Source of the DNA: Bradyrhizobium guangdongense
Lineage (GTDB): Bacteria > Pseudomonadota > Alphaproteobacteria > Rhizobiales > Xanthobacteraceae
Length of the DNA stretch: 64,000 nucleotides
NCBI RefSeq assembly: GCF_004114975.1
Contig: NZ_CP030051.1
Span: forward strand, 558,001-622,000
Direction of reading: 5' to 3'
Notes under the pieces: model-generated
What the model was told of the DNA's origin: nothing
Database searches by the model: none
The model's input: only the letters and a program-made list of their open reading frames with translations
Translations under genes and position numbers: made by a program
Shown: one piece after another, positions 1 to 64,000 of the stretch
How positions within the stretch are numbered: position 1 is the stretch's first letter
Layout: every line of letters begins with the position of its first letter

Positions 1-314
1 AGCTCGCCCTTTGCTCTCTCCAGCCGATCGCGTTGCGTCTTTGGCAACGTCTTGCCGGCGCGGTTGATATAGAACGTCAGCATCGACAGCGCCGAGCGAT
101 ATGCGCCGGCCTTGCGGCGCGAGCTGTGCTCCGCGGACCGCTTCAGCGAGTCTGCGATCTTCTTCGCGCTCGTGAGCTTGAACACGCCGCGCTTGAGATC
201 GAGCGCGTCGCTCTCCCTTGTCACGCGCTGCGACCATCGCTTTGATGTCGCGCGCCTGGTGCTCTTGCGCGCGGCGGTTTTGCGCGAATGTGTCGTCTTT
301 CTGACGGGAGCCAT
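1..314 (-). CDS. DUF3175 domain protein (3' end outside window)
   Basis: The reading frame runs leftward from an ATG at 314 and is still open at the window edge, giving 104 visible codons. A basic N-terminus of about 25 residues (many Arg, Lys, Ser, Thr) is followed by KRWSQRVTRESDALDL, then KIADSLKRSAEHSSRRK and SALSMLTFYINRAGK. These blocks are characteristic of the DUF3175 family of small basic proteins, usually about 100 residues, so only the last few residues are probably missing. The molecular function is unknown. An AAGGAG ribosome site lies just upstream of the ATG. An EcfG-type promoter 28 bases further upstream suggests induction in the general stress response. Confidence 0.85.
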   Translation of the reverse strand, partial: MAPVRKTTHSRKTAARKSTRRATSKRWSQRVTRESDALDLKRGVFKLTSAKKIADSLKRSAEHSSRRKAGAYRSALSMLTFYINRAGKTLPKTQRDRLERAKGE

Positions 315-341
315 GCGTCAACTCCTTACGGCTCCAGCGGA

Positions 342-366
342 AACGGCCGGCAGGCGATGCCGTTCC
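342..366 (-). promoter_or_regulatory. EcfG-type promoter of the DUF3175 gene
   Basis: Reading leftward, GGAAC (366-362), 16 bases, then CGTT (345-342). This is the consensus I know for the alphaproteobacterial general-stress sigma factor EcfG (GGAAC-N16/17-CGTT). The start codon at 314 lies 28 bases downstream, a sensible leader length. The -35 half is shared back to back with the rightward promoter through the palindrome GTTCCCGCGGGAAC at 362-375. Confidence 0.75.
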
Positions 367-370
367 CGCG

Positions 371-395
371 GGAACCTGCCGTTGCCGCAGGCGTT
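371..395 (+). promoter_or_regulatory. EcfG-type promoter of the MFS transporter-otsB operon
   Basis: GGAAC (371-375), 16 bases, CGTT (392-395), a perfect match to the EcfG consensus. It points toward the MFS transporter whose ATG is at 441. It abuts the divergent leftward EcfG promoter, so one 54-base segment would fire both transcripts under general stress. Confidence 0.75.
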
Positions 396-440
396 GTCGC
401 AGTCGGCAGGCGGATGCCGCCCCCCAGACCCAGCAACGCG

Positions 441-1928
441 ATGGAATTGCAGCAGAGCCCGGCGCTGAATTATGGACCTGCAATCTCGGCGGCGGCCGCG
501 CCCGATCGTATCGTCGCGACCAGCATTCCCGCGCGGCTGGACGCCCTGCCCTGGAGCAGCTTCCATACCCGCGTCGTGCTGGCGCTCGGCATTACCTGGA
601 TTCTCGATGGTCTCGAGGTGACATTGGCCGGCGCGCTTTCGGGCGCGCTGAAGCAGAGCCCGATGCTGCATTTCTCCAATCTCGATCTCGGCATCGCGAA
701 TTCTGCCTATCTCGCGGGCGCGGTCATTGGCGCGCTCGGCTTCGGCTGGCTCACCGACCGCATCGGCCGCAAGAAGCTGTTCTTCATTACGCTGGCGCTC
801 TATCTCTCCGCGACGGCGGCGACCGCGCTCTCGTGGAATATCACGAGCTACGCGCTGTTTCGCTTCCTGACCGGCGCCGGCATCGGTGGCGAGTACACGG
901 CGATCAACTCGACGATCCAGGAACTGGTGCCGGCGCGCTATCGCGGCTGGACCGATCTCGTCATCAACGGCAGCTTCTGGATCGGCGCGGCGATGGGTGC
1001 GGTGGCCGCGATCGTGCTGCTCGACCCGGCGGTCATTGGCCCCGATCTCGGCTGGCGTCTGGCGTATCTCATCGGCGCGGTCATCGGCCTCGTCGTGCTC
1101 CTGATGCGGATGTGGATTCCGGAAAGTCCGCGCTGGCTGATGATTCACGGCCGGCCGGACCAGGCCCACAAGATCGTCCACGACATCGAGCGAACGGTGA
1201 TCGGACACGATCAGGATACGAGCGACGGGCGTTTCCCCAAAATGCGGCTGAAGATGCGCGATCACACGCCGATCGGCGAAGTCGTGCATACGCTTTTTGC
1301 CGCCTACCGCCAGCGCGCGCTGGTCGGCCTTGTGCTGATGGTAGCGCAGGCCTTCTTCTACAACGCGATCTTCTTCACCTTCGCACTGGTTCTGACCGAC
1401 TTCTACGGCATCAGCGCCGATCATGTCGGCTGGTATTTGCTGCCGTTCGCCGCCGGCAACTTCCTCGGTCCGCTGCTGCTTGGACGTTTGTTCGACACGC
1501 TCGGCCGCCGCGCCATGATCATGTTCACCTATGGCGTCTCGGGCCTGCTGCTGGCGCTGTCGGGCTACCTGTTCTCGATCGGTGCGTTGAGCGCGCAGGG
1601 GCAGACCATCGCCTGGATGGTGATCTTCTTCTTTGCATCGCCTGCCGCAAGCGCGGCCTATCTCACGGTGAGCGAGACCTTTCCGCTCGAAGTTCGCGCG
1701 CTGGCGATCGCGGTGTTCTATGCGGTCGGCACGGGCATCGGCGGCGTCGTGGGTCCCGCGCTGTTCGGCGCGCTGATCGACACGGGATCGCGCAGCAGCG
1801 TGTTCGCCGGCTATTTGCTGGGAGCATTCCTGATGATCGTCGCTGCGATCGTGGCATGGCGCTACGCCGTTTCCGCGGAGCGTAAATCGCTCGAAGAAAT
1901 CGCACGGCCGCTCGCTTCCATGGAGTAG
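441..1928 (+). CDS. MFS transporter, sugar-porter-like
   Basis: A 495-residue inner-membrane transporter of the major facilitator superfamily, with about 12 hydrophobic segments. The loop after helix 2 carries GWLTDRIGRKKLFF, the classic MFS signature, and the end of helix 6 carries IPESPRWL, as in sugar and metabolite porters. A second RLFDTLGRR motif follows helix 8. The substrate cannot be read from sequence. It lies three bases upstream of otsB and so is probably cotranscribed with it, which suggests a role in osmolyte or sugar traffic under stress. The start at 441 is chosen because the extra N-terminal codons from 288 are not membrane-like and would span the EcfG promoter. The ribosome site is weak. 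Confidence 0.85.
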   Translation: MELQQSPALNYGPAISAAAAPDRIVATSIPARLDALPWSSFHTRVVLALGITWILDGLEVTLAGALSGALKQSPMLHFSNLDLGIANSAYLAGAVIGALGFGWLTDRIGRKKLFFITLALYLSATAATALSWNITSYALFRFLTGAGIGGEYTAINSTIQELVPARYRGWTDLVINGSFWIGAAMGAVAAIVLLDPAVIGPDLGWRLAYLIGAVIGLVVLLMRMWIPESPRWLMIHGRPDQAHKIVHDIERTVIGHDQDTSDGRFPKMRLKMRDHTPIGEVVHTLFAAYRQRALVGLVLMVAQAFFYNAIFFTFALVLTDFYGISADHVGWYLLPFAAGNFLGPLLLGRLFDTLGRRAMIMFTYGVSGLLLALSGYLFSIGALSAQGQTIAWMVIFFFASPAASAAYLTVSETFPLEVRALAIAVFYAVGTGIGGVVGPALFGALIDTGSRSSVFAGYLLGAFLMIVAAIVAWRYAVSAERKSLEEIARPLASME

Positions 1929-1931
1929 ACT

Positions 1932-2753
1932 ATGAAATCGGAACTCGCTGAACTGGATCAGAAGCGTCCCATGCCGGATGATGAAGCGCCCGATGCTGTG
2001 CCCGTGCCGCACGCGCTCGTCCCGCATCTCAACGAGACTGCGATCCTGCTCGACATCGACGGCACGCTGCTCGAGCTGATGCCCACCCCGCGCGAGGTGT
2101 GGGTGCCGCCCGGCCTGTCGGAGACGCTCAACCGGCTGACGGAGCGCACCTCGGGCGCGTTGGCCATGGTCAGCGGCCGCTCGCTCAACGACATCGACCT
2201 GATCTTTGCGCCCGATGTGTTTCGCGCCGTCGCGGGTCATGGTGCGGAGATGCGACTGACGGTGGGGAATGAGGCCGATGACGTCCATGCGCCGCCGATG
2301 GACAAGGAGCTGAAGCGGCGGCTGGCCGCGATCGCAAAGCTCAGCCCCGGCATTCTGCTCGAGGACAAGGGGTATTCACTGGCGCTGCATTATCGCCTCG
2401 CGCCGCATGCGGAGAAGGCGATCTATGAAGCGGTCTCGCTGATCCGCGCCGATTTGCCCAATGCGCCGATCGAGGTGCTGCCCGGCAAGTTCGTCTGCGA
2501 GATCAAGCATTCCGGTTTTACCAAGGCGACGGGCGTGCGCGAGCTGATGAAGCACGAGCCTTTCAAGGGTCGCCGTCCGATCTTCATCGGTGACGACGTC
2601 ACCGATGAAACGGTGTTTGCGATCATGCCGGAAATGAACGGTCTTTCCTTCTCGGTCGGTCGCCGTGCCATGGGTGTCAACGGTCACTTCGATACGCCAA
2701 ACGATGTCCGCGCTTTTCTTGCCCGCCTGCTTGACGACACCCGACTAGAATAA
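1932..2753 (+). CDS. otsB: Trehalose-6-phosphate phosphatase
   Basis: A 273-residue HAD-superfamily phosphatase that removes phosphate from trehalose 6-phosphate, the second step of the OtsA-OtsB pathway in the cytoplasm. Motif 1, LLDIDGTLLEL, is near residues 37-47. Motif 2 is in AMVSGRSLNDID, and motif 4, FIGDDVTDETVF, is near residue 218. The length is normal for OtsB. It starts three bases after the stop of the MFS gene and so sits in that operon. The order MFS-otsB-otsA, with otsA carrying its own promoter region of about 235 bases, implies that the two trehalose enzymes are made from separate but similarly controlled transcripts. Confidence 0.95.
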   Translation: MKSELAELDQKRPMPDDEAPDAVPVPHALVPHLNETAILLDIDGTLLELMPTPREVWVPPGLSETLNRLTERTSGALAMVSGRSLNDIDLIFAPDVFRAVAGHGAEMRLTVGNEADDVHAPPMDKELKRRLAAIAKLSPGILLEDKGYSLALHYRLAPHAEKAIYEAVSLIRADLPNAPIEVLPGKFVCEIKHSGFTKATGVRELMKHEPFKGRRPIFIGDDVTDETVFAIMPEMNGLSFSVGRRAMGVNGHFDTPNDVRAFLARLLDDTRLE

Positions 2754-2930
2754 GGCATCGTCATCGCAGGGCCACATTGTGCTCCCGCGGGTTCCGGCAC
2801 GCGCGCATTCGTGCCGTGCTGAATTGATGCCGCACCTGCATTTCCCGAACGAAATCGTTGGGTTCCTCTGAAGGAAACTGGTTCCAACGCGCGTGCCTGA
2901 CTTTGGTTTCATTTCGTGGAAATGATGACC

Positions 2931-2955
2931 GGAACCATATTGATGAACGGCAGTT
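2931..2955 (+). promoter_or_regulatory. Near-consensus EcfG promoter of otsA
   Basis: GGAAC (2931-2935), 16 bases, AGTT (2952-2955), one base off the EcfG consensus CGTT at the same spacing as the pair at 342-395. It lies 34 bases before the GTG start chosen for otsA. Transcription would begin near 2962, which argues against the ATG at 2968 as the main start. Confidence 0.6.
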
Positions 2956-2988
2956 AAACGGGGTGGAATGAACAGGAGGGGACGACCT

Positions 2989-4449
2989 GTGAACCTAGTT
3001 GTCGTTTCAAATCGAGTTGCGCGCGGTAAACCCAATGAGCCCATGACGGGCGGTCTGGCTGCGGCTTTGCTTCCCGTCGTGGAGCATTCCGGTGCCATCT
3101 GGGTGGGTTCCTCCGGCCGCGTTCGAGACGGCCATCAGAAGGAGCCGTTCGCCGAGATCGAGGCGCTGGGATCAGGCGCGATTGCGACGCTGGATCTGCC
3201 GGCGGCGCATTACGGCGGCTATTACGAAGGCTTTGCCAATTCGGCGCTGTGGCCGGCGCTGCATTCGCGCAGCGATTTGATCCGCGTCTCCCGCGAGGAC
3301 TATGTCAGCTACCGAGAAGTCAACGCGTTCATGGCGCGCGCCTTGATGCGCTTCCGAAAGGTCAAGACCGCGTTCTGGGTGCAGGACTATCATTTCCTCG
3401 CGCTTGGTGCGGAGCTGCGCGATCTCGGCGTCGATGATCCCATCGGCTTCTTCCTGCATACGCCCTGGCCGGTTGCGGCGGTGATGCAGGGCGTGCCCAA
3501 TCATCGTGAGCTGATCACGGCGATGCTGGCGTATGACCTGCTCGGTTTCCAGACCGAGGCGGATTGTCAGAGTTTCCTCGGCTATGCCGGCGGTGAGCTC
3601 GGCCTCGTCGTCGAGGACGGCGTCGTGCTCTCGCAGCACGGTCGCACGCGCTGCGAAGTGTTTCCGATCGGCATCGACGCAGAAAAGTTTGCAGCCTATG
3701 CGGCGAAGTCGGCCTCTCATCCCGATGTGTCACGCCTGCGCCGCAGCCTGAACGGCGAGCGGCTCGCGATCGGCGTGGACCGGCTCGACTATTCCAAGGG
3801 CCTCGTCAATCGCATCAGCGCGTTCGATCGGCTCTGGACGGACCAGCCGCAGTTTGCACGCAGCATCTCGCTGCTGCAGATCGCCAACCCGTCGCGCGGC
3901 GGAATCGAAGCCTATGGCAATCTCCAGAATGAGGTGGCCCGCCTCGTCACTGACGTCAACGGGCGCCATGGCGAAGTCGATTGGACGCCGATCCGCTATC
4001 TCAACAAGGGCTTCAGCCAGGCCGTGCTCGCCGGTCTCTACCGCACCGCGCAGATCGGCGTGGTGACGCCGCTGCACGACGGCATGAACCTTGTCGCCAA
4101 GGAGTATGTTGCCGCGCAGAATCCGGCCGATCCGGGCGTGCTGGTGCTGTCGAAGTTCGCCGGCGCCGCCAACGAGCTCGACACTGCGCTCCTGGTCAAT
4201 CCGCATGACGTCGACGGCATGGCCCGCGCGATTGCCGTCGCTGCCGCCATGCCGCTCACCGAGCGCAAGATGCGATGGGAGGCAATGATGAAGACCCTGC
4301 GCGGCCATACCATCCAGCAATGGTCGTCGGATTTCGTCGCCGAGCTGGAGAAGTGCCGCACGGAGAAGGTTGCCGCCGCCCCGCTCGCGCAGCCGCCGCA
4401 AGCGTTGCGCTGGCTGAAGTCGGCGATCTCAGGTGTCCGGTTGATCTAG
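2989..4449 (+). CDS. otsA: Trehalose-6-phosphate synthase
   Basis: A 486-residue GT20 glycosyltransferase joining UDP-glucose and glucose 6-phosphate into trehalose 6-phosphate, the substrate of OtsB. Family landmarks are VVSNRVARG at the start with the glycine-rich TGGLAAALLP, VQDYHFLALG, HTPWP, VDRLDYSKGL, and TPLHDGMNLVAKEYVAAQ near the end. I chose the GTG at 2989 over the in-frame ATG at 2968 because AGGAGG at 2974-2979 sits nine bases before the GTG and the family normally starts just before VVSNR. The last 35 residues or so are a low-complexity tail. An EcfG-like promoter upstream fits the known stress role of trehalose in rhizobia. Confidence 0.93.
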   Translation: MNLVVVSNRVARGKPNEPMTGGLAAALLPVVEHSGAIWVGSSGRVRDGHQKEPFAEIEALGSGAIATLDLPAAHYGGYYEGFANSALWPALHSRSDLIRVSREDYVSYREVNAFMARALMRFRKVKTAFWVQDYHFLALGAELRDLGVDDPIGFFLHTPWPVAAVMQGVPNHRELITAMLAYDLLGFQTEADCQSFLGYAGGELGLVVEDGVVLSQHGRTRCEVFPIGIDAEKFAAYAAKSASHPDVSRLRRSLNGERLAIGVDRLDYSKGLVNRISAFDRLWTDQPQFARSISLLQIANPSRGGIEAYGNLQNEVARLVTDVNGRHGEVDWTPIRYLNKGFSQAVLAGLYRTAQIGVVTPLHDGMNLVAKEYVAAQNPADPGVLVLSKFAGAANELDTALLVNPHDVDGMARAIAVAAAMPLTERKMRWEAMMKTLRGHTIQQWSSDFVAELEKCRTEKVAAAPLAQPPQALRWLKSAISGVRLI

Positions 4450-4475
4450 CCTCTCCCAGTTCCTGCGGGGAGAGG
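4450..4475. terminator. Hairpin after otsA
   Basis: CCTCTCCC (4450-4457) pairs with GGGGAGAGG (4467-4475) between the converging otsA and the small secreted protein gene. There is no T-run on either side, so it may be a bidirectional stem or a dispersed palindrome instead of a strong intrinsic terminator. Confidence 0.4.
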
Positions 4476-4481
4476 CGAGCC

Positions 4482-4823
4482 TCAATAGCAGTACGACACA
4501 CCCTCCAGAATCGCGCATTGCCGCTTGTTCGGGGCGTTCGGATCGTCCATTGGCACCATGCCCTTGCCTTGACCGACGAATACGCCGGGCCCGACATGCA
4601 TGGAGCTCTTGTTGCCGATGATCACGCTCTGGTGCGGCGTTGAGCTGGAGCGGGTCCCGTCCGGCCAGAGGATGGTATCGCCCGATAGCACCCCGCGTCG
4701 TCCGTCGTCGCAGGTCACATCGATGCCCTGGCGCGTACAGGCCTGGGCCTGAGCGGGCGCCGCAAAGCCGGAGCCAAGGGCCGAAATCAGGCTCAGCGCG
4801 GCGATGGTCTTACGGATGGTCAT
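4482..4823 (-). CDS. Small secreted protein of unknown function
   Basis: A 113-residue protein beginning MTIRKTIAALSLISALGSGFA, a clear Sec signal peptide with a likely cut after AQA. The mature part is about 85 residues with four cysteines, in CTRQGIDVTC and near the end in CAILEGVSYC, so two disulfides are likely. It also has a run of short beta-like segments (SVIIGNKSSMHVGPGVFVG). I do not recognise the family. The ATG at 4823 is preferred over the one at 4838 because it places the signal peptide at the N-terminus. It stands alone between otsA (convergent) and tRNA-Ser, with no functional partner visible. Confidence 0.7.
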   Translation of the reverse strand: MTIRKTIAALSLISALGSGFAAPAQAQACTRQGIDVTCDDGRRGVLSGDTILWPDGTRSSSTPHQSVIIGNKSSMHVGPGVFVGQGKGMVPMDDPNAPNKRQCAILEGVSYCY

Positions 4824-5018
4824 GGCGTCCCCGGTCATGTCTGGCGTCCTCAGGTGAATCGTCGCGCCAAACCCGCCATCGGTTCAGCCCGCGAGCGTTC
4901 CGAGCAGATCCATTACGCGACATTTTCTCTCGTAAATACAATATGTTGCGGAAAATTTACCCGATTTGTCCGCGATCCCTTGCAAAATCACCGGCGCCCC
5001 TTCAAGAGAGTGCGCTCC

Positions 5019-5108
5019 GGAGAGATGGCCGAGTGGCTTAAGGCGCACGCTTGGAAAGCGTGTGTGCGGGAAACCGTACCGTGGGTTCGAATCCCACTCT
5101 CTCCGCCA
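5019..5108 (+). tRNA. tRNA-Ser (anticodon GGA)
   Basis: The acceptor GGAGAGA (5019-5025) pairs with TCTCTCC (5098-5104), followed by G and an encoded CCA at 5106-5108. The anticodon loop TTGGAAA at 5051-5057 gives GGA (5053-5055), reading UCC and UCU. The T loop GGTTCGAATCC is intact and the long variable arm is typical of serine. The total is 90 bases. It borders the sulfur-oxidation island, but I find no copy of its 3' end at the far side of that island. Confidence 0.95.
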
Positions 5109-5155
5109 CGGCTCATAGGCTCCAACCGCAGTCCAGTGCTGAAGCGATAGTTCCT

Positions 5156-6235
5156 CTAGGTCGAGACGCCGAATAGCTTGCGCACTGCGGGCAGCCATTC
5201 GCCGGTCATGGTGAACTCGAGCCCGATTCGAGCGCCGCAGGCAATCGCCAGCATGGTGATCGGGGCCGAAACGGCGAGCGTCGAGAAAGCGGTCAACCCC
5301 TGGCCGATGGTACATCCCATCGACATCACCCCTCCGAAGCCCATCAGAAGCGCGCCGGTCATGTGACGCTTCAATTCGCGCGCGTCGTCGCAGGCTTCCC
5401 AGCGAAAGCCGCGCGCGATCATCGCCGCGGCAAGAGAGCCCGCCACGACACCGGCAACGGAGCCGATGCCGAAATTCAGCCGCGCCCCCGAGAAGGTGGC
5501 GATGTAGAGGATGGTGTCGCCGAGCGGCGCGACGAAAGTGAGGGAGGAGACGCGGGTGGGATCGAATTCGTCGTCGGCCAGCCACCCCGTCGCGAACCAG
5601 CCGAATGCGACCGCGCCGCCGACCGCGAGGCCCGAGGCGAAAAGCCGAGGCGACCGGATCAGCCGGCCGTCTGCAACGGCCCAGACGGCAAGCGCAACGG
5701 CGATCGATACGACAAGGAGTGCACGCGTCGCGCTGCCCGCGCCCAGGAGCGAGATCAAGGTCTGGTTGGTGCCTTCCGCCAGCCGCAGCGACAACGGTTC
5801 GATCAGCATCACGCGCAACATCCCTGTGATGCCTCGCATGGTCGCGAGCGCAGAGAGGCCGAGCACGAGAAAGACCACGATGGCTCGCAAGTCGCCGCCG
5901 CCGACGCGAACCAGCGTGCCGAAACCGCAGGTGCCGACCAGGGCCATACCGACGCCGAACATCAGCCCGCCGATGATCGCGCCGCCGAGTCCGATCGACG
6001 ACGTCAAATAGATCGACCGCGACAGATCGACGACGCCGAATTCAGCAAGAGCCTGGGTCGCAAGCAGCGCCACGGCCGCGGCCAGCGCAAAGGACTTCAG
6101 CCGGCGCAAATCCGACCCGAAAAACGCGTCCTCCAGCATCGCCAATGTGCAAAATCGCCCTGCGCGGCCGGCGACACCGAGCACGGCCCCGGCGGCAAGC
6201 CCGCATGCGAATGCTATGGTCGACGGATTCAGCAT
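5156..6235 (-). CDS. YeeE/YedE-family sulfur-compound permease
   Basis: A 359-residue inner-membrane protein with about nine to ten hydrophobic helices and two related halves. The conserved cysteine motifs are GRAGRFCTLAM near residue 28, VGTCGFGTLVRVGGGDLRA in the middle of the first half, and SMGCTIGQGL near residue 307. These match the YeeE/YedE (DUF395, sulf_transp) family, some members of which import thiosulfate by relaying it between cysteines. It is the last gene of the leftward group soxS, repressor, permease. It probably moves thiosulfate or another reduced sulfur species for the Sox system or for assimilation. The substrate is inferred from family and context. Confidence 0.85.
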   Translation of the reverse strand: MLNPSTIAFACGLAAGAVLGVAGRAGRFCTLAMLEDAFFGSDLRRLKSFALAAAVALLATQALAEFGVVDLSRSIYLTSSIGLGGAIIGGLMFGVGMALVGTCGFGTLVRVGGGDLRAIVVFLVLGLSALATMRGITGMLRVMLIEPLSLRLAEGTNQTLISLLGAGSATRALLVVSIAVALAVWAVADGRLIRSPRLFASGLAVGGAVAFGWFATGWLADDEFDPTRVSSLTFVAPLGDTILYIATFSGARLNFGIGSVAGVVAGSLAAAMIARGFRWEACDDARELKRHMTGALLMGFGGVMSMGCTIGQGLTAFSTLAVSAPITMLAIACGARIGLEFTMTGEWLPAVRKLFGVST

Positions 6236-6307
6236 TCCTCCCGGAGATGTTTGTTCTTCGCTTCGGGCAGTCTGCGCCGGAAGGCCACCGAAAGCCAGCG
6301 CGGAGAA

Positions 6308-6658
6308 TTACCGGCGCCGGCGGCGCACCGGCTCGCAGAACACGTCGTAGACAGCAGTCAAAATCTTGCGGACGTCCTCGCTGGCGAGGCTGTAGTAGAT
6401 CGTCTTGCCGTCGCGGCGCGTGGTGACGAGCCGGTCGAGCCGGAGCCGCGCGAGCTGCTGGGAGACGGTCGACTGCCGCTCGCCGAGGAACTGCTCGAGC
6501 TCGGTCACCGACTTCTCGCCCTCGGCGAGGATGCAAAGCAGCAGCAACCGGGATTCATGCGACAGCGCCTTCAGCATGTCGCTCGCCTCGCGCGCCTTCT
6601 CGATCATCTGCTCGAGTTCGGCGGATCCCTCGATCTCCTTCAGCTTTGGCAACGGCAT
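6308..6658 (-). CDS. ArsR-family repressor, BigR/SqrR-like persulfide sensor
   Basis: A 116-residue winged-helix DNA-binding protein. The recognition region is TELEQFLGERQSTVSQQLARLRLDRLV and the wing is TTRRDGKTIYYSL. It has just two cysteines, C42 (RLLLLCILAEG) and C108 (YDVFCEP). Those are the numbers I recall for the redox pair of Xylella BigR, and they match the spacing in Rhodobacter SqrR, repressors that release DNA when the pair is bridged by persulfide or polysulfide. It lies between soxS and the YeeE-type permease, all leftward, so it is expected to control the sox operons and itself. The leading Glu/Lys helix of about 25 residues is also typical of this subgroup. Confidence 0.87.
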   Translation of the reverse strand: MPLPKLKEIEGSAELEQMIEKAREASDMLKALSHESRLLLLCILAEGEKSVTELEQFLGERQSTVSQQLARLRLDRLVTTRRDGKTIYYSLASEDVRKILTAVYDVFCEPVRRRRR

Positions 6659-6706
6659 CGCGTCAATTTCCCTAACGACATCCTTTGGTCACGACCTGCC
6701 GGGCGT

Positions 6707-7060
6707 CTATCCGGAACTGGTCAGGATCCGGTTCAGCAGGCCGAAGAAGAAGGCATCCCCCGGATAGCCGCGGATGCGGCCGATCTCCCGGCCCTCTTGT
6801 AGCACGACGAAGCTCGGCGTGAAGGCACCCGGATCGATTCCGGAGAGATCGGCGGGCAGGGGACGGTTGAGGTCGACACGGCGCAGCGGCGCGGCCTGAC
6901 CCTCCTCCGTCCTGCCGTAGATCGGCGCGATCTCGGCGTCGAAGCGCGCGCACCACACGCAGCCGGCTCGTTCGAACATGACGAGTTCGGCGGCGCGCGA
7001 CCGCGCCGCGGGCAGCGCGAGCATGATAGCGACCACGAGCAATCCGACGATGCGGCTCAT
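6707..7060 (-). CDS. soxS: Periplasmic thioredoxin-like protein SoxS
   Basis: A 117-residue exported thiol-disulfide protein. Residues 1-23 form a signal peptide (GLLVVAIMLALPAARSRA). The redox centre is CVWC at residues 34-37 and the cis-proline loop is in AFTPSFVVLQEG. In known sox clusters SoxS, fed with electrons by SoxV, keeps the SoxYZ carrier cysteine reduced. The divergent neighbour at 7135 is soxV, which supports this. It heads a leftward group with the ArsR repressor and the permease. The shared 74-base gap to soxV holds the promoters and an AT-rich motif also found before soxX. Confidence 0.88.
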   Translation of the reverse strand: MSRIVGLLVVAIMLALPAARSRAAELVMFERAGCVWCARFDAEIAPIYGRTEEGQAAPLRRVDLNRPLPADLSGIDPGAFTPSFVVLQEGREIGRIRGYPGDAFFFGLLNRILTSSG

Positions 7061-7097
7061 CCTGCGTAATGGACCTTCTGGACTTTTCTGGTTCTTT

Positions 7098-7118
7098 ATA
7101 TCATTAAATTCGCATATG
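7098..7118. promoter_or_regulatory. AT-rich control motif between soxS and soxV
   Basis: ATATCAT followed by TAAAT (7098-7109) and the short palindrome GCATATGTGC (7112-7121 region) lie in the divergent soxS/soxV gap. ATATCAT...AAAT recurs at 8621-8634 and 9304-9317, in front of other sox genes, suggesting a common regulator such as the nearby two-cysteine ArsR protein. The match is partial here. Confidence 0.4.
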
Positions 7119-7134
7119 TGCTAGGGATGATGCA

Positions 7135-7866
7135 ATGAGCTTGGACGTCACGCTTGGTGCGGCCTTTGTGGCGGGCCTGTTGTCGTTTCTGTCGCCCTGC
7201 ATCCTGCCGCTCGTTCCGCCGTTCCTCTGCTACATGGCGGGCGTCTCCGTCACGGATCTCTCGGATGGTCGGCCCGAACTGCGGCCGCGCATCCTGGCTT
7301 CGGCGCTTGCCTTCGTGGCCGGCTTTTCCCTGGTTTTCGTCGCGCTGGGCTCGACGGCATCGATTGCGGGACGTTTCGTCTCTGCTCATCTTTCGACGCT
7401 CGGTATCGTCGCAGGCGTCCTGATCGTCGTGATGGGCCTGCATTTTCTCGGCGTGCTCAGGATTCCACTGCTCTATCGCAGCGCCACGCTGCAGATCGAG
7501 AGCCGGCCGGCCGGCGTTGCGGGCGCCTTCGTCATGGGGCTGGCGTTCGCGTTCGGCTGGACGCCCTGCGCCGGGCCCATCCTCGCCGCAGTCCTGCTCA
7601 TGGCGGGGTCCGAGGACACCACCGCGAGAGGGGCTCTCTTGCTGCTTGCCTATTCGGTCGGCACCGGCATTCCCTTTCTTGTCGCCGCCGCCTTCACCGG
7701 CCGCTTCATCGGAGCGCTCGGCCGCGTGCGCCGGCATTTGGGCATCATCGAGAAGACAATGGGCGCCTTTCTGGTCGCGACGGGATTGATGTTCCTGACC
7801 GGGCTCATGCCTATGGTCTCGGAATGGCTGCTGGAGCATTTCCCGGCGCTGACCAGCATCGGTTGA
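7135..7866 (+). CDS. soxV: CcdA/DsbD-type thiol transporter SoxV
   Basis: A 243-residue inner-membrane protein with six hydrophobic helices that carries reducing power from cytoplasmic thioredoxin to the periplasm. The two redox cysteines are C22 in FLSPCILPLVPP and C145 in FGWTPCAGP, both in the conserved CcdA contexts. The length is that of CcdA/SoxV. Its position divergent from soxS and ahead of soxW and the structural sox genes makes SoxV the natural call, although general cytochrome c biogenesis CcdA has the same architecture. The stop is two bases from the end of the opposing unknown gene. Confidence 0.88.
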   Translation: MSLDVTLGAAFVAGLLSFLSPCILPLVPPFLCYMAGVSVTDLSDGRPELRPRILASALAFVAGFSLVFVALGSTASIAGRFVSAHLSTLGIVAGVLIVVMGLHFLGVLRIPLLYRSATLQIESRPAGVAGAFVMGLAFAFGWTPCAGPILAAVLLMAGSEDTTARGALLLLAYSVGTGIPFLVAAAFTGRFIGALGRVRRHLGIIEKTMGAFLVATGLMFLTGLMPMVSEWLLEHFPALTSIG

Positions 7867-7867
7867 T

Positions 7868-8587
7868 CTAGCCGAAACGGAAATCCAGCAGTTGAGCGTA
7901 AGATTGCAGCTCGATCAGATAACGATGCACGAGCGGTCCGTCACCCGCCATCGCCGCATGAGCGATCTCGCTGCTGCTGGCGATCGCGCCGTCGATCAGC
8001 CGCCGGAACTCGTTTCTCTCAGCGATGTCCGCCCGCGCCCAATCGTTGCAACGCTGCAGACGATCGCGCAGTACACCTGCCGCGGCGACGGTATCCCCGG
8101 CGTGTGCAGGTGCGGGCTGCTCGCCGAACCGAGTGGCTGCGATGCGCAACTTTTCCATGGCGGGCGCGATCTCGAAGACGCAGTCGCCGAGATCGTAGAG
8201 GCCGGACTGGCGTCGAAGCTGATGGAATGATTGGCGGAGCAGTTGCAGCTCGCGGCCGGCGGCGACATTGTCTCCGCTGTCCAGTGCGTGCGCGACGGCT
8301 CCAAGCCGCTCGCCGCCCCGGCTGAGAAATTCCGTCAGGGGTGCCGCCGTGTGAGGCGACGGGAAACTCGATGCATTTGTCTCGAGCCGCTTCCAGGCTG
8401 TCACCGCCTCCTCGGTCTCCATCTGCGCCAATGCGGTGTTTCCGGTTCGCGCGTAGCTCGCGGCCGTGCGCAGATTGGCCATGACAGGCTCCATCGCCGA
8501 CGCGAAATCCTTCGCGCCGTCGCTCTCGGCGCCCAACGCGAGCGTGCTCCAGGCCAGCAACGCCAAAAGCGCGATGATGCAGCGCAA
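7868..8587 (-). CDS. Unknown exported helical protein in the sox locus
   Basis: A 239-residue protein with a signal peptide (residues 1-20, MRCIIALLALLAWSTLALGA). The rest reads as an internal duplication of an alpha-helical bundle. Half one begins near residue 30 with SAMEPVMANLRTAASYA and half two near 140 with IAPAMEKLRIAATRFG. Each half ends in long amphipathic helices. There is no CxxCH, so it is not a cytochrome, though the four-helix look recalls cytochrome c-prime folds. Cysteines C136 and C180 are both in half two and could bridge or carry sulfur. It faces soxV (convergent) and shares a promoter gap with soxW (divergent). I do not recognise the family. A Sox accessory role is inferred from position only. 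Confidence 0.75.
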   Translation of the reverse strand: MRCIIALLALLAWSTLALGAESDGAKDFASAMEPVMANLRTAASYARTGNTALAQMETEEAVTAWKRLETNASSFPSPHTAAPLTEFLSRGGERLGAVAHALDSGDNVAAGRELQLLRQSFHQLRRQSGLYDLGDCVFEIAPAMEKLRIAATRFGEQPAPAHAGDTVAAAGVLRDRLQRCNDWARADIAERNEFRRLIDGAIASSSEIAHAAMAGDGPLVHRYLIELQSYAQLLDFRFG

Positions 8588-8604
8588 GATCGGAAATCCT
8601 TGTC

Positions 8605-8634
8605 ATATTCCTGTATTCGAATATCATAATAAAT
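8605..8634. promoter_or_regulatory. Candidate persulfide-repressor operator before soxW
   Basis: ATATTC (8605-8610), eight bases, GAATAT (8619-8624) form an exact inverted repeat in the divergent gap between the unknown helical protein and soxW. ATTC-N8-GAAT is, as I recall, the operator form for SqrR/BigR repressors. It overlaps ATATCATAATAAAT (8621-8634), which occurs identically before soxX. It is probably bound by one of the two two-cysteine ArsR proteins. Confidence 0.6.
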
Positions 8635-8674
8635 CTGGCGCAACTCGCAACATCCTCGAAGGCTGAAATTCCCG

Positions 8675-9256
8675 ATGTCTCTCAGCAGGTCGACGCGTCG
8701 TGGTTTTCTGGCATTAGCCTCTAGCGCCGCCCTGGCCGCGGGCCGCGGTGTGGCCGTGGCCGAGCCCGCGCTGGGAGATGACGGCCTCTATCACGAGCCT
8801 TGGTTCCTGCAGAGCTTCCTCGACCTGCGCGAGGACCTCGAGAGCGCTGCCGTTAACGGCAAGCGCCTCGTCATCATGTGGGAGCTGCGCGGTTGTCCCT
8901 ATTGCCGCGAAACGCATCTGGTGAATTTCGCCGATGCCGGCATTGCGAACTACATCCGCGACAATTTCGAAGTGCTCCAGCTCAACCTGATCGGGTCCCG
9001 TAAGGTTACGGATTTCGATCGTCAGGAGCTGTCCGAGAAGGACCTTGCCCAGAAATACGGGATCAGGTTCACCCCGACGTTTCAATTCTTTCCGCCGTCA
9101 TCCAGCGGCATCGAGGCGAAGGATTCGATGGCGCGGGAAGTCGCGCGAGCGCCCGGCTACCTGAAGCCGCAGCATTTTCTGGCGATGTTCCGTTTCGTGC
9201 GGGAGCGCGCCTATGAGCGCGGCTCGTTCAAGGATTTCCTCGCCTCCAGCGGCTAG
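8675..9256 (+). CDS. soxW: Periplasmic thioredoxin SoxW
   Basis: A 193-residue thioredoxin-fold protein. The N-terminus STRRGFLALASSAALAAG is a twin-arginine export signal. The active site is CPYC at residues 74-77 in MWELRGCPYCRETH, and the cis-proline loop is RFTPTFQFFP. SoxW is the periplasmic thioredoxin of sox clusters, thought to take electrons from SoxV. It is transcribed toward soxX with a 129-base gap that has its own promoter. It differs from SoxS in being longer and Tat-exported, so the locus has two thiol carriers. Clear RBS evidence is lacking, but this ATG is the one that keeps the complete Tat motif. Confidence 0.87.
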   Translation: MSLSRSTRRGFLALASSAALAAGRGVAVAEPALGDDGLYHEPWFLQSFLDLREDLESAAVNGKRLVIMWELRGCPYCRETHLVNFADAGIANYIRDNFEVLQLNLIGSRKVTDFDRQELSEKDLAQKYGIRFTPTFQFFPPSSSGIEAKDSMAREVARAPGYLKPQHFLAMFRFVRERAYERGSFKDFLASSG

Positions 9257-9280
9257 TCCCGTGTGGCCTGCAGATTTATC

Positions 9281-9321
9281 TTGACGACATCAAATATATG
9301 AACATATCATAATAAATGAAT
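9281..9321 (+). promoter_or_regulatory. Promoter and overlapping operator of soxXYZABCD
   Basis: A -35-like TTGACG (9281-9286) and a -10-like TATCAT (9305-9310) are 18 bases apart. The -10 is buried in ATATG-AA-CATAT (9296-9307) and in ATATCATAATAAAT (9304-9317), the 14-mer also found before soxW. Read as a degenerate repeat, ATATCA-N8-GAATAT ends at 9323. A repressor bound here would block the polymerase, so ArsR-type control of the structural sox operon is likely. Confidence 0.55.
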
Positions 9322-9385
9322 ATTACGGATCGTTGGATCCGTCGTCAACGAGGCGGGCGTCACCTCGCCATCAAGGGTAGGAAAC

Positions 9386-9829
9386 ATGCGGCGCTCGCTT
9401 GCTGCTGCGTTTGCTTTATGTCTGATGGTCGGAACCGTGTACGCGCAGGAGCCGATCAAGCTCGACGTCGTCAACGATTCCCTGCCGAAATCCCTGACCA
9501 GTTCGCCCGGCAATGCCGACGCCGGCAAGAAGGTGTTCCTGACCCGCACGCTCGGCAATTGCCTCGCCTGCCACCAGGTCACCAGCCTGAAATCCGAGGA
9601 ATTCCACGGCGAGTTTGGTCCGTCGCTCGACGGCGTCGCCGGCCGCTACAGCGAGGCGCAACTGCGCCTCATCGTCGCCGACCCCAAGCGCATCTTCACC
9701 GATACGGTCATGCCGGCGTTCTTCAAGAACGACGGCTTGAGCCGGGTGCGCCCGGAGTTCGTCGGCAAATCCATTCTGACGGCCTCGCAGGTCGAGGATG
9801 TCATCGCTTTTCTCAAAACGCTGAACTGA
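9386..9829 (+). CDS. soxX: Sulfur-oxidation c-type cytochrome SoxX
   Basis: A 147-residue exported monohaem cytochrome c. The signal peptide covers residues 1-20 (to VYA). The haem site is CLACH at 59-63 and the likely distal methionine is M109 in DTVMPAFF. With SoxA it forms SoxXA, which joins thiosulfate oxidatively to the cysteine of SoxY. It is the first gene of soxXYZABCD, and soxY follows after an 18-base gap carrying a GGCGAGGAGG ribosome site. The length and the GPSLDGVAGRYSEAQL segment are typical of SoxX. Confidence 0.95.
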   Translation: MRRSLAAAFALCLMVGTVYAQEPIKLDVVNDSLPKSLTSSPGNADAGKKVFLTRTLGNCLACHQVTSLKSEEFHGEFGPSLDGVAGRYSEAQLRLIVADPKRIFTDTVMPAFFKNDGLSRVRPEFVGKSILTASQVEDVIAFLKTLN

Positions 9830-9847
9830 CGGCGAGGAGGATCAGGA

Positions 9848-10300
9848 ATGAAAGCCATCAATCGACGGCAGGCATTTGCGCTTGGGGGCGGCTTCGTCAT
9901 GCTGACCCTGATGCCCATGGCGGCCGATGCCGAAGTGACGAACGACGCGGCGAAGTGGATCGAGAAGTTCACCGGCGGCAAGACGCCTGCCAAGGGCAAG
10001 ATTTCGCTCGATCTGCCCGAGATCGCGGAGAACGGCAACACCGTGCCGCTGTCGATCAACATCGAGAGCCCGATGACCGCGGAGTCCTACGTCAAGGACG
10101 TCATGATCATCGCGGACGGCAACCCGAATGCGGGCGTCGCGTCGCTGTCGTTCACGCCGCTGTCGGGCAAGGCGGAAGCATCGATCCGCATCCGGCTCGC
10201 GACCACGCAGAACGTGGTGGCGATCGCGAAGATGAGCGACGGATCGCTGTTTACGGAGCAGAAGACCGTGAAGGTCACCATCGGCGGCTGCGGCGGCTAA
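9848..10300 (+). CDS. soxY: Sulfur carrier protein SoxY
   Basis: A 150-residue periplasmic protein ending in the diagnostic swinging arm GGCGG (residues 146-150), whose C148 carries thiosulfate and sulfane sulfur through the Sox cycle. The N-terminus NRRQAFALGGGFVMLTL is a twin-arginine signal, so it probably travels folded with SoxZ, which lacks a signal. The beta-sandwich middle part is typical. soxZ starts 18 bases later after a GGAGAG ribosome site. There is a single SoxY here, unlike genomes with several copies. Confidence 0.96.
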   Translation: MKAINRRQAFALGGGFVMLTLMPMAADAEVTNDAAKWIEKFTGGKTPAKGKISLDLPEIAENGNTVPLSINIESPMTAESYVKDVMIIADGNPNAGVASLSFTPLSGKAEASIRIRLATTQNVVAIAKMSDGSLFTEQKTVKVTIGGCGG

Positions 10301-10318
10301 GGGCTCAGGAGAGAAAAG

Positions 10319-10645
10319 ATGGCAGACAAACCGCGCATCAAGCTTCCGAAGGAAGCGGCCAAGGGCGAGGTCATCCAGATCAAGACCCTGGTTTCGCACG
10401 TCATGGAATCCGGCCAGCGCAAGGACGCGCAGGGCAAGACCATTCCGCGCAAGATCATCAACAAGTTCGCCTGCGAGTTCAACGGCAAACCCGTTTTCTC
10501 CTGCGTGCTGGAGCCGGCGATCTCGGCCAATCCCTACATCCAGTTCGATGCCAAGGTGGACGAGGCCGGGACGTTCAAGTTCTCCTGGACCGACGACGAC
10601 GGCACGGTGATCGCAGCCGAAGAGAAGATTGCGCTCAAGGCCTGA
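10319..10645 (+). CDS. soxZ: SoxZ, partner of the SoxY sulfur carrier
   Basis: A 108-residue immunoglobulin-like protein with no signal peptide of its own, exported by riding on the Tat substrate SoxY. IKLPKEAAKGEVIQIKTLVSHVMESGQR and the C-terminal GTFKFSWTDDDGTV are family hallmarks. It forms the SoxYZ heterodimer, the platform to which sulfur intermediates are bound. It lies between soxY and soxA at operon spacing. The stop at 10643-10645 is 28 bases before the soxA ATG. Confidence 0.95.
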   Translation: MADKPRIKLPKEAAKGEVIQIKTLVSHVMESGQRKDAQGKTIPRKIINKFACEFNGKPVFSCVLEPAISANPYIQFDAKVDEAGTFKFSWTDDDGTVIAAEEKIALKA

Positions 10646-10673
10646 TGCGCGCGGCGCTTCGAGGGAGGGACGG

Positions 10674-11495
10674 ATGCTGCAACGATATGTTGGGCTCGCT
10701 GCCGCGGCCGTCGTGTTCGCGTCGGTCGTGACCTGCGCCTCCGCGCAGGAAGCCGAACGCAAGGGCATCCCGGCGCCGCCCGGGCACGTGTTCAAGACCA
10801 TCATCTCCGGCTACGAATTCCGCAGTAAGGAGACCCGTGCGCTACAGGACGACGACCTCGAAAATCCGGGCTTTCTGGCCGTCGAGCGAGCCGCCGACGT
10901 CTGGAAGAAAGCCGAGGGTAGTGAGGGCAAGTCCTGCATGAGCTGCCATGGCGAGGCCGAGACCAGCATGAAGGGCGTCGGCGCCGCCATGCCGAAATGG
11001 GACGACAAGCTGAAGAAGCCGGTCAATCTCGAACAGCGCATCAACATCTGCCGCACCGAGCACATGAAGGCGGAGCCCTGGAAATTCAAATCCCAGGAAC
11101 TGACCGACATGACGACGTTCGTGCGCTATCAGTCGCACGGCATGCCGGTGACGGTGAAGGCCGACGGCCCGATGTCGCCATGGTTCGAGCGCGGCAAGCA
11201 GATCTACTACACGCGGTTCGGCCAGCTCGATCTCGCCTGCGCCTCCTGTCACGAGCGCAACAACGGCAAGTTCATGCGCGCGGATTTTCTAAGCCAGGGC
11301 CAGACCAACGGCTTTCCGACCTACCGGCTGCGCGACCAGCGCCTGGTGCCGCTGCACGAGCGATTTGAGGGTTGCATGTTCGACGTGCGCGCCGAGCCGT
11401 TCAAGCCCTTGTCGGACGAGTTCCTTGCGCTCGAGCTCTACGTCGCCTGGCGGGGGATCGGATTGCCGGTCGAGACCCCCTCAGTGCGCAACTGA
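10674..11495 (+). CDS. soxA: Dihaem cytochrome SoxA (L-cysteine S-thiosulfotransferase)
   Basis: A 273-residue exported subunit of SoxXA. The signal peptide ends near residue 24 (CASA). Two haem sites are present, CMSCH at 88-92 and CASCH at 189-193, so this is the dihaem class. The catalytic cysteine is C234 in RFEGCMFDVRAEPF, which forms a persulfide haem ligand in known SoxA. The ATG at 10674 follows GAGGGAGG at good spacing. An in-frame TTG at 10629 would overlap soxZ and add a non-signal N-terminus, so it is rejected. SoxXA conjugates thiosulfate to SoxY. Confidence 0.96.
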   Translation: MLQRYVGLAAAAVVFASVVTCASAQEAERKGIPAPPGHVFKTIISGYEFRSKETRALQDDDLENPGFLAVERAADVWKKAEGSEGKSCMSCHGEAETSMKGVGAAMPKWDDKLKKPVNLEQRINICRTEHMKAEPWKFKSQELTDMTTFVRYQSHGMPVTVKADGPMSPWFERGKQIYYTRFGQLDLACASCHERNNGKFMRADFLSQGQTNGFPTYRLRDQRLVPLHERFEGCMFDVRAEPFKPLSDEFLALELYVAWRGIGLPVETPSVRN

Positions 11496-11522
11496 AGCGA
11501 TGAGCTTGCAGGAGTATTTCGC

Positions 11523-13214
11523 ATGATCTCACGGCGCGAATTCATCCAGGTGGCTGCGGCAACGGCGGCACTCTCGGCCGGTGTCGGCTCCGGCCTGGCC
11601 CGGGCGGTTGCCCAGCAGCGCCTGACCGAGAAGGAATTGCTGGCGTTCGAGCCGCTCGGCAACGTCACGCTGGTGCATGTGACCGACATTCACGGTCAGC
11701 TCATGCCGCTCTATTTCCGCGAACCGTCGACCAATCTCGGCGTCGGCGAAGCGAAGGGGCTGCCGCCGCACGTCACCGGAAAGGAGTTCCTCGCCCGCTT
11801 CGGTATCGCCCCGGGCTCGTCGGCGGCCTACGCTCTGACGTCGGAGGATTTCGAGGCGCTGGCCAAGAGCTACGGCCGGATCGGCGGTCTCGATCGTGCC
11901 GCCACCGTGATCAAGGCGATCCGCGCCGAGCGCGGCGACAAGGTCGCGCTGCTCGACGGCGGGGATACCTGGCAGGGTTCGTGGTCATCGCTGAAGACGC
12001 GCGGCCAGGACATGATCGACTGCATGGCGCTGCTCAAGCCCGACGCCATGACCGGCCATTGGGAGTTCACTTACGGCACCGAGCGCGTCAAGCAGGCGAT
12101 CGAGGGACTCGGCTTCCCGTTTCTCGGCCTCAACATCCGCGACGCCGAATGGAACGAGGCGGCGTTCGATGCCTCGACCATGATCGAGCGCGGGGGCGTC
12201 AAGATCGCGGTGCTCGGCCAGGCCTTCCCCTATACGCCGGTCGCCAATCCGCGCTGGATGATTCCGAACTGGTCGTTTGGCGTGCGCGAGGAGGATGTCC
12301 AGGCGCAGGTCGACAAGGCTCGCAAGAGCGGCGCGCAGCTCGTCGTGCTGCTCTCGCACAATGGCTTCGACGTCGATCGCAAGCTCGCAAACCGGGTCAA
12401 GGGCATCGATGTCATCCTGACCGGTCACACCCATGACGCGCTGCCGGAGGCGGTCAAGGTCGGTAAGACCCTGCTGATCGCATCGGGCTCGTCCGGCAAG
12501 TTCGTCTCGCGGCTCGATCTCGACGTCCGCGACGGCGAGGTCAAGGCTTTCCGGTACAAGCTCATCCCGCTGTTTTCCGACGTGATCACGGCGGATGCGG
12601 AGATGGCGGCCAAGATCGCCGAGGTGCGCAAGCCCTTCGCGTCGGAGCTGTCAAAGGTGCTCGGCAAGACGGAGTCGCTGCTGTACCGGCGCGGCAATTT
12701 CAACGGCACGTTCGATGATCTGATCTGCCAGGCGCTGATGCAGGAGCGTGATGCCGAGATCGCGCTGTCGCCGGGCTTCCGCTGGGGCACCAGCGTGCTG
12801 CCGGGGCAGGACATCACCTTCGAGGACGTCACCAACGCAACCGCGATCACCTATCCCGCAGTCTACCGCATGGGCATGACGGGTGCGCGATTAAAGGAGA
12901 TCGTCGAGGACGTCGCCGACAATCTCTTCAACGTCGATCCCTATTATCAGCAGGGCGGCGACATGGTGCGGATCGGCGGCCTGTCCTATGCGATCGATGT
13001 CACGAAGCCGCAAGGCAGCCGCATCTCGGACATGCAGATGCTCAAGACCGGCGCGCCGATCGACCCCGCCAGGGAATATCAGGTCGCCGGCTGGGCCAGC
13101 GTCAACGAAGGAACGGAAGGGCCGCCAATCTGGGAGGTCGTCGGCAATTATCTGACCCGACAGAAGGTGGTTCGCCTCGAACCCAACAGAGCCGTCAAAG
13201 TCACCGGAGCGTAA
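11523..13214 (+). CDS. soxB: Thiosulfohydrolase SoxB
   Basis: A 563-residue periplasmic di-manganese hydrolase that cuts the sulfonate from SoxY-bound thiosulfate as sulfate. The N-terminus SRREFIQVAAATAAL is a Tat signal. The metallophosphoesterase-type metal ligands are visible in order as VTDIHGQ (residues 53-59), LLDGGDTWQGS, GHWEFTYG, LSHNGFDVD and TGHTHDALPE. The C-terminal half is the 5'-nucleotidase-like domain, with DLICQALMQERDAEIALSPGFRWG. The length is normal. It is fifth in the operon, seven bases ahead of soxC. Confidence 0.96.
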   Translation: MISRREFIQVAAATAALSAGVGSGLARAVAQQRLTEKELLAFEPLGNVTLVHVTDIHGQLMPLYFREPSTNLGVGEAKGLPPHVTGKEFLARFGIAPGSSAAYALTSEDFEALAKSYGRIGGLDRAATVIKAIRAERGDKVALLDGGDTWQGSWSSLKTRGQDMIDCMALLKPDAMTGHWEFTYGTERVKQAIEGLGFPFLGLNIRDAEWNEAAFDASTMIERGGVKIAVLGQAFPYTPVANPRWMIPNWSFGVREEDVQAQVDKARKSGAQLVVLLSHNGFDVDRKLANRVKGIDVILTGHTHDALPEAVKVGKTLLIASGSSGKFVSRLDLDVRDGEVKAFRYKLIPLFSDVITADAEMAAKIAEVRKPFASELSKVLGKTESLLYRRGNFNGTFDDLICQALMQERDAEIALSPGFRWGTSVLPGQDITFEDVTNATAITYPAVYRMGMTGARLKEIVEDVADNLFNVDPYYQQGGDMVRIGGLSYAIDVTKPQGSRISDMQMLKTGAPIDPAREYQVAGWASVNEGTEGPPIWEVVGNYLTRQKVVRLEPNRAVKVTGA

Positions 13215-13220
13215 GAAGCG

Positions 13221-14492
13221 ATGTCGAAGATGGACAGTCCCCGGCAATCCCGTCGCAACTTCCTGGCCGCTGGGGCCGGTGTTGCCGCATCGGTGCTCGC
13301 CAAGCCCGCTCTTGCCGGCGCCGGCAATCCGGCCAACCAGCCCCCCAATGTCCCCGAATGGACCAAGGCACTCGGCGAAGGCGTCGCTGTACGCCCCTAT
13401 GGCAAGCCCTCGAAGTTCGAGAAGGACGTCGTCCGGCGCGACGTCGAATGGCTGACCGCCTCGCGCGAATCCTCGGTGAGCTTCACCCCGCTGCATGAGC
13501 TCGAAGGCATCATCACCCCGAACGGGCTCTGCTTCGAGCGGCACCACGGCGGGATCGCCGAGATCGATCCGGCCGATCATCGCCTGATGATCCACGGGAT
13601 GGTCGAGCGTCCGCTGATTTTGACGCTGGAGGAGCTGAAGCGCTATCCGCGCGTCAACCGCATCCACTTCATGGAGTGCGCGGCGAATTCGGGCATGGAG
13701 TGGCGCGGCGCGCAGCTCAATGGCTGCCAGTTCACCCACGGCATGATCCACTGCGTGCAGTACACCGGCGTGTCGCTGCGCACGCTGCTGGAAGAGGCCG
13801 GCGTCAAGACCAACGGCAAGTGGCTGCTGGTCGAGGGCGCCGATGCGGCGGCGATGGATCGCAGCCTGCCGATCGAGAAGGCGCTCGACGACTGCATCAT
13901 CGCCTACAAAATGAATGGCGAGGCGCTCTATCCCGAGCAGGGCTACCCGATGCGGCTCGTGGTGCCGGGCTGGCAGGGCAATCTCTGGGTCAAGTGGCTG
14001 CGCCGCATCAAGGTCGGCGACCAACCCTGGCATACCCGCGAGGAGACGTCGAAATATACGGACCTGCTGCCGAACGGCAAGGCACGCCGGTTCACCTGGT
14101 CGATGGACGCCAAGTCGGTGATCACGAACCCCAGCCCGCAGGCGCCGATCAAGCACGGCAAGGGCTTCACCATCGTGTCGGGTCTCGCCTGGAGCGGCAA
14201 CGGCAAGGTGAAGCGCGTCGACGTGTCGCTCGACGGCGGCCGCAACTGGTGGCCGGCGCGGATCGATGGTCCCGTGCTCGACAAGGCGCTGACGCGCTTC
14301 TACTACGAGTTCGACTGGAACGGCGAGCCGCTGCTGCTGCAATCGCGTGTGCAGGACGAAACCGGATACGTGCAGCCGAGCAAGGCCGAGCTGCGCAAGA
14401 TTCGCGGCGTCAACTCCATCTATCACAACAATGGCATCCAGACCTGGCACGTGCAGGCCAATGGTGAGGTCGAGAATGTCGAAGTCGCTTAA
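13221..14492 (+). CDS. soxC: Sulfane dehydrogenase subunit SoxC (molybdopterin)
   Basis: A 423-residue Tat-exported (SRRNFLAAGAGVAASVL) molybdenum enzyme of the sulfite oxidase family. The molybdenum ligand is C153 in FMECAANSG, and the C-terminal dimerisation domain starts near residue 310 (GKGFTIVSGLAWSGNGKVKRVDVSLDGG). With SoxD it oxidises the sulfane sulfur left on SoxY, allowing full oxidation to sulfate with no sulfur globules. Its presence predicts complete thiosulfate oxidation. soxD begins inside its last 17 bases, so the two are translationally coupled. Confidence 0.95.
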   Translation: MSKMDSPRQSRRNFLAAGAGVAASVLAKPALAGAGNPANQPPNVPEWTKALGEGVAVRPYGKPSKFEKDVVRRDVEWLTASRESSVSFTPLHELEGIITPNGLCFERHHGGIAEIDPADHRLMIHGMVERPLILTLEELKRYPRVNRIHFMECAANSGMEWRGAQLNGCQFTHGMIHCVQYTGVSLRTLLEEAGVKTNGKWLLVEGADAAAMDRSLPIEKALDDCIIAYKMNGEALYPEQGYPMRLVVPGWQGNLWVKWLRRIKVGDQPWHTREETSKYTDLLPNGKARRFTWSMDAKSVITNPSPQAPIKHGKGFTIVSGLAWSGNGKVKRVDVSLDGGRNWWPARIDGPVLDKALTRFYYEFDWNGEPLLLQSRVQDETGYVQPSKAELRKIRGVNSIYHNNGIQTWHVQANGEVENVEVA

Positions 14493-15168
14493 GTTCATTG
14501 CAGCTGCGCTGCTCGCTTGCGGGCTGAGCGCGCCGGCGCTCGCGCAACAGAAGGCGGACGCCAAGGGCGGGCCGCGCTACAACATCGGGCGCGCACCGAC
14601 CGCGGACGAGATCCGCGGCTGGGATATCGACGTGCGGCCCGACGGCCAGGGCCTGCCGGAGGGCAAGGGCACAGTTGCGCAGGGCGAAAAACTGTTCATG
14701 GACAATTGCTCGACCTGCCATGGCGAGTTCGGCGAGGGCAACGGCCGCTGGCCGGTGCTGGCCGGCGGCAAGGGCTCGCTGACCTCAGACAATCCGGTCA
14801 AGACGGTGGGCTCGTACTGGCCCTATGCGTCCACCGTGTTCGACTACGTCCGTCACGCCATGCCCTACGGCAATGCGGAGTCGTTTTCCGTCAACGAATA
14901 CTACGCGCTGGTCGCCTACGTCTTGTACCTGAACGACGTCGTCGCCGACCAGAATTTCGAGTTGACCAACAAGAACCTTGCCACGATCAAGATGCCGAAC
15001 GAGCAAGGCTTTGTGATGGACGACCGCGCCACCAGCGAGAAGTCCTTCTGGCAGAAGGACCCTTGCATGAAGGATTGCGTCGCGCCGGTGAAGATCACCG
15101 GGCGCGCCGCCGTTATCGACGTGACGCCTGAAGACGGCAAGGATGGGAAGCCGAGAGGCGTGGAGTGA
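14476..15168 (+). CDS. soxD: Short single-haem cytochrome subunit SoxD
   Basis: A 230-residue exported cytochrome c, partner of SoxC. The signal peptide covers residues 1-23 (to ALA). The haem site is CSTCH at 78-82, with GEGNGRWPVLAGG after it and a likely methionine ligand in RHAMPYG. Only one CxxCH is present, while Paracoccus SoxD is roughly 380 residues with two haems, so this is the short form missing the C-terminal cytochrome domain. A CMKDC pair near residue 198 could form a disulfide. The ATG at 14476 overlaps soxC by 17 bases. The longer upstream frame has no signal peptide. Confidence 0.93.
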   Translation: MSKSLKFIAAALLACGLSAPALAQQKADAKGGPRYNIGRAPTADEIRGWDIDVRPDGQGLPEGKGTVAQGEKLFMDNCSTCHGEFGEGNGRWPVLAGGKGSLTSDNPVKTVGSYWPYASTVFDYVRHAMPYGNAESFSVNEYYALVAYVLYLNDVVADQNFELTNKNLATIKMPNEQGFVMDDRATSEKSFWQKDPCMKDCVAPVKITGRAAVIDVTPEDGKDGKPRGVE

Positions 15169-15626
15169 GGACCGAAGCAAGCCGCCGTACGGCACTATGC
15201 GCGGCGTTTGCCGCCGGCTTGCTCATCGCAACCTTTCCGGCTTCGTCCCGGGCGGCCGAGCCGCACCGGCTCGCGCTGCAGATCAGCGACGACGACCTGG
15301 TCAAGATGCGCGCGGTCCTCGATGTTGCGGCCAACGTCTCGCGGCACTATTCGGGGCAGGGCGAGGACGTCGAGATCGTGGTCGTCGCTTTCAATGGCGG
15401 CCTCGACATGCTCCTCGATGACCGCTCGCCGGTGAAGGAGCGCCTGTTGAATTTTCTGAAATCGATGCCCAATGTGAGTTTCGTCGCCTGCGGCAACACG
15501 CTGGAGACACTGGCGGCGAAGGAGGGCACGCGACCGCCGCTGATCGAGGGCATCAGCGTCACCCAGGTCGGGGTTGCCGCGCTGATGAATCTGGCGGAAA
15601 AGAACTGGACGATCGTCCGTCCCTGA
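15165..15626 (+). CDS. Exported DsrE-like protein A
   Basis: A 153-residue protein starting at a GTG that overlaps the soxD stop by four bases. Its SRRTALCAAFAAGLLIATF N-terminus is an export signal, possibly Tat. The mature part has the DsrE/DsrF-like pattern HRLALQISDDDLVKMRAVLDVAANV, then VEIVVVAFNGGLDMLL, then MPNVSFVACGNTLETL, where C109 is in the place of the sulfur-binding cysteine of DsrE/TusD-type carriers. Cytoplasmic DsrE proteins relay persulfide sulfur, and an exported form next to SoxCD may relay sulfane sulfur to or from SoxYZ. The role is inferred. A second such gene lies at 16556. Confidence 0.78.
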   Translation: MRTEASRRTALCAAFAAGLLIATFPASSRAAEPHRLALQISDDDLVKMRAVLDVAANVSRHYSGQGEDVEIVVVAFNGGLDMLLDDRSPVKERLLNFLKSMPNVSFVACGNTLETLAAKEGTRPPLIEGISVTQVGVAALMNLAEKNWTIVRP

Positions 15627-15641
15627 GGAGGGGGCCCGCCG

Positions 15642-16547
15642 ATGCGATGGTTGATGGGAATGGCTGTGTTGCTCGCGCTGGCGGTGCCTGCCGGCGCCAC
15701 CGAGCAGGAGCTCGAACTGTCGATCGACGGCCGGACGGCACTCGCGACGCTGCGCACGCCAGCGTCGATGGGACCCGACACGCCGCTCATCGTGATGACC
15801 CACGGCACGCTCGCCCACAAGGACATGGAAGTCATCCAGGGCGTTGCCAAGGCGCTGGAACAGCGCGGCATCGCCTCGCTCGCCCATACGCTGTCGCTTG
15901 GGCTCGACCGGCGCAAGGGAATGTATGACTGCGCCGTGCGGCACGACTACGTCGCTGCCGAGGCGGATGCGGAGATCGCTGCCTGGGTGAACAGGGCCAA
16001 GGGGATGTCGCGGCTCGTCTTCACGTTCGGCCATTCTCGCGGCGGCAACCAGGTTGCGCGCTATCTCGCGGCGGGCGAAGCCCCGTCGGTGGTTGGCGCG
16101 GTGCTCTTGGCACCGGTCACCGCAAAGGCGGAGGGCGATTTGCGCGCCTCCTATGCGCGGACTTATGGTAAGCCGCTCGAGCCGTTGCTGGAGCAGGCAA
16201 CGAAGGCCGTCGCAGCGGGCCGCGGCGGAGAATGGATGGACGTGCCCGGCTTCATCTATTGCCGCAACGCCGTGGTGACCGCGCGCGCCTTCACGTCCTT
16301 CTATGCCGCCGATCCCAGCCAGGACACCGCAGCGCTGGTGTCGCGCATGAAGCTGCCGGTGCTGGTGCTCGCCGCCACAAAGGATACGGTCGTTCCCGAT
16401 GTGATTGCGTCCTTCGCTCCGCTTGCCGATTCGAGCGGCGGCCGGGTACAACTCGACAAGATCGACGGTGCCGATCATTTCTTCCGCGACCTCTTCGCGG
16501 AAGACGTCGCCGATCGCATCGCTGAATTCATCAAGCAGACACGATAG
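15642..16547 (+). CDS. Exported alpha/beta hydrolase in the sox operon
   Basis: A 301-residue serine hydrolase with a signal peptide (MRWLMGMAVLLALAVPAGAT). The oxyanion strand is IVMTHGTLAHKD, the nucleophile is S132 in FGHSRGGNQ, and the acid and base are probably in ATKDTVVPD and DGADHFFRD. The fold resembles dienelactone-hydrolase-like esterases. No substrate is evident. It is 15 bases after one DsrE-like gene and 8 bases before the other, so the three form one transcript with soxCD. A thioester or acyl-sulfur substrate in the periplasm is conceivable but unproven. Two to three cysteines are present and none is in a redox pair. Confidence 0.8.
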   Translation: MRWLMGMAVLLALAVPAGATEQELELSIDGRTALATLRTPASMGPDTPLIVMTHGTLAHKDMEVIQGVAKALEQRGIASLAHTLSLGLDRRKGMYDCAVRHDYVAAEADAEIAAWVNRAKGMSRLVFTFGHSRGGNQVARYLAAGEAPSVVGAVLLAPVTAKAEGDLRASYARTYGKPLEPLLEQATKAVAAGRGGEWMDVPGFIYCRNAVVTARAFTSFYAADPSQDTAALVSRMKLPVLVLAATKDTVVPDVIASFAPLADSSGGRVQLDKIDGADHFFRDLFAEDVADRIAEFIKQTR

Positions 16548-16555
16548 GAGGGACC

Positions 16556-16999
16556 ATGCAGCGCCGATCCATGCTTCGCGCCAGCCTTGCCGGACTATTT
16601 GGCGCTCTTGGCATGCGCGAGGCGTCTGCAGCGACGGAAACGCCCGCGCGGCAGCGCGTCGTCTACCACCTCGCCGACGCCGACCGTGTCGTCTTCGTTC
16701 TGGGTAACCTCCAGAATCATGTCGACGGCGTCGGTGGACCGGGCAAGGCCGACATCAGGCTCGTCGTGCATGGGCCGGCGCTGCGCGCCTTTCACGCGCT
16801 CGCCGCCGAGGATCACACCGTTGCGATGATGACAAAGCTCGTCGATGCCGGCGTCGGATTTGATGCCTGCGCCAACACGATGAAGGCGCAGGGCGTCAAG
16901 CTCGACGACCTCACGCCCGGCTTCGTGGTGGCCGAGAAGGGCGGCGTGGTGCGGCTCGCCGAGCTGCAGCAGCAGGGATATGCCTATCTCCGCCCCTGA
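16556..16999 (+). CDS. Exported DsrE-like protein B
   Basis: A 147-residue protein with an N-terminal RRSMLRASLAGLFGALGM Tat-like signal. The mature region RVVYHLADADRVVFVLGNLQNHVDGVGG then DIRLVVHGPALRAF matches the DsrE-like fold. The single strategic cysteine is C105 in VGFDACANTMKAQG, equivalent to C109 of the upstream DsrE-like protein. It starts eight bases after the hydrolase gene with a GGAGGG ribosome site. Together, proteins A and B could act as a two-member periplasmic sulfur relay. Function is inferred from fold and location. The stop is followed by an 85-base gap before soxT. Confidence 0.78.
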   Translation: MQRRSMLRASLAGLFGALGMREASAATETPARQRVVYHLADADRVVFVLGNLQNHVDGVGGPGKADIRLVVHGPALRAFHALAAEDHTVAMMTKLVDAGVGFDACANTMKAQGVKLDDLTPGFVVAEKGGVVRLAELQQQGYAYLRP

Positions 17000-17084
17000 C
17001 GCCGTCCGAGAGTTGATTTGGCTCATAGGGCGCCGCCGTGGTGGGCGGTAGACTGGCAGACCTTTAGGGACTACCGAGGCGGCC

Positions 17085-18185
17085 GTGCTGACGACACTCA
17101 TCGATTTCGTGGGGGAAGACCTGTCGTCATGGCTGGGCGGCCTCCTGGTCGGCGGCCTGTTCGGATTCTTCGCCCAGCGCAGCCGCTTCTGCCTGCGCGC
17201 CGCTGCCGTCGAATTCTCCCGCGGTGAGGGCGGACCGCGCCTGGCGGTCTGGCTCCTGACTTTTGCCGCGGCGCTCGTGGGCACACAGGCGCTGGTTGCG
17301 GTCGGTTGGCTCGACGTGTCCGAGGCGCGCCAGCTCGCGCAGCAGGGCAGCATCTCGGGCGCGCTGGTCGGCGGCGTGATGTTCGGCTGCGGCATGATCC
17401 TCGCTCGCGGCTGCGCCAGCCGGCTGCTCGTGCTCTCGGCCAACGGCAATCTCAGGGCGCTCCTGTCGGGTCTGGTGTTCGCGGTCACTGCGCAGGCTTC
17501 GTATCGCGGCCTGTTGTCACCGGCGCGCGAGTGGGTGACCAATCTCTGGTTGGTCGATGGCGGCCCGTCGCGCGATATCATGGCGGTGTTCGGCGGTGGC
17601 ACGCTCGAGAAGCTCGCCTTTGGCGGACTATGGCTGTTCGCGGGGCTCGTCTTCGCTTTTCGCAGTCAGTTGCGGCGCCGGCTGATCCTCGCCGCGCTGG
17701 CCACTGGCCTGGCCGTCGTCGCCGGCTGGTTCTTCACCTATCAACTCGCGCAGGCTTCCTTCGCCCCGGTGCCGCTGAAGAGTCTCACCTTCAGCGGCCC
17801 GTCGGCCGAATTGCTGATGCTGGTCCTGAACAGCTCGCAACTCCGGCTCGGCTTCGATCTCGGCATCATTCCCGGCGTGTTCCTCGGCTCGTTCGTTGCC
17901 GCGACAAGCGCGCATGAGCTGAAACTGGAAGGATTTTCGGACGGGCTGGGCATGCGCCGCTATCTGCTCGGCGCGGTGCTGATGGGATTTGGCGCCATGC
18001 TTGCGGGCGGCTGCGCGGTCGGCGCGGGGGTGACCGGTGCCTCGGTGTTCGCGCTGACCGCCTGGATCGTGCTCGGCGGGATGTGGTTGGGGGCGGGCCT
18101 CACCGATCTGCTCGTCGACCGCGGCGGCATGCCGCAGCCGCAGCAGGCGAGTCCGACCGCCTCGAGTGCTGACGCCGTACTTTAG
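17085..18185 (+). CDS. soxT: SoxT-type YeeE/YedE permease
   Basis: A 366-residue inner-membrane protein with two YeeE/YedE (DUF395) halves. The key motifs are FAQRSRFCLRAAAVEF near residue 30, GMILARGCASRLLVL near 107 and MLAGGCAVGAGVTG near 310. Proteins like this encoded in sox clusters are named SoxT and are thought to carry thiosulfate or a signal sulfur compound into the cytoplasm for the sox repressor. A GTG start at 17085 is used and no ATG is better placed. It is a full-length counterpart to the permease at 5156, so the locus has two full and one split member of this family. The transport direction is unknown. Confidence 0.82.
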   Translation: MLTTLIDFVGEDLSSWLGGLLVGGLFGFFAQRSRFCLRAAAVEFSRGEGGPRLAVWLLTFAAALVGTQALVAVGWLDVSEARQLAQQGSISGALVGGVMFGCGMILARGCASRLLVLSANGNLRALLSGLVFAVTAQASYRGLLSPAREWVTNLWLVDGGPSRDIMAVFGGGTLEKLAFGGLWLFAGLVFAFRSQLRRRLILAALATGLAVVAGWFFTYQLAQASFAPVPLKSLTFSGPSAELLMLVLNSSQLRLGFDLGIIPGVFLGSFVAATSAHELKLEGFSDGLGMRRYLLGAVLMGFGAMLAGGCAVGAGVTGASVFALTAWIVLGGMWLGAGLTDLLVDRGGMPQPQQASPTASSADAVL

Positions 18186-18193
18186 AATTTACT

Positions 18194-18213
18194 AAATTAC
18201 AATTTTTGAATAT
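18194..18213. promoter_or_regulatory. AT-rich repeat before the split permease genes
   Basis: The gap after soxT contains AAATTA, eight bases, GAATAT (18194-18213), a degenerate copy of the ATATTC-N8-GAATAT repeat before soxW, in an otherwise GC-rich context. It could be a further operator for the sox-locus ArsR regulators and would let the split permease pair be expressed separately from soxT. Confidence 0.35.
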
Positions 18214-18278
18214 GATTTTCGTTGCCGGTCGATCGTGCCGTGAGAGCGCGGCGCGGGCCGCTGTCGGGGAAAACGCAC

Positions 18279-18830
18279 ATGACCACCATGACGGAAAGCT
18301 ATGTTCGCGAAGCTCCGCGTACCGCGCGGATCGACTGGTCGCCCTATCTCGTCGGCGCCGGTATCGGACTTCTGAGCTGGATCGCTTTTGCGGTGTTCGG
18401 CGATCCGCTGGGCGTTACCACCGCCTATTCGCGCATCGCTTCACTGTTCGCAGCCCCGGTCATTGGCCCGGAGGCGGTTGCCCAGAACTCCTACTGGAAG
18501 AGCATGCCGCTGAAGTGGGACTACGGCGTCTGGTTCCTCGTAGGCCTTCCCGCAGGGGCGTTCATTGCCGCGGTGATGTCGGGCACGTGGCGGCTGGAGC
18601 TCGTGCCGGAGGTCTGGAAGGAGCGGTTCGGACCATCGATCGCCAAGCGCTTTGTCGGCGCATTCCTCGGTGGCGCCGTGATCATGTACGGCGCACGCCT
18701 CGCCGGCGGCTGCACCAGCGGACACGGCATCTCCGGCGGGTTGCAGCTCGCGGTGTCGAGCTGGCTGTTCCTCGCAGTGATGTTCGCCACCGGGCTCGGT
18801 ATTTCCGCGCTCATGTTCCGCAAGCGCTGA
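18279..18830 (+). CDS. YeeE/YedE half-permease, first subunit
   Basis: A 183-residue membrane protein equal to half of a YeeE/YedE permease. After a 20-residue soluble start it has about four to five helices. The conserved YGARLAGGCTSGHGISGG, with its single cysteine motif, is near residues 145-162. Pairs of such half-size proteins (sometimes called PmpA/PmpB) are found near persulfide and sulfide genes and often with BigR-like regulators. The second half follows 14 bases downstream, so a heterodimeric permease is expected. The ATG at 18279 gives a sensible N-terminus. The ORF extends upstream to 18222 but would place AT-rich promoter-like DNA inside the gene. Confidence 0.83.
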   Translation: MTTMTESYVREAPRTARIDWSPYLVGAGIGLLSWIAFAVFGDPLGVTTAYSRIASLFAAPVIGPEAVAQNSYWKSMPLKWDYGVWFLVGLPAGAFIAAVMSGTWRLELVPEVWKERFGPSIAKRFVGAFLGGAVIMYGARLAGGCTSGHGISGGLQLAVSSWLFLAVMFATGLGISALMFRKR

Positions 18831-18844
18831 GAGGAGAAACAGAG

Positions 18845-19402
18845 ATGACCGCTATGATGACGATCCTCGGCCCGCTCGTGATGGGCGCAGCCTTCGGCTT
18901 CCTGCTGCAGCGTGGCAAGGTGACGAGCTGCAACGTGATCGAGAATCAGTTTCGTCTGCGCGACTTCACCGTGCTGAAGGTGATGGGCACCGCGATCGTG
19001 GTCGGCGGCATCGGCGTGCTGCTGCTCGTCGATACCGGCAACACGAAGTACTACGTCAAGGATGCCAATTTGCTGGCGGTCGCGCTTGGTGCCGCGCTGT
19101 TCGGCGTCGGCATGGTGGTCTACGGCTACTGTCCGGGAACGGCGCTTGGTGCCATCGCAACCGGCAGTGTCCATGCCCTGGTCGGTGCGCTCGGTATGAT
19201 CGCCGGCGCAATCCTCTATGCGCTGAGCTTCGACTGGTTGAAGGCCCACGTGCTCAATGTCTGGGCATTGGGCAAGGTTCGCCTTCCGGACGTGACGAAC
19301 ATCCCCGATATCGCCTGGTTCGCCGCGCTGGCAGTCGGCGCTGCGCTGTTCTTCTGGTGGGTCGAGTCCAGGGAAGCAGCAGACGCGCAGCTAGTTAGCT
19401 GA
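18845..19402 (+). CDS. YeeE/YedE half-permease, second subunit
   Basis: A 185-residue membrane protein, partner of the preceding gene (14-base gap with a GAGAGGAG ribosome site). It holds the complementary YeeE/YedE motifs LLQRGKVTSCNVIENQFRL near residue 25 and VVYGYCPGTALGAIATG near residue 97, both with a conserved cysteine. The two halves together reproduce the motif set of the full-length permeases at 5156 and 17085. The likely cargo is a reduced sulfur species. It is the last structural gene of the rightward sulfur block, and the opposing ArsR gene follows 29 bases later. Confidence 0.83.
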   Translation: MTAMMTILGPLVMGAAFGFLLQRGKVTSCNVIENQFRLRDFTVLKVMGTAIVVGGIGVLLLVDTGNTKYYVKDANLLAVALGAALFGVGMVVYGYCPGTALGAIATGSVHALVGALGMIAGAILYALSFDWLKAHVLNVWALGKVRLPDVTNIPDIAWFAALAVGAALFFWWVESREAADAQLVS

Positions 19403-19431
19403 ACGACGCCTCCCGCTCAGCGGGCGGAAGG

Positions 19432-19767
19432 CTATCGTTTGCGAGGTCCGCAGAACAGCCGGTGCAGGGTCGAAACCAGCTCTTCGACCCGACGGTCGGC
19501 GATGCGGTACCACACCGTTTGACTGTCGCGCCGGGCGGCGACGATACCCTCCGCCTTCAGTTTGGCGAGGTGTTGCGACAGTGCCGAGGCGGATAGGCCC
19601 ACCTCCTCGGCGAGCGCCCCGGCATTTGCTTCGCCATATTCGACCAGCTTGCAGACGATGAGCAGGCGATGTTCGTTGGCGAACATGCGCATCAATGCGG
19701 CCACATCTCTGGCTTGTCGTTCCAGCGCGCGGGTGTTTGGTCTGCCCATGACGGCGTTCAACAGCAC
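19432..19767 (-). CDS. Second two-cysteine ArsR-family repressor
   Basis: A 111-residue winged-helix repressor, possibly starting at M7 (MGRPNTRALERQ), which is preferred biologically but not provable here. The recognition helix is in LSASALSQHLAKLKAEGIV and the wing is ARRDSQTVWYRI. It has only two cysteines, C39 (RLLIVCKLVEYG) and C106 (LHRLFCGP), in the same two helices as the C42/C108 pair of the repressor at 6308, with spacing 67 instead of 66. That makes it a second candidate persulfide sensor closing the sulfur island. It converges with the split permease genes, so it is transcribed alone, from the gap toward dusA. Confidence 0.85.
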   Translation of the reverse strand: MLLNAVMGRPNTRALERQARDVAALMRMFANEHRLLIVCKLVEYGEANAGALAEEVGLSASALSQHLAKLKAEGIVAARRDSQTVWYRIADRRVEELVSTLHRLFCGPRKR

Positions 19768-19906
19768 CCGCGTTGCGGTGTCAACGTGCCCACGCCGACC
19801 AGAAGGGCGAGGCGCGTGAGCGGCACGCCGGGTTGAATTTGGGTGGTCTGCGAGGTATCCCGGTGGCCGGAAACATATTTTCCTAGCTCAAAATCAGGCC
19901 GTAAGA

Positions 19907-20890
19907 TTGCAAACCTTGCCGTATCGCTTTTCCGTGGCTCCGATGATGGATTGGACCGACCGGCATTGCCGGGTGTTCCACCGCCATCTGTCACGGCGGG
20001 CGCTGCTCTACACGGAAATGTTGACCACAGGGGCCATCATTCATGGCGACCGGGAGCGTCTGCTTGGGTTCGACGCGATCGAGCATCCGGTCGCGCTTCA
20101 GCTTGGCGGGTCGGATCCCGGTGAACTGGCGAAGGCGGCAAGGATCGGCGAAGAGTTCGGCTATGACGAGATCAACCTCAATGTCGGCTGTCCGTCCGAT
20201 CGCGTGAAGGATGGCCGCTTCGGCGCGTGCCTGATGGCGGAGCCGGAACTCGTGGCGAGGTGCGTCGAGGCGATGAAGCGCGCGGTCGCCGTTCCCGTCA
20301 CCGTCAAGTGCCGCATCGGCATCGATGCCCAGGACCCGGAAGTCGCGCTCGACACGCTCGCGCGCGCGGTGGTCGCCACCGGCTGCGATGTGCTGATCGT
20401 GCATGCCCGGAAAGCCTGGCTCAACGGGTTGTCGCCCAAGGAGAACCGCGACATCCCACCGCTGGACTATGACCGCGTCTATCGGCTCAAGCGCGCGATG
20501 CCGGACGTTCCGATCATCATCAACGGCGGCGTTCTGACGCTCGACGAGGCGCAAGCGCATCTTGCCCATGTCGACGGCGTCATGCTCGGTCGTGCCGCCT
20601 ATCAGGAGCCGTGGCGGCTGCTGTCGGTCGATTCCGAGATTTTCGGTGAGGCGGCGCCGAGCGCCACGATGCAGGACGCGTTCGAGGCCATGATGCCCTA
20701 TATCGAAGCGCAGCTTGCCCGCGGCACGCGGCTGCATGCCATCACGCGGCATTTCGTGGGTGCATTCCATGCTGTGCCGGGGGCGCGCGCGTTTCGTCGT
20801 CATCTTGCCGAGCACGGTACGCGGCCGGGGGCGGGAGTGAATGTCTTGAGAGATGCGATTGCCAAACTCGCACTCAGGCAGGCCGCCTAG
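19907..20890 (+). CDS. dusA: tRNA-dihydrouridine(20/20a) synthase
   Basis: A 327-residue flavoprotein that reduces uridine in the D loop of tRNA. The signature is RFSVAPMMDWTDRHCR at the start, followed by the FMN-barrel motifs INLNVGCPSDRVKDGRFGACLM (catalytic cysteine in VGCPSD), VTVKCRIGID and HARKAWLNGLSPKENRDIPPL. The last motif is specific for the DusA branch over DusB and DusC. The start is uncertain. A TTG at 19907 gives the usual length, and the next candidate, GTG 19934, would remove part of strand one. It is a housekeeping gene just outside the sulfur island. Confidence 0.93.
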   Translation: MQTLPYRFSVAPMMDWTDRHCRVFHRHLSRRALLYTEMLTTGAIIHGDRERLLGFDAIEHPVALQLGGSDPGELAKAARIGEEFGYDEINLNVGCPSDRVKDGRFGACLMAEPELVARCVEAMKRAVAVPVTVKCRIGIDAQDPEVALDTLARAVVATGCDVLIVHARKAWLNGLSPKENRDIPPLDYDRVYRLKRAMPDVPIIINGGVLTLDEAQAHLAHVDGVMLGRAAYQEPWRLLSVDSEIFGEAAPSATMQDAFEAMMPYIEAQLARGTRLHAITRHFVGAFHAVPGARAFRRHLAEHGTRPGAGVNVLRDAIAKLALRQAA

Positions 20891-21008
20891 CGCATCGCTT
20901 TGATCGCGGTGCGGCAGCCACGCTGCGCCAGCGCGCCATGCAGAAACGCACCTGTACAGGGTCGCATGTCCTTCGTAACTTTCGCCGCTCAATTTCAGGA
21001 GAGGGGAC

Positions 21009-22574
21009 GTGGCAAAGAAGGCGACGAAGAAGCAAAGCGTTTCGAAGAAGGTTGCGAAGACCTCGAGCAAGAAAGGCCCAGTCCGCAAGCGGGCTGCCGC
21101 CAAGGTGACAAAGAAGGTCACGCCGCCGTCTCGTAAATCAGCCGTTGCACGCTGCCCCAGAGGTCCGGCCTGGCAATGGTCGGCAGTAGAAACTGCGGCG
21201 GCGATCCGCTCCGGCGCCATCTCTGCGGTGGAAACCGTCGAGGCGCATCTGGAGCGGATGCATGCCGTCAATCCGAGGCTGAATGCGGTCGTCGTCGATC
21301 TCGGAGAGGAAGCGCTGAAGGCGGCGCATGCGGCCGACAAGCAGCGCGCCCGAGGCGCCGAACTCGGTCTCCTCCACGGCGTCCCCATCACCATCAAGGA
21401 GAACGTCGACTACGAGGGCCGGCCCAATTTCAACGGCGTTCGCGCCAACAAGAATCTCATCGCGCCGTCGGATTCGCCCGTTGTCCGCAATCTGAAGAAG
21501 GCGGGTGCGATCGTCATCGGCCTCACTAACACGCCGGAATTCTCGTTCCGCGGCTTCACCGACAATCCGCTGCATGGACTGACGCTCAATCCCTGGGACC
21601 CTGACATCACCTGCGGCGGCTCCTCGGGCGGCGCGGGTTCAGCCGTCGCCGCCGGCATCGGCACCATTGCGCATGGCAACGACATCGGAGGTTCGCTGCG
21701 CTGGCCGGCGCATTGTAATGGTGTTGCCACCATCAAGCCGACGCAGGGCCGCATTCCCGCTTTCAACGCAAGCGCAACGGCGGAGCGGCCGATGCTGGCG
21801 CATCTGATGTCGGCGCAGGGACCGCTCGCCCGTCATGTCGCGGACGTTCGTCTGGCGCTCGAGGTGATGAGCCAGCGCGATCCCCGCGATCCCTGGTGGG
21901 TCCCGGCGCCCCTGACCGGACCGAAGCCGAAGGGGCCGATCAAGGTCGCGCTGGCCAAGATACCCGATGACATGGAAGTCGATCCGGCGGTCAGCGCGGC
22001 ACTCCGCCAGGCCGCCGACCATCTGGAGCGATCCGGCTATCGCGTCAGCGAGGTCGAGGTGCCCGACGTCAACGGCGTCTGGCAGACCTGGTGCGACATC
22101 ATCACCAACGAGACCATGGTGATGCAGGAGGCGGGCATGCTGAAGGTCACGTCCGAAGACTTCCACAAGGCGTGGGGCGGGATGAAGACCAAGGCCAATG
22201 TTCTCGACCTCAAGGCCTGGATGCAGGCGACGGCCGCTCGCAACGGCCATATCCGCGCCTGGCAAATGTTCTTCGAGGACTATCCGGTGGTGCTGGCGCC
22301 GACAACGGTGAAGCCGACACCGGGGCCGCGCGAGGACACCGTCAGCGCCGAGCGTGTGCAGGAAATCTTCTGGGGCGAAATCCGCTTCATCTCCGCGATC
22401 AACGTGCTGGGCCTGCCCGGCGCGGTGGTGCCGGTGGCCGTGCACGACGGCAAGCCGATCGGCGTGCAGCTCATCGCAGGCCGCTACCGTGAGGATATCG
22501 CACTGGACGCTGCCGCCGCGATCGAAAAGCGCGCTGGCGTACTGGCTCACCAGCTCTGGGAAATGATGGCTTGA
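21009..22574 (+). CDS. Amidase-signature enzyme with a lysine-rich N-terminal tail
   Basis: A 521-residue amidase of the Ser-cisSer-Lys class. The catalytic residues are K130 (GVPITIKEN), the serines of TCGGSSGG (near 205-206) and S229 (NDIGGSLRWP), in the standard order. The substrate, a carboxylic amide, cannot be told. The first 45 residues are unusual, with repeated AKKATKK, SKKVAK and AAAKVTKK like histone-H1-type tails, 15 or more lysines and almost no acids. The enzyme core begins only near residue 55. Such a tail might bind DNA, RNA or membranes. The GGAGAGGGG ribosome site at 20999 supports the ATG at 21009 and so the tail is probably translated. Confidence 0.88.
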   Translation: MAKKATKKQSVSKKVAKTSSKKGPVRKRAAAKVTKKVTPPSRKSAVARCPRGPAWQWSAVETAAAIRSGAISAVETVEAHLERMHAVNPRLNAVVVDLGEEALKAAHAADKQRARGAELGLLHGVPITIKENVDYEGRPNFNGVRANKNLIAPSDSPVVRNLKKAGAIVIGLTNTPEFSFRGFTDNPLHGLTLNPWDPDITCGGSSGGAGSAVAAGIGTIAHGNDIGGSLRWPAHCNGVATIKPTQGRIPAFNASATAERPMLAHLMSAQGPLARHVADVRLALEVMSQRDPRDPWWVPAPLTGPKPKGPIKVALAKIPDDMEVDPAVSAALRQAADHLERSGYRVSEVEVPDVNGVWQTWCDIITNETMVMQEAGMLKVTSEDFHKAWGGMKTKANVLDLKAWMQATAARNGHIRAWQMFFEDYPVVLAPTTVKPTPGPREDTVSAERVQEIFWGEIRFISAINVLGLPGAVVPVAVHDGKPIGVQLIAGRYREDIALDAAAAIEKRAGVLAHQLWEMMA

Positions 22575-22626
22575 TCTGGCGTTCGAGGTCTCGCGCGTCG
22601 GCGCGATGCCTCTTACGATATCGTGG

Positions 22627-22655
22627 CCGGGAAGCCGGGTCCTCCGGCCTCCCGG
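22627..22655 (+). terminator. Hairpin after the amidase gene
   Basis: CCGGGA-x-GCCGG pairs with CCGGC-x-TCCCGG around a five-base loop, 50 bases after the stop. The stem is strong, but no T-run follows, so factor-independent termination is only possible. Confidence 0.4.
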
Positions 22656-22793
22656 TGATGCCAGTGCAATCGTAAATCCAAATTGACTTAGATTTTAGCC
22701 AATTCACCAATAACCATTAGGGTTACTTCCTCGATCTCTAAGCGAATTATTGTCCGCTTTACCACCCGGCTCTAACACAGGGGCGGCGGACAA

Positions 22794-22841
22794 CGCACAT
22801 GCCTCATACAGGCCAATAAGTGCGGCCCGCGTCCCACGCGG
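22794..22841 (+). promoter_or_regulatory. Structured 5' leader of the sulfhydrylase gene (possible riboswitch)
   Basis: Two nested stems, CGCAC/GTGCG (22794-22798 with 22820-22824) enclosing GCCT/AGGC (22801-22804 with 22810-22813), are followed at once by a perfect hairpin CCGCGT-CCC-ACGCGG (22827-22841). The right arm of that hairpin ends in the GG that begins the AGGTGG ribosome site. Folding would affect access of ribosomes to the ATG at 22852. It does not match the SAM-II or SAM-I sequences I know, though methionine genes of this group often carry SAM-responsive leaders. Confidence 0.45.
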
Positions 22842-22851
22842 AGGTGGTACG

Positions 22852-24153
22852 ATGCGCAACGAAACGATCGCAATTCACGCCGGCTACGAACCCGAAGCTA
22901 CCACGCACGCCGTGGCCGTGCCGATCTATCAGACCGCCGCCTACGCCTTCGACAGTGCCGACCACGGCGCAGCGCTCTTCAATCTCGAAGCCGAAGGCTT
23001 CCGCTACAGCCGCATCGCCAATCCCACCAGCGCCGTGCTGGAGAAGCGTATCGCCCAGCTCGAAGGCGGCGTCGGCGCGCTTGCGGTCGCCACCGGTCAG
23101 GCCGCGCTGCATTTCGCCTTCGTCAATGTCGCCGACCACGGTGGCAATATCGTCTCCGTACCGCAGCTCTACGGCACCACGCACACGCTGCTCTCCCACA
23201 TCCTGCCGCGGCAGGGCATCACCGGCCGATTCGCCGAGAGCGATGCGCCTGACGCGATTGCGAGGCTGATCGACGAGAACACCCGCGCCGTGTTCGCCGA
23301 GACCATCGGCAATCCCGCCGGCAACGTCTGCGACATCGAGGCGCTGGCCAAGATCGCGCATGCGCATGGCGTGCCGCTGATCGTCGACAATACGGTCGCA
23401 ACGCCGATCCTGCTCAAGCCGTTCGACTACGGCGCCGACATCGCCGTGCATTCGCTGACCAAGTTCCTGGGCGGTCACGGCACCACGCTCGGCGGCGCCA
23501 TCGTCGATTCCGGCAACTTCCCCTGGGCCAATCACGCCGACCGCTTCCCGGCCTACAACAAGCCGGACGCCTCCTATCACGGCCTCGTCTATGCCGAGCG
23601 TTTCGGCAGGACGGCTTATATCGAGCGCGCGCGCAGCGTCTATCAGCGCACGATGGGATCGGTGCTGTCACCGTTCAACGCGTTCCTGTTGCTCCAGGGC
23701 ATCGAGACGGTGGCGCTGCGCATGGAGCGCCACGTCGAGAACGCCCGCAAGGTGGCCGAATTCCTCCGCAAGGACCCGCGCGTGGCCTGGGTCAATTACA
23801 CCGGCTTTCCGGACAGCCCCTATTATCCGCTGGTCCAAAAGTATCTCAATGGCAACGCCTCCTCGCTGTTCACCTTCGGCATCAAGGGCGGGATGGAGGC
23901 CGGCAAAACCTTCTATGACGCGCTGAAGCTGATCACGCGCCTCGTCAACATCGGCGACGCCAAGTCGCTGGCCTGCCATCCAGCCTCGACCACGCACCGG
24001 CAGATGTCGCCGGAGCAACAGCGCACGGCCGGTGTGCTTCCCGAGACCATCCGTCTTTCGATCGGGATCGAGCATGCGGCCGATATCATCGAGGATATCG
24101 ACCAGGCGCTGGAAAAGGCCTGTCCGGCCGCACGCCTTCAGGCGGCGGAGTAG
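22852..24153 (+). CDS. O-acylhomoserine sulfhydrylase (PLP, Cys/Met family)
   Basis: A 433-residue PLP enzyme of the Cys/Met metabolism family, of the O-acetylhomoserine aminocarboxypropyltransferase (MetY) type by length. It starts TIAIHAGYEPEATTHAVAVPIYQTAAYAF, has RYSRIANPT and the PLP lysine K204 in VHSLTKFLGGHG, and ends with the SLACHPASTTH segment that binds substrate in this family. It would make homocysteine directly from an O-acylhomoserine and sulfide. MetA, which makes the acyl donor, is 12 bases downstream. The ATG at 22852 follows GGAGGTGG. The longer frame from 22750 begins inside the structured leader and is rejected. MetZ is an alternative name. Confidence 0.9.
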   Translation: MRNETIAIHAGYEPEATTHAVAVPIYQTAAYAFDSADHGAALFNLEAEGFRYSRIANPTSAVLEKRIAQLEGGVGALAVATGQAALHFAFVNVADHGGNIVSVPQLYGTTHTLLSHILPRQGITGRFAESDAPDAIARLIDENTRAVFAETIGNPAGNVCDIEALAKIAHAHGVPLIVDNTVATPILLKPFDYGADIAVHSLTKFLGGHGTTLGGAIVDSGNFPWANHADRFPAYNKPDASYHGLVYAERFGRTAYIERARSVYQRTMGSVLSPFNAFLLLQGIETVALRMERHVENARKVAEFLRKDPRVAWVNYTGFPDSPYYPLVQKYLNGNASSLFTFGIKGGMEAGKTFYDALKLITRLVNIGDAKSLACHPASTTHRQMSPEQQRTAGVLPETIRLSIGIEHAADIIEDIDQALEKACPAARLQAAE

Positions 24154-24165
24154 GCAATCGGGCCG

Positions 24166-25167
24166 ATGAACGTCTTGATCGCCAGGGATCAAGGTATCGC
24201 AAGCCCGGCGCTGGTGCCCGCCGAGGACGATCTCGCGCGCGATCGCGGCGGCGCCGAGCTCACCATCGGACTGATCAACAACATGCCGGATACGGCGCTG
24301 AAGGCGACCGAACGACAGTTCATGAAGCTGCTCCAGGCCGCCGCGGGGCATCGCCGCATCCGCTTCCATTGCTTCTCGCTGCCGTCGGTGACGCGCTCGC
24401 CGGAAGCGAAGTGGCATGTCGAGAGTGAATATTCCGATCTCTCCGACCTCAGGCGCCAGACATTTGACGGGCTGATCGTGACCGGCGCCGAGCCGGTCGC
24501 GCCCGAGCTCAATCAGGAGCCGTACTGGCGTGACCTCACCGAGTTGATCGACTGGGCCAAGGTCAACACCCGCTCGACGATCTGGTCGTGCCTCGCCGCA
24601 CACGCCGCGGTGCTGCATCTCGACCGCGTGGAACGACAGCGCCTGCCAACCAAATGCCATGGCATCTTCGATTGTGAGACTGTGACCGGCGATCCGCTGA
24701 CGCGTGACGCGCCGGCGCCGCTCAAAATTTCGCATTCTCGCCTGAACGAAGTCGCGGAGGACGATCTCTCTCGGGCCGGGTACGAGGTGTTGACCCGGTC
24801 GGCCCAGGCCGGGGTCGACATCTTCGTCAGGCAATATGCCAGCCGTTTCATCTTCTTCCAGGGGCACCCCGAATATGACGCGCTGTCGCTTCAGCGCGAA
24901 TATCTACGCGACATCGGCCGTTACCTCGCGCGCGAACGTGAGGCCTATCCAGCCCTGCCTCTGAGTTATTTCGACGCAGCGACGGAGGAGAAACTGGCGC
25001 GGTTCGAGAGGCGGGCGAGACAGCAGCGCCATCCGGCGCTCACCAACGAACTGCCTGCACTGACCTTGCGCGCGGATATCGATGCCGGCAGCGCCGCCGC
25101 GGCGCTCTTCCGCAATTGGCTGCAATATCTTGGCGCGAATGCCGATGCTCCGCTGCTCGCGCGTTAA
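24166..25167 (+). CDS. metA: Homoserine O-acyltransferase, MetA type
   Basis: A 333-residue enzyme of the glutamine-amidotransferase-like MetA family, which activates homoserine with succinyl- or acetyl-CoA at the entry of methionine synthesis. The catalytic cysteine is C142 in IWSCLAAHAA, with H234 and E236 in FFQGHPEYD, almost the same numbering as E. coli MetA (142, 235, 237). The GLINNMPDTALKATERQF and LIVTGAEP motifs are also present. Whether acetyl or succinyl is used cannot be read by eye. It is in one transcript with the sulfhydrylase, so the pair performs homoserine to homocysteine in two steps. The C-terminal tail is about 30 residues longer than the E. coli protein. Confidence 0.9.
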   Translation: MNVLIARDQGIASPALVPAEDDLARDRGGAELTIGLINNMPDTALKATERQFMKLLQAAAGHRRIRFHCFSLPSVTRSPEAKWHVESEYSDLSDLRRQTFDGLIVTGAEPVAPELNQEPYWRDLTELIDWAKVNTRSTIWSCLAAHAAVLHLDRVERQRLPTKCHGIFDCETVTGDPLTRDAPAPLKISHSRLNEVAEDDLSRAGYEVLTRSAQAGVDIFVRQYASRFIFFQGHPEYDALSLQREYLRDIGRYLAREREAYPALPLSYFDAATEEKLARFERRARQQRHPALTNELPALTLRADIDAGSAAAALFRNWLQYLGANADAPLLAR

Positions 25168-25272
25168 ATGGGAGCGTCCGGTTCCACGTTAGGATTACCC
25201 AGGCGTTAAGCTTGCCTCGGACCACGTGCAAATGTTTCAGTAGAGAAACGTGGAATCACAGGGAATGCACCC

Positions 25273-26016
25273 TTGCTGTCGGACCTCAACGGACGCTTGA
25301 GCAATCGGCTGGCCCGGCATTTCCGCGCCGCGCCGCACCGTTTGCAGGCGCATGTGCCGATGGTGAGCTTCACCTTCGATGACGCTCCGGATAGCGCCGC
25401 AGATGAGGGGGCTGCGCTGCTGGAAGACCATGGCGGCCGCGGCACGTTCTACCTCGCCGGCAGTTTGATCGACCAGCCAGGGGATCACTGGCACGGGCTG
25501 TCGAACGATGCGATCGTCCGGCTGCATCGCGGCGGTCACGAGATCGGTTGCCACACCTTCTCGCATCTGCGCGCGGTCGATCTCGACGAGAGTGCAATGG
25601 CGCGTGAGATCGAACGCAACCGCAGCTATTTTCACGGCATCGATTCCTCGATCCGGCTGGAGAATTTCGCCTATCCCTATGGCCTCGCCTCGGTCTGGCG
25701 CAAACCGCAGCTCGCCAAGACCTTCCGCTCGGCGCGTGGCATCCTTCCCGGCGTCAACAGCGACGTCATCGATCTCCAGTTCCTGCGCGCCTCGCCCCTG
25801 GTCAATTGCGAGATCGATGCGGCGGGCGTGGATCGCTACTTGGACGAGGCGGTCGCAAGTGGTGGCTGGCTGATCTTCTACGGCCATGACGTGGTCGATC
25901 ACCCGAGCCCCTATGGCTGCACGCCGGCTCTGCTGCGTCACGCCCTGAAGGCCGCGGAACAGCGTGGCATGCCGATCGTGACGGTCGCCGAGGCCTTGCG
26001 CAGGATCGGCGCGTAG
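25273..26016 (+). CDS. Polysaccharide deacetylase-family protein
   Basis: A 247-residue NodB-fold (CE4) protein. The catalytic and metal motif FTFDDAPDSAADEGAALLE starts at residue 33, the second metal motif is EIGCHTFSHLRAVDLD, and FYGHDVVDHPSPYGC near residue 210 supplies the late motif. This family removes acetyl groups from N-acetylated sugars in polysaccharide or peptidoglycan. No signal peptide is visible, which is odd for a cell-wall enzyme and suggests a cytoplasmic substrate or a different start. The start codon is uncertain. TTG 25273 is used because no in-frame ATG lies before the FTFDD motif. It stands between metA and recQ with no clear partner. Confidence 0.8.
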   Translation: MLSDLNGRLSNRLARHFRAAPHRLQAHVPMVSFTFDDAPDSAADEGAALLEDHGGRGTFYLAGSLIDQPGDHWHGLSNDAIVRLHRGGHEIGCHTFSHLRAVDLDESAMAREIERNRSYFHGIDSSIRLENFAYPYGLASVWRKPQLAKTFRSARGILPGVNSDVIDLQFLRASPLVNCEIDAAGVDRYLDEAVASGGWLIFYGHDVVDHPSPYGCTPALLRHALKAAEQRGMPIVTVAEALRRIGA

Positions 26017-26119
26017 CTTTTCACCTCTCGTCGCGAGCGGAGGGTGAAGATATGCTTGCCACGCCCGCGCGGTCATGCGACTGGCCTTGCGACGAATCTC
26101 TTGAAGCCCCAGCTCCGCC

Positions 26120-27985
26120 ATGTCCGCCCCTTCCACCGCTCCGCTGCCAGCGCCGGCCGATGGCCGGGACGCGCTGTCCGTGCTGCATTCGGTGTTTGGC
26201 CTGCCGGGTTTCCGCGGCGCCCAGGCCGAGATCATCCGGCATGTCACCAATGGCGGCAATTGCCTGGTGCTGATGCCGACCGGCGGCGGCAAGTCGTTGT
26301 GCTATCAATTGCCGTCACTGTTGCGCGAAGGCTGCGGTATCGTGGTTTCTCCCCTGATCGCGCTGATGCGCGACCAGGTCGCCGGATTGATCGAGGCCGG
26401 CGTCAATGCCGCGGCGCTGAACTCGTCACTGACATTGCAGGAAGCCTCCGATATCGAACGGCGCCTGATCGCGGGCGATCTCGACCTGCTCTATGTCGCG
26501 CCGGAGCGCCTGGTGACGCCACGCTGTCTGTCGATGCTGGCGCAGGCCAGGGTGGCGCTGTTCGCGATCGATGAAGCGCATTGCGTCTCGCAATGGGGGC
26601 ACGATTTCCGGCCTGAATATGTCGGCCTCTCCGTCATTGCCGAGCGGTTTCCGGACGTGCCACGCATCGCGCTGACCGCGACCGCCGACGAATTGACGCG
26701 GAAAGAGATCGTCCAGCGGCTTCAGCTAACAGACAGCCCGCAATTCGTCTCCAGCTTCGACCGCCCCAATATCCGCTACGAGATCGTCGACAAGCGCAAT
26801 GCGGTGTCGCAGCTGAAGGAGTTCATCCGGGAGCGCCATGCAGGCGATGCCGGTGTGGTCTATTGCCTGTCGCGCAACCGCGTCGAGGAGGTCGCCGCCG
26901 CGCTCGACGATGCCGGCATCGCCGCGCTGCCCTATCACGCCGGGCTCGACAGCAGCGTGCGCTCGCGAAATCAGGACCGCTTCCTCAACGAGGACGGTAT
27001 CGTGATCGTCGCCACCATCGCCTTCGGCATGGGCATTGACAAGCCGGACGTGCGCTTCGTTGCCCATCTCGATCTGCCCAAGAGCATCGAGGCCTATTAC
27101 CAGGAGACCGGGCGGGCAGGGCGCGACGGTAAGCCGTCCGCAGCCTGGATGGCCTATGGGCTCTCCGACATCGTGCAGCAGCGCCGCATGATCGACGAAT
27201 CCACCGGCTCCGAGGATTTCAAGCGCGTCTCGATCGGCAAGCTCGATGCTCTGGTCGGGCTCGCAGAGACGGCGCAGTGCCGGCGAAAGCGGCTGCTGGC
27301 CTATTTCGGCGAGGTCGTGACCATCGAGAATTGCGGCAATTGCGACAATTGCCTGACCCCGCCCAAGATGCGCGACGGCAAGGTGCTGGCGCAGAAGCTG
27401 CTGTCCTGCGTCTATCGCACCGGCCAGCGCTTCGGCGCGATGCACCTGATCGACGTGCTGATCGGACGCCTGACCGAGAAGGTGACGCAGTTCGGCCACG
27501 ACAAGCTCTCGGTGTTCGGCATCGGGCGCGAGCTCAATGAAAAGCAGTGGCGCACCGTGCTGCGGCAGCTGGTGGCGATGGGACATTTGCAGAGCGACAG
27601 CGAGGCCTTCGGCGCGCTGAAGCTGACGGAGTCCGCGCGCGGCGTATTACGAGGCGAGACCGAGGTGTGGCTGCGGGAGGAGGCGCCGGGCACCCGTATC
27701 CGCGCGAGCCGCGCCAAATCCCGGCGCGGCGATCTCGCGCCGGCAGGGAATGCGCCGCAGGGCGATGTCGATCCGGAATTGCGTGCGCGGCTGCGGTCCT
27801 GGCGCTCGGATGTGGCGCGCGAGCGCGGGGTGCCGGCCTACGTCGTGCTGCACGATGCCACCATTGACGGCATCGTCCGCGCCTGGCCGACCACACTGGA
27901 CGAGTTGCGCAACGTGCCGGGAATTGGCGACAAGAAGCTCGAGCACTACGGCGAGGAGCTGCTGCAGATCGTCAGGACGCGATAG
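26120..27985 (+). CDS. recQ: ATP-dependent DNA helicase RecQ
   Basis: A 621-residue superfamily 2 helicase for repair and recombination. Helicase motifs run in order: Walker [15 protein letters not shown] (K58), [15 protein letters not shown] near residue 150, VFGMGID-like [14 protein letters not shown], and [16 protein letters not shown]. The zinc-binding region with [12 protein letters not shown] and CGNCDNCL follows, then the winged-helix RQC domain. The HRDC domain is at the end ([18 protein letters not shown] [17 protein letters not shown]). The length is normal for RecQ of this lineage. An inter-domain Arg-rich segment near 520-545 is typical low-complexity linker. It converges on acdS, separated by a strong hairpin. 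Confidence 0.95.
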
Positions 27986-28001
27986 GGCGCCGCGCAGCGG
28001 T

Positions 28002-28036
28002 GGTCCCGGGGGTCGCGACTTCGTCGCGCCCCGGGA
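28002..28036. terminator. Hairpin between recQ and acdS
   Basis: GTCCCGGGG (28002-28010) pairs with CCCCGGGAC (28028-28036), and inside it CGCGAC pairs with GTCGCG around a TTC loop. The near-perfect stem of 15 pairs lies between convergent recQ and acdS and could end both transcripts. No T-run is present, and the sequence resembles dispersed bradyrhizobial palindromes. Confidence 0.5.
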
Positions 28037-28058
28037 CGACAGTCTTCGTGTGTCTAGC

Positions 28059-29075
28059 TCAACCGTTTCTGAACGCGTACGCATACCCGTTGAGGGCCGG
28101 CGCGCCGCCGAGATGGGCGTAGAGGATCTTCGCACCCTTCTCGAAATGGTTCTTCTGCACCAGGTCAATCAGGCCCTGCATCGACTTGCCCTCGTAGACG
28201 GGGTCGGTGATCATGCCTTCGAGCCGCGCTGTGAGGCGGATCGCTTCCTTGGTCTCTTCGGACGGGACACCATAGGCGGGATAGGCGTAGTCCTCGACCA
28301 GCACGACGTCGTCGGCGACGAGGTCCTTGCCGAGCTCGACCAGCTTGGCGGTGTTCTGCGCGATCTCGAGCACCTGTGCCTTGGTCTGATCAGGCGTGAA
28401 CGAGGCATCGATACCGATCACCTTGCGCGCCCGCCCGTCCGCGGCGAAGCCGACCAGCATGCCGGCATGGGTCGACCCGGTGACGGTGCAGACGACGATG
28501 TAGTCGAACTTGAAGCCGAGCTCCTTCTCTTGGCGGCGCACTTCCTCGGCGAAGCCGACATAGCCGAGGCCGCCGAATTTGTGGACGGAGGCGCCCGCCG
28601 GGATCGGGTAGGGCTTGCCGCCCGCAGCCTTCACTTCCTCGATGGCCTGTTCCCAGCTTTTGCGGATGCCGATGTCGAAGCCGTCGTCGACCAGGCGCAC
28701 ATCGGCGCCCATGATGCGCGAGAGCATGATGTTGCCGACGCGGTCGTAGACGGCGTCCTCGTGCGGCACCCAGGCTTCCTGCACCAGGCGGCACTTCATG
28801 CCGATCTTGGCGGCGACGGCGGCGATCATGCGGGTGTGGTTCGACTGCACGCCGCCGATCGACACCAGCGTGTCGGCGTTGGAGGCGATCGCGTCGGGGA
28901 TGATGTATTCGAGCTTGCGCAGCTTGTTGCCGCCATAGGCGAGGCCGGAATTGCAGTCCTCGCGCTTGGCGTAGATCTCGACATTGCCGCCGAGGTGCTT
29001 CGACAGCCGCTCCAGCTTCTCGATGGGCGTCGGTCCGAAGGTGAGCGGATAGCGTGCGAATTTATCCAGGTTCAT
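28059..29075 (-). CDS. acdS: 1-aminocyclopropane-1-carboxylate deaminase
   Basis: A 338-residue PLP enzyme that opens the ring of ACC, the ethylene precursor of plants, giving 2-oxobutanoate and ammonia. The PLP lysine is K51 in [12 protein letters not shown], and the specificity pair Y294-E295 sits in [13 protein letters not shown], both as in the well-studied Pseudomonas enzyme. This distinguishes it from D-cysteine desulfhydrase. The length is exact for AcdS. The divergent Lrp-type gene acdR is its usual activator in plant-associated bacteria. Its presence suggests association with plant roots or nodules. Confidence 0.95.
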
Positions 29076-29173
29076 TGCGTCATCCCGATTGGTGTTATGG
29101 CTGGGATGTCGCTAGCACCGTGGCGCAAAAAGGTGCTTTCAAATATCGAGCAGATGTTGTGCCATATATTGCA

Positions 29174-29192
29174 GCAAGTAGCATCCTTGCTA
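29174..29192. promoter_or_regulatory. Inverted repeats in the acdS-acdR gap
   Basis: GCAAG-N7-CTTGC (29174-29190) interleaves with TAGCA-N4-TGCTA (29179-29192) in the AT-rich 159-base divergent gap, which also has a T6 tract before acdR. AcdR of the Lrp family would be expected to bind such repeats to activate acdS when ACC is present. No -35/-10 pair is convincing. Confidence 0.4.
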
Positions 29193-29234
29193 TGAATTCT
29201 TCCGACAGAAACCATTTTTTAGAAAGATCCTTTC

Positions 29235-29699
29235 ATGGCCTCCCGGCTCGACCGAACCGACCTCAAGATATTGAGATTGCTGCAGAATAACGGTCGGCTC
29301 AGCAACGCCGAGCTGGCCGTATCAGTCGCGATCAGCCCGGCGACCTGCCATCGCCGCACCCAGCGCTTGTTCGAGGACGGCTTTATCGCCACCGTCCGCG
29401 CCATGGTTGCACCGAAGAAGGTGGCGAAGGGCACGCTGGTGATGGTCGGCGTTGTGCTCGACCGCTCGACCCCGGAGAGCTTTGCGATCTTCGAGCAGGC
29501 GATCGCGAAGCTGAAGTTTGTGCTCGACTGCCACCTCGTCGCAGGTGATTTCGATTACTTCCTCAAGATCCGCGTCGGCGACATGGAGGACTTCAACCGC
29601 ATCCATGGCGAGCAGCTGATCGCGCTGCCTGGCGTCCGCCAGACCCGCACCTTCTTCGTCATGAAAGAGGTCGTCGACAATGCGCCGCTGGAGTTCTGA
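29235..29699 (+). CDS. acdR: Lrp/AsnC-family regulator of acdS
   Basis: A 154-residue regulator. The N-terminal helix-turn-helix (residues 5-65) has RTDLKILRLLQNNGRLSNAELAVSVAISPATCHRRTQRL, a standard Lrp layout. The C-terminal ligand-binding RAM domain has VLDCHLVAGDFDYFLKIRVGDMEDFNRI. Divergent pairing with acdS across 159 bases is the known acdR-acdS arrangement, in which AcdR responds to ACC or leucine and switches acdS on. It forms octamers in known cases. The length and lack of extra domains are normal. Confidence 0.9.
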   Translation: MASRLDRTDLKILRLLQNNGRLSNAELAVSVAISPATCHRRTQRLFEDGFIATVRAMVAPKKVAKGTLVMVGVVLDRSTPESFAIFEQAIAKLKFVLDCHLVAGDFDYFLKIRVGDMEDFNRIHGEQLIALPGVRQTRTFFVMKEVVDNAPLEF

Positions 29700-29702
29700 G
29701 TG

Positions 29703-29748
29703 GAGCGTTTTCCAGCGACGTGGAAGCCGGTTCGCGTAATGAAAACGC
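29703..29748. repeat. Dispersed bradyrhizobial palindromic repeat
   Basis: GCGTTTTC (29705-29712) and GAAAACGC (29741-29748) flank a segment reading like the GAGCGTTTTC...TGGAAGCCGGTTCGCGT...GAAAACGCGTCAAA element that I recognise as common between genes in Bradyrhizobium. It lies in the 106-base gap after acdR and probably acts as a stem-loop in the transcript end. Copy number in this genome is not visible from the window. Confidence 0.6.
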
Positions 29749-29805
29749 GTCAAACAGCAGTCCAGCGCTATTGATGCGCGGTGCGCCTCATGAGAGATTC
29801 GTCCG

Positions 29806-30951
29806 ATGCAGCCGCTTCCCTTTCGCCAGCATGATCCCGTTGCCCCCAGCTACCGGCGCGGCTGGGTCGACAACGCCATCGCGGCGATCGAAGCCGACCA
29901 GTGCCGCACAGCCGACACCCATCTGATCCGCCTGATCGTGCCGGCGCTGGCGGGCATCGACCTCTATCTGAAAGATGAGTCGACGCATCCGACCGGCAGC
30001 CTGAAGCACCGGCTGGCGCGCTCGCTGTTCCTCTATGCGCTCTGCAACGGCCACATCCACGAAGGCACGCCCGTCGTGGAAGCATCGTCCGGCTCGACCG
30101 CGGTGTCGGAAGCCTATTTCGCGGAGATGATCGGCGTGCCCTTCTATGCGGTGATGCCGCGCACGACCTCGGCCGAGAAGATCGCCGCGATCGAGCATTA
30201 TGGCGGCAATTGCCACCTGATCGACGACGGCCGCGCACTTTATGCGGAGGCCGCCGCGCTCGCCACCCGGCTGGGCGGTCACTACATGGACCAGTTCACC
30301 TTCGCGGAGCGCGCCACCGACTGGCGCGGCAACAACAACATCGCCGAGTCTATCTTCGCGCAGCTGAAGGGCGAGCCGCGTCCGCTTCCGGACTGGATCG
30401 TGATGGGGGCGGGCACGGGCGGCACCTCGGCCACCATCGGCCGCTATTTGCGCTATCGCCAATATCCGACGCGGCTGTGCGTCGCCGATGTCGAGCATTC
30501 CGCCTTCTTCGACTGCTTCCGCTCGCAGGACCGCTCGCATGTTTGCGAACGCCCCTCGTTGATCGAAGGCGTCGGCCGGCCGCGCTGCGAGCCGTCCTTC
30601 GTGCCTGGCGTGGTCGACCGCATGATGAAGATTCCGGATGCGGCGACGGTCGCGGCCATGAACGTGCTGTCACGGCGGTTGCGGCGCGCGGTCGGAGGCT
30701 CCACGGGCACCAACTTCCTGGCGCTGTGCCGGCTTGCCTCAGAGATGAGAGAGGCGGGCCGGACCGGGTCGCTGGTGACGCTGATCTGCGATTCCGGCGA
30801 GCGTTACCGGCAGACCTATTACGAGCCCGAATGGCTGGCCGCGCGCGGTCTCGATCCGGCGCCGTTCGAGGCGGCCTTGAAGTCGTTTCTCGAGACCGCA
30901 CAGCCATTGGCGCTTGCGGTCGAGGACGTCGTCAATCCCCAGAGCCCATGA
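29806..30951 (+). CDS. PLP-dependent cysteine synthase/desulfhydrase-like protein (Cds1-like)
   Basis: A 381-residue fold-type II PLP enzyme. The PLP lysine is in [15 protein letters not shown], the phosphate-binding loop is [21 protein letters not shown], and the glycine-rich [15 protein letters not shown] and a serine near the end ([13 protein letters not shown]) complete the site. The sequence resembles the Cds1 group, which degrades L-cysteine to sulfide, pyruvate and ammonia, more than biosynthetic CysK. In this family cysteine synthase and desulfhydrase cannot be separated by eye. It follows acdR with the repeat element between and precedes a carboxymuconolactone-decarboxylase-like gene. 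Confidence 0.78.
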
Positions 30952-31073
30952 GCGCGAAGGCTCAGTAGCCGCGCCTTTTCCATTGGCGAAAAGGCGCCGA
31001 TGTCACAGCAACTTCACTTGCCATGCGCGCGCACGCAAGCGAGCCTGCCGTCTTCTCAACGAGGAGACCCTCC

Positions 31074-31634
31074 GTGCGCCTTCCCATTCTCGATCCGAAA
31101 GAGCTGACCGACGAACAGAAGCCGCTCTATGCCGACATGCAAGCGGGTATCAAGGACCACTTCAAGGGCTTCGTGAACATGCGCGACGACGGCGCGCTGC
31201 TCGGCCCCTGGAATCCCTGGCTCCGCGAGCCGCGCTTCGGCAAGCCGGTATGGGAACTGGTCAAGGCGATCGCTTCGAACCCGCTGCTGCCGGCGCCGGT
31301 GCGCGAGGTCGCGATCCTTGTCACGGGCTCGCATTTCCGCTCCGGCTACGAGCTCTATGCTCACGTGCTGGTCGCTGAGCAGCGCGGACTCTCGGACGAG
31401 AAGCTCGCGACGATCGTCGCCGGGCAGCGGCCGGTCGATCTTACCAAGCAGGAGGCCGTCGCCTATGACATGGCGTCTGCGCTGGTGAACGGCGGCGTGC
31501 TGCCCGAGCTGACCTATCGGGCTGCGGTCAACGAATTCGGCGAGCACGGCGCGGCCGAACTGTCCTATCTGGTCGGCGTCTATTGCATGGTCTCGGTTAC
31601 GCTGAACACGTTCGACGTGCCGGTGCCGGATTAG
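31074..31634 (+). CDS. Carboxymuconolactone decarboxylase-like protein without CxxC
   Basis: A 186-residue protein with the AhpD/CMD helical fold. REPRFGKPVWELVKAIASNPLLPAPVREVAILVTGSHFRSGYELYAHVLVAEQRGLSDEK is the family core. In the place of the usual CxxC disulfide of AhpD proteins it has FRSGYE, and only one cysteine (near the end, VYCMV) exists in the whole chain. A peroxidase role is therefore unlikely, and a decarboxylase or non-redox role is possible. I chose GTG 31074 because GAGGAG at 31061-31066 lies seven bases ahead. The long frame from 31023 has a non-conserved start. The substrate is unknown. Confidence 0.78.
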   Translation: MRLPILDPKELTDEQKPLYADMQAGIKDHFKGFVNMRDDGALLGPWNPWLREPRFGKPVWELVKAIASNPLLPAPVREVAILVTGSHFRSGYELYAHVLVAEQRGLSDEKLATIVAGQRPVDLTKQEAVAYDMASALVNGGVLPELTYRAAVNEFGEHGAAELSYLVGVYCMVSVTLNTFDVPVPD

Positions 31635-32509
31635 TTGCGCACGGCGTAAAGCGGCGTGCGCAGCGTCACCTGGTAGGCCGGCTTCGGCATCCACGAGATC
31701 TGCGCGGTGATGCCGAACAGGCGGTTGTCGTTGTCGTCCATGCGGTCGAGGTCGAGCCGCAGGATCGGCTGGGTGAAGGAGTCCGCCAGCGTCCGGCCCG
31801 CAAGCTGCGCGCCGCCGAACGACTGCATGCCGAGCCGCCCGGTGAACTTCCAGTTGCTGGGCCATTGGTAATAGCCGCCGGCATAAAGGATCGTGTTCGG
31901 CCGGATGCTGGTGAACGGGCTTGCGATCGTGGTGTAGGTGTATTGTACGCCGGCAAGCCAGCCGCGCGTCTCGTCCTCGTCGAGCGCGTAGTCGAACTCC
32001 AGGATGTTGTTGAACGAGTTCGTCATGCCCTGCTCGTTCGGCACCGACTGCGTCAGGGTGGATTGCAGGGTGATGGTCGGGATCCTGCCGCCGTTCTGCT
32101 TGTAGACATCGGCCTGGACGCCGATGTTCCAGCTCGTGATGTCGAAGGTCGACCAGCCGCCGCCGAGGTCCGTAGTCGAGCCTGACACCCCGCCATAGAG
32201 CGAGACGCGGTCGGTGACGTCGACGGTGAGCGGCAGGTCGACCGCAATCGATTTCGCGGGCGGCAGCCCGTTCGGCAGCGTCGTGCCCCGTCGCGCCGCG
32301 AGGGCTTCGAACGCGGCCGACAGCGAGGTGTTGCCAAAGCCGAGCCCGAGCGTGCCTGCCGGGATGGTCGCATAGATCGTGCGGAGATCGAGATAGATGT
32401 TCGGGACATCCGGCTTTGCCGGTGTGTCTGGCGCTTCATCCGAGGCATAGGCAGCGCCCGACGGGACCGTCAGACAAAGCAATCCCACCGCGACAGAGCG
32501 CCAAGCCAT
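31631..32509 (-). CDS. Putative outer-membrane beta-barrel protein
   Basis: A 292-residue protein with a signal peptide (MAWRSVAVGLLCLTVPSGAAYAS). The mature chain is rich in alternating aromatic and polar strands with many Tyr, Trp, Gly and Thr, such as VSLYGGVSGSTTDLGGGWSTF, WLAGVQYTYTTIASPF and ILYAGGYYQWPSNWKFTGRLG, and it ends in an arginine-rich strand. This is the look of a bacterial outer-membrane barrel of about 10-12 strands. The family is not recognised. The C-terminal residue is Asn, not Phe, which is less usual for a porin. The ATG at 32509 is picked because it starts the signal peptide. The stop overlaps the opposing neighbour's end by four bases. Confidence 0.7.
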   Translation of the reverse strand: MAWRSVAVGLLCLTVPSGAAYASDEAPDTPAKPDVPNIYLDLRTIYATIPAGTLGLGFGNTSLSAAFEALAARRGTTLPNGLPPAKSIAVDLPLTVDVTDRVSLYGGVSGSTTDLGGGWSTFDITSWNIGVQADVYKQNGGRIPTITLQSTLTQSVPNEQGMTNSFNNILEFDYALDEDETRGWLAGVQYTYTTIASPFTSIRPNTILYAGGYYQWPSNWKFTGRLGMQSFGGAQLAGRTLADSFTQPILRLDLDRMDDNDNRLFGITAQISWMPKPAYQVTLRTPLYAVRN

Positions 32510-32704
32510 AACCTGCAATGGCCTGCGATGTGACAAGTGAAGACCCGACGCGTGGCGCTGTGACGACAAGGGATTGCTAGATGGAACGTGTTCGCGGGTG
32601 TGGTCAAGCGGCATCCCCAAGGGACCAACGCGATGGGTGCGCGTTGCTGCCATGCCGTGACCAAACCGGCACACTCTCCGGCAGCGGAGGGGCGAGGATA
32701 GGTG

Positions 32705-33640
32705 TTACCTTTCCACCGCCCGCCGCACCTGCTCGCCGATCTGCGACAGCACGAGCTGTGCCTGCGGCAGGATCGCACCCATGGCGTGGAAATTGTGGAC
32801 CATGCCGTCATGGCAGACGTGCTCGACCGCCACGCCTGCGGCAAGCAGCTTGCGCGCATAGGCATTGCCCTCGTCGCGCATCGGGTCGTACTCGGCGGTG
32901 TGGATGATCGCGGTCGGCAGGCCTGCGAGCCGTGTCGCGCGCAAGGGTGAGATGCGGGGATCGGCGGCATCCAGACCCTCGGGCAGGTAGTCGGACAGGT
33001 CGGCCTCGATGGTGGTGCGATCGATCAGATGCCCTTCGGCGAAGGCTTCGCGCGAGGGTGAAGTCTCCTCGAAATCCAGCACCGGACAGATCAGGCATTG
33101 TGCGACGATCGAGAGCCCGGCGCTCTGCGCGGCCTCCTGGCACACGATCGCGGCCAGCGTGGCACCGGCGGAATCGCCGCCGACCACCAGCCGTTCGGCA
33201 TCGATGCCGAGGGAGGGCGCTTCACGCGCAACCCATTCGGTCGCCGCGATCGCGTCGTCGACGGCGGCAGGGTACTTGTGCTCGGGCGCCAGGCGATAGT
33301 CGACCGAAACGAGACGGCAGCCGGTCGCGTGCGCCAGCGCCGCCGCGATGCGGTCATGCGTCGCAACGCTGCCGGCCACGAGCCCGCCGCCGTGAAAGAA
33401 CACGAAGCCGGGAGCGCTTTCGCCGGCAGATGCGGGAGAATAGAGGCGAAAGGGCAGCTCGCCGCCGGGGCCGGGCAGCGTGCCGTCGGACACGGTCACG
33501 TCAGGCGCCTCGGCGCGGGCAAACTGCATCAGCTTCGCCAGCGACTGCCGGCGCGCCTCGACACTCGGCCGGCTGCGGGACTGCGGCGCAGCGGCTGCCA
33601 TCATGGTCAACAAGCGCTTTGCGAGCGGATCGAGCGGCAT
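32705..33640 (-). CDS. Alpha/beta hydrolase, hormone-sensitive-lipase family
   Basis: A 311-residue carboxylesterase of the HSL family (bacterial esterase family IV). The oxyanion motif is VFFHGGGLVAGS near residue 80, the nucleophile is the serine of VVGGDSAGATLAAIV near residue 156, the acid is in HTAEYDPMRDEGNAYA, and the histidine is in CHDGMVHNFHAMG. No signal peptide is present, so it acts in the cytoplasm on short-chain esters. The physiological substrate is unknown. It lies between the beta-barrel gene on the same strand (195-base gap) and the divergent aminotransferase. Confidence 0.85.
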   Translation of the reverse strand: MPLDPLAKRLLTMMAAAAPQSRSRPSVEARRQSLAKLMQFARAEAPDVTVSDGTLPGPGGELPFRLYSPASAGESAPGFVFFHGGGLVAGSVATHDRIAAALAHATGCRLVSVDYRLAPEHKYPAAVDDAIAATEWVAREAPSLGIDAERLVVGGDSAGATLAAIVCQEAAQSAGLSIVAQCLICPVLDFEETSPSREAFAEGHLIDRTTIEADLSDYLPEGLDAADPRISPLRATRLAGLPTAIIHTAEYDPMRDEGNAYARKLLAAGVAVEHVCHDGMVHNFHAMGAILPQAQLVLSQIGEQVRRAVER

Positions 33641-33789
33641 GGGAAACTCCGTGAACTGCCCGACATTATAGCCGGTTTGTTTGCGGCTTTGTCTTGCCTT
33701 CCGGAAGGGGGGGATGGGGTGCTTCGCCGCAGCAAATCGTTTAGAAATTGGGACAATAGTGCCCGGATCTATCTGAAGGGAGGCTTGAT

Positions 33790-34677
33790 ATGGCCGAGAT
33801 CAAGAAGCCGATCGAATATTCGCCGAGCTGGACCTTCTTCGAGGGCAAATGGCACGACGGCAACGTGCCGATCATGGGGCCGCGCACCCACGCGGCCTGG
33901 CTCGGCTCGGTGGTGTTCGACGGTGCGCGCGCGTTCGAAGGCGTCGCGCCCGATCTCGACCGTCACGTCGCCCGCGCCAATCAGTCCGCGATCAATTTTG
34001 GCCTGAAGCCGGTGGTCGATGCCGGCACCTGGCTCTCGCTCGCCGACGAAGGTATTGCACGCTTTGCTGCGAATGCCGAGCTCTATATTCGCCCGATGTA
34101 CTGGGCTCAGAACGGCTCGGGCGGCGGCGTGCTGTTCGACCCCGAGACCACTAATTGGTGCCTGTGCATCTACGAGGCGCCGATGCCGAAGCCGGTCGGG
34201 AACGCGATCACGCTGTCCCCGTTCCGCCGGCCAACGGCCGAATGCGCGCCGGTCGATGCAAAGGCCGCTTGCCTCTATCCGAACAATTCGCGCGCGCTCG
34301 CGGAAGCGGCCTCGCGCGGTTTCCAGAATGCGCTGATGCTCGACATGCTCGGCAATGTCGCCGAGTTCGGCAATTCCAACGTGTTCATGGCGAAGGACGG
34401 CGTGGTCTTCACGCCGGTACCGAACGGCACCTTCCTCAACGGCATCACGCGCCAGCGCGTCATCAGCCTGCTGCGCGGCGACGGCGTTACCGTGGTCGAG
34501 AAGACGCTGCGCTATGCGGACTTCCTCGCCGCCGACGAGATTTTTTCAACCGGCAATTTCGCCAAGGTCGCGCCGGTGATCCGCATCGACGCACGCGAGC
34601 TGAAGCCGGGCCCGATCTACGCCAAGGCGCGAAAACTCTATTGGGATTTTGCGCATGCGGTGAAGCTGGCGGCGTAG
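33790..34677 (+). CDS. Branched-chain aminotransferase-like protein (class IV)
   Basis: A 295-residue fold-type IV PLP aminotransferase. The PLP lysine is K158 in CAPVDAKAACLYPNNSRALAEA, followed by the family motif GNVAEFGNSNVFM and the phosphate-loop NGITRQRVI. It resembles IlvE, which interconverts branched-chain amino acids and 2-oxo acids, but AEFGNSN replaces the usual SEG-x-x-EN, as in some BCAT-like proteins, so D-amino acid or other amine specificity is not excluded. The GGGAGG ribosome site at 33778 supports the ATG at 33790. It is transcribed alone. Confidence 0.85.
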   Translation: MAEIKKPIEYSPSWTFFEGKWHDGNVPIMGPRTHAAWLGSVVFDGARAFEGVAPDLDRHVARANQSAINFGLKPVVDAGTWLSLADEGIARFAANAELYIRPMYWAQNGSGGGVLFDPETTNWCLCIYEAPMPKPVGNAITLSPFRRPTAECAPVDAKAACLYPNNSRALAEAASRGFQNALMLDMLGNVAEFGNSNVFMAKDGVVFTPVPNGTFLNGITRQRVISLLRGDGVTVVEKTLRYADFLAADEIFSTGNFAKVAPVIRIDARELKPGPIYAKARKLYWDFAHAVKLAA

Positions 34678-34710
34678 CGCTCGCAATGACATGGAGCGTG
34701 CGGTATGCGC

Positions 34711-35328
34711 TTACGAGCGCCGCCGGAACCGGCTGAACTGGAATGCCTGCGTCGAATGCCAGGGCGTTTGATGCGTCTCGCTCCGCGTCTCAACCAGCTC
34801 GAAGTCCGGCCCGAGCTCACCTGAAAGGCTCGCGCTGTCGTGCCGCTGCACCGGCAGGCCGCTGCATTTCTCCGGTCCGTCGGGAGCGAATGTCGCGATG
34901 ATGACATGTCCGCCCGGCGCAACCGCCGTTCGCAGACGCTCGACGTAAGCGGCCCGATCGCGTGGATCTGTCAGGAAGTGAAACGCGGCGCGATCGTGCC
35001 AGACATCGTAAGTCCTCGCCGGCCGCCATGTCGTCGCATCGGCAACGATCCAGTCGACCGCTGAGGCGGCGGGCCCGATTCGCTGCTTCGCTGCATCGAG
35101 TGCATTGGCAGAGAGGTCCAGCACGGCGAGATTGCGATACCCCTCGTGCAGCAGGGCATCCGCCAGTCGCGAGGCGCCGCCGCCGATGTCGATGATAGCG
35201 GCGCTGCGGTCAGGGGTCGCAGCGCGAATCATCTCCAGCGAGATCGCAGGGCTGTCCTGAAACCAGCTGACTTCGCTTTCGGCCTTGGTGGCGTAGACGG
35301 TCTGCCAATGCGTGGTGCGGTCGGGCAT
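34711..35328 (-). CDS. SAM-dependent methyltransferase
   Basis: A 205-residue class I methyltransferase. HWQTVYATKAESEVSWFQDSP at the start, the SAM loop AAIIDIGGGASRLADALL near residue 46, the acidic LAVLDLSANALDAAKQRI and the VWHDRAAFHFL motif (post-II) are in order. The WFQ near the start and DVWHDRAAFHFL are typical of a widespread family of small methyltransferases of unknown or thiol/metalloid substrate. No partner is visible in the neighbourhood. It converges with the aminotransferase and is 82 bases from phaR on the same strand. Confidence 0.85.
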   Translation of the reverse strand: MPDRTTHWQTVYATKAESEVSWFQDSPAISLEMIRAATPDRSAAIIDIGGGASRLADALLHEGYRNLAVLDLSANALDAAKQRIGPAASAVDWIVADATTWRPARTYDVWHDRAAFHFLTDPRDRAAYVERLRTAVAPGGHVIIATFAPDGPEKCSGLPVQRHDSASLSGELGPDFELVETRSETHQTPWHSTQAFQFSRFRRRS

Positions 35329-35410
35329 GGAAGCTCCGGCCTTGGCCGGGAGGGCGGCGCACGTAACGAGCCAAAGGCGATCGGTCGTTCGCGCGTCCGC
35401 GTTGAGAAGC

Positions 35411-36001
35411 CTACTCGTCCTTCTTCGACATCCGTTCGAGACGCTCCTGCATATCCTTCATCTGCTGGCGCAGCTCGTCGATATTGGTGTCCTTGGGCGC
35501 CTCGGCGTTCGCATCGGGCTCCGGCTCCGGAGTGGCCGAGCGCGCCGTCGGTGCGAAGGGCTTGAACATCGAGAAGGTTTGCTGGAACAGCTCCATGTTG
35601 CGTCGAACCTGTTCTTCCAGGGGGGCAAAGGGCGTTCCGGACAGCGTGTTGGCAATCTGCTTGCGGAACTTCTCCTGCTCCTGGGTCAGCGTCGCGATCG
35701 ACTGCTCCAGATATTTCGGCACCACCATCTGCATGCTGTCGCCGTAGAAGCGGATCAGCTGGCGCAGGAAGGTGGTCGGCAGCAGGTTCTGGCCGGCCTT
35801 GTTCTCCTGCTCGAAAATGATCTGGGCGAGCACGGAGCGGGTGATGTCGTCGCCGGTTTTGGCGTCGTAGACCAGGAAATCCTCGCCATCCTTGACCATG
35901 GCAGCGAGATCCTCGAGCGTCACGTAGGTGCTCGTTCCGGTGTTATAGAGCCGGCGGTTCGCGTATTTCTTGATGGTGGTGGGTTGGTCTGATTTCGCCA
36001 T
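35411..36001 (-). CDS. phaR: Polyhydroxyalkanoate synthesis repressor PhaR
   Basis: A 196-residue regulator of polyhydroxybutyrate metabolism. The PHB/PHA accumulation DNA-binding domain is at the start, IKKYANRRLYNTGTSTYVTLEDLAAMVKDGEDFLVYDAKTGDDITRSVLAQIIFE, followed by the PHB accumulation domain near 70-130 (LPTTFLRQLIRFYGDSMQM). The acidic, coiled tail ends LRQQMKDMQERLERM. PhaR binds both DNA and PHB granules, releasing targets such as phasin genes when polymer appears. It diverges from phaA-phaB across 303 bases, the usual arrangement in rhizobia. Confidence 0.95.
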   Translation of the reverse strand: MAKSDQPTTIKKYANRRLYNTGTSTYVTLEDLAAMVKDGEDFLVYDAKTGDDITRSVLAQIIFEQENKAGQNLLPTTFLRQLIRFYGDSMQMVVPKYLEQSIATLTQEQEKFRKQIANTLSGTPFAPLEEQVRRNMELFQQTFSMFKPFAPTARSATPEPEPDANAEAPKDTNIDELRQQMKDMQERLERMSKKDE

Positions 36002-36304
36002 GGGCTCTCACTTGCAAGCGCGGAGAACAGGAACCTGCAGGCCATGCCGCAGGGCGGGAAGAGTACGCAACGCAACAAAATAAGCATTTTCAAAGGGCTC
36101 ACGCTACCGTTTTGTGCGGCACGGTTAATCGCAGAGCAAAATCTTGCTTGCGAAAGCGCCAAGAACGCTATTTTGAATGCGCTGCGGCATGAATTCGGTG
36201 ACCTGCCGATTGACATGCCGCAATGACGTTAACAGGATGCCGTTCGAGACTGGCGAGCCGTTTTCCCAGCCCCGTCTGCCCCCATTGAACCCCAGGAGAT
36301 GCCC
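36002..36304. promoter_or_regulatory. phaR-phaA divergent control region
   Basis: A 303-base gap with no gene. It includes CTTGCAAG (36011-36018) just upstream of the phaR ATG, repeated TTGC/GCAA half sites near 36077-36084 and 36140-36150, and an AT-rich stretch at 36085-36105. PhaR of related bacteria binds TTGC-type half sites, so autoregulation and control of phaA are plausible. No -35/-10 pair is clear. Confidence 0.35.
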
Positions 36305-37483
<1,179 letters not shown>

Positions 37484-37601
37484 GCTTGCACTCGACCGAC
37501 GGGTGCGCTGCACGCGTGAGGTGAGTGCGTTGCACGCGATTAAAAAGGCAGCGGTTGCAAATCAATTATTCTTCGCAACCGCGCAAGCCTCGACTAAATA
37601 C

Positions 37602-37635
37602 AAACGCCCGGCTCAACGCCGGGCGTTTTGTTCTT
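37602..37635 (+). terminator. Intrinsic terminator after phaA
   Basis: An 11-pair perfect stem, AAACGCCCGGC (37602-37612) with GCCGGGCGTTT (37618-37628), five-base loop, followed by TTGTTCTT. It sits 118 bases after the phaA stop and 86 before phaB, so phaB probably has its own promoter or depends on readthrough. Confidence 0.85.
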
Positions 37636-37720
37636 GATGTCCGTCAAACCAACCGCATAATCCGCCGTTAAAAAAGATCACGCCAGAAACGTCCGAAGAG
37701 TCCAAGGGAAGGAATACGAC

Positions 37721-38446
37721 ATGGCACGTGTTGCATTGGTCACGGGTGGTACGCGGGGCATCGGTGCTGCCATCAGCAAGGCGCTGAAGGCCGCCGGCTA
37801 CAAGGTCGCGGCGAGTTACGCCGGCAACGATGCGGCGGCGGAGAAGTTCAAGGCCGAGACCGGCATCGCCGTCTACAAATGGGACGTCAGCAGCTTCGAT
37901 GCCTGCGCCGAGGGCGTGAAGAAAGTCGAAGCCGACCTCGGGCCAGTCGAGGTGCTCGTCAACAATGCCGGCATCACCCGCGATACCGCCTTCCACAAGA
38001 TGACGCTCGAGCAGTGGAACGCCGTCATCAACACCAATCTCGGCTCGCTGTTTAACATGACGCGCCAAGTGATCGAGGGCATGCGCGCACGCAAATTCGG
38101 CCGCATCATCTCGATCTCGTCGATCAACGGCCAGAAGGGCCAGTTCGGCCAGGTCAACTATTCCGCGGCGAAGGCCGGCGATATCGGTTTCACCAAGGCA
38201 CTCGCACTCGAGAATGCCAAGGGTGGCATCACCGTCAACGCGATCTGCCCGGGCTACATCAACACGGAAATGGTGCAGGCGGTGCCGAAGGACGTTCTTG
38301 AGAAGAATGTCATTCCGCAGATCCCGGCCAACCGGCTCGGCGAGCCTGAAGAGATCGCGCGCGCGGTGGTGTTCCTCGCCGCCGACGAGTCCGGTTTCAT
38401 CACCGGCTCGACGCTGACGGTCAACGGCGGCCAGTACATGGTGTGA
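37721..38446 (+). CDS. phaB: Acetoacetyl-CoA reductase PhaB
   Basis: A 241-residue short-chain dehydrogenase that reduces acetoacetyl-CoA to (R)-3-hydroxybutyryl-CoA with NADPH, the monomer of PHB. The cofactor motif is VTGGTRGIGAAIS at residue 6. The catalytic serine is in ISSINGQKGQFGQ, and the YSAAKAGDIGFTKALALE segment has the Y and K. The PhaB sequence NNAGITRDTAFHKMTLEQWNAVINTNL is diagnostic. It is separated from phaA by the terminator. The PHA synthase gene is not in the window. Confidence 0.95.
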   Translation: MARVALVTGGTRGIGAAISKALKAAGYKVAASYAGNDAAAEKFKAETGIAVYKWDVSSFDACAEGVKKVEADLGPVEVLVNNAGITRDTAFHKMTLEQWNAVINTNLGSLFNMTRQVIEGMRARKFGRIISISSINGQKGQFGQVNYSAAKAGDIGFTKALALENAKGGITVNAICPGYINTEMVQAVPKDVLEKNVIPQIPANRLGEPEEIARAVVFLAADESGFITGSTLTVNGGQYMV

Positions 38447-38481
38447 TGCGATCGCATCACGTCGGCTGATATTGTCCACTT

Positions 38482-38573
38482 CGTCATGCCCGGGCTTGTC
38501 CCGGGCATCCATGGCCCTACAACAACCGTCGCCACGAAAGAGCGTGGATGGCCGGGACAGCCCGGCCATGACG
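38482..38573. repeat. Dispersed palindromic repeat, element 1
   Basis: A 92-base element bounded by CGTCATG (38482-38488) and CATGACG (38567-38573). It is made of a CATGCCCGGGC...GCCCGGGCAT-type hairpin on the left and GGCCGGGA...CCCGGCCATG on the right, with a CGTGGATGG core. An inverted copy lies at 55173-55257. It is of the type I associate with bradyrhizobial intergenic repeats and lies between phaB and the DMT exporter gene, starting 36 bases past the phaB stop. Confidence 0.75.
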
Positions 38574-38587
38574 GAAACATTGGGCCG

Positions 38588-39457
38588 ATGACTCACCGCA
38601 CCGCCACGCTAATCGGACTGACCGCGATCCTGATGTGGTCGCTGCTCTCGGTCATGACGGTGGCGACCGGAAAGATTCCGGCCTTCCAGCTCGCCGCGAT
38701 GACGTTCGCGATCGGCGGTCTCGTCGGCCTACTGACCTGGATCGGGCGCGGCGACGCCGCGAAAAGTCTGCGTCAGCCGCCGGTCGTCTGGATCGTCGGC
38801 GTCGGCGGTTTGTTCGGCTACCACGCGCTCTATTTTCTCGCGCTGCGCTTCGCTCCACCGGCGGAGGCCGGACTTCTCAATTACATGTGGCCGCTGCTGA
38901 TCGTGCTGTTCTCATCCTTCCTTCCAGGCGAACGGCTCGCCGTGCATCACATCATCGGTGCCGTGCTCGGCCTGGTCGGCACCGTGCTGCTGTTCGCCGG
39001 CAACACGAGCGGCTTCGCGCCGGGGGCGGTGCCGGGATTGATCGCGGCCTTCATCGCCGCCTTCGTCTGGGCAATCTATTCGGTGCTGTCGCGGCGGTTG
39101 AAGGCCGTCCCGACCGATGCGGTCGCCGGCTTCTGCCTCGCCACATCGGCGCTCGCCGCGCTGATGCATGGTTTGCTGGAAACCAGTGTGTGGCCCGATA
39201 CCGCGTTGCAATGGCTTGCGGTCGTCGGGCTCGGCATCGGTCCCGTCGGTGCGGCCTTTTATGCCTGGGACATCGGCATGAAGCGTGGCGACATTCGCGT
39301 GCTCGGCGCCGCCTCTTACGCGACGCCGCTCTTGTCGACCGGTTTCCTCATCGCCGCCGGCTTCGCCAAAGCCAGCGCCAACATCGCGCTCGCCGCGATC
39401 CTGATCGCCGGCGGCGGCCTGATCGCGGCCAAGGACATGGTGCTGCGAAAGCGCTGA
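38588..39457 (+). CDS. EamA/DMT-family transporter, YddG-like
   Basis: A 289-residue inner-membrane exporter with ten hydrophobic helices in two EamA domains. The N-terminus THRTATLIGLTAILMWSLLSVM closely recalls E. coli YddG (aromatic amino acid exporter), and GLLNYMWPLLIVLFS in the first repeat matches too. The second repeat has GPVGAAFYAWDIGMKRGDIRVLGAASYATPLLST. The substrate, possibly aromatic amino acids or their analogues, is not proven. The ATG at 38588 lies directly after the palindromic repeat. It converges with the cupin gene. Confidence 0.85.
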   Translation: MTHRTATLIGLTAILMWSLLSVMTVATGKIPAFQLAAMTFAIGGLVGLLTWIGRGDAAKSLRQPPVVWIVGVGGLFGYHALYFLALRFAPPAEAGLLNYMWPLLIVLFSSFLPGERLAVHHIIGAVLGLVGTVLLFAGNTSGFAPGAVPGLIAAFIAAFVWAIYSVLSRRLKAVPTDAVAGFCLATSALAALMHGLLETSVWPDTALQWLAVVGLGIGPVGAAFYAWDIGMKRGDIRVLGAASYATPLLSTGFLIAAGFAKASANIALAAILIAGGGLIAAKDMVLRKR

Positions 39458-39464
39458 GAGTCCG

Positions 39465-39887
39465 CTACGGCTCCCAGCCCTGCGGCGCGAGCTCGAATTT
39501 TGCGAACTCGAATGCCGGAGCGACCGTGCAGCCGACCAGCGTCCACTCGCCTGATGTCTCTGCCATCTGCCATGCGTCCGCCGGAACGATCGCCTGCGGC
39601 CGCTCGCCGCGGGCAAGATCGGTGCCGAGGCGGACCTCGTGCTGGGAGCAGCCATCATGGGCGATCCGCAGCGTCAGCGGGCTTCCGGCATAATAATGCC
39701 AGGTCTCGACCGCATCGATGCGATGCCAGTGCGAACGCTCGCCGCGCGCGAGCAGGAAGTAGATGAGAGTCGAGCGCGAGCGGCCGTTGGCGTCGGTGGT
39801 CTGGTCGCGAAAGGTCTCGCGGTAATGTCCGCCCTCGGGATGCGGACGGAGTTCGAGGCGTGCAATGATCTCGGCTGCGGTCGGCAT
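39465..39887 (-). CDS. Cupin superfamily protein (DUF985)
   Basis: A 140-residue single-domain cupin of the DUF985 (cupin_5) family. IIARLELRPHPEGGHYRETFRD at the start, TLIYFLLARGERSHWHRIDAVETWHYYAGSPLTLRI in the barrel core, and LVGCTVAPAFEFAKFELAPQGW at the end are all conserved. The metal ligands would be among the HWHRID and ETWHYY histidines. The family has been tied to nucleotide-sugar-like epimerase folds, but the activity is unknown. It is 30 bases from gloB on the same strand, so the two may be cotranscribed. Confidence 0.9.
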   Translation of the reverse strand: MPTAAEIIARLELRPHPEGGHYRETFRDQTTDANGRSRSTLIYFLLARGERSHWHRIDAVETWHYYAGSPLTLRIAHDGCSQHEVRLGTDLARGERPQAIVPADAWQMAETSGEWTLVGCTVAPAFEFAKFELAPQGWEP

Positions 39888-39917
39888 CGATCCCCGTCAG
39901 GATTCAGAACTTCTTCT

Positions 39918-40685
39918 TCAGGACTTGTTCTTGCGCTCGCGCAGCTCGCCGAACACTGCTGCGGCGTCCGCGCCTTTCATGTGTAGCCTGGCTGCGACCG
40001 AGGGTTCATCTGCGCGCAGGAACACGTTTGCTCGCTTTTCGTCACCAAGCAGTGAGGGGATGGTCGGCTTGTTCTCCGCCCGCAGCCTCGCAACTTCCGA
40101 CGCGCGCGCCTGCAGCGCCGCATTGTCCGGCTCGACCGTGAGCGCGAATTTGACGTTAGACGCGGTGTACTCGTGACCGCAATAGAGCTTGAAGTCGTCG
40201 GGCAGCGCCCGCAGCTTCAACAGCGAGTCCCACATCATCGGATAATTGCCTTCGAACACGCGGCCGCAGCCGATCGAGAACAGCGTGTCGGCGGCGAACA
40301 GGGTCTTCTCGGTGTCGAACACATAGGAGATGTGGTCGAGCGTGTGGCCAGGCGTCTCCAGCACGCGCCCGAGCAGCGTGCCCACCTTGACCACGTCGCC
40401 ATTGGCGACCCGCAAATCGACGTCGGCGATTTTCGTCGTCTTGTCGTGCGGTCCGACGACGCGGCAATTGTACTTCTGTTTGAGCTCGGCGACTCCACCG
40501 ACATGATCGCCATGATGATGGGTGATCAGGATATCGGTGAGCTCCCAGCCCTCGCTTTCCAGCGCCTTGATGATGGGGCCGGCTTCCGGTGCGTCGATCG
40601 ACGCGGTTGCCTTGGTTTCCACATCGTGGATCAGATAACCGAAATTGTCGTTTAAACAGGTGAAAGTACGAATTTCGGCGGCCAT
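39918..40685 (-). CDS. gloB: Hydroxyacylglutathione hydrolase (glyoxalase II)
   Basis: A 255-residue metallo-beta-lactamase-fold enzyme that hydrolyses S-lactoylglutathione to lactate and glutathione in methylglyoxal detoxification. The metal motif THHHGDH (residues 55-61) carries H56, H58, D60 and H61, followed by TPGHTLDHISY, FAADTLFSIGCGRVFEG and YCGHEYTASNVKFAL. The C-terminal specificity domain is KPTIPSLLGDEKRANVFLR. The ATG at 40685 is chosen because the ORF's extra upstream codons to 41102 overlap the divergent methyltransferase and lack family similarity. The spacing to the methyltransferase start is 108 bases. Confidence 0.93.
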   Translation of the reverse strand: MAAEIRTFTCLNDNFGYLIHDVETKATASIDAPEAGPIIKALESEGWELTDILITHHHGDHVGGVAELKQKYNCRVVGPHDKTTKIADVDLRVANGDVVKVGTLLGRVLETPGHTLDHISYVFDTEKTLFAADTLFSIGCGRVFEGNYPMMWDSLLKLRALPDDFKLYCGHEYTASNVKFALTVEPDNAALQARASEVARLRAENKPTIPSLLGDEKRANVFLRADEPSVAARLHMKGADAAAVFGELRERKNKS

Positions 40686-40793
40686 GACTTCTCCATCGCG
40701 CTCAGCCCCGTCAGACAAATATGGCGTTAACGTTGCGCAGGCAATGCAATATTCAGCGCGCGGCCGCAGCCCGACGCATGTTACATTGTCGTC

Positions 40794-41537
40794 ATGACCA
40801 TCGATGTCGTCGACCTCAGAGAGTTCTATTCCCGGCGCCTCGGCATCGTGGCGCGGCAGATGATCAATCGCGGCATCAGGGAGCGCTGGCCGGGCGCCGG
40901 GGGCCAGCGCGTGCTCGGCATCGGCTATCCGACGCCCTATCTCGGGCTGTTCCGCGAGGATGCGGAGCGCTGCATCGCCTTCATGCCGGCCGCCCAAGGC
41001 GTCTTGAAATGGCCGACCGGGCGGCCGGCGCTGGCCTCGCTGGTCGACGAGTTCTCGCTGCCGCTTCCCGACGCCGCGGTGGACCGCATCCTGCTGGTGC
41101 ATGCGCTCGAAATGTCGGATGATCCGGCCGCGCTGCTGCGCGAGGTCTGGCGGGTGCTGTCGCCGTCAGGCCGTGTCATCGCGGTGATCCCGAACCGGCG
41201 CGGCGTATGGACGCGCAGCGACAACACGCCGTTCGGCCACGGCCGTCCCTATTCGCGCTCGCAGATCACGGACCTGTTGCGCCAGACCTGGTTCACGCCG
41301 ACCGCCTGGGGCGAGGCGTTGTTCATGCCGCCTTATGCAGGCCGCTGGGTGTTGAAATCGGCGCAGATGTGGGAGCGCGCCGGCGCGGCGCTGTCGTTGC
41401 CTTTTGCCGGCGTCCATATCGTCGAAGCGACCAAGCAGGTCTATCGCGCCATCCCCGCAAAGCGCGAACGGGCGCGGCTGATTCCCTCGTTGAAGCCGGT
41501 GCTGGTACCGTCCTCGACGACGGTAACGCGGACCTAG
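40794..41537 (+). CDS. Class I SAM-dependent methyltransferase
   Basis: A 247-residue methyltransferase-like protein. The usual glycine-rich motif I is replaced by QRVLGIGYPTPYLGLF near residue 39. Motif II is VDRILLVHALEMSDDPAALLREVWRVLSPSGRVIAVIPNRRGVWTRSD, the conserved methyltransferase_11 core. The C-terminal part has FMPPYAGRWVLKSAQMWERAG. Substrate unknown. It diverges from gloB and might be linked functionally or only share a promoter region. Confidence 0.85.
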   Translation: MTIDVVDLREFYSRRLGIVARQMINRGIRERWPGAGGQRVLGIGYPTPYLGLFREDAERCIAFMPAAQGVLKWPTGRPALASLVDEFSLPLPDAAVDRILLVHALEMSDDPAALLREVWRVLSPSGRVIAVIPNRRGVWTRSDNTPFGHGRPYSRSQITDLLRQTWFTPTAWGEALFMPPYAGRWVLKSAQMWERAGAALSLPFAGVHIVEATKQVYRAIPAKRERARLIPSLKPVLVPSSTTVTRT

Positions 41538-41540
41538 CTT

Positions 41541-41565
41541 TCACCTCTTCCTCTGGGAGAGGTGA
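41541..41565. terminator. Hairpin after the methyltransferase gene
   Basis: TCACCTCT (41541-41548) pairs with AGAGGTGA (41558-41565), nine-base loop, directly after the methyltransferase stop. It is of a type widespread in bradyrhizobial intergenic regions and possibly ends the rightward transcript. Confidence 0.45.
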
Positions 41566-41604
41566 TCCGTGCTCGCCGCTGCTGGATCCAGCCAATTTGC
41601 ACGT

Positions 41605-41639
41605 TGAAAACAAAATCGTCCCGGCGAAGCCGGGACGAT
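41605..41639 (-). terminator. Intrinsic terminator of the DUF4167 gene
   Basis: Reading leftward, an 11-pair perfect stem ATCGTCCCGGC/GCCGGGACGAT (41615-41639) with a three-base loop is followed by TTTGTTTTC. The stem plus U-tract is the form of a genuine rho-independent terminator for the gene ending at 41671. Confidence 0.85.
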
Positions 41640-41670
41640 GCAGTCCGTGAAGATCAGATTTGGGTGCGAC

Positions 41671-42450
41671 TTACTCGCCGGGGGCGAGATCGTCGCTGGT
41701 CGCGGCGGGAGCCGCTTCCCGCTCGGGCCGCGGGCCGCCATGCGGACGGCGGCGCCGGCGCGGATAACGCTCGCCACCACCACTGTTGCCGCCTTCGAAT
41801 CCCCCAGGCGCACCATTGGTCTGCGGCTGCGCGCCGGTGATGAAGGACGGCAGCCGATCGACATTACCGGCGTCGGCGACGACAGGCTGCGGCTGGTTCG
41901 GCGGTTGCGGCTGCTGATGATATTGCGGCTGCGGACGATGATCGCGTTCGCGATGCTCGCGCGGCTGCTGCTGATCGCGCTGATAGGGCTGCTGATTGTC
42001 GCGCGGCTGGTAGTCGCGCTGGTGGTGATCGCGCTGGCCGTCGCGGTCGCGCATGAACGGCTGCTGCGGCGGCTGCGGAACGAAGCCCGGCTCCTGGCCG
42101 AACGCCGAGAAGTTCTCGCCGTCGTCCTCGCCATCGTCGCTGCTGGTGCTGATGGGCTCGTCACCGCGCGGCTGCTGGCTCTGGCGGAACTGTTCCTGGG
42201 CCGCGGCGATCAGGCGGAAATAGTGCTCGGCATGCTGGTAGTAGTTTTCGGCGGCGACCGGGTCGCCCGAAGAGCGCGCGTCACGCGCAAGCTGAAGATA
42301 CTTTTCGGCGATGTGCGAGGCGGTGCCGCGGATCTTGATATCGGGGCCGTTCGATTCGTAGACCCGGGTCATCGGGTTCTGGCCGCGCCGGTTATTGTTG
42401 TTGTTATTGTTGCGGTTGCGCATCCGCTGCTTGTTCTGACCGTTTCTCAT
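41671..42450 (-). CDS. DUF4167-domain protein with low-complexity tail
   Basis: A 259-residue protein. Residues 1-27 are MRNGQNKQRMRNR followed by seven Asn and RRGQN. The conserved DUF4167 domain is residues 28-95 (NPMTRVYESNGPDIKIRGTASHIAEKYLQLARDARSSGDPVAAENYYQHAEHYFRLIAAAQ), a helical region found in most alphaproteobacteria. The remainder (100-259) is low-complexity Gln, Arg, Pro, Asp and Gly with repeated QPREHRERDH-like motifs, likely disordered and possibly RNA- or polymer-binding. Function unknown. It is followed by a clear terminator and preceded by a 463-base gap. Confidence 0.88.
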   Translation of the reverse strand: MRNGQNKQRMRNRNNNNNNNRRGQNPMTRVYESNGPDIKIRGTASHIAEKYLQLARDARSSGDPVAAENYYQHAEHYFRLIAAAQEQFRQSQQPRGDEPISTSSDDGEDDGENFSAFGQEPGFVPQPPQQPFMRDRDGQRDHHQRDYQPRDNQQPYQRDQQQPREHRERDHRPQPQYHQQPQPPNQPQPVVADAGNVDRLPSFITGAQPQTNGAPGGFEGGNSGGGERYPRRRRRPHGGPRPEREAAPAATSDDLAPGE

Positions 42451-42913
42451 GTCCTGCCTTTGATTCCAGCCCTAAAGGTTGCACGCATCACTGATTGCCA
42501 GGAGTAACCTGCAGACAGCGGTTCACAGGCCTCGCGCGCACCGCGCGCAAGAGCGGATTGAACCCTGCCAATGTTCGTCGACCGTCGCGTTCAACAAAGA
42601 CGCGTTCCCCAACCGCCAGCATCCATTGCCAGCGAACCCATTCATATCGCCTGCCGAAACAAGCCCAGCTTTCTTGCGTAAGTGTTCAAGCGCAATATCA
42701 GGCTTTCGTTCACTTTGCGGTCGGTAAGCAGCGCAGCTTAACTGGCCATCGCGCTCAACAGGACCTGCGGCTTGGAACCTATAATCAGTAAAGCTCTCGC
42801 CCGAGAGCCCGGCTTTCGCCCGTAGATCTACGGGGCCGGCACCGATGTGTTGACCGGAACGTAGTCGTTCCCACGGGATATTCCAAGAGGTTTTTTAGAG
42901 CCCAATCCGGCTT
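42451..42913. other. 463-base gap with hairpins, possible ncRNA
   Basis: There is no convincing coding sequence; the frames present are short. It contains GCTCTCG/CGAGAGC (42793-42808), the perfect 16-base palindrome CCCGTAGATCTACGGG (42819-42834), GGAACG-N4-CGTTCC (42856-42871) and a T6 run at 42891-42896. A rightward transcript ending at the T-run would be highly structured. I checked against my memory of tmRNA, RNase P RNA and 6S RNA and none matches. It also holds the DUF4167 promoter. Confidence 0.35.
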
Positions 42914-43822
42914 TTATGGGGGCATTTTTCGGGCCGAGACGGCCCTGGGAATGCCCGCCAGGTCGGCCTTGGGTGGTCTGTCGATCGATAACGCGGCAGC
43001 CGCCATCAAGGTTTCAATATCTCCGGCCTGGCCCTGCCCGGCCTCGACGACCAGGGCGCCGCCGGGCGCGAGCCGCTCAGCGGCCTGCGGGATCAGGGCG
43101 CGATAGGCATCGTAGCCGTCATTACCGCCATCGAGCGCCAGATGCGGATCGTACTCGCGCACCTCGATGCTCAGTTTCGGAATTTCGCCGGCGGGAATAT
43201 AGGGCGGATTCGATACGATCAGGTCGAACGGGCCGTGAAGCGCGGCCGCATAGGAGCAGGCGACGAAGGCCGCACGGCCGGCAAGGCCGAGGGCGGCCGC
43301 ATTGCCCCTGGCGGTATGAAGCGCGCTCAGGCTGAGATCGGTGCCGACGCCGAACGCATCGGGAATCTCGTGCAGCAGCGCCAGCAGGATGGCGCCGGAT
43401 CCCGTGCCGATATCAGCGATGCGCGGCGGCCGTCCCGCGATCGCCCTCTCCCGAAAAATCTCGAGCGCGAGCTCGACCACGGTCTCGGTATCGGGCCGCG
43501 GCACCAGCGTCGCCTCGGACAGCCGGAACGGCAGGCCCCAGAATTCCCGCACGCCCAGAATGCGGGCGACCGGCTCACGGGCGAGCCGTCGCTGCGCATA
43601 TCCTTCGAGCCGCAGAGCTTCATCGGAGGTGAGGTATCGCGCGCCCTGTGTGATCAGACCGGTCAGATCGAGCCCCACCGCGCCGCCGACGAGCAGGCGC
43701 GCATCGAGCGACGAATCCTCGATGCCGGCCGCTTGCAGCCGTGCCGCAAGCGCGCGCCGCGCATGCTCGATACTGTGTCCGGAATCGAAGCCTGCCGCCA
43801 AGGGAACCATCCTGCCTGGCAT
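42914..43822 (-). CDS. prmC: Release factor glutamine methyltransferase
   Basis: About 302 residues. It methylates the glutamine of the GGQ loop of release factors RF1 and RF2. The N-terminal helical domain is followed by the SAM loop IADIGTGSGAILLALL near residue 140, and the catalytic NPPY motif in LIVSNPPYIPAGEIPKL. The start is uncertain: ATG 43822 (MPGRM) and ATG 43810 are both possible, and the longer frame to 43948 overlaps the opposing MarR gene. It normally follows prfA directly, but here a MarR gene of opposite strand separates the two. Its partner prfA is at 44379. Confidence 0.9.
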   Translation of the reverse strand: MPGRMVPLAAGFDSGHSIEHARRALAARLQAAGIEDSSLDARLLVGGAVGLDLTGLITQGARYLTSDEALRLEGYAQRRLAREPVARILGVREFWGLPFRLSEATLVPRPDTETVVELALEIFRERAIAGRPPRIADIGTGSGAILLALLHEIPDAFGVGTDLSLSALHTARGNAAALGLAGRAAFVACSYAAALHGPFDLIVSNPPYIPAGEIPKLSIEVREYDPHLALDGGNDGYDAYRALIPQAAERLAPGGALVVEAGQGQAGDIETLMAAAALSIDRPPKADLAGIPRAVSARKMPP

Positions 43823-43901
43823 CGTGGATAGATCGGCAGCATTGCTTGCGTCAACGGAAAGGAGCGCGTTTGATCGTGCCGCGCAGCGAAGGAGGGATCG
43901 C

Positions 43902-44375
43902 GTGAGTGCTCGATCGAAGCGGGCGACCGAACGGACGGTCTCTGCCACATCCCCAAAGGACGCCGCGATGCGCGAGGCCGACTACACCGCGCTTGCGCAA
44001 TTCCGCTATCAGCTCCGCACCTTCCTTGCCTTCAGCGAGACGGCGGCCCAAAGCGCCGGCCTGACACCGCAGCAGCATCAGGCGCTGCTCGCGATCAAGG
44101 GACTGGCGAGCCCCAACGGCGCCAGCGTCGGCGATATCGCGGGCTTCCTCCTGATCCGGCACCATACCGCCGTAGAGCTGGTGGATCGCATGGCGAAGCT
44201 GAAGCTGATCGGGCGGGAAGCCGACCCCGAAGACGCGAGGCGCGTCCGGGTCAAGCTGACGGCCAAGGGCGAGCAAAAGCTGCGCTCGCTCTCGCGCATC
44301 CATCTGGACGAGTTGAGCGCCGCCGCGCCGGCTCTGGCGAAGATCCTGCGATCTTTCCGGGCCAGAACGCGCTGA
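43902..44375 (+). CDS. MarR-family regulator between prfA and prmC
   Basis: A 157-residue winged-helix regulator of the MarR family. ADYTALAQFRYQLRTFLAFSETAAQSAGLTPQQHQALLAIKGL is the first helices, and SVGDIAGFLLIRHHTAVELVDRMAKLKLIGREADPEDARRVRVKLTAKG is the DNA-binding part with the wing. GTG 43902 is preferred because GGAGGG at 43891-43896 lies directly before it. The ATG at 43968 is a shorter in-frame alternative. It is on the opposite strand to both flanking genes, which are usually adjacent in alphaproteobacteria. The ligand is unknown. Confidence 0.85.
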   Translation: MSARSKRATERTVSATSPKDAAMREADYTALAQFRYQLRTFLAFSETAAQSAGLTPQQHQALLAIKGLASPNGASVGDIAGFLLIRHHTAVELVDRMAKLKLIGREADPEDARRVRVKLTAKGEQKLRSLSRIHLDELSAAAPALAKILRSFRARTR

Positions 44376-44378
44376 GGC

Positions 44379-45464
44379 TCAGGCGGCGGCCCCTTGCGCG
44401 GCGAGCTGGGCGGCCTGGTGCTCGGTGGTCAGAGCATCGATCAATTCGCCGAGCGCTTCGCCTGCGATGACTTGCGGCAGCTTGTAGAGCGTCAGGTTGA
44501 TGCGGTGGTCGGTGACGCGCCCTTGCGGAAAATTATAGGTGCGGATCCGCTCCGAGCGGTCGCCGGAGCCGACCTTCTCCTTGCGCTCGGCCGAGCGCGC
44601 GGCATCGACGCGCTGCCGCTCGGCATCGTAGATGCGCGAGCGCAGGATGTTCATGGCGGAGGCGCGGTTCTTGTGCTGCGAGCGGCTGTCCTGCATCATC
44701 ACCACGATGCCGGTCGGGATATGGGTGATGCGGATCGCCGATTCCGTCTTGTTGACGTGCTGGCCGCCCGCGCCCTGCGCGCGCATGGTTTCGATGCGCA
44801 GATCCTCGTTCTTGATGTCGACGTCGACGTCCTCGACCTCGGGGAGCACGGCGACCGTCGCCGCCGAGGTGTGGATGCGGCCCTGCGTCTCGGTGTCGGG
44901 TACGCGCTGCACGCGGTGCACGCCGGATTCGAATTTCAGCTTGGAGAACGCGCCGCGGCCCTGCACCTCCGCGATGATTTCCTTGTAACCGCCGACGGTG
45001 CCTTCGCTCGCCGAGATCACCTCGACTTTCCAGCCCTGCAGGGCGGCGAAGCGCTCGTACATCCGGAACAGATCGCCGGCGAACAGTGAAGCTTCGTCGC
45101 CGCCGGTGCCGGCGCGGATTTCCAGCATCACGTTGCGGTCGTCCATGGCGTCCTTGGGCAGCAGCGCGACGCGGATCTTCTGCACGAGATCTTCGATCTT
45201 GGGATTGAGCTCGTCGCGCTCGGCTTCGGCCATGCTGCGCATTTCGGCATCGGTTGCCGGATCGGCGATCAGCGCCACGGTGTCGGCGAGCTCCTTGACC
45301 GCGGAACGATAGGTCTTCACCGCCTCGATCAAGGGCGTGATCTCGGCGAGCTCGCGTGTGACCTGCACGTAGCGCTCGGAGGAGAGCTGTCCGAGCGATT
45401 CGGCTTCGAGCGAAGCGTGATGCGCGAGCAGGACGTCCAGTTTGGCTTCGGGGAGTGACGACAT
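44379..45464 (-). CDS. prfA: Peptide chain release factor 1
   Basis: A 361-residue RF1, which ends translation at UAA and UAG. The coiled N-terminal domain is followed by domain 2, and the catalytic GGQ is in [26 protein letters not shown] near residue 235. The stop-codon recognition PxT-type motif in [16 protein letters not shown] precedes it. The C-terminal end is [21 protein letters not shown]. The GGQ glutamine is the target of PrmC. It lies 51 bases downstream of ptsP on the same strand. Confidence 0.97.
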
Positions 45465-45515
45465 CGGTTGGGTCTCAAAAGCGGCGGGAGGCGGCGGCGA
45501 CGGGCGGCAGGCCCG

Positions 45516-47783
45516 CTACAACGCCAGGCCTTCGGCCTCGGCAAATTCCGTCAACTTCTGCCGGATTGAGACGCTGCCTGCAGGCGCATCCAGCAGCGGG
45601 CCGAGCATCGCGGCGGCCTTCTTGGCGTCGAGGTCGATCACCATTGCCTTGACCGGGCCGAGCGCGGTCGCCGACAGCGACAGCGAGCGGTAGCCCATTG
45701 CGATCAGGGCCAATGCGCCGATCGGCTTCGAGGCCATCTCGCCGCAGAGCGACAGCGATTTCTTCGCGGCCTGCGATTTCCGTGCGATGTCGCGCAGCGC
45801 CCGCAGGATCGGCGTCGACATGGTGTCGAAGCGCTCGGAGACCTTGGCATTGCCGCGGTCGACCGCGAACAGGAACTGGAACAGATCGTTGGAGCCAACC
45901 GAAATGAAGTCGACCCTCTTCAAGAGCTCGTCGAGCTGATAGAGCAGCGCCGGTACCTCGACCATGGTGCCGATGTCGATTCTCTCAGGAAGCGTGTGGC
46001 CGTGTTGGCGCAGATATGTCAGCTCGCGCTCGACCAGCGCCTTTGCCGCATCGAACTCGGCGACCTCCGAGATCATCGGGAACATGATGCGCAGCGCGCG
46101 GCCGCCGCCGGCACGCAGCAGCGCGCGGATCTGGCCGCGCAACAGACCGGGCCGATCGAGCCCAAGTCGGATCGCGCGCCAGCCCAGCGCGGGATTCTCC
46201 TCGATCACCGTCTCCATATAGGGCAGCGCCTTGTCGCCGCCGATGTCGAGGGTCCGGAAGGTGACGGGCTTGCTGCCGGCCGCATCCAGCACGGCGCGGT
46301 AGAGCGCGAGCTGGTCGCTGGTGCGCGGCAGGCTCTGACCGACCATGAATTGCAGCTCGGTGCGGAACAGGCCGATGCCGGCGCTGCCGGTGTCGTCGAT
46401 ATGCGGCAGGTCGATGGCGAGGCCCGCATTGATCAAAAGCTCGACCTTCTCGCCGTCCTTGGTGACGCAGGGCCGGTCGCGCAGCGCCAGATACTGCGCC
46501 TGGCGGCGCGCGCGGAATCGCACGCGCTCGGCGTAGGCCGCCTCGATCTCCTGGGACGGGCGCACATAGATCGAGCCCGAGGTGCCATCGACGATGATCG
46601 CGTCGCCGGGGTCGGCGATCCCCGGCGCGTTCGGCACTTCGCCGACCGCGGGAATGCCCAGCGCACGCGCCACGATCGAGACGTGGGAATTGGCGGTGCC
46701 TTCCTCCAGCACGATGCCGCGCAGGCGCTTGCGGTCGTAGTCGAGCAGCGCCGCCGGTCCCATCGCGCGCGCGATGACGATGGCGTTATCAGGCAGTTGC
46801 TCGCGCGACGGCGCGTGGTCCTGGCCGACGAGCTGCCGCATCAGCCTATAGCCGAGATCTTCGAGATCGTGCAGCCGGTCGCGCAAATAGGGATCGGTCG
46901 AGCGCAGCATGCGCGCGCGGGTATCGGACTGCACGCGCTCGACCGCCGCTTCCGCGGTGAGGCCGGTGGCGACCGCCTCATGCAGCTTGTGCGACCAGCC
47001 CTGGTCGTTGGCGAACATGCGGTAGGCTTCGAGCACGTCGCGATGCTCGCCGCCCTCGGCGACATCGCCGCGCTCCAGCATGCGGTCGAGATCCGAGCGC
47101 AGCTTGGCGAGCGCCGCGTCGAGCCGCTTGACTTCCTTCGGCAGGTCTTCGGCGATGTAGTCCTTGATGACGACGCGCGGCTCGTGCAGCACGACGTGGC
47201 CGAGCGCGATGCCTTCCGAGAGGATGGCGCCCGCCTTCTGGGCGGAATGGCGTGCGGCCGGCTCCAGGCCGGGCTTGGCCAGTGCGGACAATTCGCCGGA
47301 AGCGATCAGCTCCGCCAGCACCATGGCTGTAGTCTGCAACGCCTCGAGCTCTTCCTCGACATAGGTTCGCTTGGCGCGGTTCTGCACCACCAGCACGCCG
47401 AGCGTATTGCCGGCGCGCAGAATCGGCACGCCGAGGAACGAGTGATAGATCTCTTCGCCGGTCTCCGGGCGGAAAGAGAAAGCCGGATGGCTCTGGGCGT
47501 CGTTCAGATTGAGTGGCGTCGCCTCGCTGGCAACGAGGCCGACCAGGCCCTCATGGGCGCTCAGCACGGTGTGGTGCACGGCCTCGCGGTTGAGGCCTTC
47601 GGTGGCGTAAAGCTCGAGCGTGTTGTCGATGCGCAGCACGTAGACCGAGCAGACCTCGGCTACCATGTTGGCGGCGATCAGCACCACGATCTTGTCCAGC
47701 CGCTCCTGGGCCGAGACCTGCTCCGCCATGGTTTCGCGGAGCCGTCTCAACAAGACGCGGGGACCTCCCGACGCGCTCCGCAT
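45516..47783 (-). CDS. ptsP: PEP-protein phosphotransferase EI-Ntr
   Basis: A 755-residue enzyme I of the nitrogen phosphotransferase system, which takes phosphate from PEP and passes it via NPr to EIIA-Ntr, linking nitrogen state and polymer metabolism. The N-terminal GAF domain (to about 165) is followed by the PEP-utilising N-terminal domain, the phosphohistidine site EEGTANSHVSIVARALGIPA near 360 and the TIM barrel to 740 with the catalytic cysteine in SLCGEMASKPIGALALIAMG. Domain order and length match PtsP. It is upstream of prfA, a known alphaproteobacterial neighbour. A perfect nine-base inverted repeat lies 96 bases before its start. Confidence 0.95.
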   Translation of the reverse strand: MRSASGGPRVLLRRLRETMAEQVSAQERLDKIVVLIAANMVAEVCSVYVLRIDNTLELYATEGLNREAVHHTVLSAHEGLVGLVASEATPLNLNDAQSHPAFSFRPETGEEIYHSFLGVPILRAGNTLGVLVVQNRAKRTYVEEELEALQTTAMVLAELIASGELSALAKPGLEPAARHSAQKAGAILSEGIALGHVVLHEPRVVIKDYIAEDLPKEVKRLDAALAKLRSDLDRMLERGDVAEGGEHRDVLEAYRMFANDQGWSHKLHEAVATGLTAEAAVERVQSDTRARMLRSTDPYLRDRLHDLEDLGYRLMRQLVGQDHAPSREQLPDNAIVIARAMGPAALLDYDRKRLRGIVLEEGTANSHVSIVARALGIPAVGEVPNAPGIADPGDAIIVDGTSGSIYVRPSQEIEAAYAERVRFRARRQAQYLALRDRPCVTKDGEKVELLINAGLAIDLPHIDDTGSAGIGLFRTELQFMVGQSLPRTSDQLALYRAVLDAAGSKPVTFRTLDIGGDKALPYMETVIEENPALGWRAIRLGLDRPGLLRGQIRALLRAGGGRALRIMFPMISEVAEFDAAKALVERELTYLRQHGHTLPERIDIGTMVEVPALLYQLDELLKRVDFISVGSNDLFQFLFAVDRGNAKVSERFDTMSTPILRALRDIARKSQAAKKSLSLCGEMASKPIGALALIAMGYRSLSLSATALGPVKAMVIDLDAKKAAAMLGPLLDAPAGSVSIRQKLTEFAEAEGLAL

Positions 47784-47878
47784 GAACCGTCAATCTCCTC
47801 CGTCTGCCCGGCCCGGCGGTATCGGCCGGCGGCTGGCCAAAAATTCCAGAAAAACAATCAATTTGTTTGTCCGGCGCA

Positions 47879-47918
47879 GGTGCAAACCCAAATCGTCCTG
47901 AGACTTAGTGTTTGCACC
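47879..47918. promoter_or_regulatory. Inverted repeat upstream of ptsP
   Basis: GGTGCAAAC (47879-47887) and GTTTGCACC (47910-47918) are exact inverted copies 22 bases apart, 96-135 bases before the ptsP start. It could be a protein-binding operator or fold as a loose stem in the leader. No regulator is identifiable. Confidence 0.4.
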
Positions 47919-47983
47919 GAATCAGCGGCCTGAACTGGGATACAGTCTGCGGCAGCCCACCCTGTCCGCCGTATAGCGAATTG

Positions 47984-48043
47984 AGGCTTGTTTTGCCAAG
48001 CAAAACGCCTGCCAAACGCGAAGGTGTGTACACCCTCGCGTTT
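47984..48043 (-). terminator. Tandem hairpins after lysC
   Basis: Two stems lie end to end beyond the lysC stop: AAACGCG with CGCGTTT enclosing GGTGT/ACACC (48014-48043), and GTTTTGC-CAA-GCAAAAC (47990-48006) with AGGC/GCCT outside it (47984-48010). Read leftward from lysC, the first has a short GCGTTTTGC after it. Together they are a likely transcription stop for lysC. Confidence 0.6.
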
Positions 48044-48069
48044 GCTGCGTCCGCTAAGAGAAAATTAGG

Positions 48070-49326
48070 CTAAGCTTGATCGAGGCCGTAGAGCGTGTGC
48101 AACGTGCGCACCGCCAGCTCGGTATAGGCGGTGTCGATCAAAACCGAGAACTTGATCTCGGAGGTTGTGATGGCCCGGATGTTGATATTTCGTCCGGCAA
48201 GGGCCGAAAACGCCTGGGCGGCGACGCCGGCATGGCTGCGCATGCCGCTGCCGATCACCGAGATCTTGGCGACGTCGGTAGCGGTATCAAGCCTGGCATA
48301 GCCGATCTTGGCCTTGGCGGCGGTAATCGTGTCCTTGGCCCTGGCGTAGTCGGCAGCCGGAACCGTGAAGGTCAGGTCGGTGGTCTTGCCGTCTTCGGAG
48401 ACGTTCTGGACGATCATGTCGACGTTGATATTGGCGTCTGCGAGCGGGCCGAAGATCGACGCCGCCACGCCGGGCTTGTCCTCGATCTGGCGCACCGAGA
48501 TCTGGGCCTCGTCCTTTGAAAAGGCGATGCCGGTGACGACGTGGCTTTCCATGATCTCCTCCTCGCTGCAGATCAGCGTGCCGGGCGGCTGGTTGGCATG
48601 CGGGTCGATATCCTCGGGCTTGTCGAAGCTCGAGCGGACGAAGATCGGCATATTGTGGACCATGCCGAGTTCCACCGAGCGGACCTGCAGCACTTTGGCG
48701 CCCTGCGAGGCCAGTTCCAGCATGTCTTCGAACGCGATCTTGTCGAGCCTCTTGGCCTTCGGCACGATTCGCGGATCGGTGGTGTAGACGCCGTCGACGT
48801 CGGTATAGATGTCGCAGCGGTCGGCCTTGACCGCGGCGGCGATCGCGACGGCCGAGGTGTCCGAGCCGCCGCGGCCGAGCGTTGTGATGCGGTTGGTCTT
48901 GGGATCGATGCCCTGGAAGCCGGCGATGACCGCGACCTCCTTCCGCTCCTTGAAGCGGTTGATGATCTCACTGCCGTCGATGTCCTCGATCCGGGCCGAG
49001 GCGTGGGCGTCGCTGGTCTTGATCGGGATCTGCCAGCCCTGCCAGGAGCGGGCCTGAATGCCCATGCTCTGGAGCACGATGGCCAGCAGGCCCGAGGTGA
49101 CCTGTTCGCCGGAGGCGACCACGGCGTCATATTCGCGCGCGTCGTGCATCGGCGAGGCCTCGGTGCACCAGGCCACCAGCTCGTTGGTCTTGCCCGACAT
49201 CGCCGAGACGACCACGGCCACCTCATGGCCGGCGTCGACCTCACGCTTCACATGGCGTGCGACGTTGCGGATACGTTCGATGTTGGCGACGGATGTGCCG
49301 CCGAATTTCATCACGAGGCGGCTCAT
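48070..49326 (-). CDS. lysC: Aspartate kinase
   Basis: A 418-residue aspartokinase, first step of the aspartate family (lysine, threonine, methionine). VMKFGGTSVANIERIRNVARHVKRE at the start is the phosphate loop, TLGRGGSDTSAVAIAAAVKAD near residue 170 and DVDGVYTTDPR near 200 are the kinase signatures, and two ACT domains fill the C-terminal half (from about 265, FSKDEAQISVRQIEDKPGVAASIFGPLADANINVDMIVQN). Lysine or threonine feedback through the ACT domains is expected. It ends with tandem hairpins. Met synthesis enzymes at 22852 and 24166 draw on the same pathway. Confidence 0.96.
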   Translation of the reverse strand: MSRLVMKFGGTSVANIERIRNVARHVKREVDAGHEVAVVVSAMSGKTNELVAWCTEASPMHDAREYDAVVASGEQVTSGLLAIVLQSMGIQARSWQGWQIPIKTSDAHASARIEDIDGSEIINRFKERKEVAVIAGFQGIDPKTNRITTLGRGGSDTSAVAIAAAVKADRCDIYTDVDGVYTTDPRIVPKAKRLDKIAFEDMLELASQGAKVLQVRSVELGMVHNMPIFVRSSFDKPEDIDPHANQPPGTLICSEEEIMESHVVTGIAFSKDEAQISVRQIEDKPGVAASIFGPLADANINVDMIVQNVSEDGKTTDLTFTVPAADYARAKDTITAAKAKIGYARLDTATDVAKISVIGSGMRSHAGVAAQAFSALAGRNINIRAITTSEIKFSVLIDTAYTELAVRTLHTLYGLDQA

Positions 49327-49488
49327 GACGACGCGTGCATTCCTTCATAAGGATCAGTATGGTGACCCGCGCCGGACGGTTGCCCTGGGGGATACCGACC
49401 GCGCGTATACAGAGGGGCGGGGCCGGGGGCAAGCGGGTTCCTCAGCGGGGTCCGGGGGCCCAATCCGGGCAATGGGTTATCAGAGGTT

Positions 49489-49956
49489 ATGGCGCGCTAT
49501 ATTGACGAAATCCTGCAGCCCGGCGAGCGGGTGCTGTATTCGACCAATGCGCACTGGATTTTCTATTTTCCGGCCATTCTGGCCTGGATCGTGGCCATCG
49601 TTCTGTTCGCCGTTTCCCGCCAGAGCGACATTTACAGCATCATGATCCTGTGCCTGTTCGGCTCCGGCCTTGTGGCGTTGGCTGCCCTGTACTGGACCCT
49701 GAAGGGCTGGTTCCATCGCTTCACCACCGAGACCGACGTCACCAATCTCAGGGTTGTGCATAAGACCGGCTTCATCAAGCGCCGCACCTTTGAAATGGCG
49801 CTGGACAAGGTCGAGAGTGTCGACGTCGATCAAACGATTCTTGGACGAATTCTCAACTACGGCGATGTGACCATTCGCGGCGTCGGCGAGGGGATCGAGA
49901 CGATCAAAACCATCGCCTCGCCACTGGCCTTCCGTAGTTCGATCACCACGCGGTAG
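49489..49956 (+). CDS. Membrane-anchored bacterial PH-domain protein
   Basis: A 155-residue protein with two hydrophobic segments (about residues 22-70: WIFYFPAILAWIVAIVLFAV and SIMILCLFGSGLVALAALYWTL) followed by a bacterial PH domain (bPH_2), with TTETDVTNLRVVHKTGFIKRRTFEMALDKVESVDVDQTILGRILNYGDVTIRGVGEG. The motif NYGDVTIRG is diagnostic. Function unknown, usually membrane-associated. It diverges from lysC and precedes ubiG by 14 bases, so cotranscription with ubiG is likely. Confidence 0.87.
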   Translation: MARYIDEILQPGERVLYSTNAHWIFYFPAILAWIVAIVLFAVSRQSDIYSIMILCLFGSGLVALAALYWTLKGWFHRFTTETDVTNLRVVHKTGFIKRRTFEMALDKVESVDVDQTILGRILNYGDVTIRGVGEGIETIKTIASPLAFRSSITTR

Positions 49957-49970
49957 GACCGCGCGCAATC

Positions 49971-50744
49971 ATGAGCATGCAGCAAGATACCTCCGAATCA
50001 GCCAGCCTCTCGCCGGGCTCGACCGTCGATGCCGCCGAGATCGCGAAATTCTCGAAACTCTCGGCCGAGTGGTGGGACCCCAAGGGCAAGATGGCGCCGC
50101 TGCACCGGATCAATCCGCTGCGGCTCGGCTATATCCGTGACGCCGCCTGCCGCAAGTTCGAGCGCAATGTGCGCAGCCTCAACTGCCTGGCCGGCTTGCG
50201 CGTGCTCGACATCGGCTGCGGCGCCGGTCTGCTGTGCGAGCCGCTGTCGCGGCTCGGCGCGCAGGTCATCGGCGTCGACCCGTCCGCCAGCAACATCGCG
50301 GCGGCGAAGCTGCATGCCGACAAGAGCCATCTTGCGATCGATTATCGCTGCACCACGGTGGAGGAGATCGACCCGCGCGAGCGTTTCGATATCGTGCTGG
50401 CGATGGAGGTGGTCGAGCATGTCGTCGATGTCGGCGTCTTCCTGAAGCGCTGTGCCTCGATGCTGAAGCCGAACGGCCTGATGGTGGTCTCGACGCTGAA
50501 CCGCAACTGGAAGAGCTTCGCACTCGCCATCGTCGGCGCCGAATACGTCCTGCGCTGGCTGCCGCGCGGTACCCATGAATGGAACAAGTTCGTCACTCCG
50601 GACGAGCTGACCAAGCATCTCCTCGACAACCGTCTCGTCATCACCGAGCAGACCGGCGTCGTCTATTCGCCCTTCGCCGACAAATGGGCGCTCTCGTCCG
50701 ACATGGACGTGAACTACATGGTGGTGGCGGAAGCGATGGTGTGA
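49971..50744 (+). CDS. ubiG: Ubiquinone biosynthesis O-methyltransferase UbiG
   Basis: A 257-residue SAM-dependent enzyme that does both O-methylations in ubiquinone synthesis. DAAEIAKFSKLSAEWWDPKGKMAPLHRINPLRLGYI is a UbiG hallmark, followed by the SAM motif VLDIGCGAGLLCEPLSRLGAQVIGVDPS near residue 73 and the FDIVLAMEVVEHVVDVGVFLKRC core. NRNWKSFALAIVGAEYVLRWLPRGTHEWNKFVTP is also specific. It lies right after the PH-domain gene. Confidence 0.95.
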   Translation: MSMQQDTSESASLSPGSTVDAAEIAKFSKLSAEWWDPKGKMAPLHRINPLRLGYIRDAACRKFERNVRSLNCLAGLRVLDIGCGAGLLCEPLSRLGAQVIGVDPSASNIAAAKLHADKSHLAIDYRCTTVEEIDPRERFDIVLAMEVVEHVVDVGVFLKRCASMLKPNGLMVVSTLNRNWKSFALAIVGAEYVLRWLPRGTHEWNKFVTPDELTKHLLDNRLVITEQTGVVYSPFADKWALSSDMDVNYMVVAEAMV

Positions 50745-50849
50745 GGCCCGAGTTTTAGCAAGAGCATCGCTCCTATGACGTGAGCGTGATTGACCTGCTG
50801 CCGTGGCGTCGGCAGGTTGCATCATCACTTCCGTTACAGCCCCATCCCC

Positions 50850-51749
50850 ATGCTCACCGTCACCAGCCTCTGGATTCCCTTCACTATCATTGCCGCGCTC
50901 GGCCAGGTCGCGCGCAATGCGATGCAGCGGTCGCTCACGAAGCCGCTGGGGACCTGGGGTGCGACCAATATCCGCTTCCTGTTCGGCTTCCCGTTCTCAC
51001 TGCTGTTCCTAGGCGCCGTGCTGGTCGCAACGGGCGACCATATCGGCATGCCGCCCTCGGTGTTCTGGCCGTGGCTGCTGCTGGGCGCGCTCAGCCAGAT
51101 CGTCGGGACGGGCCTGATGCTGCTCGCGATGAACGACCACTCCTTCGTGGTGACGACGGCCTATCTCAAGACCGAGGCGATCCAGACCGCGATCTTCGGC
51201 TTCGTCTTCCTCGGCGATCACCTGACGTGGCTGAAGGTGCTGGCGATCGTGATCGCCACCGTCGGCGTCGTCATCACCGCGCTGCGGCCCGGCGGCGAGA
51301 AGAGCTTCGCGGAGCTGAAGCCGACCATCCTGGGGCTTGTTGCGGCCGCGGCGTTCGCGCTGTCCGCGGTCGGATTCCGCGGCGCCATCATCAACGTGCC
51401 GAACGTGTCCTTCGTGACGGCAGCCTCGTTCACACTGGTGCTGGGTCTGTTCGTGCAGACGGCGATCCTGTCGATCTATCTGCTCTGGCGGGCCCCGAAA
51501 GTGCTCCAGGCGATCCTTGGCCTGTGGAAGCCGTCGCTGTTCGCCGGCTTCATGGGCGCCTTCTCCTCACAGTTCTGGTTTCTGGCGTTTGCGCTGACCG
51601 CGGCGGCCAATGTTCGTACGCTCGCGCTGATCGAGGTGCTGTTCGCGCAAGGCGTGGCGTATTACTCGTTCAAGCAGCCGATCGCGCCGCGCGAGATATT
51701 TGGCATCGTGCTGATCGTGGTCGGCGTGGCGCTGCTGGTGGGCTTCTGA
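50850..51749 (+). CDS. EamA/DMT-family transporter
   Basis: A 299-residue inner-membrane protein with about ten helices. The N-terminal WIPFTIIAALGQVARNAMQRSLTKPLGTWGATNIRFLFGFPF and SFVVTTAYLKTEAIQTAIFGFVFLGDHLTWLKVLAIVIATVGVVITAL are EamA-type repeats, and GAFSSQFWFLAFALTAAANVRTLALIEVLFAQ is the second. This is a drug/metabolite transporter of unknown cargo. The ATG at 50850 is chosen over the ORF start at 50790 because it starts the first helix. It is 105 bases after ubiG. Confidence 0.85.
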   Translation: MLTVTSLWIPFTIIAALGQVARNAMQRSLTKPLGTWGATNIRFLFGFPFSLLFLGAVLVATGDHIGMPPSVFWPWLLLGALSQIVGTGLMLLAMNDHSFVVTTAYLKTEAIQTAIFGFVFLGDHLTWLKVLAIVIATVGVVITALRPGGEKSFAELKPTILGLVAAAAFALSAVGFRGAIINVPNVSFVTAASFTLVLGLFVQTAILSIYLLWRAPKVLQAILGLWKPSLFAGFMGAFSSQFWFLAFALTAAANVRTLALIEVLFAQGVAYYSFKQPIAPREIFGIVLIVVGVALLVGF

Positions 51750-51762
51750 CGCGCTCTACGCG

Positions 51763-52245
51763 TCAGTTCCTGTCTTCCGGCAACGTCGGAAGCGGCGAAA
51801 CCTCGATACCCTCTTCGATCAGCGACTTGGCCTCGTCAGGCGAGGCCTCGCCGTAGATCGGGCGGTGCTCCTTGTCGCCGTAATGCATGGCACGGGCTTC
51901 GTTCGCGAAGCGTTCGCCGACATTGTCGGCGTTCTTGACGATATGGTCGCGCAGCTCTTTCAGCTTGGCGCGCAGCTCGCGCTCCTGCGCCATCATCAGC
52001 GACGTTGCTCCTGACGGTGCAGCCTCCGGCGCGGCGGTTGTCACCGGCTCCGGCGGCGGTGTTGCGCGACCGCGGCCCTTTTTGGCGACGATGCGCGGCG
52101 CCATGATCGCCTTCTCGACCTTGGCCGAGCCGCAGATCGGGCAGGTCACGAGCTTGCGCTTGACCTGCGACTCATAGGCCGACGAGCTCTGGAACCAGCT
52201 CTCGAACTGATGGTCGCGGTCGCAATGGAGCGCGTAGCGGATCAT
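51763..52245 (-). CDS. DUF1178 family protein
   Basis: A 160-residue protein. MIRYALHCDRDHQFESWFQSSSAYESQVKRKLVTCPICGS at the start with a likely zinc site (C8 and CPIC) is the DUF1178 signature. The rest is an alpha-helical charged region (AQERELRAKLKELRDHIVKNADNVGERFANEARAMHYGDKEHRPIYGEASPDEAKSLIEEGIEVSPLP). Function unknown. It overlaps the nitrilase-family gene by four bases on the same strand, which in turn overlaps glutaredoxin, a conserved trio in alphaproteobacteria as I recall it. Confidence 0.9.
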   Translation of the reverse strand: MIRYALHCDRDHQFESWFQSSSAYESQVKRKLVTCPICGSAKVEKAIMAPRIVAKKGRGRATPPPEPVTTAAPEAAPSGATSLMMAQERELRAKLKELRDHIVKNADNVGERFANEARAMHYGDKEHRPIYGEASPDEAKSLIEEGIEVSPLPTLPEDRN

Positions 52246-53132
52246 GCCGATCCCCGCACCAGGTGCAGATGATCCGGCCCCGCCTTGGGATCGGAGACAC
52301 CGAAGCGGCGGCCGTGCTGGAGCGAAGGGATCGCGCGGCGCGCGATCTCGACCTTGGCCGGGTCGATCTTGGCCATGATGATACCGGGCTCGACATCGCC
52401 CTCGGCGAGAATGTCGCCCCAGGGATCGATGATCAGCGAATGGCCATAGGTCTCACGCTTGTTCTCGTGGGTGCCTGCCTGGGCAGCTGCGAAGATGAAG
52501 CATCCCGTTTCGATCGCACGCGCGCGCAGCAGGATATGCCAGTGCGCCTCGCCGGTCTTGCGGGTGAAGGCGGACGGCACCGTGATGAAGGATGCGCCGC
52601 TCTCGGCCAGCGCGCGGTAGAGCGCAGGGAAGCGCACGTCGTAGCAGATCGTCAGGCCAACGCGACCCCAGGGCAGGTCGGAGATCACTGCGGTCTCGCC
52701 CGGCTGGTAATTGGCGGATTCGCGATAGCTCTCGCCGTCCGGCAGCTCGATGTCGAACATGTGGATCTTGTCGTAGCTCGCGAGCACTTGGCCCTCGGGC
52801 CCGATCAGGAAGGAGCGGTTGACCGCCTTCTCCGGCGAGAAGCGCAGCGCCAGCGAGCCGACATGGATGTGGATCTTCAGCTCCGCTGCGAGCGCGCGAT
52901 ACGCTTTCAGCGAGGCGTCGTCCTCTTCGCTCTGCAGATGCTCGAACAGCGCCTTGCGGTTCAGCTGCATCATGTTGCTGACCTCGGGGGTCTGCACGTA
53001 GTCGGCGCCCTTGGCTGCTGCCTCCCGGATCAGCCGGGTTGCCTGCGCGAGGCTCGGCTCGGGCAATAGGCCGGTGCGCATCTGCACCATGGCGGCGGTA
53101 AAGGTCCTGTCTTGAGCTTGATCCTGGCTCAT
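52242..53132 (-). CDS. Nitrilase-superfamily carbon-nitrogen hydrolase (Nit1-like)
   Basis: A 296-residue hydrolase of the C-N hydrolase fold. The catalytic glutamate is in YVQTPEVSNMM, the lysine in ASYDKIHMFDIELPDGESYRESANY, and the cysteine in VGLTICYDVRFPALYRALAE near residue 155. The branch with SYDKIHMFDIELP and TVPSAFTRKTGEAHWHILLRARAIETGCFIFAAAQ is Nit1-type, which is known to remove deaminated glutathione or omega-amides. This is a plausible match given the glutaredoxin gene that overlaps its 5' end. It has no signal peptide. Confidence 0.88.
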   Translation of the reverse strand: MSQDQAQDRTFTAAMVQMRTGLLPEPSLAQATRLIREAAAKGADYVQTPEVSNMMQLNRKALFEHLQSEEDDASLKAYRALAAELKIHIHVGSLALRFSPEKAVNRSFLIGPEGQVLASYDKIHMFDIELPDGESYRESANYQPGETAVISDLPWGRVGLTICYDVRFPALYRALAESGASFITVPSAFTRKTGEAHWHILLRARAIETGCFIFAAAQAGTHENKRETYGHSLIIDPWGDILAEGDVEPGIIMAKIDPAKVEIARRAIPSLQHGRRFGVSDPKAGPDHLHLVRGSA

Positions 53133-53404
53133 GACACCGCCTTGACGCTTTCGAGCATGCCGTCGAGCTTGCCTTCGCGGTCGAGCGCATAGAGGTCGTC
53201 ACAGCCGCCGATATGGGTTCCGCCGATCCAGATCTGCGGGAAGGTCGAGCCCTGGCCGGCGCGGTCGTACATCTCCTCGCGCCAGGACGGGTTCTTGGCG
53301 ACGTCGAATTCCGTGAATGTCGCCTTCTTGCGGGTCAGAAGCGACCTGGCAGCGGAACAATAGCCGCATCCGGGCCTGGTATAGATTTCGACAGCAGCGG
53401 TCAT
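53129..53404 (-). CDS. grxC: Glutaredoxin 3
   Basis: A 91-residue dithiol glutaredoxin. The CGYC site is at residues 12-15 (YTRPGCGYCSAARSLL), the glutathione-binding motif is TFPQIWIGGTHIGGCDDLYAL. It overlaps the next gene by four bases, so translation is coupled. The ATG at 53404 is used, and an ATG at 53422 could give six more residues. The redox partner is glutathione, and it reduces protein disulfides in the cytoplasm. Confidence 0.93.
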   Translation of the reverse strand: MTAAVEIYTRPGCGYCSAARSLLTRKKATFTEFDVAKNPSWREEMYDRAGQGSTFPQIWIGGTHIGGCDDLYALDREGKLDGMLESVKAVS

Positions 53405-53450
53405 GGCGTCCAGCGCTCTCATGTATGAATTCGTTGAATTATATGGGAGT

Positions 53451-54248
53451 TTACCTGGTCTCGACAACCCGGGCAAAGACCAGCACGTCGACCTGGGCTG
53501 CCTTGGCGCGCAGCAGAGCGCGCGCGCAGGCGTCCAGGGTCGCACCTGATGTCAGGACGTCGTCGACCAGGATGATGCGCCGGCCCTGGACCTCGGCCTG
53601 ACGATCGGGGGATACCTGGAATGCGCCCTGTACGTTGGTGGCGCGCTGCGCCCGCGACAGGCCGATCTGCTGCTCCGTGGCGCGCACCCGGCGCAGCACC
53701 TCTGCTTGCACCTTGACCCCGCTCTGCCGCGCGATGATCTGCGCCAGCGCGCCTGATTGGTTGTAACGGCGGCGCCAGGCCCGGCGCCAATGCAGGGGCA
53801 CCGGTACCAGCATGTCGGCGTCCGCGAGCAGCTCGCCGCCCGCGCGCGCCATCCAGCGGCCCATGGGGGGCGCGAGATCGGTGCGGTCCTGGTATTTCAG
53901 CGCATGCACCAGCGTGCGCGCGACGTCGTCATAGCGCACCGCCGCGCGGGCCCGCTGGTAAGCCGGCGGGCTGGCGATCGCCTCCATCGACAGCATGTCG
54001 GGGCCGGGATCATAGACGAAGGGGATGCCGAGCCGCGGGCAATAGGGGCGCTCGATGAACGACAATTTTGCCCAGCACGCCGCGCACACGCCTTCGCCAT
54101 CGACCGGCTCACGGCAGGACACGCACAAGGTGGGCAGGGCGATGTCGAGTGCAAGCCGCGCCGCACGCCCGAGCACGTAACGGCCAGCCATCCAGGCGGC
54201 ACGCAACGGTGCCGCGATGGAACGGGTGGGAGTTGCTTCGACTTCCAT
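53451..54248 (-). CDS. comF: ComF family phosphoribosyltransferase-like protein
   Basis: A 265-residue ComF/GntX-family protein. The N-terminal zinc finger PTLCVSCREPVDGEGVCAACWAKLSF (residues 39-64) is followed by a phosphoribosyltransferase-type domain with the PRPP-binding RIILVDDVLTSGATLDACARAL near residue 226. The family is tied to natural transformation in some bacteria but is widespread, so the role here is unknown. It is upstream of the glutaredoxin gene on the same strand. Confidence 0.92.
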   Translation of the reverse strand: MEVEATPTRSIAAPLRAAWMAGRYVLGRAARLALDIALPTLCVSCREPVDGEGVCAACWAKLSFIERPYCPRLGIPFVYDPGPDMLSMEAIASPPAYQRARAAVRYDDVARTLVHALKYQDRTDLAPPMGRWMARAGGELLADADMLVPVPLHWRRAWRRRYNQSGALAQIIARQSGVKVQAEVLRRVRATEQQIGLSRAQRATNVQGAFQVSPDRQAEVQGRRIILVDDVLTSGATLDACARALLRAKAAQVDVLVFARVVETR

Positions 54249-54291
54249 GGGGAGAGGCTAGCGCCGCACACGGCGGATTGCCAGAACCGTC

Positions 54292-55161
54292 ATGATCGGC
54301 GTAACCAGCGGCATGGCTCAGACCCCGAAGACCCCGCCCGCCTTGTTCGATCGTGCCTTGCTGCATGCACGGCAGCAGCGCGCGCGGGCACTGGGCGAGG
54401 TGACATTCCTGCTCGACCGGGTCGCCGAGGACATGTCCGACCGGTTGGCCGCGGTGATGCGGGAGTTTCACACGCCGGCCGATCTCTGGACGCCAGGCGA
54501 GGGGCTCGCAGCTCTGCGCACACGGCTGCCGTCCATTCAGCGGATCCCGCTCGACGCTGCAGGCTCGGAGAAATTGCCGTTCGCGCCTGAGAGCGTCGAT
54601 CTCGTCGTCTCGGCGCTGGCGCTGCAATTCGTCAACGATCTCCCCGGTGTGCTCGCGCAGGTTCGCCGTGCGCTGAAACCGGACGGACTGCTGCTGGCCG
54701 CGATGATCGGCGGCGACAGCCTGACCGAGCTGCGCCAGGCTTTTGCGGCGGCGGAATCCGAATGCGAGGGTGGCGTGTCGCCACGCGTCGCGCCGTTCGC
54801 CGATTTGCGCGACATCGGCGCCTTGTTGCAGCGGGCGGGCTTTGCGCTGCCGGTGACCGACGTCGATCGCGTCGTGGTGCGTTACGACGATGCGTTCGCC
54901 CTGATGCAGGATCTCCGCCGCATGGGCGCGGCCAATGTGCTGATCGAGCGTCGCCGCAGCCTAAGCCGTCGCGCGACGCTGCTGCGCATGGCCGAAATCT
55001 ATGCCGAGCGTTTTGCCGATGCCGACGGCCGTATCCGCGCCACCTTCGACATCATCTGGCTGTCCGCCTGGGCGCCGCATGCAAGCCAGCAGCAGCCGCT
55101 GAAACCGGGTTCGGCGAAAGCGAGCTTGGCCGAAGCAGTGAAGAAGGCCGGGAAGGAGTGA
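54292..55161 (+). CDS. SAM-dependent methyltransferase/hydroxylase, NDUFAF5-like
   Basis: A 289-residue methyltransferase-fold protein. FDRALLHARQQRARALGEVTFLLDRVAEDMSDRLAAV at the start and the core FAPESVDLVVSALALQFVNDLPGVLAQVRRALKPDGLLLAAMIGGDSLTELRQAF are as in mitochondrial NDUFAF5 and its alphaproteobacterial homologues, which modify a complex I subunit. The motif I glycine loop is weak, as is usual in that group. The start is either ATG 54292 or ATG 54313. It converges with mutT, with a palindromic repeat in between. Confidence 0.85.
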   Translation: MIGVTSGMAQTPKTPPALFDRALLHARQQRARALGEVTFLLDRVAEDMSDRLAAVMREFHTPADLWTPGEGLAALRTRLPSIQRIPLDAAGSEKLPFAPESVDLVVSALALQFVNDLPGVLAQVRRALKPDGLLLAAMIGGDSLTELRQAFAAAESECEGGVSPRVAPFADLRDIGALLQRAGFALPVTDVDRVVVRYDDAFALMQDLRRMGAANVLIERRRSLSRRATLLRMAEIYAERFADADGRIRATFDIIWLSAWAPHASQQQPLKPGSAKASLAEAVKKAGKE

Positions 55162-55172
55162 GCTCTCTCCTT

Positions 55173-55257
55173 CGTCATGGCCGGGCTTGACCCGGCCATC
55201 CACGTTTTTCAGCTCGGCACGAAGATCGTGGATGCCCGGGACAAGCCCGGGCATGAC
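55173..55257. repeat. Dispersed palindromic repeat, element 2
   Basis: An inverted copy of the element at 38482-38573: CGTCATGGCCGGGC...GCCGGCCATCCACG on the left and CGTGGATGCCCGGG...CCCGGGCATGAC on the right. It lies between the convergent methyltransferase and mutT genes. The pairing of a GGCCGGG hairpin with a CCCGGGC hairpin in swapped order shows it is the same unit reversed. Confidence 0.75.
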
Positions 55258-55282
55258 ACCGAGAGAGTGGCGACAGCCCCTC

Positions 55283-55693
55283 TCACATCAGCAAATCGAT
55301 CAAGTGCGGGATCAGCGGAATGTCCGCAGGCGGCATCGGATAGTCGCGCAGCTTGTTGGCCCGGACCCAGGCGAGGGTCTGGCCTTCGCGGGCCGTGACC
55401 AGCCCTTCCCAGCGCCGGCAGATGTAAAGCGGCATTAGCAGATGAAAGGTCTCGTAGCCGTAGCTCGCGAAGGTCAGCGGCGCCAGGCACGGCTCGGCGA
55501 CGGTGATGCCGAGCTCCTCGTGGAGTTCGCGGATCAGGCTCTGCTCCGGCCGCTCGCCGGGTTCACACTTGCCGCCGGGAAATTCCCAGAGGCCTGCGAG
55601 CGTCTTGCCCTCCGGGCGCTGCGCGATCAGGACGCGCTTGTCGGCGTCGACGAGCGCACAGGCCACCACCAGTGTGAGCTTGAGATCCGCCAT
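55283..55693 (-). CDS. mutT: 8-oxo-dGTP diphosphatase MutT
   Basis: A 136-residue Nudix hydrolase. The Nudix box is GGKCEPGERPEQSLIRELHEELGI, with its glutamates, near residues 40-63. LVVACALVDADKRVLIAQRPEGKTLAGLWEFP is typical of MutT, which cleanses the nucleotide pool of oxidised guanine. It is five bases downstream of argJ on the same strand, a common pairing. A full-length single-domain protein. Confidence 0.9.
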   Translation of the reverse strand: MADLKLTLVVACALVDADKRVLIAQRPEGKTLAGLWEFPGGKCEPGERPEQSLIRELHEELGITVAEPCLAPLTFASYGYETFHLLMPLYICRRWEGLVTAREGQTLAWVRANKLRDYPMPPADIPLIPHLIDLLM

Positions 55694-55698
55694 GATCC

Positions 55699-56940
55699 CT
55701 AGGACCGGTAATCACCGTTGATCGCGACATATTCCTTGGTGAGGTCGCAGGTCAGCACGCGGTCGCGGCCCTTGCCGAGGCCGAGCGAGACCTTAATCGC
55801 GATCTCCGGCGCCTTCATCGCTTCCGACACCTGGGCTTCGTCATAGGATGGATCGCGCGCGCCGCTCTTGGCGACGCGGATGCCGTTGAAGGAGATCGAC
55901 AGCTTGTCGCGATCGGCCGGCTCGCCGGCCTTGCCAACCGCCATCACCACGCGGCCCCAATTGGCGTCCTCGCCGGCGATTGCGGTCTTCACCAGCGGTG
56001 AGTTGGCGATCGACATGGCGATTTTGCGGGCGGAGGCCTTGGTCTTGGCGCCCTCGACGGTGATCTCGACCAGCTTGCGTGCGCCTTCGCCGTCGCGGGC
56101 GACCTGCTCGGAGAGATTGGCGAGGATCTGGTTGAAAGCTTTCACAAAGGCCTTCAGGCGCGGATCGCTGGCACGGCTGATCTTGGGCGCACCGTGCGCG
56201 GCGGCCGCACCCGTCGCGAAGGCCAGCAGCGTGTCCGAGGTCGAGGTGTCGCCGTCGATCGTGACCGCGTTGAAGGTGTCCTCGACGCCGGCCTTGAGCA
56301 ACGCCTGGAGCGCAGCGGGCGCGATCGGCGCGTCCGTGAAGATGAAGGACAGCATCGTCGCCATGTCGGGCGCGATCATGCCGGCGCCCTTGGCCATACC
56401 GTTGATGGTGACCTTGGCCTTGCCGAGCTTCACGGTCGCGGTCGCGACCTTGGGGAATGTGTCGGTGGTCATGATCGCCTTGGCGGCCGCAAGGTAATCG
56501 CCTGCTTCCGCTGCTACGGCGAGACGTCCCAGCACGCCGTCGAACTTGGTCGCGTCCAGCGGCTCGCCGATCACGCCGGTCGAAGCCAGGAAAATCTCGC
56601 TTTCGCTGCAGCCGACCGCCTTGGCCGCGATCTTCGCGGTCAGCGCGGTCGAGGCACGTCCGGTCTTGCCGGTGAAGGCATTGGCATTGCCGGAGTTGAC
56701 GACCAGCGCGCGGGCCTTGCCGCCCTTCAACTTGGCGCGACACCATTCGACCGGCGCGGACGGACACTTCGACTTGGTGAAGACGCCGGCGACGGAGGTG
56801 CCCTTGTCCATGATCGCCAGCAGCACGTCGGTGCGGTTCTTGTAGCGGATGCCGGCCTCGGCCGTCGCGAGACGGACGCCCGCGATCACGGGCATATCAG
56901 GAACGTTCTTCGGAGCGAGCGGGGAGACGGCTGAGGACAT
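55699..56940 (-). CDS. argJ: Glutamate N-acetyltransferase/amino-acid acetyltransferase ArgJ
   Basis: A 413-residue Ntn-type enzyme of arginine synthesis. It moves acetyl from N-acetylornithine to glutamate and often also acetylates glutamate with acetyl-CoA. The precursor is cut between A194 and T195 in [17 protein letters not shown]195 becoming the nucleophile. [16 protein letters not shown] and [27 protein letters not shown] are conserved. It is in a leftward group with mutT downstream and a parvulin gene upstream. Confidence 0.95.
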
Positions 56941-56973
56941 CGCGGGGTGCCTTGGTGAGGTCTGGATATGCAG

Positions 56974-56996
56974 ATGGCCGGGCGATGCCCGGCCAT
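56974..56996. terminator. Hairpin between parvulin gene and argJ
   Basis: ATGGCCGGGC (56974-56983) pairs exactly with GCCCGGCCAT (56987-56996), three-base loop. It has the same core as the dispersed elements at 38482 and 55173 but lacks the second half. It may act as an attenuator or processing site between the two genes. Confidence 0.45.
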
Positions 56997-57042
56997 TGCG
57001 ATGCTTAGATACTCTTGGCGTCAGCGAAGTGACAGCAAATTC

Positions 57043-57978
57043 TTACTTCTTGGCGGGAGGCGCCATCTTGCTGTCGGCCGGCTTGGCATCGGCAGGCTTG
57101 GTCGCTTCGGCCGGCTTGGCGTCCTTGGACGCGTCAGCCTGGTCCATCCGCTCGACCTTGGCATCCGCGCGGAGCTTGGCGACGTAGTCGGCCTGGGCCT
57201 TGCGGGTGACGTACTGCTCGATCTGGGGCTTGACCTGCTCGAAGTCGGGCGCCTTGCGATTCCGCTTTTCCTCGACCTTGATGACGTGCCAGCCGAACTG
57301 CGACTTCACGGGGTCGGAGATCTTGCCCGGCTCCAGCGCGAACGCGACCGCCGAGAATTCCGGCACCATCTGTTCCTTGGTGAAGAAGCCGAGGTCGCCG
57401 CCATCGGCGGAGCCCGGATCCTTGGACTTCTTCTTGGCGAGTTCGGCGAAATCGGCGCCCTTGTCGAGCTCGGCCTTCACCGCCTTGGCCTCGTCCTCGG
57501 TCTCGACCAGGATGTGGCGGGCGCGCACTTCCTGCTCGCCGGTGATCTGCTTGGACGCCTCCTCATAGACCTTCTTCATCGCATCGGGGGTCGTGGCGGC
57601 CTTGCCCTCGTTGGCGAGCAGGCTGTCCATCAGCAGGCGGTTGCGGGCGAACGCCATCCGCTTCTTGAACTCGTCGCTGTCGGCGACCTTCTTGTCCTCG
57701 GCGGCCTTGGCCACGATCTTCATGTCGATCAGGAACGACAAGACGTTCTCGTCCTTGGTCGCCGGATCCATCTGGGCGAGGCTCGGTCCGAGCTCCTCCT
57801 CGGCCATGGTGACGTCGCTCTTCTTGATTTCAGCGCCATTGACCTTGGCCAGAACGGGATCGTCGGCCGCCCGGAGCGGGCCCGCGAACGCCAGGCACAG
57901 CGCCAGGGCCAGGGAGCCAGCCAGGGCGGACGCATGGCGAAAACGCTGGCCGGTGGTTACCGGGAACGAGGTGGTCAT
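57043..57978 (-). CDS. Parvulin-type peptidyl-prolyl isomerase
   Basis: A 311-residue secreted PpiC/SurA-type chaperone. The signal peptide is about residues 14-38 (ASALAGSLALALCLAFAGPLRA). The N-terminal helical domain is followed by the rotamase domain near residues 155-250 (RARHILVETEDEAKAVKAELDKGADFAELAKKKSKDPGSADGGDLGFFTKEQMVPEF ... QFGWHVIKVEEKR), with the GGDLG and FGWHVI motifs. The last 30 residues are Ala, Lys, Pro and Asp repeats. It assists folding of exported proteins. Placed between argJ and the divergent secA, consistent with a secretion neighbourhood. Confidence 0.92.
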   Translation of the reverse strand: MTTSFPVTTGQRFRHASALAGSLALALCLAFAGPLRAADDPVLAKVNGAEIKKSDVTMAEEELGPSLAQMDPATKDENVLSFLIDMKIVAKAAEDKKVADSDEFKKRMAFARNRLLMDSLLANEGKAATTPDAMKKVYEEASKQITGEQEVRARHILVETEDEAKAVKAELDKGADFAELAKKKSKDPGSADGGDLGFFTKEQMVPEFSAVAFALEPGKISDPVKSQFGWHVIKVEEKRNRKAPDFEQVKPQIEQYVTRKAQADYVAKLRADAKVERMDQADASKDAKPAEATKPADAKPADSKMAPPAKK

Positions 57979-58331
57979 GGAAAATCCTTATGTTGAAGCG
58001 GGGGCTGCTTGAGCGGGGCGGACACTCGCCCAATTCAGGGGGCCTTGGCAACGCGAAAAGTCTGTCAAAATGATGAATTAGCTGCAATATGCCCGCCGTT
58101 GACAAGGCCCTGACCGGGCCATATCTCTGCGCGGTCGCGACCATGGCGATGGCGTTTATTTTGCTGCGTTTTTGGCCGTTGAACCCAGACTAGCCCACTT
58201 CCCACCCATATGGCGGATGAGCCCCGAAAGTCCGGGCTCTGGCGCCGGAAGGCGTCACGGTGAGTTGATAGGCCGGAGGGTGACAACTTTCTTAGGCCAA
58301 CGCGGTTAAATCGCGAACACAGGAACTAGGC
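57979..58331. other. 353-base divergent gap between the parvulin gene and secA
   Basis: No gene is seen. The region holds a promoter-like pair at 58099-58127 pointing to secA and a leader of about 200 bases with short hairpins such as CGAAAGTCCGGGCTC and GGCGCC. It also carries the parvulin promoter on the other strand, with nothing I can pin down. An internal ATG or structure cannot be excluded. Confidence 0.4.
58099..58127 (+). promoter_or_regulatory. Sigma-70-like promoter upstream of secA
   Basis: TTGACA (58099-58104) is a perfect -35 and TATCTC (58122-58127) a fair -10, 17 bases apart. The spacer carries a GGCCC-N5-GGGCC inverted repeat (58106-58120). It would give a leader of about 200 bases before the secA ATG. 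Confidence 0.6.
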
Positions 58332-61172
<2,841 letters not shown>

Positions 61173-61219
61173 GGCGTGAAAGCTGAGGCGTGACGTTGGC
61201 GGCCTCACTCTCCACCGTC

Positions 61220-61261
61220 GTCGCCCGGCCAGTGCGCAATTGCGCACCAGGACCGGGCGAC
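61220..61261. repeat. Palindrome cluster after secA
   Basis: GTCGCCCGG (61220-61228) pairs with CCGGGCGAC (61253-61261) and encloses the 16-base perfect palindrome GTGCGCAATTGCGCAC (61232-61247). It can form a long hairpin in the 3' end of the secA transcript and may serve as terminator. The outer arms are like other bradyrhizobial repeats. Confidence 0.5.
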
Positions 61262-61314
61262 CAAAATACGCCGCGGCTTCTCGGCCTCAATCACCTCAGC
61301 CTCTGGAATACTGG

Positions 61315-61337
61315 ATCGCCCGATTAAATCGGGCGAT
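61315..61337. repeat. Hairpin ahead of the MarR gene end
   Basis: ATCGCCCGAT (61315-61324), loop TAA, ATCGGGCGAT (61328-61337). A perfect ten-pair stem between converging secA and the MarR gene. A GCTGAGCGTGGGG segment follows. Possibly a shared transcript end. Confidence 0.5.
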
Positions 61338-61388
61338 GACAGCTGAGCGTGGGGTGCGCGATTTTCGCAACCGCTGCGCGCCCGCGCC

Positions 61389-61823
61389 TCAATTCGAGCT
61401 GTCGATCAAGCTCTCCAGCAGCCGCTTCAATTCGCTGGTCGACTTGTCGCCGTAGCTCTCCAGGATGTGCTCTTCCTGGTCCACTGCGAGCGAGTTGAGC
61501 TTCTTGGACAGCACCTTGCCGCGGTCGGAGATGAACATCAGCACCTTGCGGCGGTCGTTGGGGTCCTGCACGCGATAGACCAGCGCGTCGGAGACCATGC
61601 GGTCGATCATCTTGGTCAGCGTCGGATGGTTGAGCAGCACCGCGTCCGCAAGCTCGCCCATCGAATGGCCGTCGCCGTCCGACAACACTTTCAGGATGCG
61701 CCATTGTTCGACGGGAACGCCCTCCTTGCTCAGGCGCAGCTCCAACTGCCGGTTGATCTCCCGGTTGGCTTGCGCGAGCAGGTAGGCGAGGTGTTCGGTG
61801 ATGGGAGCGTTCGATTTTGCCAC
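61389..61823 (-). CDS. MarR-family transcriptional regulator
   Basis: A 144-residue regulator. ITEHLAYLLAQANREINRQLELRLSKEGVPVEQWRILKVLSDGDGHSMGELADAVLLNHPTLTKMIDRMVSDALVYRVQDPNDRRKVLMFISDRGKVLSKKL is a complete MarR winged-helix domain with the DPNDRRK wing. It diverges from the AmiC-like gene across an AT-rich gap that has a 12-base perfect palindrome, so it probably controls the amide gene set. Ligand unknown; MarR proteins often bind aromatic or phenolic acids. Confidence 0.9.
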   Translation of the reverse strand: MAKSNAPITEHLAYLLAQANREINRQLELRLSKEGVPVEQWRILKVLSDGDGHSMGELADAVLLNHPTLTKMIDRMVSDALVYRVQDPNDRRKVLMFISDRGKVLSKKLNSLAVDQEEHILESYGDKSTSELKRLLESLIDSSN

Positions 61824-61896
61824 GGCTAAGACTTCGTCTTGACCCGAATGAGTGAATGTCTTGCAATCAATGCTGCATCTATATGCACTTCAATTG

Positions 61897-61908
61897 TTGA
61901 ATATTCAA
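61897..61908. promoter_or_regulatory. Palindromic operator between MarR and AmiC-like genes
   Basis: TTGAATATTCAA is a perfect 12-base palindrome in the AT-rich gap (61840-61920) between the divergent MarR and amide-binding genes. A MarR dimer would bind such a site. The surrounding TTGTTGAATATTCAATATTT also has promoter-like AT content. Confidence 0.5.
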
Positions 61909-62002
61909 TATTTTCAAAATAGGATCATTGCCCAACAAAAGGGCGGATGCCGGGGCCGCCTGCTCAACGTGCTTTCAGGTCTGGTGCCAGACAGGAGTTG
62001 GC

Positions 62003-63187
62003 GTGCGCACGACGGTAAACTTCCCGGCTCACGGCGGTCCGGCGTTGCCGCCGTCCCTGCTGTTCAGGAATCTGTCGTCATTGGCGGCTGACGGCGCGCT
62101 ATTGCCGAGCGATCATGCCCTGTTCAAACGGCGAGGCGCCAACAAGCTGCGCGTCGGCGGCTTCATCTGCTGCACCGGATCGCCTGGCGTGTGGGGGCCC
62201 TGCGCCACCAACAGCGCACAGCTTGCAGTCGCCGAGATCAACAAGCGCGGCGGCATTCTCTGCCGCGAGCTCGAACTGTCGATCTACGATGCCGGCGGGC
62301 CGCTCGACGAGGTGCTGAATCGCGCCGAGCAGGCCATCGCGTTCGACGAGGTCGACCTGATCCTGGGCCTGCACACCAGCGCGGTCCGTGTCGGCCTGCG
62401 CGACGTCACCACGCGGCATCGCATCCCCTATATCTACACGCCGGTCTATGAAGGCGGCGAGCGCACGCCGGGCGTGATGGCGATCGGCGAGACGCCGCGC
62501 TGGCAGAGCCGGCCGTCGATCCATTGGCTTGCCGACGTCAAGAAGGCGCAGCGCTGGTACCTGATCGGCAGCGACTACGTCTGGCCCTGGCAATCGCATC
62601 GCGCCGTGAAGAACTACATCAGGGAGACCGGCGGTTACGTCGTCGGCGAGGAGTTCGTTCCGCTCGGCGAGGACAATCACGAGCCGCATCTGGCGCGCAT
62701 CCGTGCCGCGCGGCCCGACGTGGTGCTGATCTCGCTGATCGGCACCGACAGCAGCACCTTCAACCGCGCCTTCGGCGAATGCGGCCTCGGCGCCACCACG
62801 CTGCGGCTTGCGGGGGCCATGGACGACACCGTGCTGCTCGGCATCGGCGCCGACAACAGCGAGAACCTGTTCTGCGCCTCCGGCTATTTCACCGGCACAG
62901 GCGCGCGCGCCAATGACGACTTCCAGAGCCGCTACCGCGCGATGTTCGGCCCGAATGCGCCGCCGATCGGCTCGGTCGGCCAATCCGCATACGAAGGCCT
63001 GCGCTTTCTCGAAGCGGTGGCCAACAAGGCTCGCACATTGGCGATGGCGCCGATGCTCGCAGCCGGCCGCAATATCGTCTACAGCGGCGCGCGCGGACCG
63101 GTCACCGTCCGCAACGGGCACGCGCGGATGCCGATGCATCTCGCTGAAGCCGACGGTCTCGATTTCAGACTGATCAAGCCGATCTGA
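62003..63187 (+). CDS. AmiC/UrtA-type amide- or urea-binding protein without signal peptide
   Basis: A 394-residue type I periplasmic-binding fold (Peripla_BP_6). Residues GGFICCTGSPGVWGPCATNSAQLAVAEINKRGGILCRELELSIYDAGG and IYTPVYEGGERTPGVMAIGETP ... RWYLIGSDYVWPWQSHRAVKNYIRETGGYVVGEEFVPLG match AmiC and the FmdD/UrtA group. There is no export signal. GTG 62003 is chosen because GGAG at 61994-61997 fits. The longer TTG frame from 61928 overlaps the palindromic operator region. A cytoplasmic sensor of amides like Pseudomonas AmiC is suggested, given the amidase downstream and no ABC permease visible. A signal-less transporter subunit is the alternative. Confidence 0.8.
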   Translation: MRTTVNFPAHGGPALPPSLLFRNLSSLAADGALLPSDHALFKRRGANKLRVGGFICCTGSPGVWGPCATNSAQLAVAEINKRGGILCRELELSIYDAGGPLDEVLNRAEQAIAFDEVDLILGLHTSAVRVGLRDVTTRHRIPYIYTPVYEGGERTPGVMAIGETPRWQSRPSIHWLADVKKAQRWYLIGSDYVWPWQSHRAVKNYIRETGGYVVGEEFVPLGEDNHEPHLARIRAARPDVVLISLIGTDSSTFNRAFGECGLGATTLRLAGAMDDTVLLGIGADNSENLFCASGYFTGTGARANDDFQSRYRAMFGPNAPPIGSVGQSAYEGLRFLEAVANKARTLAMAPMLAAGRNIVYSGARGPVTVRNGHARMPMHLAEADGLDFRLIKPI

Positions 63188-63235
63188 TCCGCGAAGCCGC
63201 CTGCGGACGCGCCTTTGCAAAATAATACTTGAAAA

Positions 63236-63248
63236 GGAAAATATTTCC
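63236..63248. promoter_or_regulatory. AT-rich inverted repeat before the amidase
   Basis: GGAAA-ATA-TTTCC (63236-63248) in the 162-base gap between the binding-protein and amidase genes. It could be a regulator site or weak hairpin. The neighbouring AAAATAATACTTGAAAAGG is strikingly AT-rich for this genome. Confidence 0.3.
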
Positions 63249-63349
63249 GTTTTGAATGTATGTGCGAGGCCGGTGGTGCGCGCGTCGTGCCGGGGCGGCC
63301 CCGCCCAAACTTTCCAAGGACTCGCTTCAAGAAACTTCAGGAGAGCGCC

Positions 63350-64000
63350 GTGACAGTTGCCCTTCCCACGCCAGCCCAGCTTCGCAGCGTCGCCGCGCAG
63401 TGCGGCCTTTCGCTGACCGACGACGATGTCGCCTCGTTCCGCGGCCTGATGCAGGGCTCGATCGAGGCCTACAATCTGGTGGCCGCGATGCCGGACGAGG
63501 TGCCGGAGGTGAAATATCCGCGCACGCCGGGCCATCGGCCGTCGCCGGAAGAGAATCCGCGCAACGCCTGGTACCGCAAATCCATGGTGAAGGGCGCGGC
63601 GAGCGGCAAGCTCAAGGGCAAGACCGTCGCGCTGAAGGACAACATCATGCTGGCCGGCGTGCCCATGACGAACGGTTCGTCGACGCTGGAAGGCTACGTG
63701 CCCGATTTTGACGCGACCATCGTCACGCGCATGCTGGATGCCGGCGCCGAGATCGTCGGCAAAACCCATTGCGAGCACTTCTGCCTCTCCGGAGGCAGCC
63801 ACACCGGCTCCTATGGTCCGGTGCACAATCCTCACAAGATGGGCTACTCGGCCGGCGGCTCGTCTTCGGGCTCCGGGGTCGTCGTCGCGCTCGGCGAGGT
63901 CGATATGGCGATCGGCGGCGACCAGGGCGGCTCGATTCGCATGCCGTCCTCGTTCTGCGGCATCTACGGCATGAAGCCGACCTGGGGCCTCGTGCCCTAT
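63350..64000 (+). CDS. Amidase, 3' end outside window
   Basis: The first 217 residues of an amidase-signature enzyme. GTG 63350 follows CAGGAGAG. The catalytic lysine is K96 in [17 protein letters not shown], the serine loop is in [19 protein letters not shown] and the nucleophile serine in [16 protein letters not shown]. It acts on a small amide, consistent with the AmiC-like protein just upstream. Together with the MarR gene this looks like an amide-utilisation cluster. It continues past the window end and the C-terminal domain is not visible. Confidence 0.9.

Follow-up and report, generated by a model that had tools for sequence, protein, structure and literature searches.

Two probably exported DsrE proteins flanking a hydrolase after soxD in Bradyrhizobium guangdongense, and the recurrence of exported DsrE genes at sox loci

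The window analysed here is a stretch of 64,000 nt from Bradyrhizobium guangdongense (NZ_CP030051.1), whose positions serve as coordinates throughout. Downstream of its soxXYZABCD cluster lie a gene for a probably exported DsrE-like protein (DsrE1), one for an apparently exported alpha/beta hydrolase and one for a probably exported DsrE-family protein (DsrE2) (Table 1). SoxX, SoxY, SoxA, SoxB, and SoxC exceeded their NCBIfam cut-offs; soxZ was named from its position and size. No SoxD model was matched, and soxD was named from its position and from the gene at that position in relatives. The three open reading frames downstream of soxD were confirmed, and their protein sequence and order are kept in relatives, so that the arrangement described in the earlier note, two exported DsrE genes bracketing an exported hydrolase gene, was upheld. 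The soxD stop and the DsrE1 start overlap as GTGA, and the next two genes follow after 15 and 8 nt, with a GGAGG-like site at each. The proposal that all three genes are translationally linked to soxD thus holds for the soxD/DsrE1 junction only, the other two being short gaps. Scans for promoters and Rfam families were uninformative for the three genes. No sigma-70-like site was found between 15000 and 17300, a scan that is uninformative because only 0.2 sites were expected in shuffles. Three terminator-like sites were present in the same interval, against 1.2 expected; two lie on the + strand, within the hydrolase and DsrE2 genes.

Table 1 Features of the sox region in the window (genes of the upstream block were named by eye, order, and similarity)
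Feature	Position	Strand	Description
soxT	5156-6235	-	Upstream block; YeeE
soxR	6308-6658	-	Upstream block; ArsR
soxS-like	6707-7060	-	Upstream block; thioredoxin
soxV	7135-7866	+	Upstream block; CcdA
Small exported protein	7868-8587	-	Upstream block
soxX, soxY, soxZ, soxA, soxB, soxC	9386-14492	+	In this order
soxD	14476-15168	+	Cytochrome c; final gene of soxXYZABCD; ATG start likely at 14476
DsrE1	15165-15626	+	DsrE-fold protein, probably exported (Tat-like); 153 aa; Cys109 in ACGNT; GTG start
Hydrolase	15642-16547	+	Alpha/beta hydrolase, apparently exported; 301 aa; triad Ser132-Asp248-His279; conserved Cys97 and Cys207
DsrE2	16556-16999	+	DsrE family protein, probably exported (Tat-like); 147 aa; Cys105 in ACANT
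YeeE/SoxT-like sulfur transporter	17085-18185	+	Full-length; immediately 3' of the trio; PF04143, E 5e-51
Two half-size YeeE-family proteins	18222-19402	+	One at 18222-18830; the other within a longer ORF, ending at 19402

DsrE2 is a DsrE family protein by sequence, scoring 34.5 bits against PF02635 (cut-off 22.7) and matching the archaeal structure 1l1s (MTH1491) with an E value of 5.4e-9. DsrE1 matched no Pfam or NCBIfam model, PF02635 being absent even at E<=10, and its assignment therefore rests on its match to MTH1491 (phmmer E 2.7e-5; Foldseek TM 0.64/0.86). All seven PDB matches of its AlphaFold model (pLDDT 79.8) at E<=0.001 are DsrE-like, and they include 1l1s, 2pd2, 2qs7, 3pnx, and 2hy5. 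Relatives of DsrE1 also stayed under the PF02635 cut-off (16.9 bits in G141, 17.4 in G383, and 21.1 in G162), and the relative linked to the second soxB of the genome had no PF02635 match at E<=0.01. The match to MTH1491, the fold, and the DsrE query profile (A7) led us to reject the idea that DsrE1 is a mis-called, non-DsrE reading frame, as the silence of Pfam and NCBIfam might suggest. The earlier description of two DsrE-like proteins therefore stands, for DsrE2 by PF02635 and for DsrE1, despite its lack of any Pfam or NCBIfam match, by MTH1491 and its DsrE fold.

The earlier note had named a lack of cysteine conservation and a lack of export among the points on which its proposal could fail. 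Cys109 of DsrE1 and Cys105 of DsrE2 proved invariant in 121/121 alignment rows each, align with the C-x-N position of the family, and have a counterpart in all 19 divergent exported DsrEs. A single cysteine per protein, as the note claimed, is correct for DsrE2 and for the mature part of DsrE1; full-length DsrE1 has a further, non-conserved C12 within the signal region (kept in 14 of 112 rows). On inspection, the N-termini of all three trio proteins resemble signal peptides, and for both DsrEs a crude hydropathy script gave the same answer. These also carry a twin-arginine pair (SRRTAL in DsrE1, QRRSMLR in DsrE2) that resembles a Tat motif and is kept in 98% or more of the ungapped rows. Judged by eye and by this heuristic, DsrE1 and DsrE2 are likely exported, in line with the earlier prediction for the whole trio, and their signal-like N-termini with the conserved arginine pair argue against a cytoplasmic location. 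The export route of the hydrolase looks Sec-type.

The hydrolase matched PF12146 (37.2 bits, cut-off 27) and, separately, the alpha/beta hydrolase fold. Its catalytic triad is complete and invariant in the 26 rows of an alignment (A4) made without the two serine-less relatives present in another (A1), and the motifs THGTLAHKD, GMYDC, GHSRGGNQ, and GFIYC are conserved. Its two conserved cysteines are lost only together (both present in 18 of 19, both absent in one). In the census of the trio that the earlier note had called for, 25 of the 26 named loci of the Bradyrhizobium type carried the complete trio downstream of soxD, which rules out a one-genome oddity. A general sox feature is likewise ruled out, as the hydrolase is absent from most sox loci (present at 5 of 95 SoxB loci in the local census) and strong matches are few in its own genus (only G000 and G421 of the nine genomes listed in the family sample, where G326 and G383 have one as well). 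The hydrolase is sox-linked in G165, G154, G234, G383, G326, and the Bradyrhizobium-type loci. Among the 30 class-sample genomes with any match, eight had a strong one (E<1e-37), and in four of these (G022, G236, G162, and G242) the gene lies away from sox or the genome has no SoxB. The link of the hydrolase to sox therefore exists in some lineages and not in others; the complete trio is lineage-restricted, and the exported single-cysteine DsrE is its recurrent part.

In 397 Pseudomonadota genomes, such an exported DsrE (>60 bits) was found within ~8 kb of soxB at 25 of 75 SoxB loci, or at 12 of 62 excluding the own genus, counts that are lower bounds because only the best few candidates per genome were scored. 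The threshold dropped G626, which scored 52 bits and had neither the motif nor a signal-like segment, and a frame-broken fragment in G234 (40 bits). Over the union of loci examined, an exported DsrE occurred at 32 of 95 SoxB loci, which does not support the impression that periplasmic DsrE proteins beside sox genes are peculiar to one locus; of 38 DsrE matches at SoxB loci, 36 had the motif cysteine and a hydrophobic N-terminus. Exported-type DsrE genes numbered 113 across the 397 genomes, to be set against the 29 within ~8 kb of SoxB. Such genes were present in 49/73 SoxB-positive versus 18/324 SoxB-negative genomes (38/62 versus 18/324 without the own genus), a comparison whose Fisher tests ignore phylogeny and whose query derives partly from sox-linked proteins. 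This query profile (A7; 19 rows, seven from genes off sox loci) may favour sox-linked matches. In the class-search profile (A2), the protein from the window was joined by four near homologues and by five proteins encoded at sox loci, and one row (L093) of the A3 profile is a wrong-frame reading frame. The nearest same-strand upstream matched gene of DsrE in the union of loci was soxB in 16 of 36 cases and soxD in 7; locus stretches end where contigs end, and gaps in the association census lie between matched pieces, not genes. At the second soxB of the window genome, an exported DsrE gene begins 2 nt past the soxB stop. Both main DsrE subclades hold sox-linked members in a tree with several long end branches and one row (G326_sox_2) cut at the wrong cysteine; sox linkage thus appears to have had more than one origin. 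Operon structure, conservation, and genome-wide co-occurrence together bear out the tie of the DsrEs to sox proposed earlier. On the other hand, no exported-type DsrE >60 bits lay within ~8 kb at 50 of 75 SoxB loci, including all 19 of family f20, and such a protein is therefore not a required Sox part. The window genome also has a DsrE2-type paralogue without sox linkage.

Co-occurrence with other sox genes was examined for seven features over the 95 loci, with nominal p values from Fisher tests that ignore phylogeny. Exported DsrE was not significantly associated with SoxC (p 0.66), SoxH (p 0.79), SoxW (p 0.52), or YeeE (p 1.0), although outside the own genus YeeE was present at 14/19 DsrE-positive versus 31/63 DsrE-negative loci (p 0.07). 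SoxF was rarer at DsrE-positive loci (5/32 versus 30/63, p 0.003; p 0.12 without the own genus), as was CcdA (9/32 versus 34/63, p 0.03; 7/19 versus 34/63, p 0.30 without the own genus). A fixed partnership of DsrE with SoxT, SoxH, SoxW, SoxC, or SoxF fails as a general rule, and that with SoxT is unsupported because the DsrE-YeeE association was not significant.

Thiosulfate oxidation by Sox is regarded as a periplasmic cycle on one carrier, SoxYZ. We consider it a serious possibility, at slightly less than an even chance, that DsrE1 and DsrE2 assist SoxYZ as carriers of sulfane sulfur in the periplasm, with the hydrolase as an optional component. They would be the periplasmic kin of the DsrE/TusD sulfur carriers of the cytoplasm, and each would hold one sulfane sulfur as a putative persulfide on its conserved cysteine. 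Sulfur may be exchanged, in a direction that could be either, with the swinging-arm cysteine of SoxY, the presumed partner, or with polysulfide derived from it. For import or for signalling through SoxR, the acceptor might be the adjoining YeeE/SoxT transporter; for release, it might be the SoxS/SoxV/SoxW thiol system. The hydrolase could act with this side branch as a catalytically competent serine esterase or thioesterase, possibly stabilised by a disulfide. Passages of a study of SoxT leave open the route of sulfur from SoxYZ to this transporter and name DsbA or SoxS as proposed candidates (PMC11582611). A stricter version, which we hold to be tentative and somewhat doubtful, would make the exported DsrEs a periplasmic Sox relay from SoxYZ to SoxT/YeeE or thiol-reducing proteins, with the DsrE1-DsrE2 pair and a dedicated hydrolase as its Bradyrhizobium form.

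The same genes could serve narrower ends. Exported DsrEs might pass sulfane sulfur from SoxYZ to SoxT/YeeE solely so that the operon is induced through SoxR, and not for bulk oxidation. A YeeE gene directly 3' of the trio, soxT-soxR upstream, and DsrE genes adjoining a YeeE gene at G041, G611, G312, G421a, and G000a are consistent with this, and passages of PMC11582611 state that SoxT is thought to signal in Alphaproteobacteria with complete Sox. However, half of the DsrE-positive loci (16/32), Bradyrhizobium soxXYZAB-DsrE loci among them, lack a YeeE match within the stretch examined, and with the association not significant we regard a purely signalling role as unlikely. Alternatively, the DsrEs could preserve SoxYZ activity by clearing the SoxY arm of excess sulfane sulfur or incorrect adducts, with SoxS/SoxV/SoxW providing reduction, while the hydrolase clears another dead-end adduct. 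A DsrE gene between a SoxW-like thioredoxin and CcdA (G162, G242, and G001), and the binding of SoxS to SoxY in Paracoccus (reported in passages of PMC11582611), point in this direction, but the absent association with SoxW and the lower frequency of CcdA at DsrE-positive loci make repair improbable. It is equally hard to credit that the exported DsrEs and the hydrolase are operon passengers that serve thiol or ester chemistry of the periplasm at large and have no Sox-specific role. Both families do occur outside sox loci and the hydrolase is rare within them, yet the strong co-occurrence and adjacency of DsrE and SoxB, in both subclades and at differing positions, and the retention of the trio after soxD in Bradyrhizobium-type loci argue otherwise.

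Should a further carrier, of the DsrE type, act alongside SoxYZ, it would explain the exit of sulfane sulfur for import, signalling, or repair. Were the relay version true, the DsrEs would be the missing step from SoxYZ to sulfur import or SoxR signalling, a periplasmic mirror of the cytoplasmic DsrE/TusA relays. Because similar proteins adjoin sox genes in many bacteria, exported DsrEs may be an overlooked part of sulfur handling outside the membrane. A Sox role of the trio is directly testable in B. diazoefficiens, which grows on thiosulfate using sox locus I, according to passages of PMC5748708, and whose entry Blr3519 (P0129) is 87% identical to the hydrolase. A literature search that included passages of that paper found no mutants of trio genes.

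Among known systems, the hydrolase has feruloyl, cinnamoyl, and chlorogenic acid esterases and the thioesterase DcsB among its top sequence and fold matches, but it shares 14-21% identity with them and has its own conserved motifs and two conserved cysteines. In a literature search for DsrE inside sox clusters, only orf2 of two Sulfitobacter strains was found, a DsrE family protein encoded between soxB and soxC; the passages on it give no function, export statement, or hydrolase (PMC11034169). By sequence (A7 profile E 1e-26 and 1.3e-19) and fold, the nearest solved structures are the stand-alone archaeal DsrE-like proteins MTH1491 (1l1s) and ST0148 (2pd2), entries named hypothetical proteins. 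In both, the cysteine of the C-x-N-(S/T) stretch falls in the conserved column. With matches that start at residue 5 or 2, their chains of 113 and 108 residues leave no room for an N-terminal extension.

Sulfur-oxidation-linked DsrE homologues with an active-site cysteine include the groups DsrE2-DsrE5, linked with Dsr, Hdr, lipoate, lipoamide dehydrogenase, or SQR genes in passages of PMC4175335, and DsrE3C of sHdr systems in passages of PMC11582611. In the window genome, PF13686 (DrsE_2) had no match, the only two PF02635 matches are both exported-looking, and the sole TusA match (C1:6191441) lies well over 1 Mb from the trio locus, which has no TusA gene; by these three models, a cytoplasmic relay of the Dsr or sHdr type is therefore not evident. 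DsrE1 shares the DsrE fold with Allochromatium vinosum DsrEFH and TusBCD (2hy5_C, E 6.2e-4). Passages on cytoplasmic DsrEFH describe an essential active-site cysteine, with DsrE-Cys78 binding sulfur and handing it on (PMC3397948). DsrEFH is a cytoplasmic heterohexamer that passes sulfur to DsrC, whereas DsrE1 and DsrE2 are apparently exported and encoded beside soxCD.

DsrE2 exceeded the cut-off of PF02635 (34.5 bits vs 22.7). No Pfam or NCBIfam model was passed by DsrE1, which matched the stand-alone archaeal DsrE-like protein MTH1491 in a sequence search (E 2.7e-5). A Foldseek search with its AlphaFold model (pLDDT 79.8, pTM 0.70) returned MTH1491, ST0148 (plus a cage based on a DsrE-like protein), SSO1126, Swol_2425, and the cytoplasmic sulfur-carrier complex DsrEFH of A. 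vinosum; at E<=0.001, no proteins other than the DsrE-like kind were found. The earlier note took both DsrEs to be exported and placed their single cysteines at the position of sulfur-binding DsrE cysteines. Both N-termini are signal-like and carry an RR pair shared by 98% or more of the ungapped rows, consistent with predicted export. The cysteines are conserved: C109 (ACGNT) of DsrE1 and C105 (ACANT) of DsrE2 are each invariant in 121/121 rows, namely the query and the best 120 of 386 (DsrE1) or of 1243 (DsrE2) matches, mostly near relatives. The cysteine was also kept in 19/19 exported DsrEs of a wider alignment reaching down to 21% identity to DsrE1. DsrE1 and DsrE2 fell into two separate subclades of a midpoint-rooted tree with several long branches.

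Gene order around the trio (DsrE1, hydrolase, and DsrE2) is listed in the table. The same note had the whole trio translationally linked to soxD. This holds for soxD and DsrE1, where the soxD stop TGA overlaps the start (GTGA), while gaps of 15 nt (DsrE1-hydrolase) and 8 nt (hydrolase-DsrE2), each with a GGAGG-like site, separate the other genes; DsrE2 and YeeE are 85 nt apart. A scan detected 0 promoters, where 0.2 were expected, and 3 terminator-like sites against an expectation of 1.2, which is neutral on whether the trio shares one transcript. The YeeE genes and the ArsR-type regulator form a second transporter-regulator unit, additional to the upstream soxT-soxR. The small exported protein between soxV and soxW, oriented opposite to the sox operon, has no Pfam match, and matches of 46-90% identity to it occur in 25 of the 26 named loci of the census below, the contig of the 26th beginning within soxB.

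Features in the window (G000:C1:558001-622000; genome size 8.4 Mb) and elsewhere
Feature	Coordinates	Strand	Position and basis
soxT-soxR-soxS		-	5' of soxV; named by eye, order, and similarity
soxV			5' of soxX; named by eye, order, and similarity
Small exported protein	7868-8587	-	between soxV and soxW
soxW			5' of soxX; named by eye, order, and similarity
soxXYZABCD			directly 5' of DsrE1; soxZ and soxD named by eye, order, and similarity
DsrE1	15165-15626	+	3' of soxD
Hydrolase	15642-16547	+	3' of soxD
DsrE2	16556-16999	+	3' of soxD
YeeE (one full-length, then two half-size), then ArsR-type regulator	17085-19767	- (regulator)	3' of DsrE2; regulator named by eye
Second sox locus (L159)	G000:C1:7279000-7296000		soxXYZAB, then exported DsrE
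Further exported DsrE-type protein (L160)	G000:C1:801311-801745	-	
Hydrolase relative	L095:6461-7405		
Hydrolase relative	L096:9192-10154		

A census of the trio in other sox loci, based on the hydrolase, yielded 26 named loci (25 Bradyrhizobium and one MAG named Bradyrhizobiaceae); Bradyrhizobium likewise accounted for nearly all named best matches of the trio proteins and named related loci. SoxD, DsrE1, and the hydrolase were present in 26/26, and soxD plus all three genes 3' of it in 25/26, DsrE2 being absent only from L074. The match was split across two frames for DsrE1 in L072 and DsrE2 in L077, and L064 has ~600 additional bases 5' of DsrE2. Of the 149 genomes in the family sample, only 4 gave a strong match to the hydrolase: the window's, G421 and G326, which also carry the complete trio, and G383, with soxXYZA-hydrolase-DsrE1. 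Other arrangements included soxXYZABCD-hydrolase without DsrE (G165), hydrolase and DsrE near soxXYZAB on the opposite strand (G154 and G234, DsrE being broken in the latter), hydrolase and sox genes on different contigs (G162 and G242), and hydrolase-bearing genomes without SoxB (G236 and G022).

The exported DsrE itself extends further. In the class sample (289 genomes), SoxB occurred in 28, a DsrE1-like protein in 20, and both in 16; in the phylum sample (397 genomes), 73 had SoxB, 67 had an exported-type DsrE (E<=1e-8), and 49 had both. With the own genus excluded, exported-type DsrE was found in 38/62 SoxB-positive vs 18/324 SoxB-negative genomes (Fisher p 1e-22, phylogeny ignored). Such a gene lay within ~8 kb of 25/75 SoxB loci of the phylum sample (12/62 outside the own genus), 10/29 of the class sample, and 32/95 of their union. 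The 75 regions hold 29 exported-type DsrE genes, against 113 in all 397 genomes, and as they comprise ~1.3 Mb of well over 1 Gb (estimated from listed genome sizes), far fewer than one would be expected there by chance. Across the 36 genes of the union, the nearest matched same-strand upstream gene was soxB in 16 and soxD in 7, with others lying 3' of soxZ or between SoxW and CcdA; of 38 matches, two weak ones included, 36 combine the cysteine motif with a hydrophobic N-terminus. Tandem exported single-Cys pairs near sox without the hydrolase in G312 (L253) and G410 (L265) suggest that DsrE pairs may act together.

Two thirds of SoxB loci nevertheless have no exported-type DsrE gene, including 19/19 loci of f20, which contributes more SoxB genomes to the phylum sample than any other family and some of whose genomes carry one elsewhere, and no tie to SoxC, SoxH, SoxW, or YeeE was found at SoxB loci. 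In the window genome, one DsrE2-type paralogue stands alone. Given these absences, the lack of a fixed neighbour, and the stand-alone paralogue, the DsrE is an optional accessory, and these results do not single out its partner. At the second sox locus of this genome, whose SoxB is 48% identical to the first, the exported DsrE starts 2 nt past the soxB stop, and the order SoxB then DsrE recurs in all 10 of the other phylum-sample genomes from its own genus, 3 of which have soxCD upstream. The protein at L160 has MCASS replacing ACxNT, with no sox match nearby and a partial hydrolase-profile match ~2.7 kb off. The genome gave no DrsE_2 match and no non-exported PF02635 match, and its TusA match is distant from the sox locus; judged on these three, a cytoplasmic Dsr- or sHdr-type relay is not evident.

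The hydrolase matched Hydrolase_4 and Abhydrolase_1 in Pfam, and its AlphaFold model (pLDDT 91.9) was closest in fold to feruloyl/cinnamoyl esterases, with the thioesterase DcsB within the top 50. S132, D248, and H279 are invariant in 26/26 aligned relatives, a set that omits the far relatives L095 and L096, which lost the catalytic serine and kept both cysteines. These two, with GHGRGG and GVGRGG, respectively, come from two genomes of a single genus, share their gene neighbours, and are possible pseudo-hydrolases. Cys97 and Cys207 occur together in 18/19 rows and are jointly missing from 1/19, a pattern that fits a disulfide in an exported protein.

From the family fold and cysteine, the A. 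vinosum analogy, location, and linkage, we propose that the exported DsrEs most likely use the conserved cysteine to carry a sulfane sulfur, which they exchange with SoxY. The sulfur might then pass to SoxT/YeeE, for import or as a signal to SoxR, or alternatively to the SoxS/V/W thiol system. How sulfur is presented to SoxT is left open in the accessible part of one account, which proposes DsbA or SoxS (PMC11582611).

The gene order is that of B. diazoefficiens sox locus I, soxTRSVWXYZABCD, with the trio added; the accessible part of that account names no gene 3' of soxD (PMC5748708). In A. vinosum, DsrE-Cys78 reportedly binds sulfur and then passes it on (PMC3397948). In literature mostly outside subscription journals, no paper on a periplasmic DsrE or blr3519 was found, and the only mention found of a DsrE gene in a sox cluster was orf2 of two Sulfitobacter type strains, a 'DsrE family protein' with no function assigned whose gene lies between soxB and soxC (PMC11034169). 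For the five DsrE groups printed in the accessible part of another study, the associated genes are those of Dsr, Hdr, lipoate, lipoamide dehydrogenase, and SQR (PMC4175335). As far as these sources extend, the exported, Sox-linked DsrE is a new type within the known DsrE kind, joined here by a lineage-specific hydrolase.
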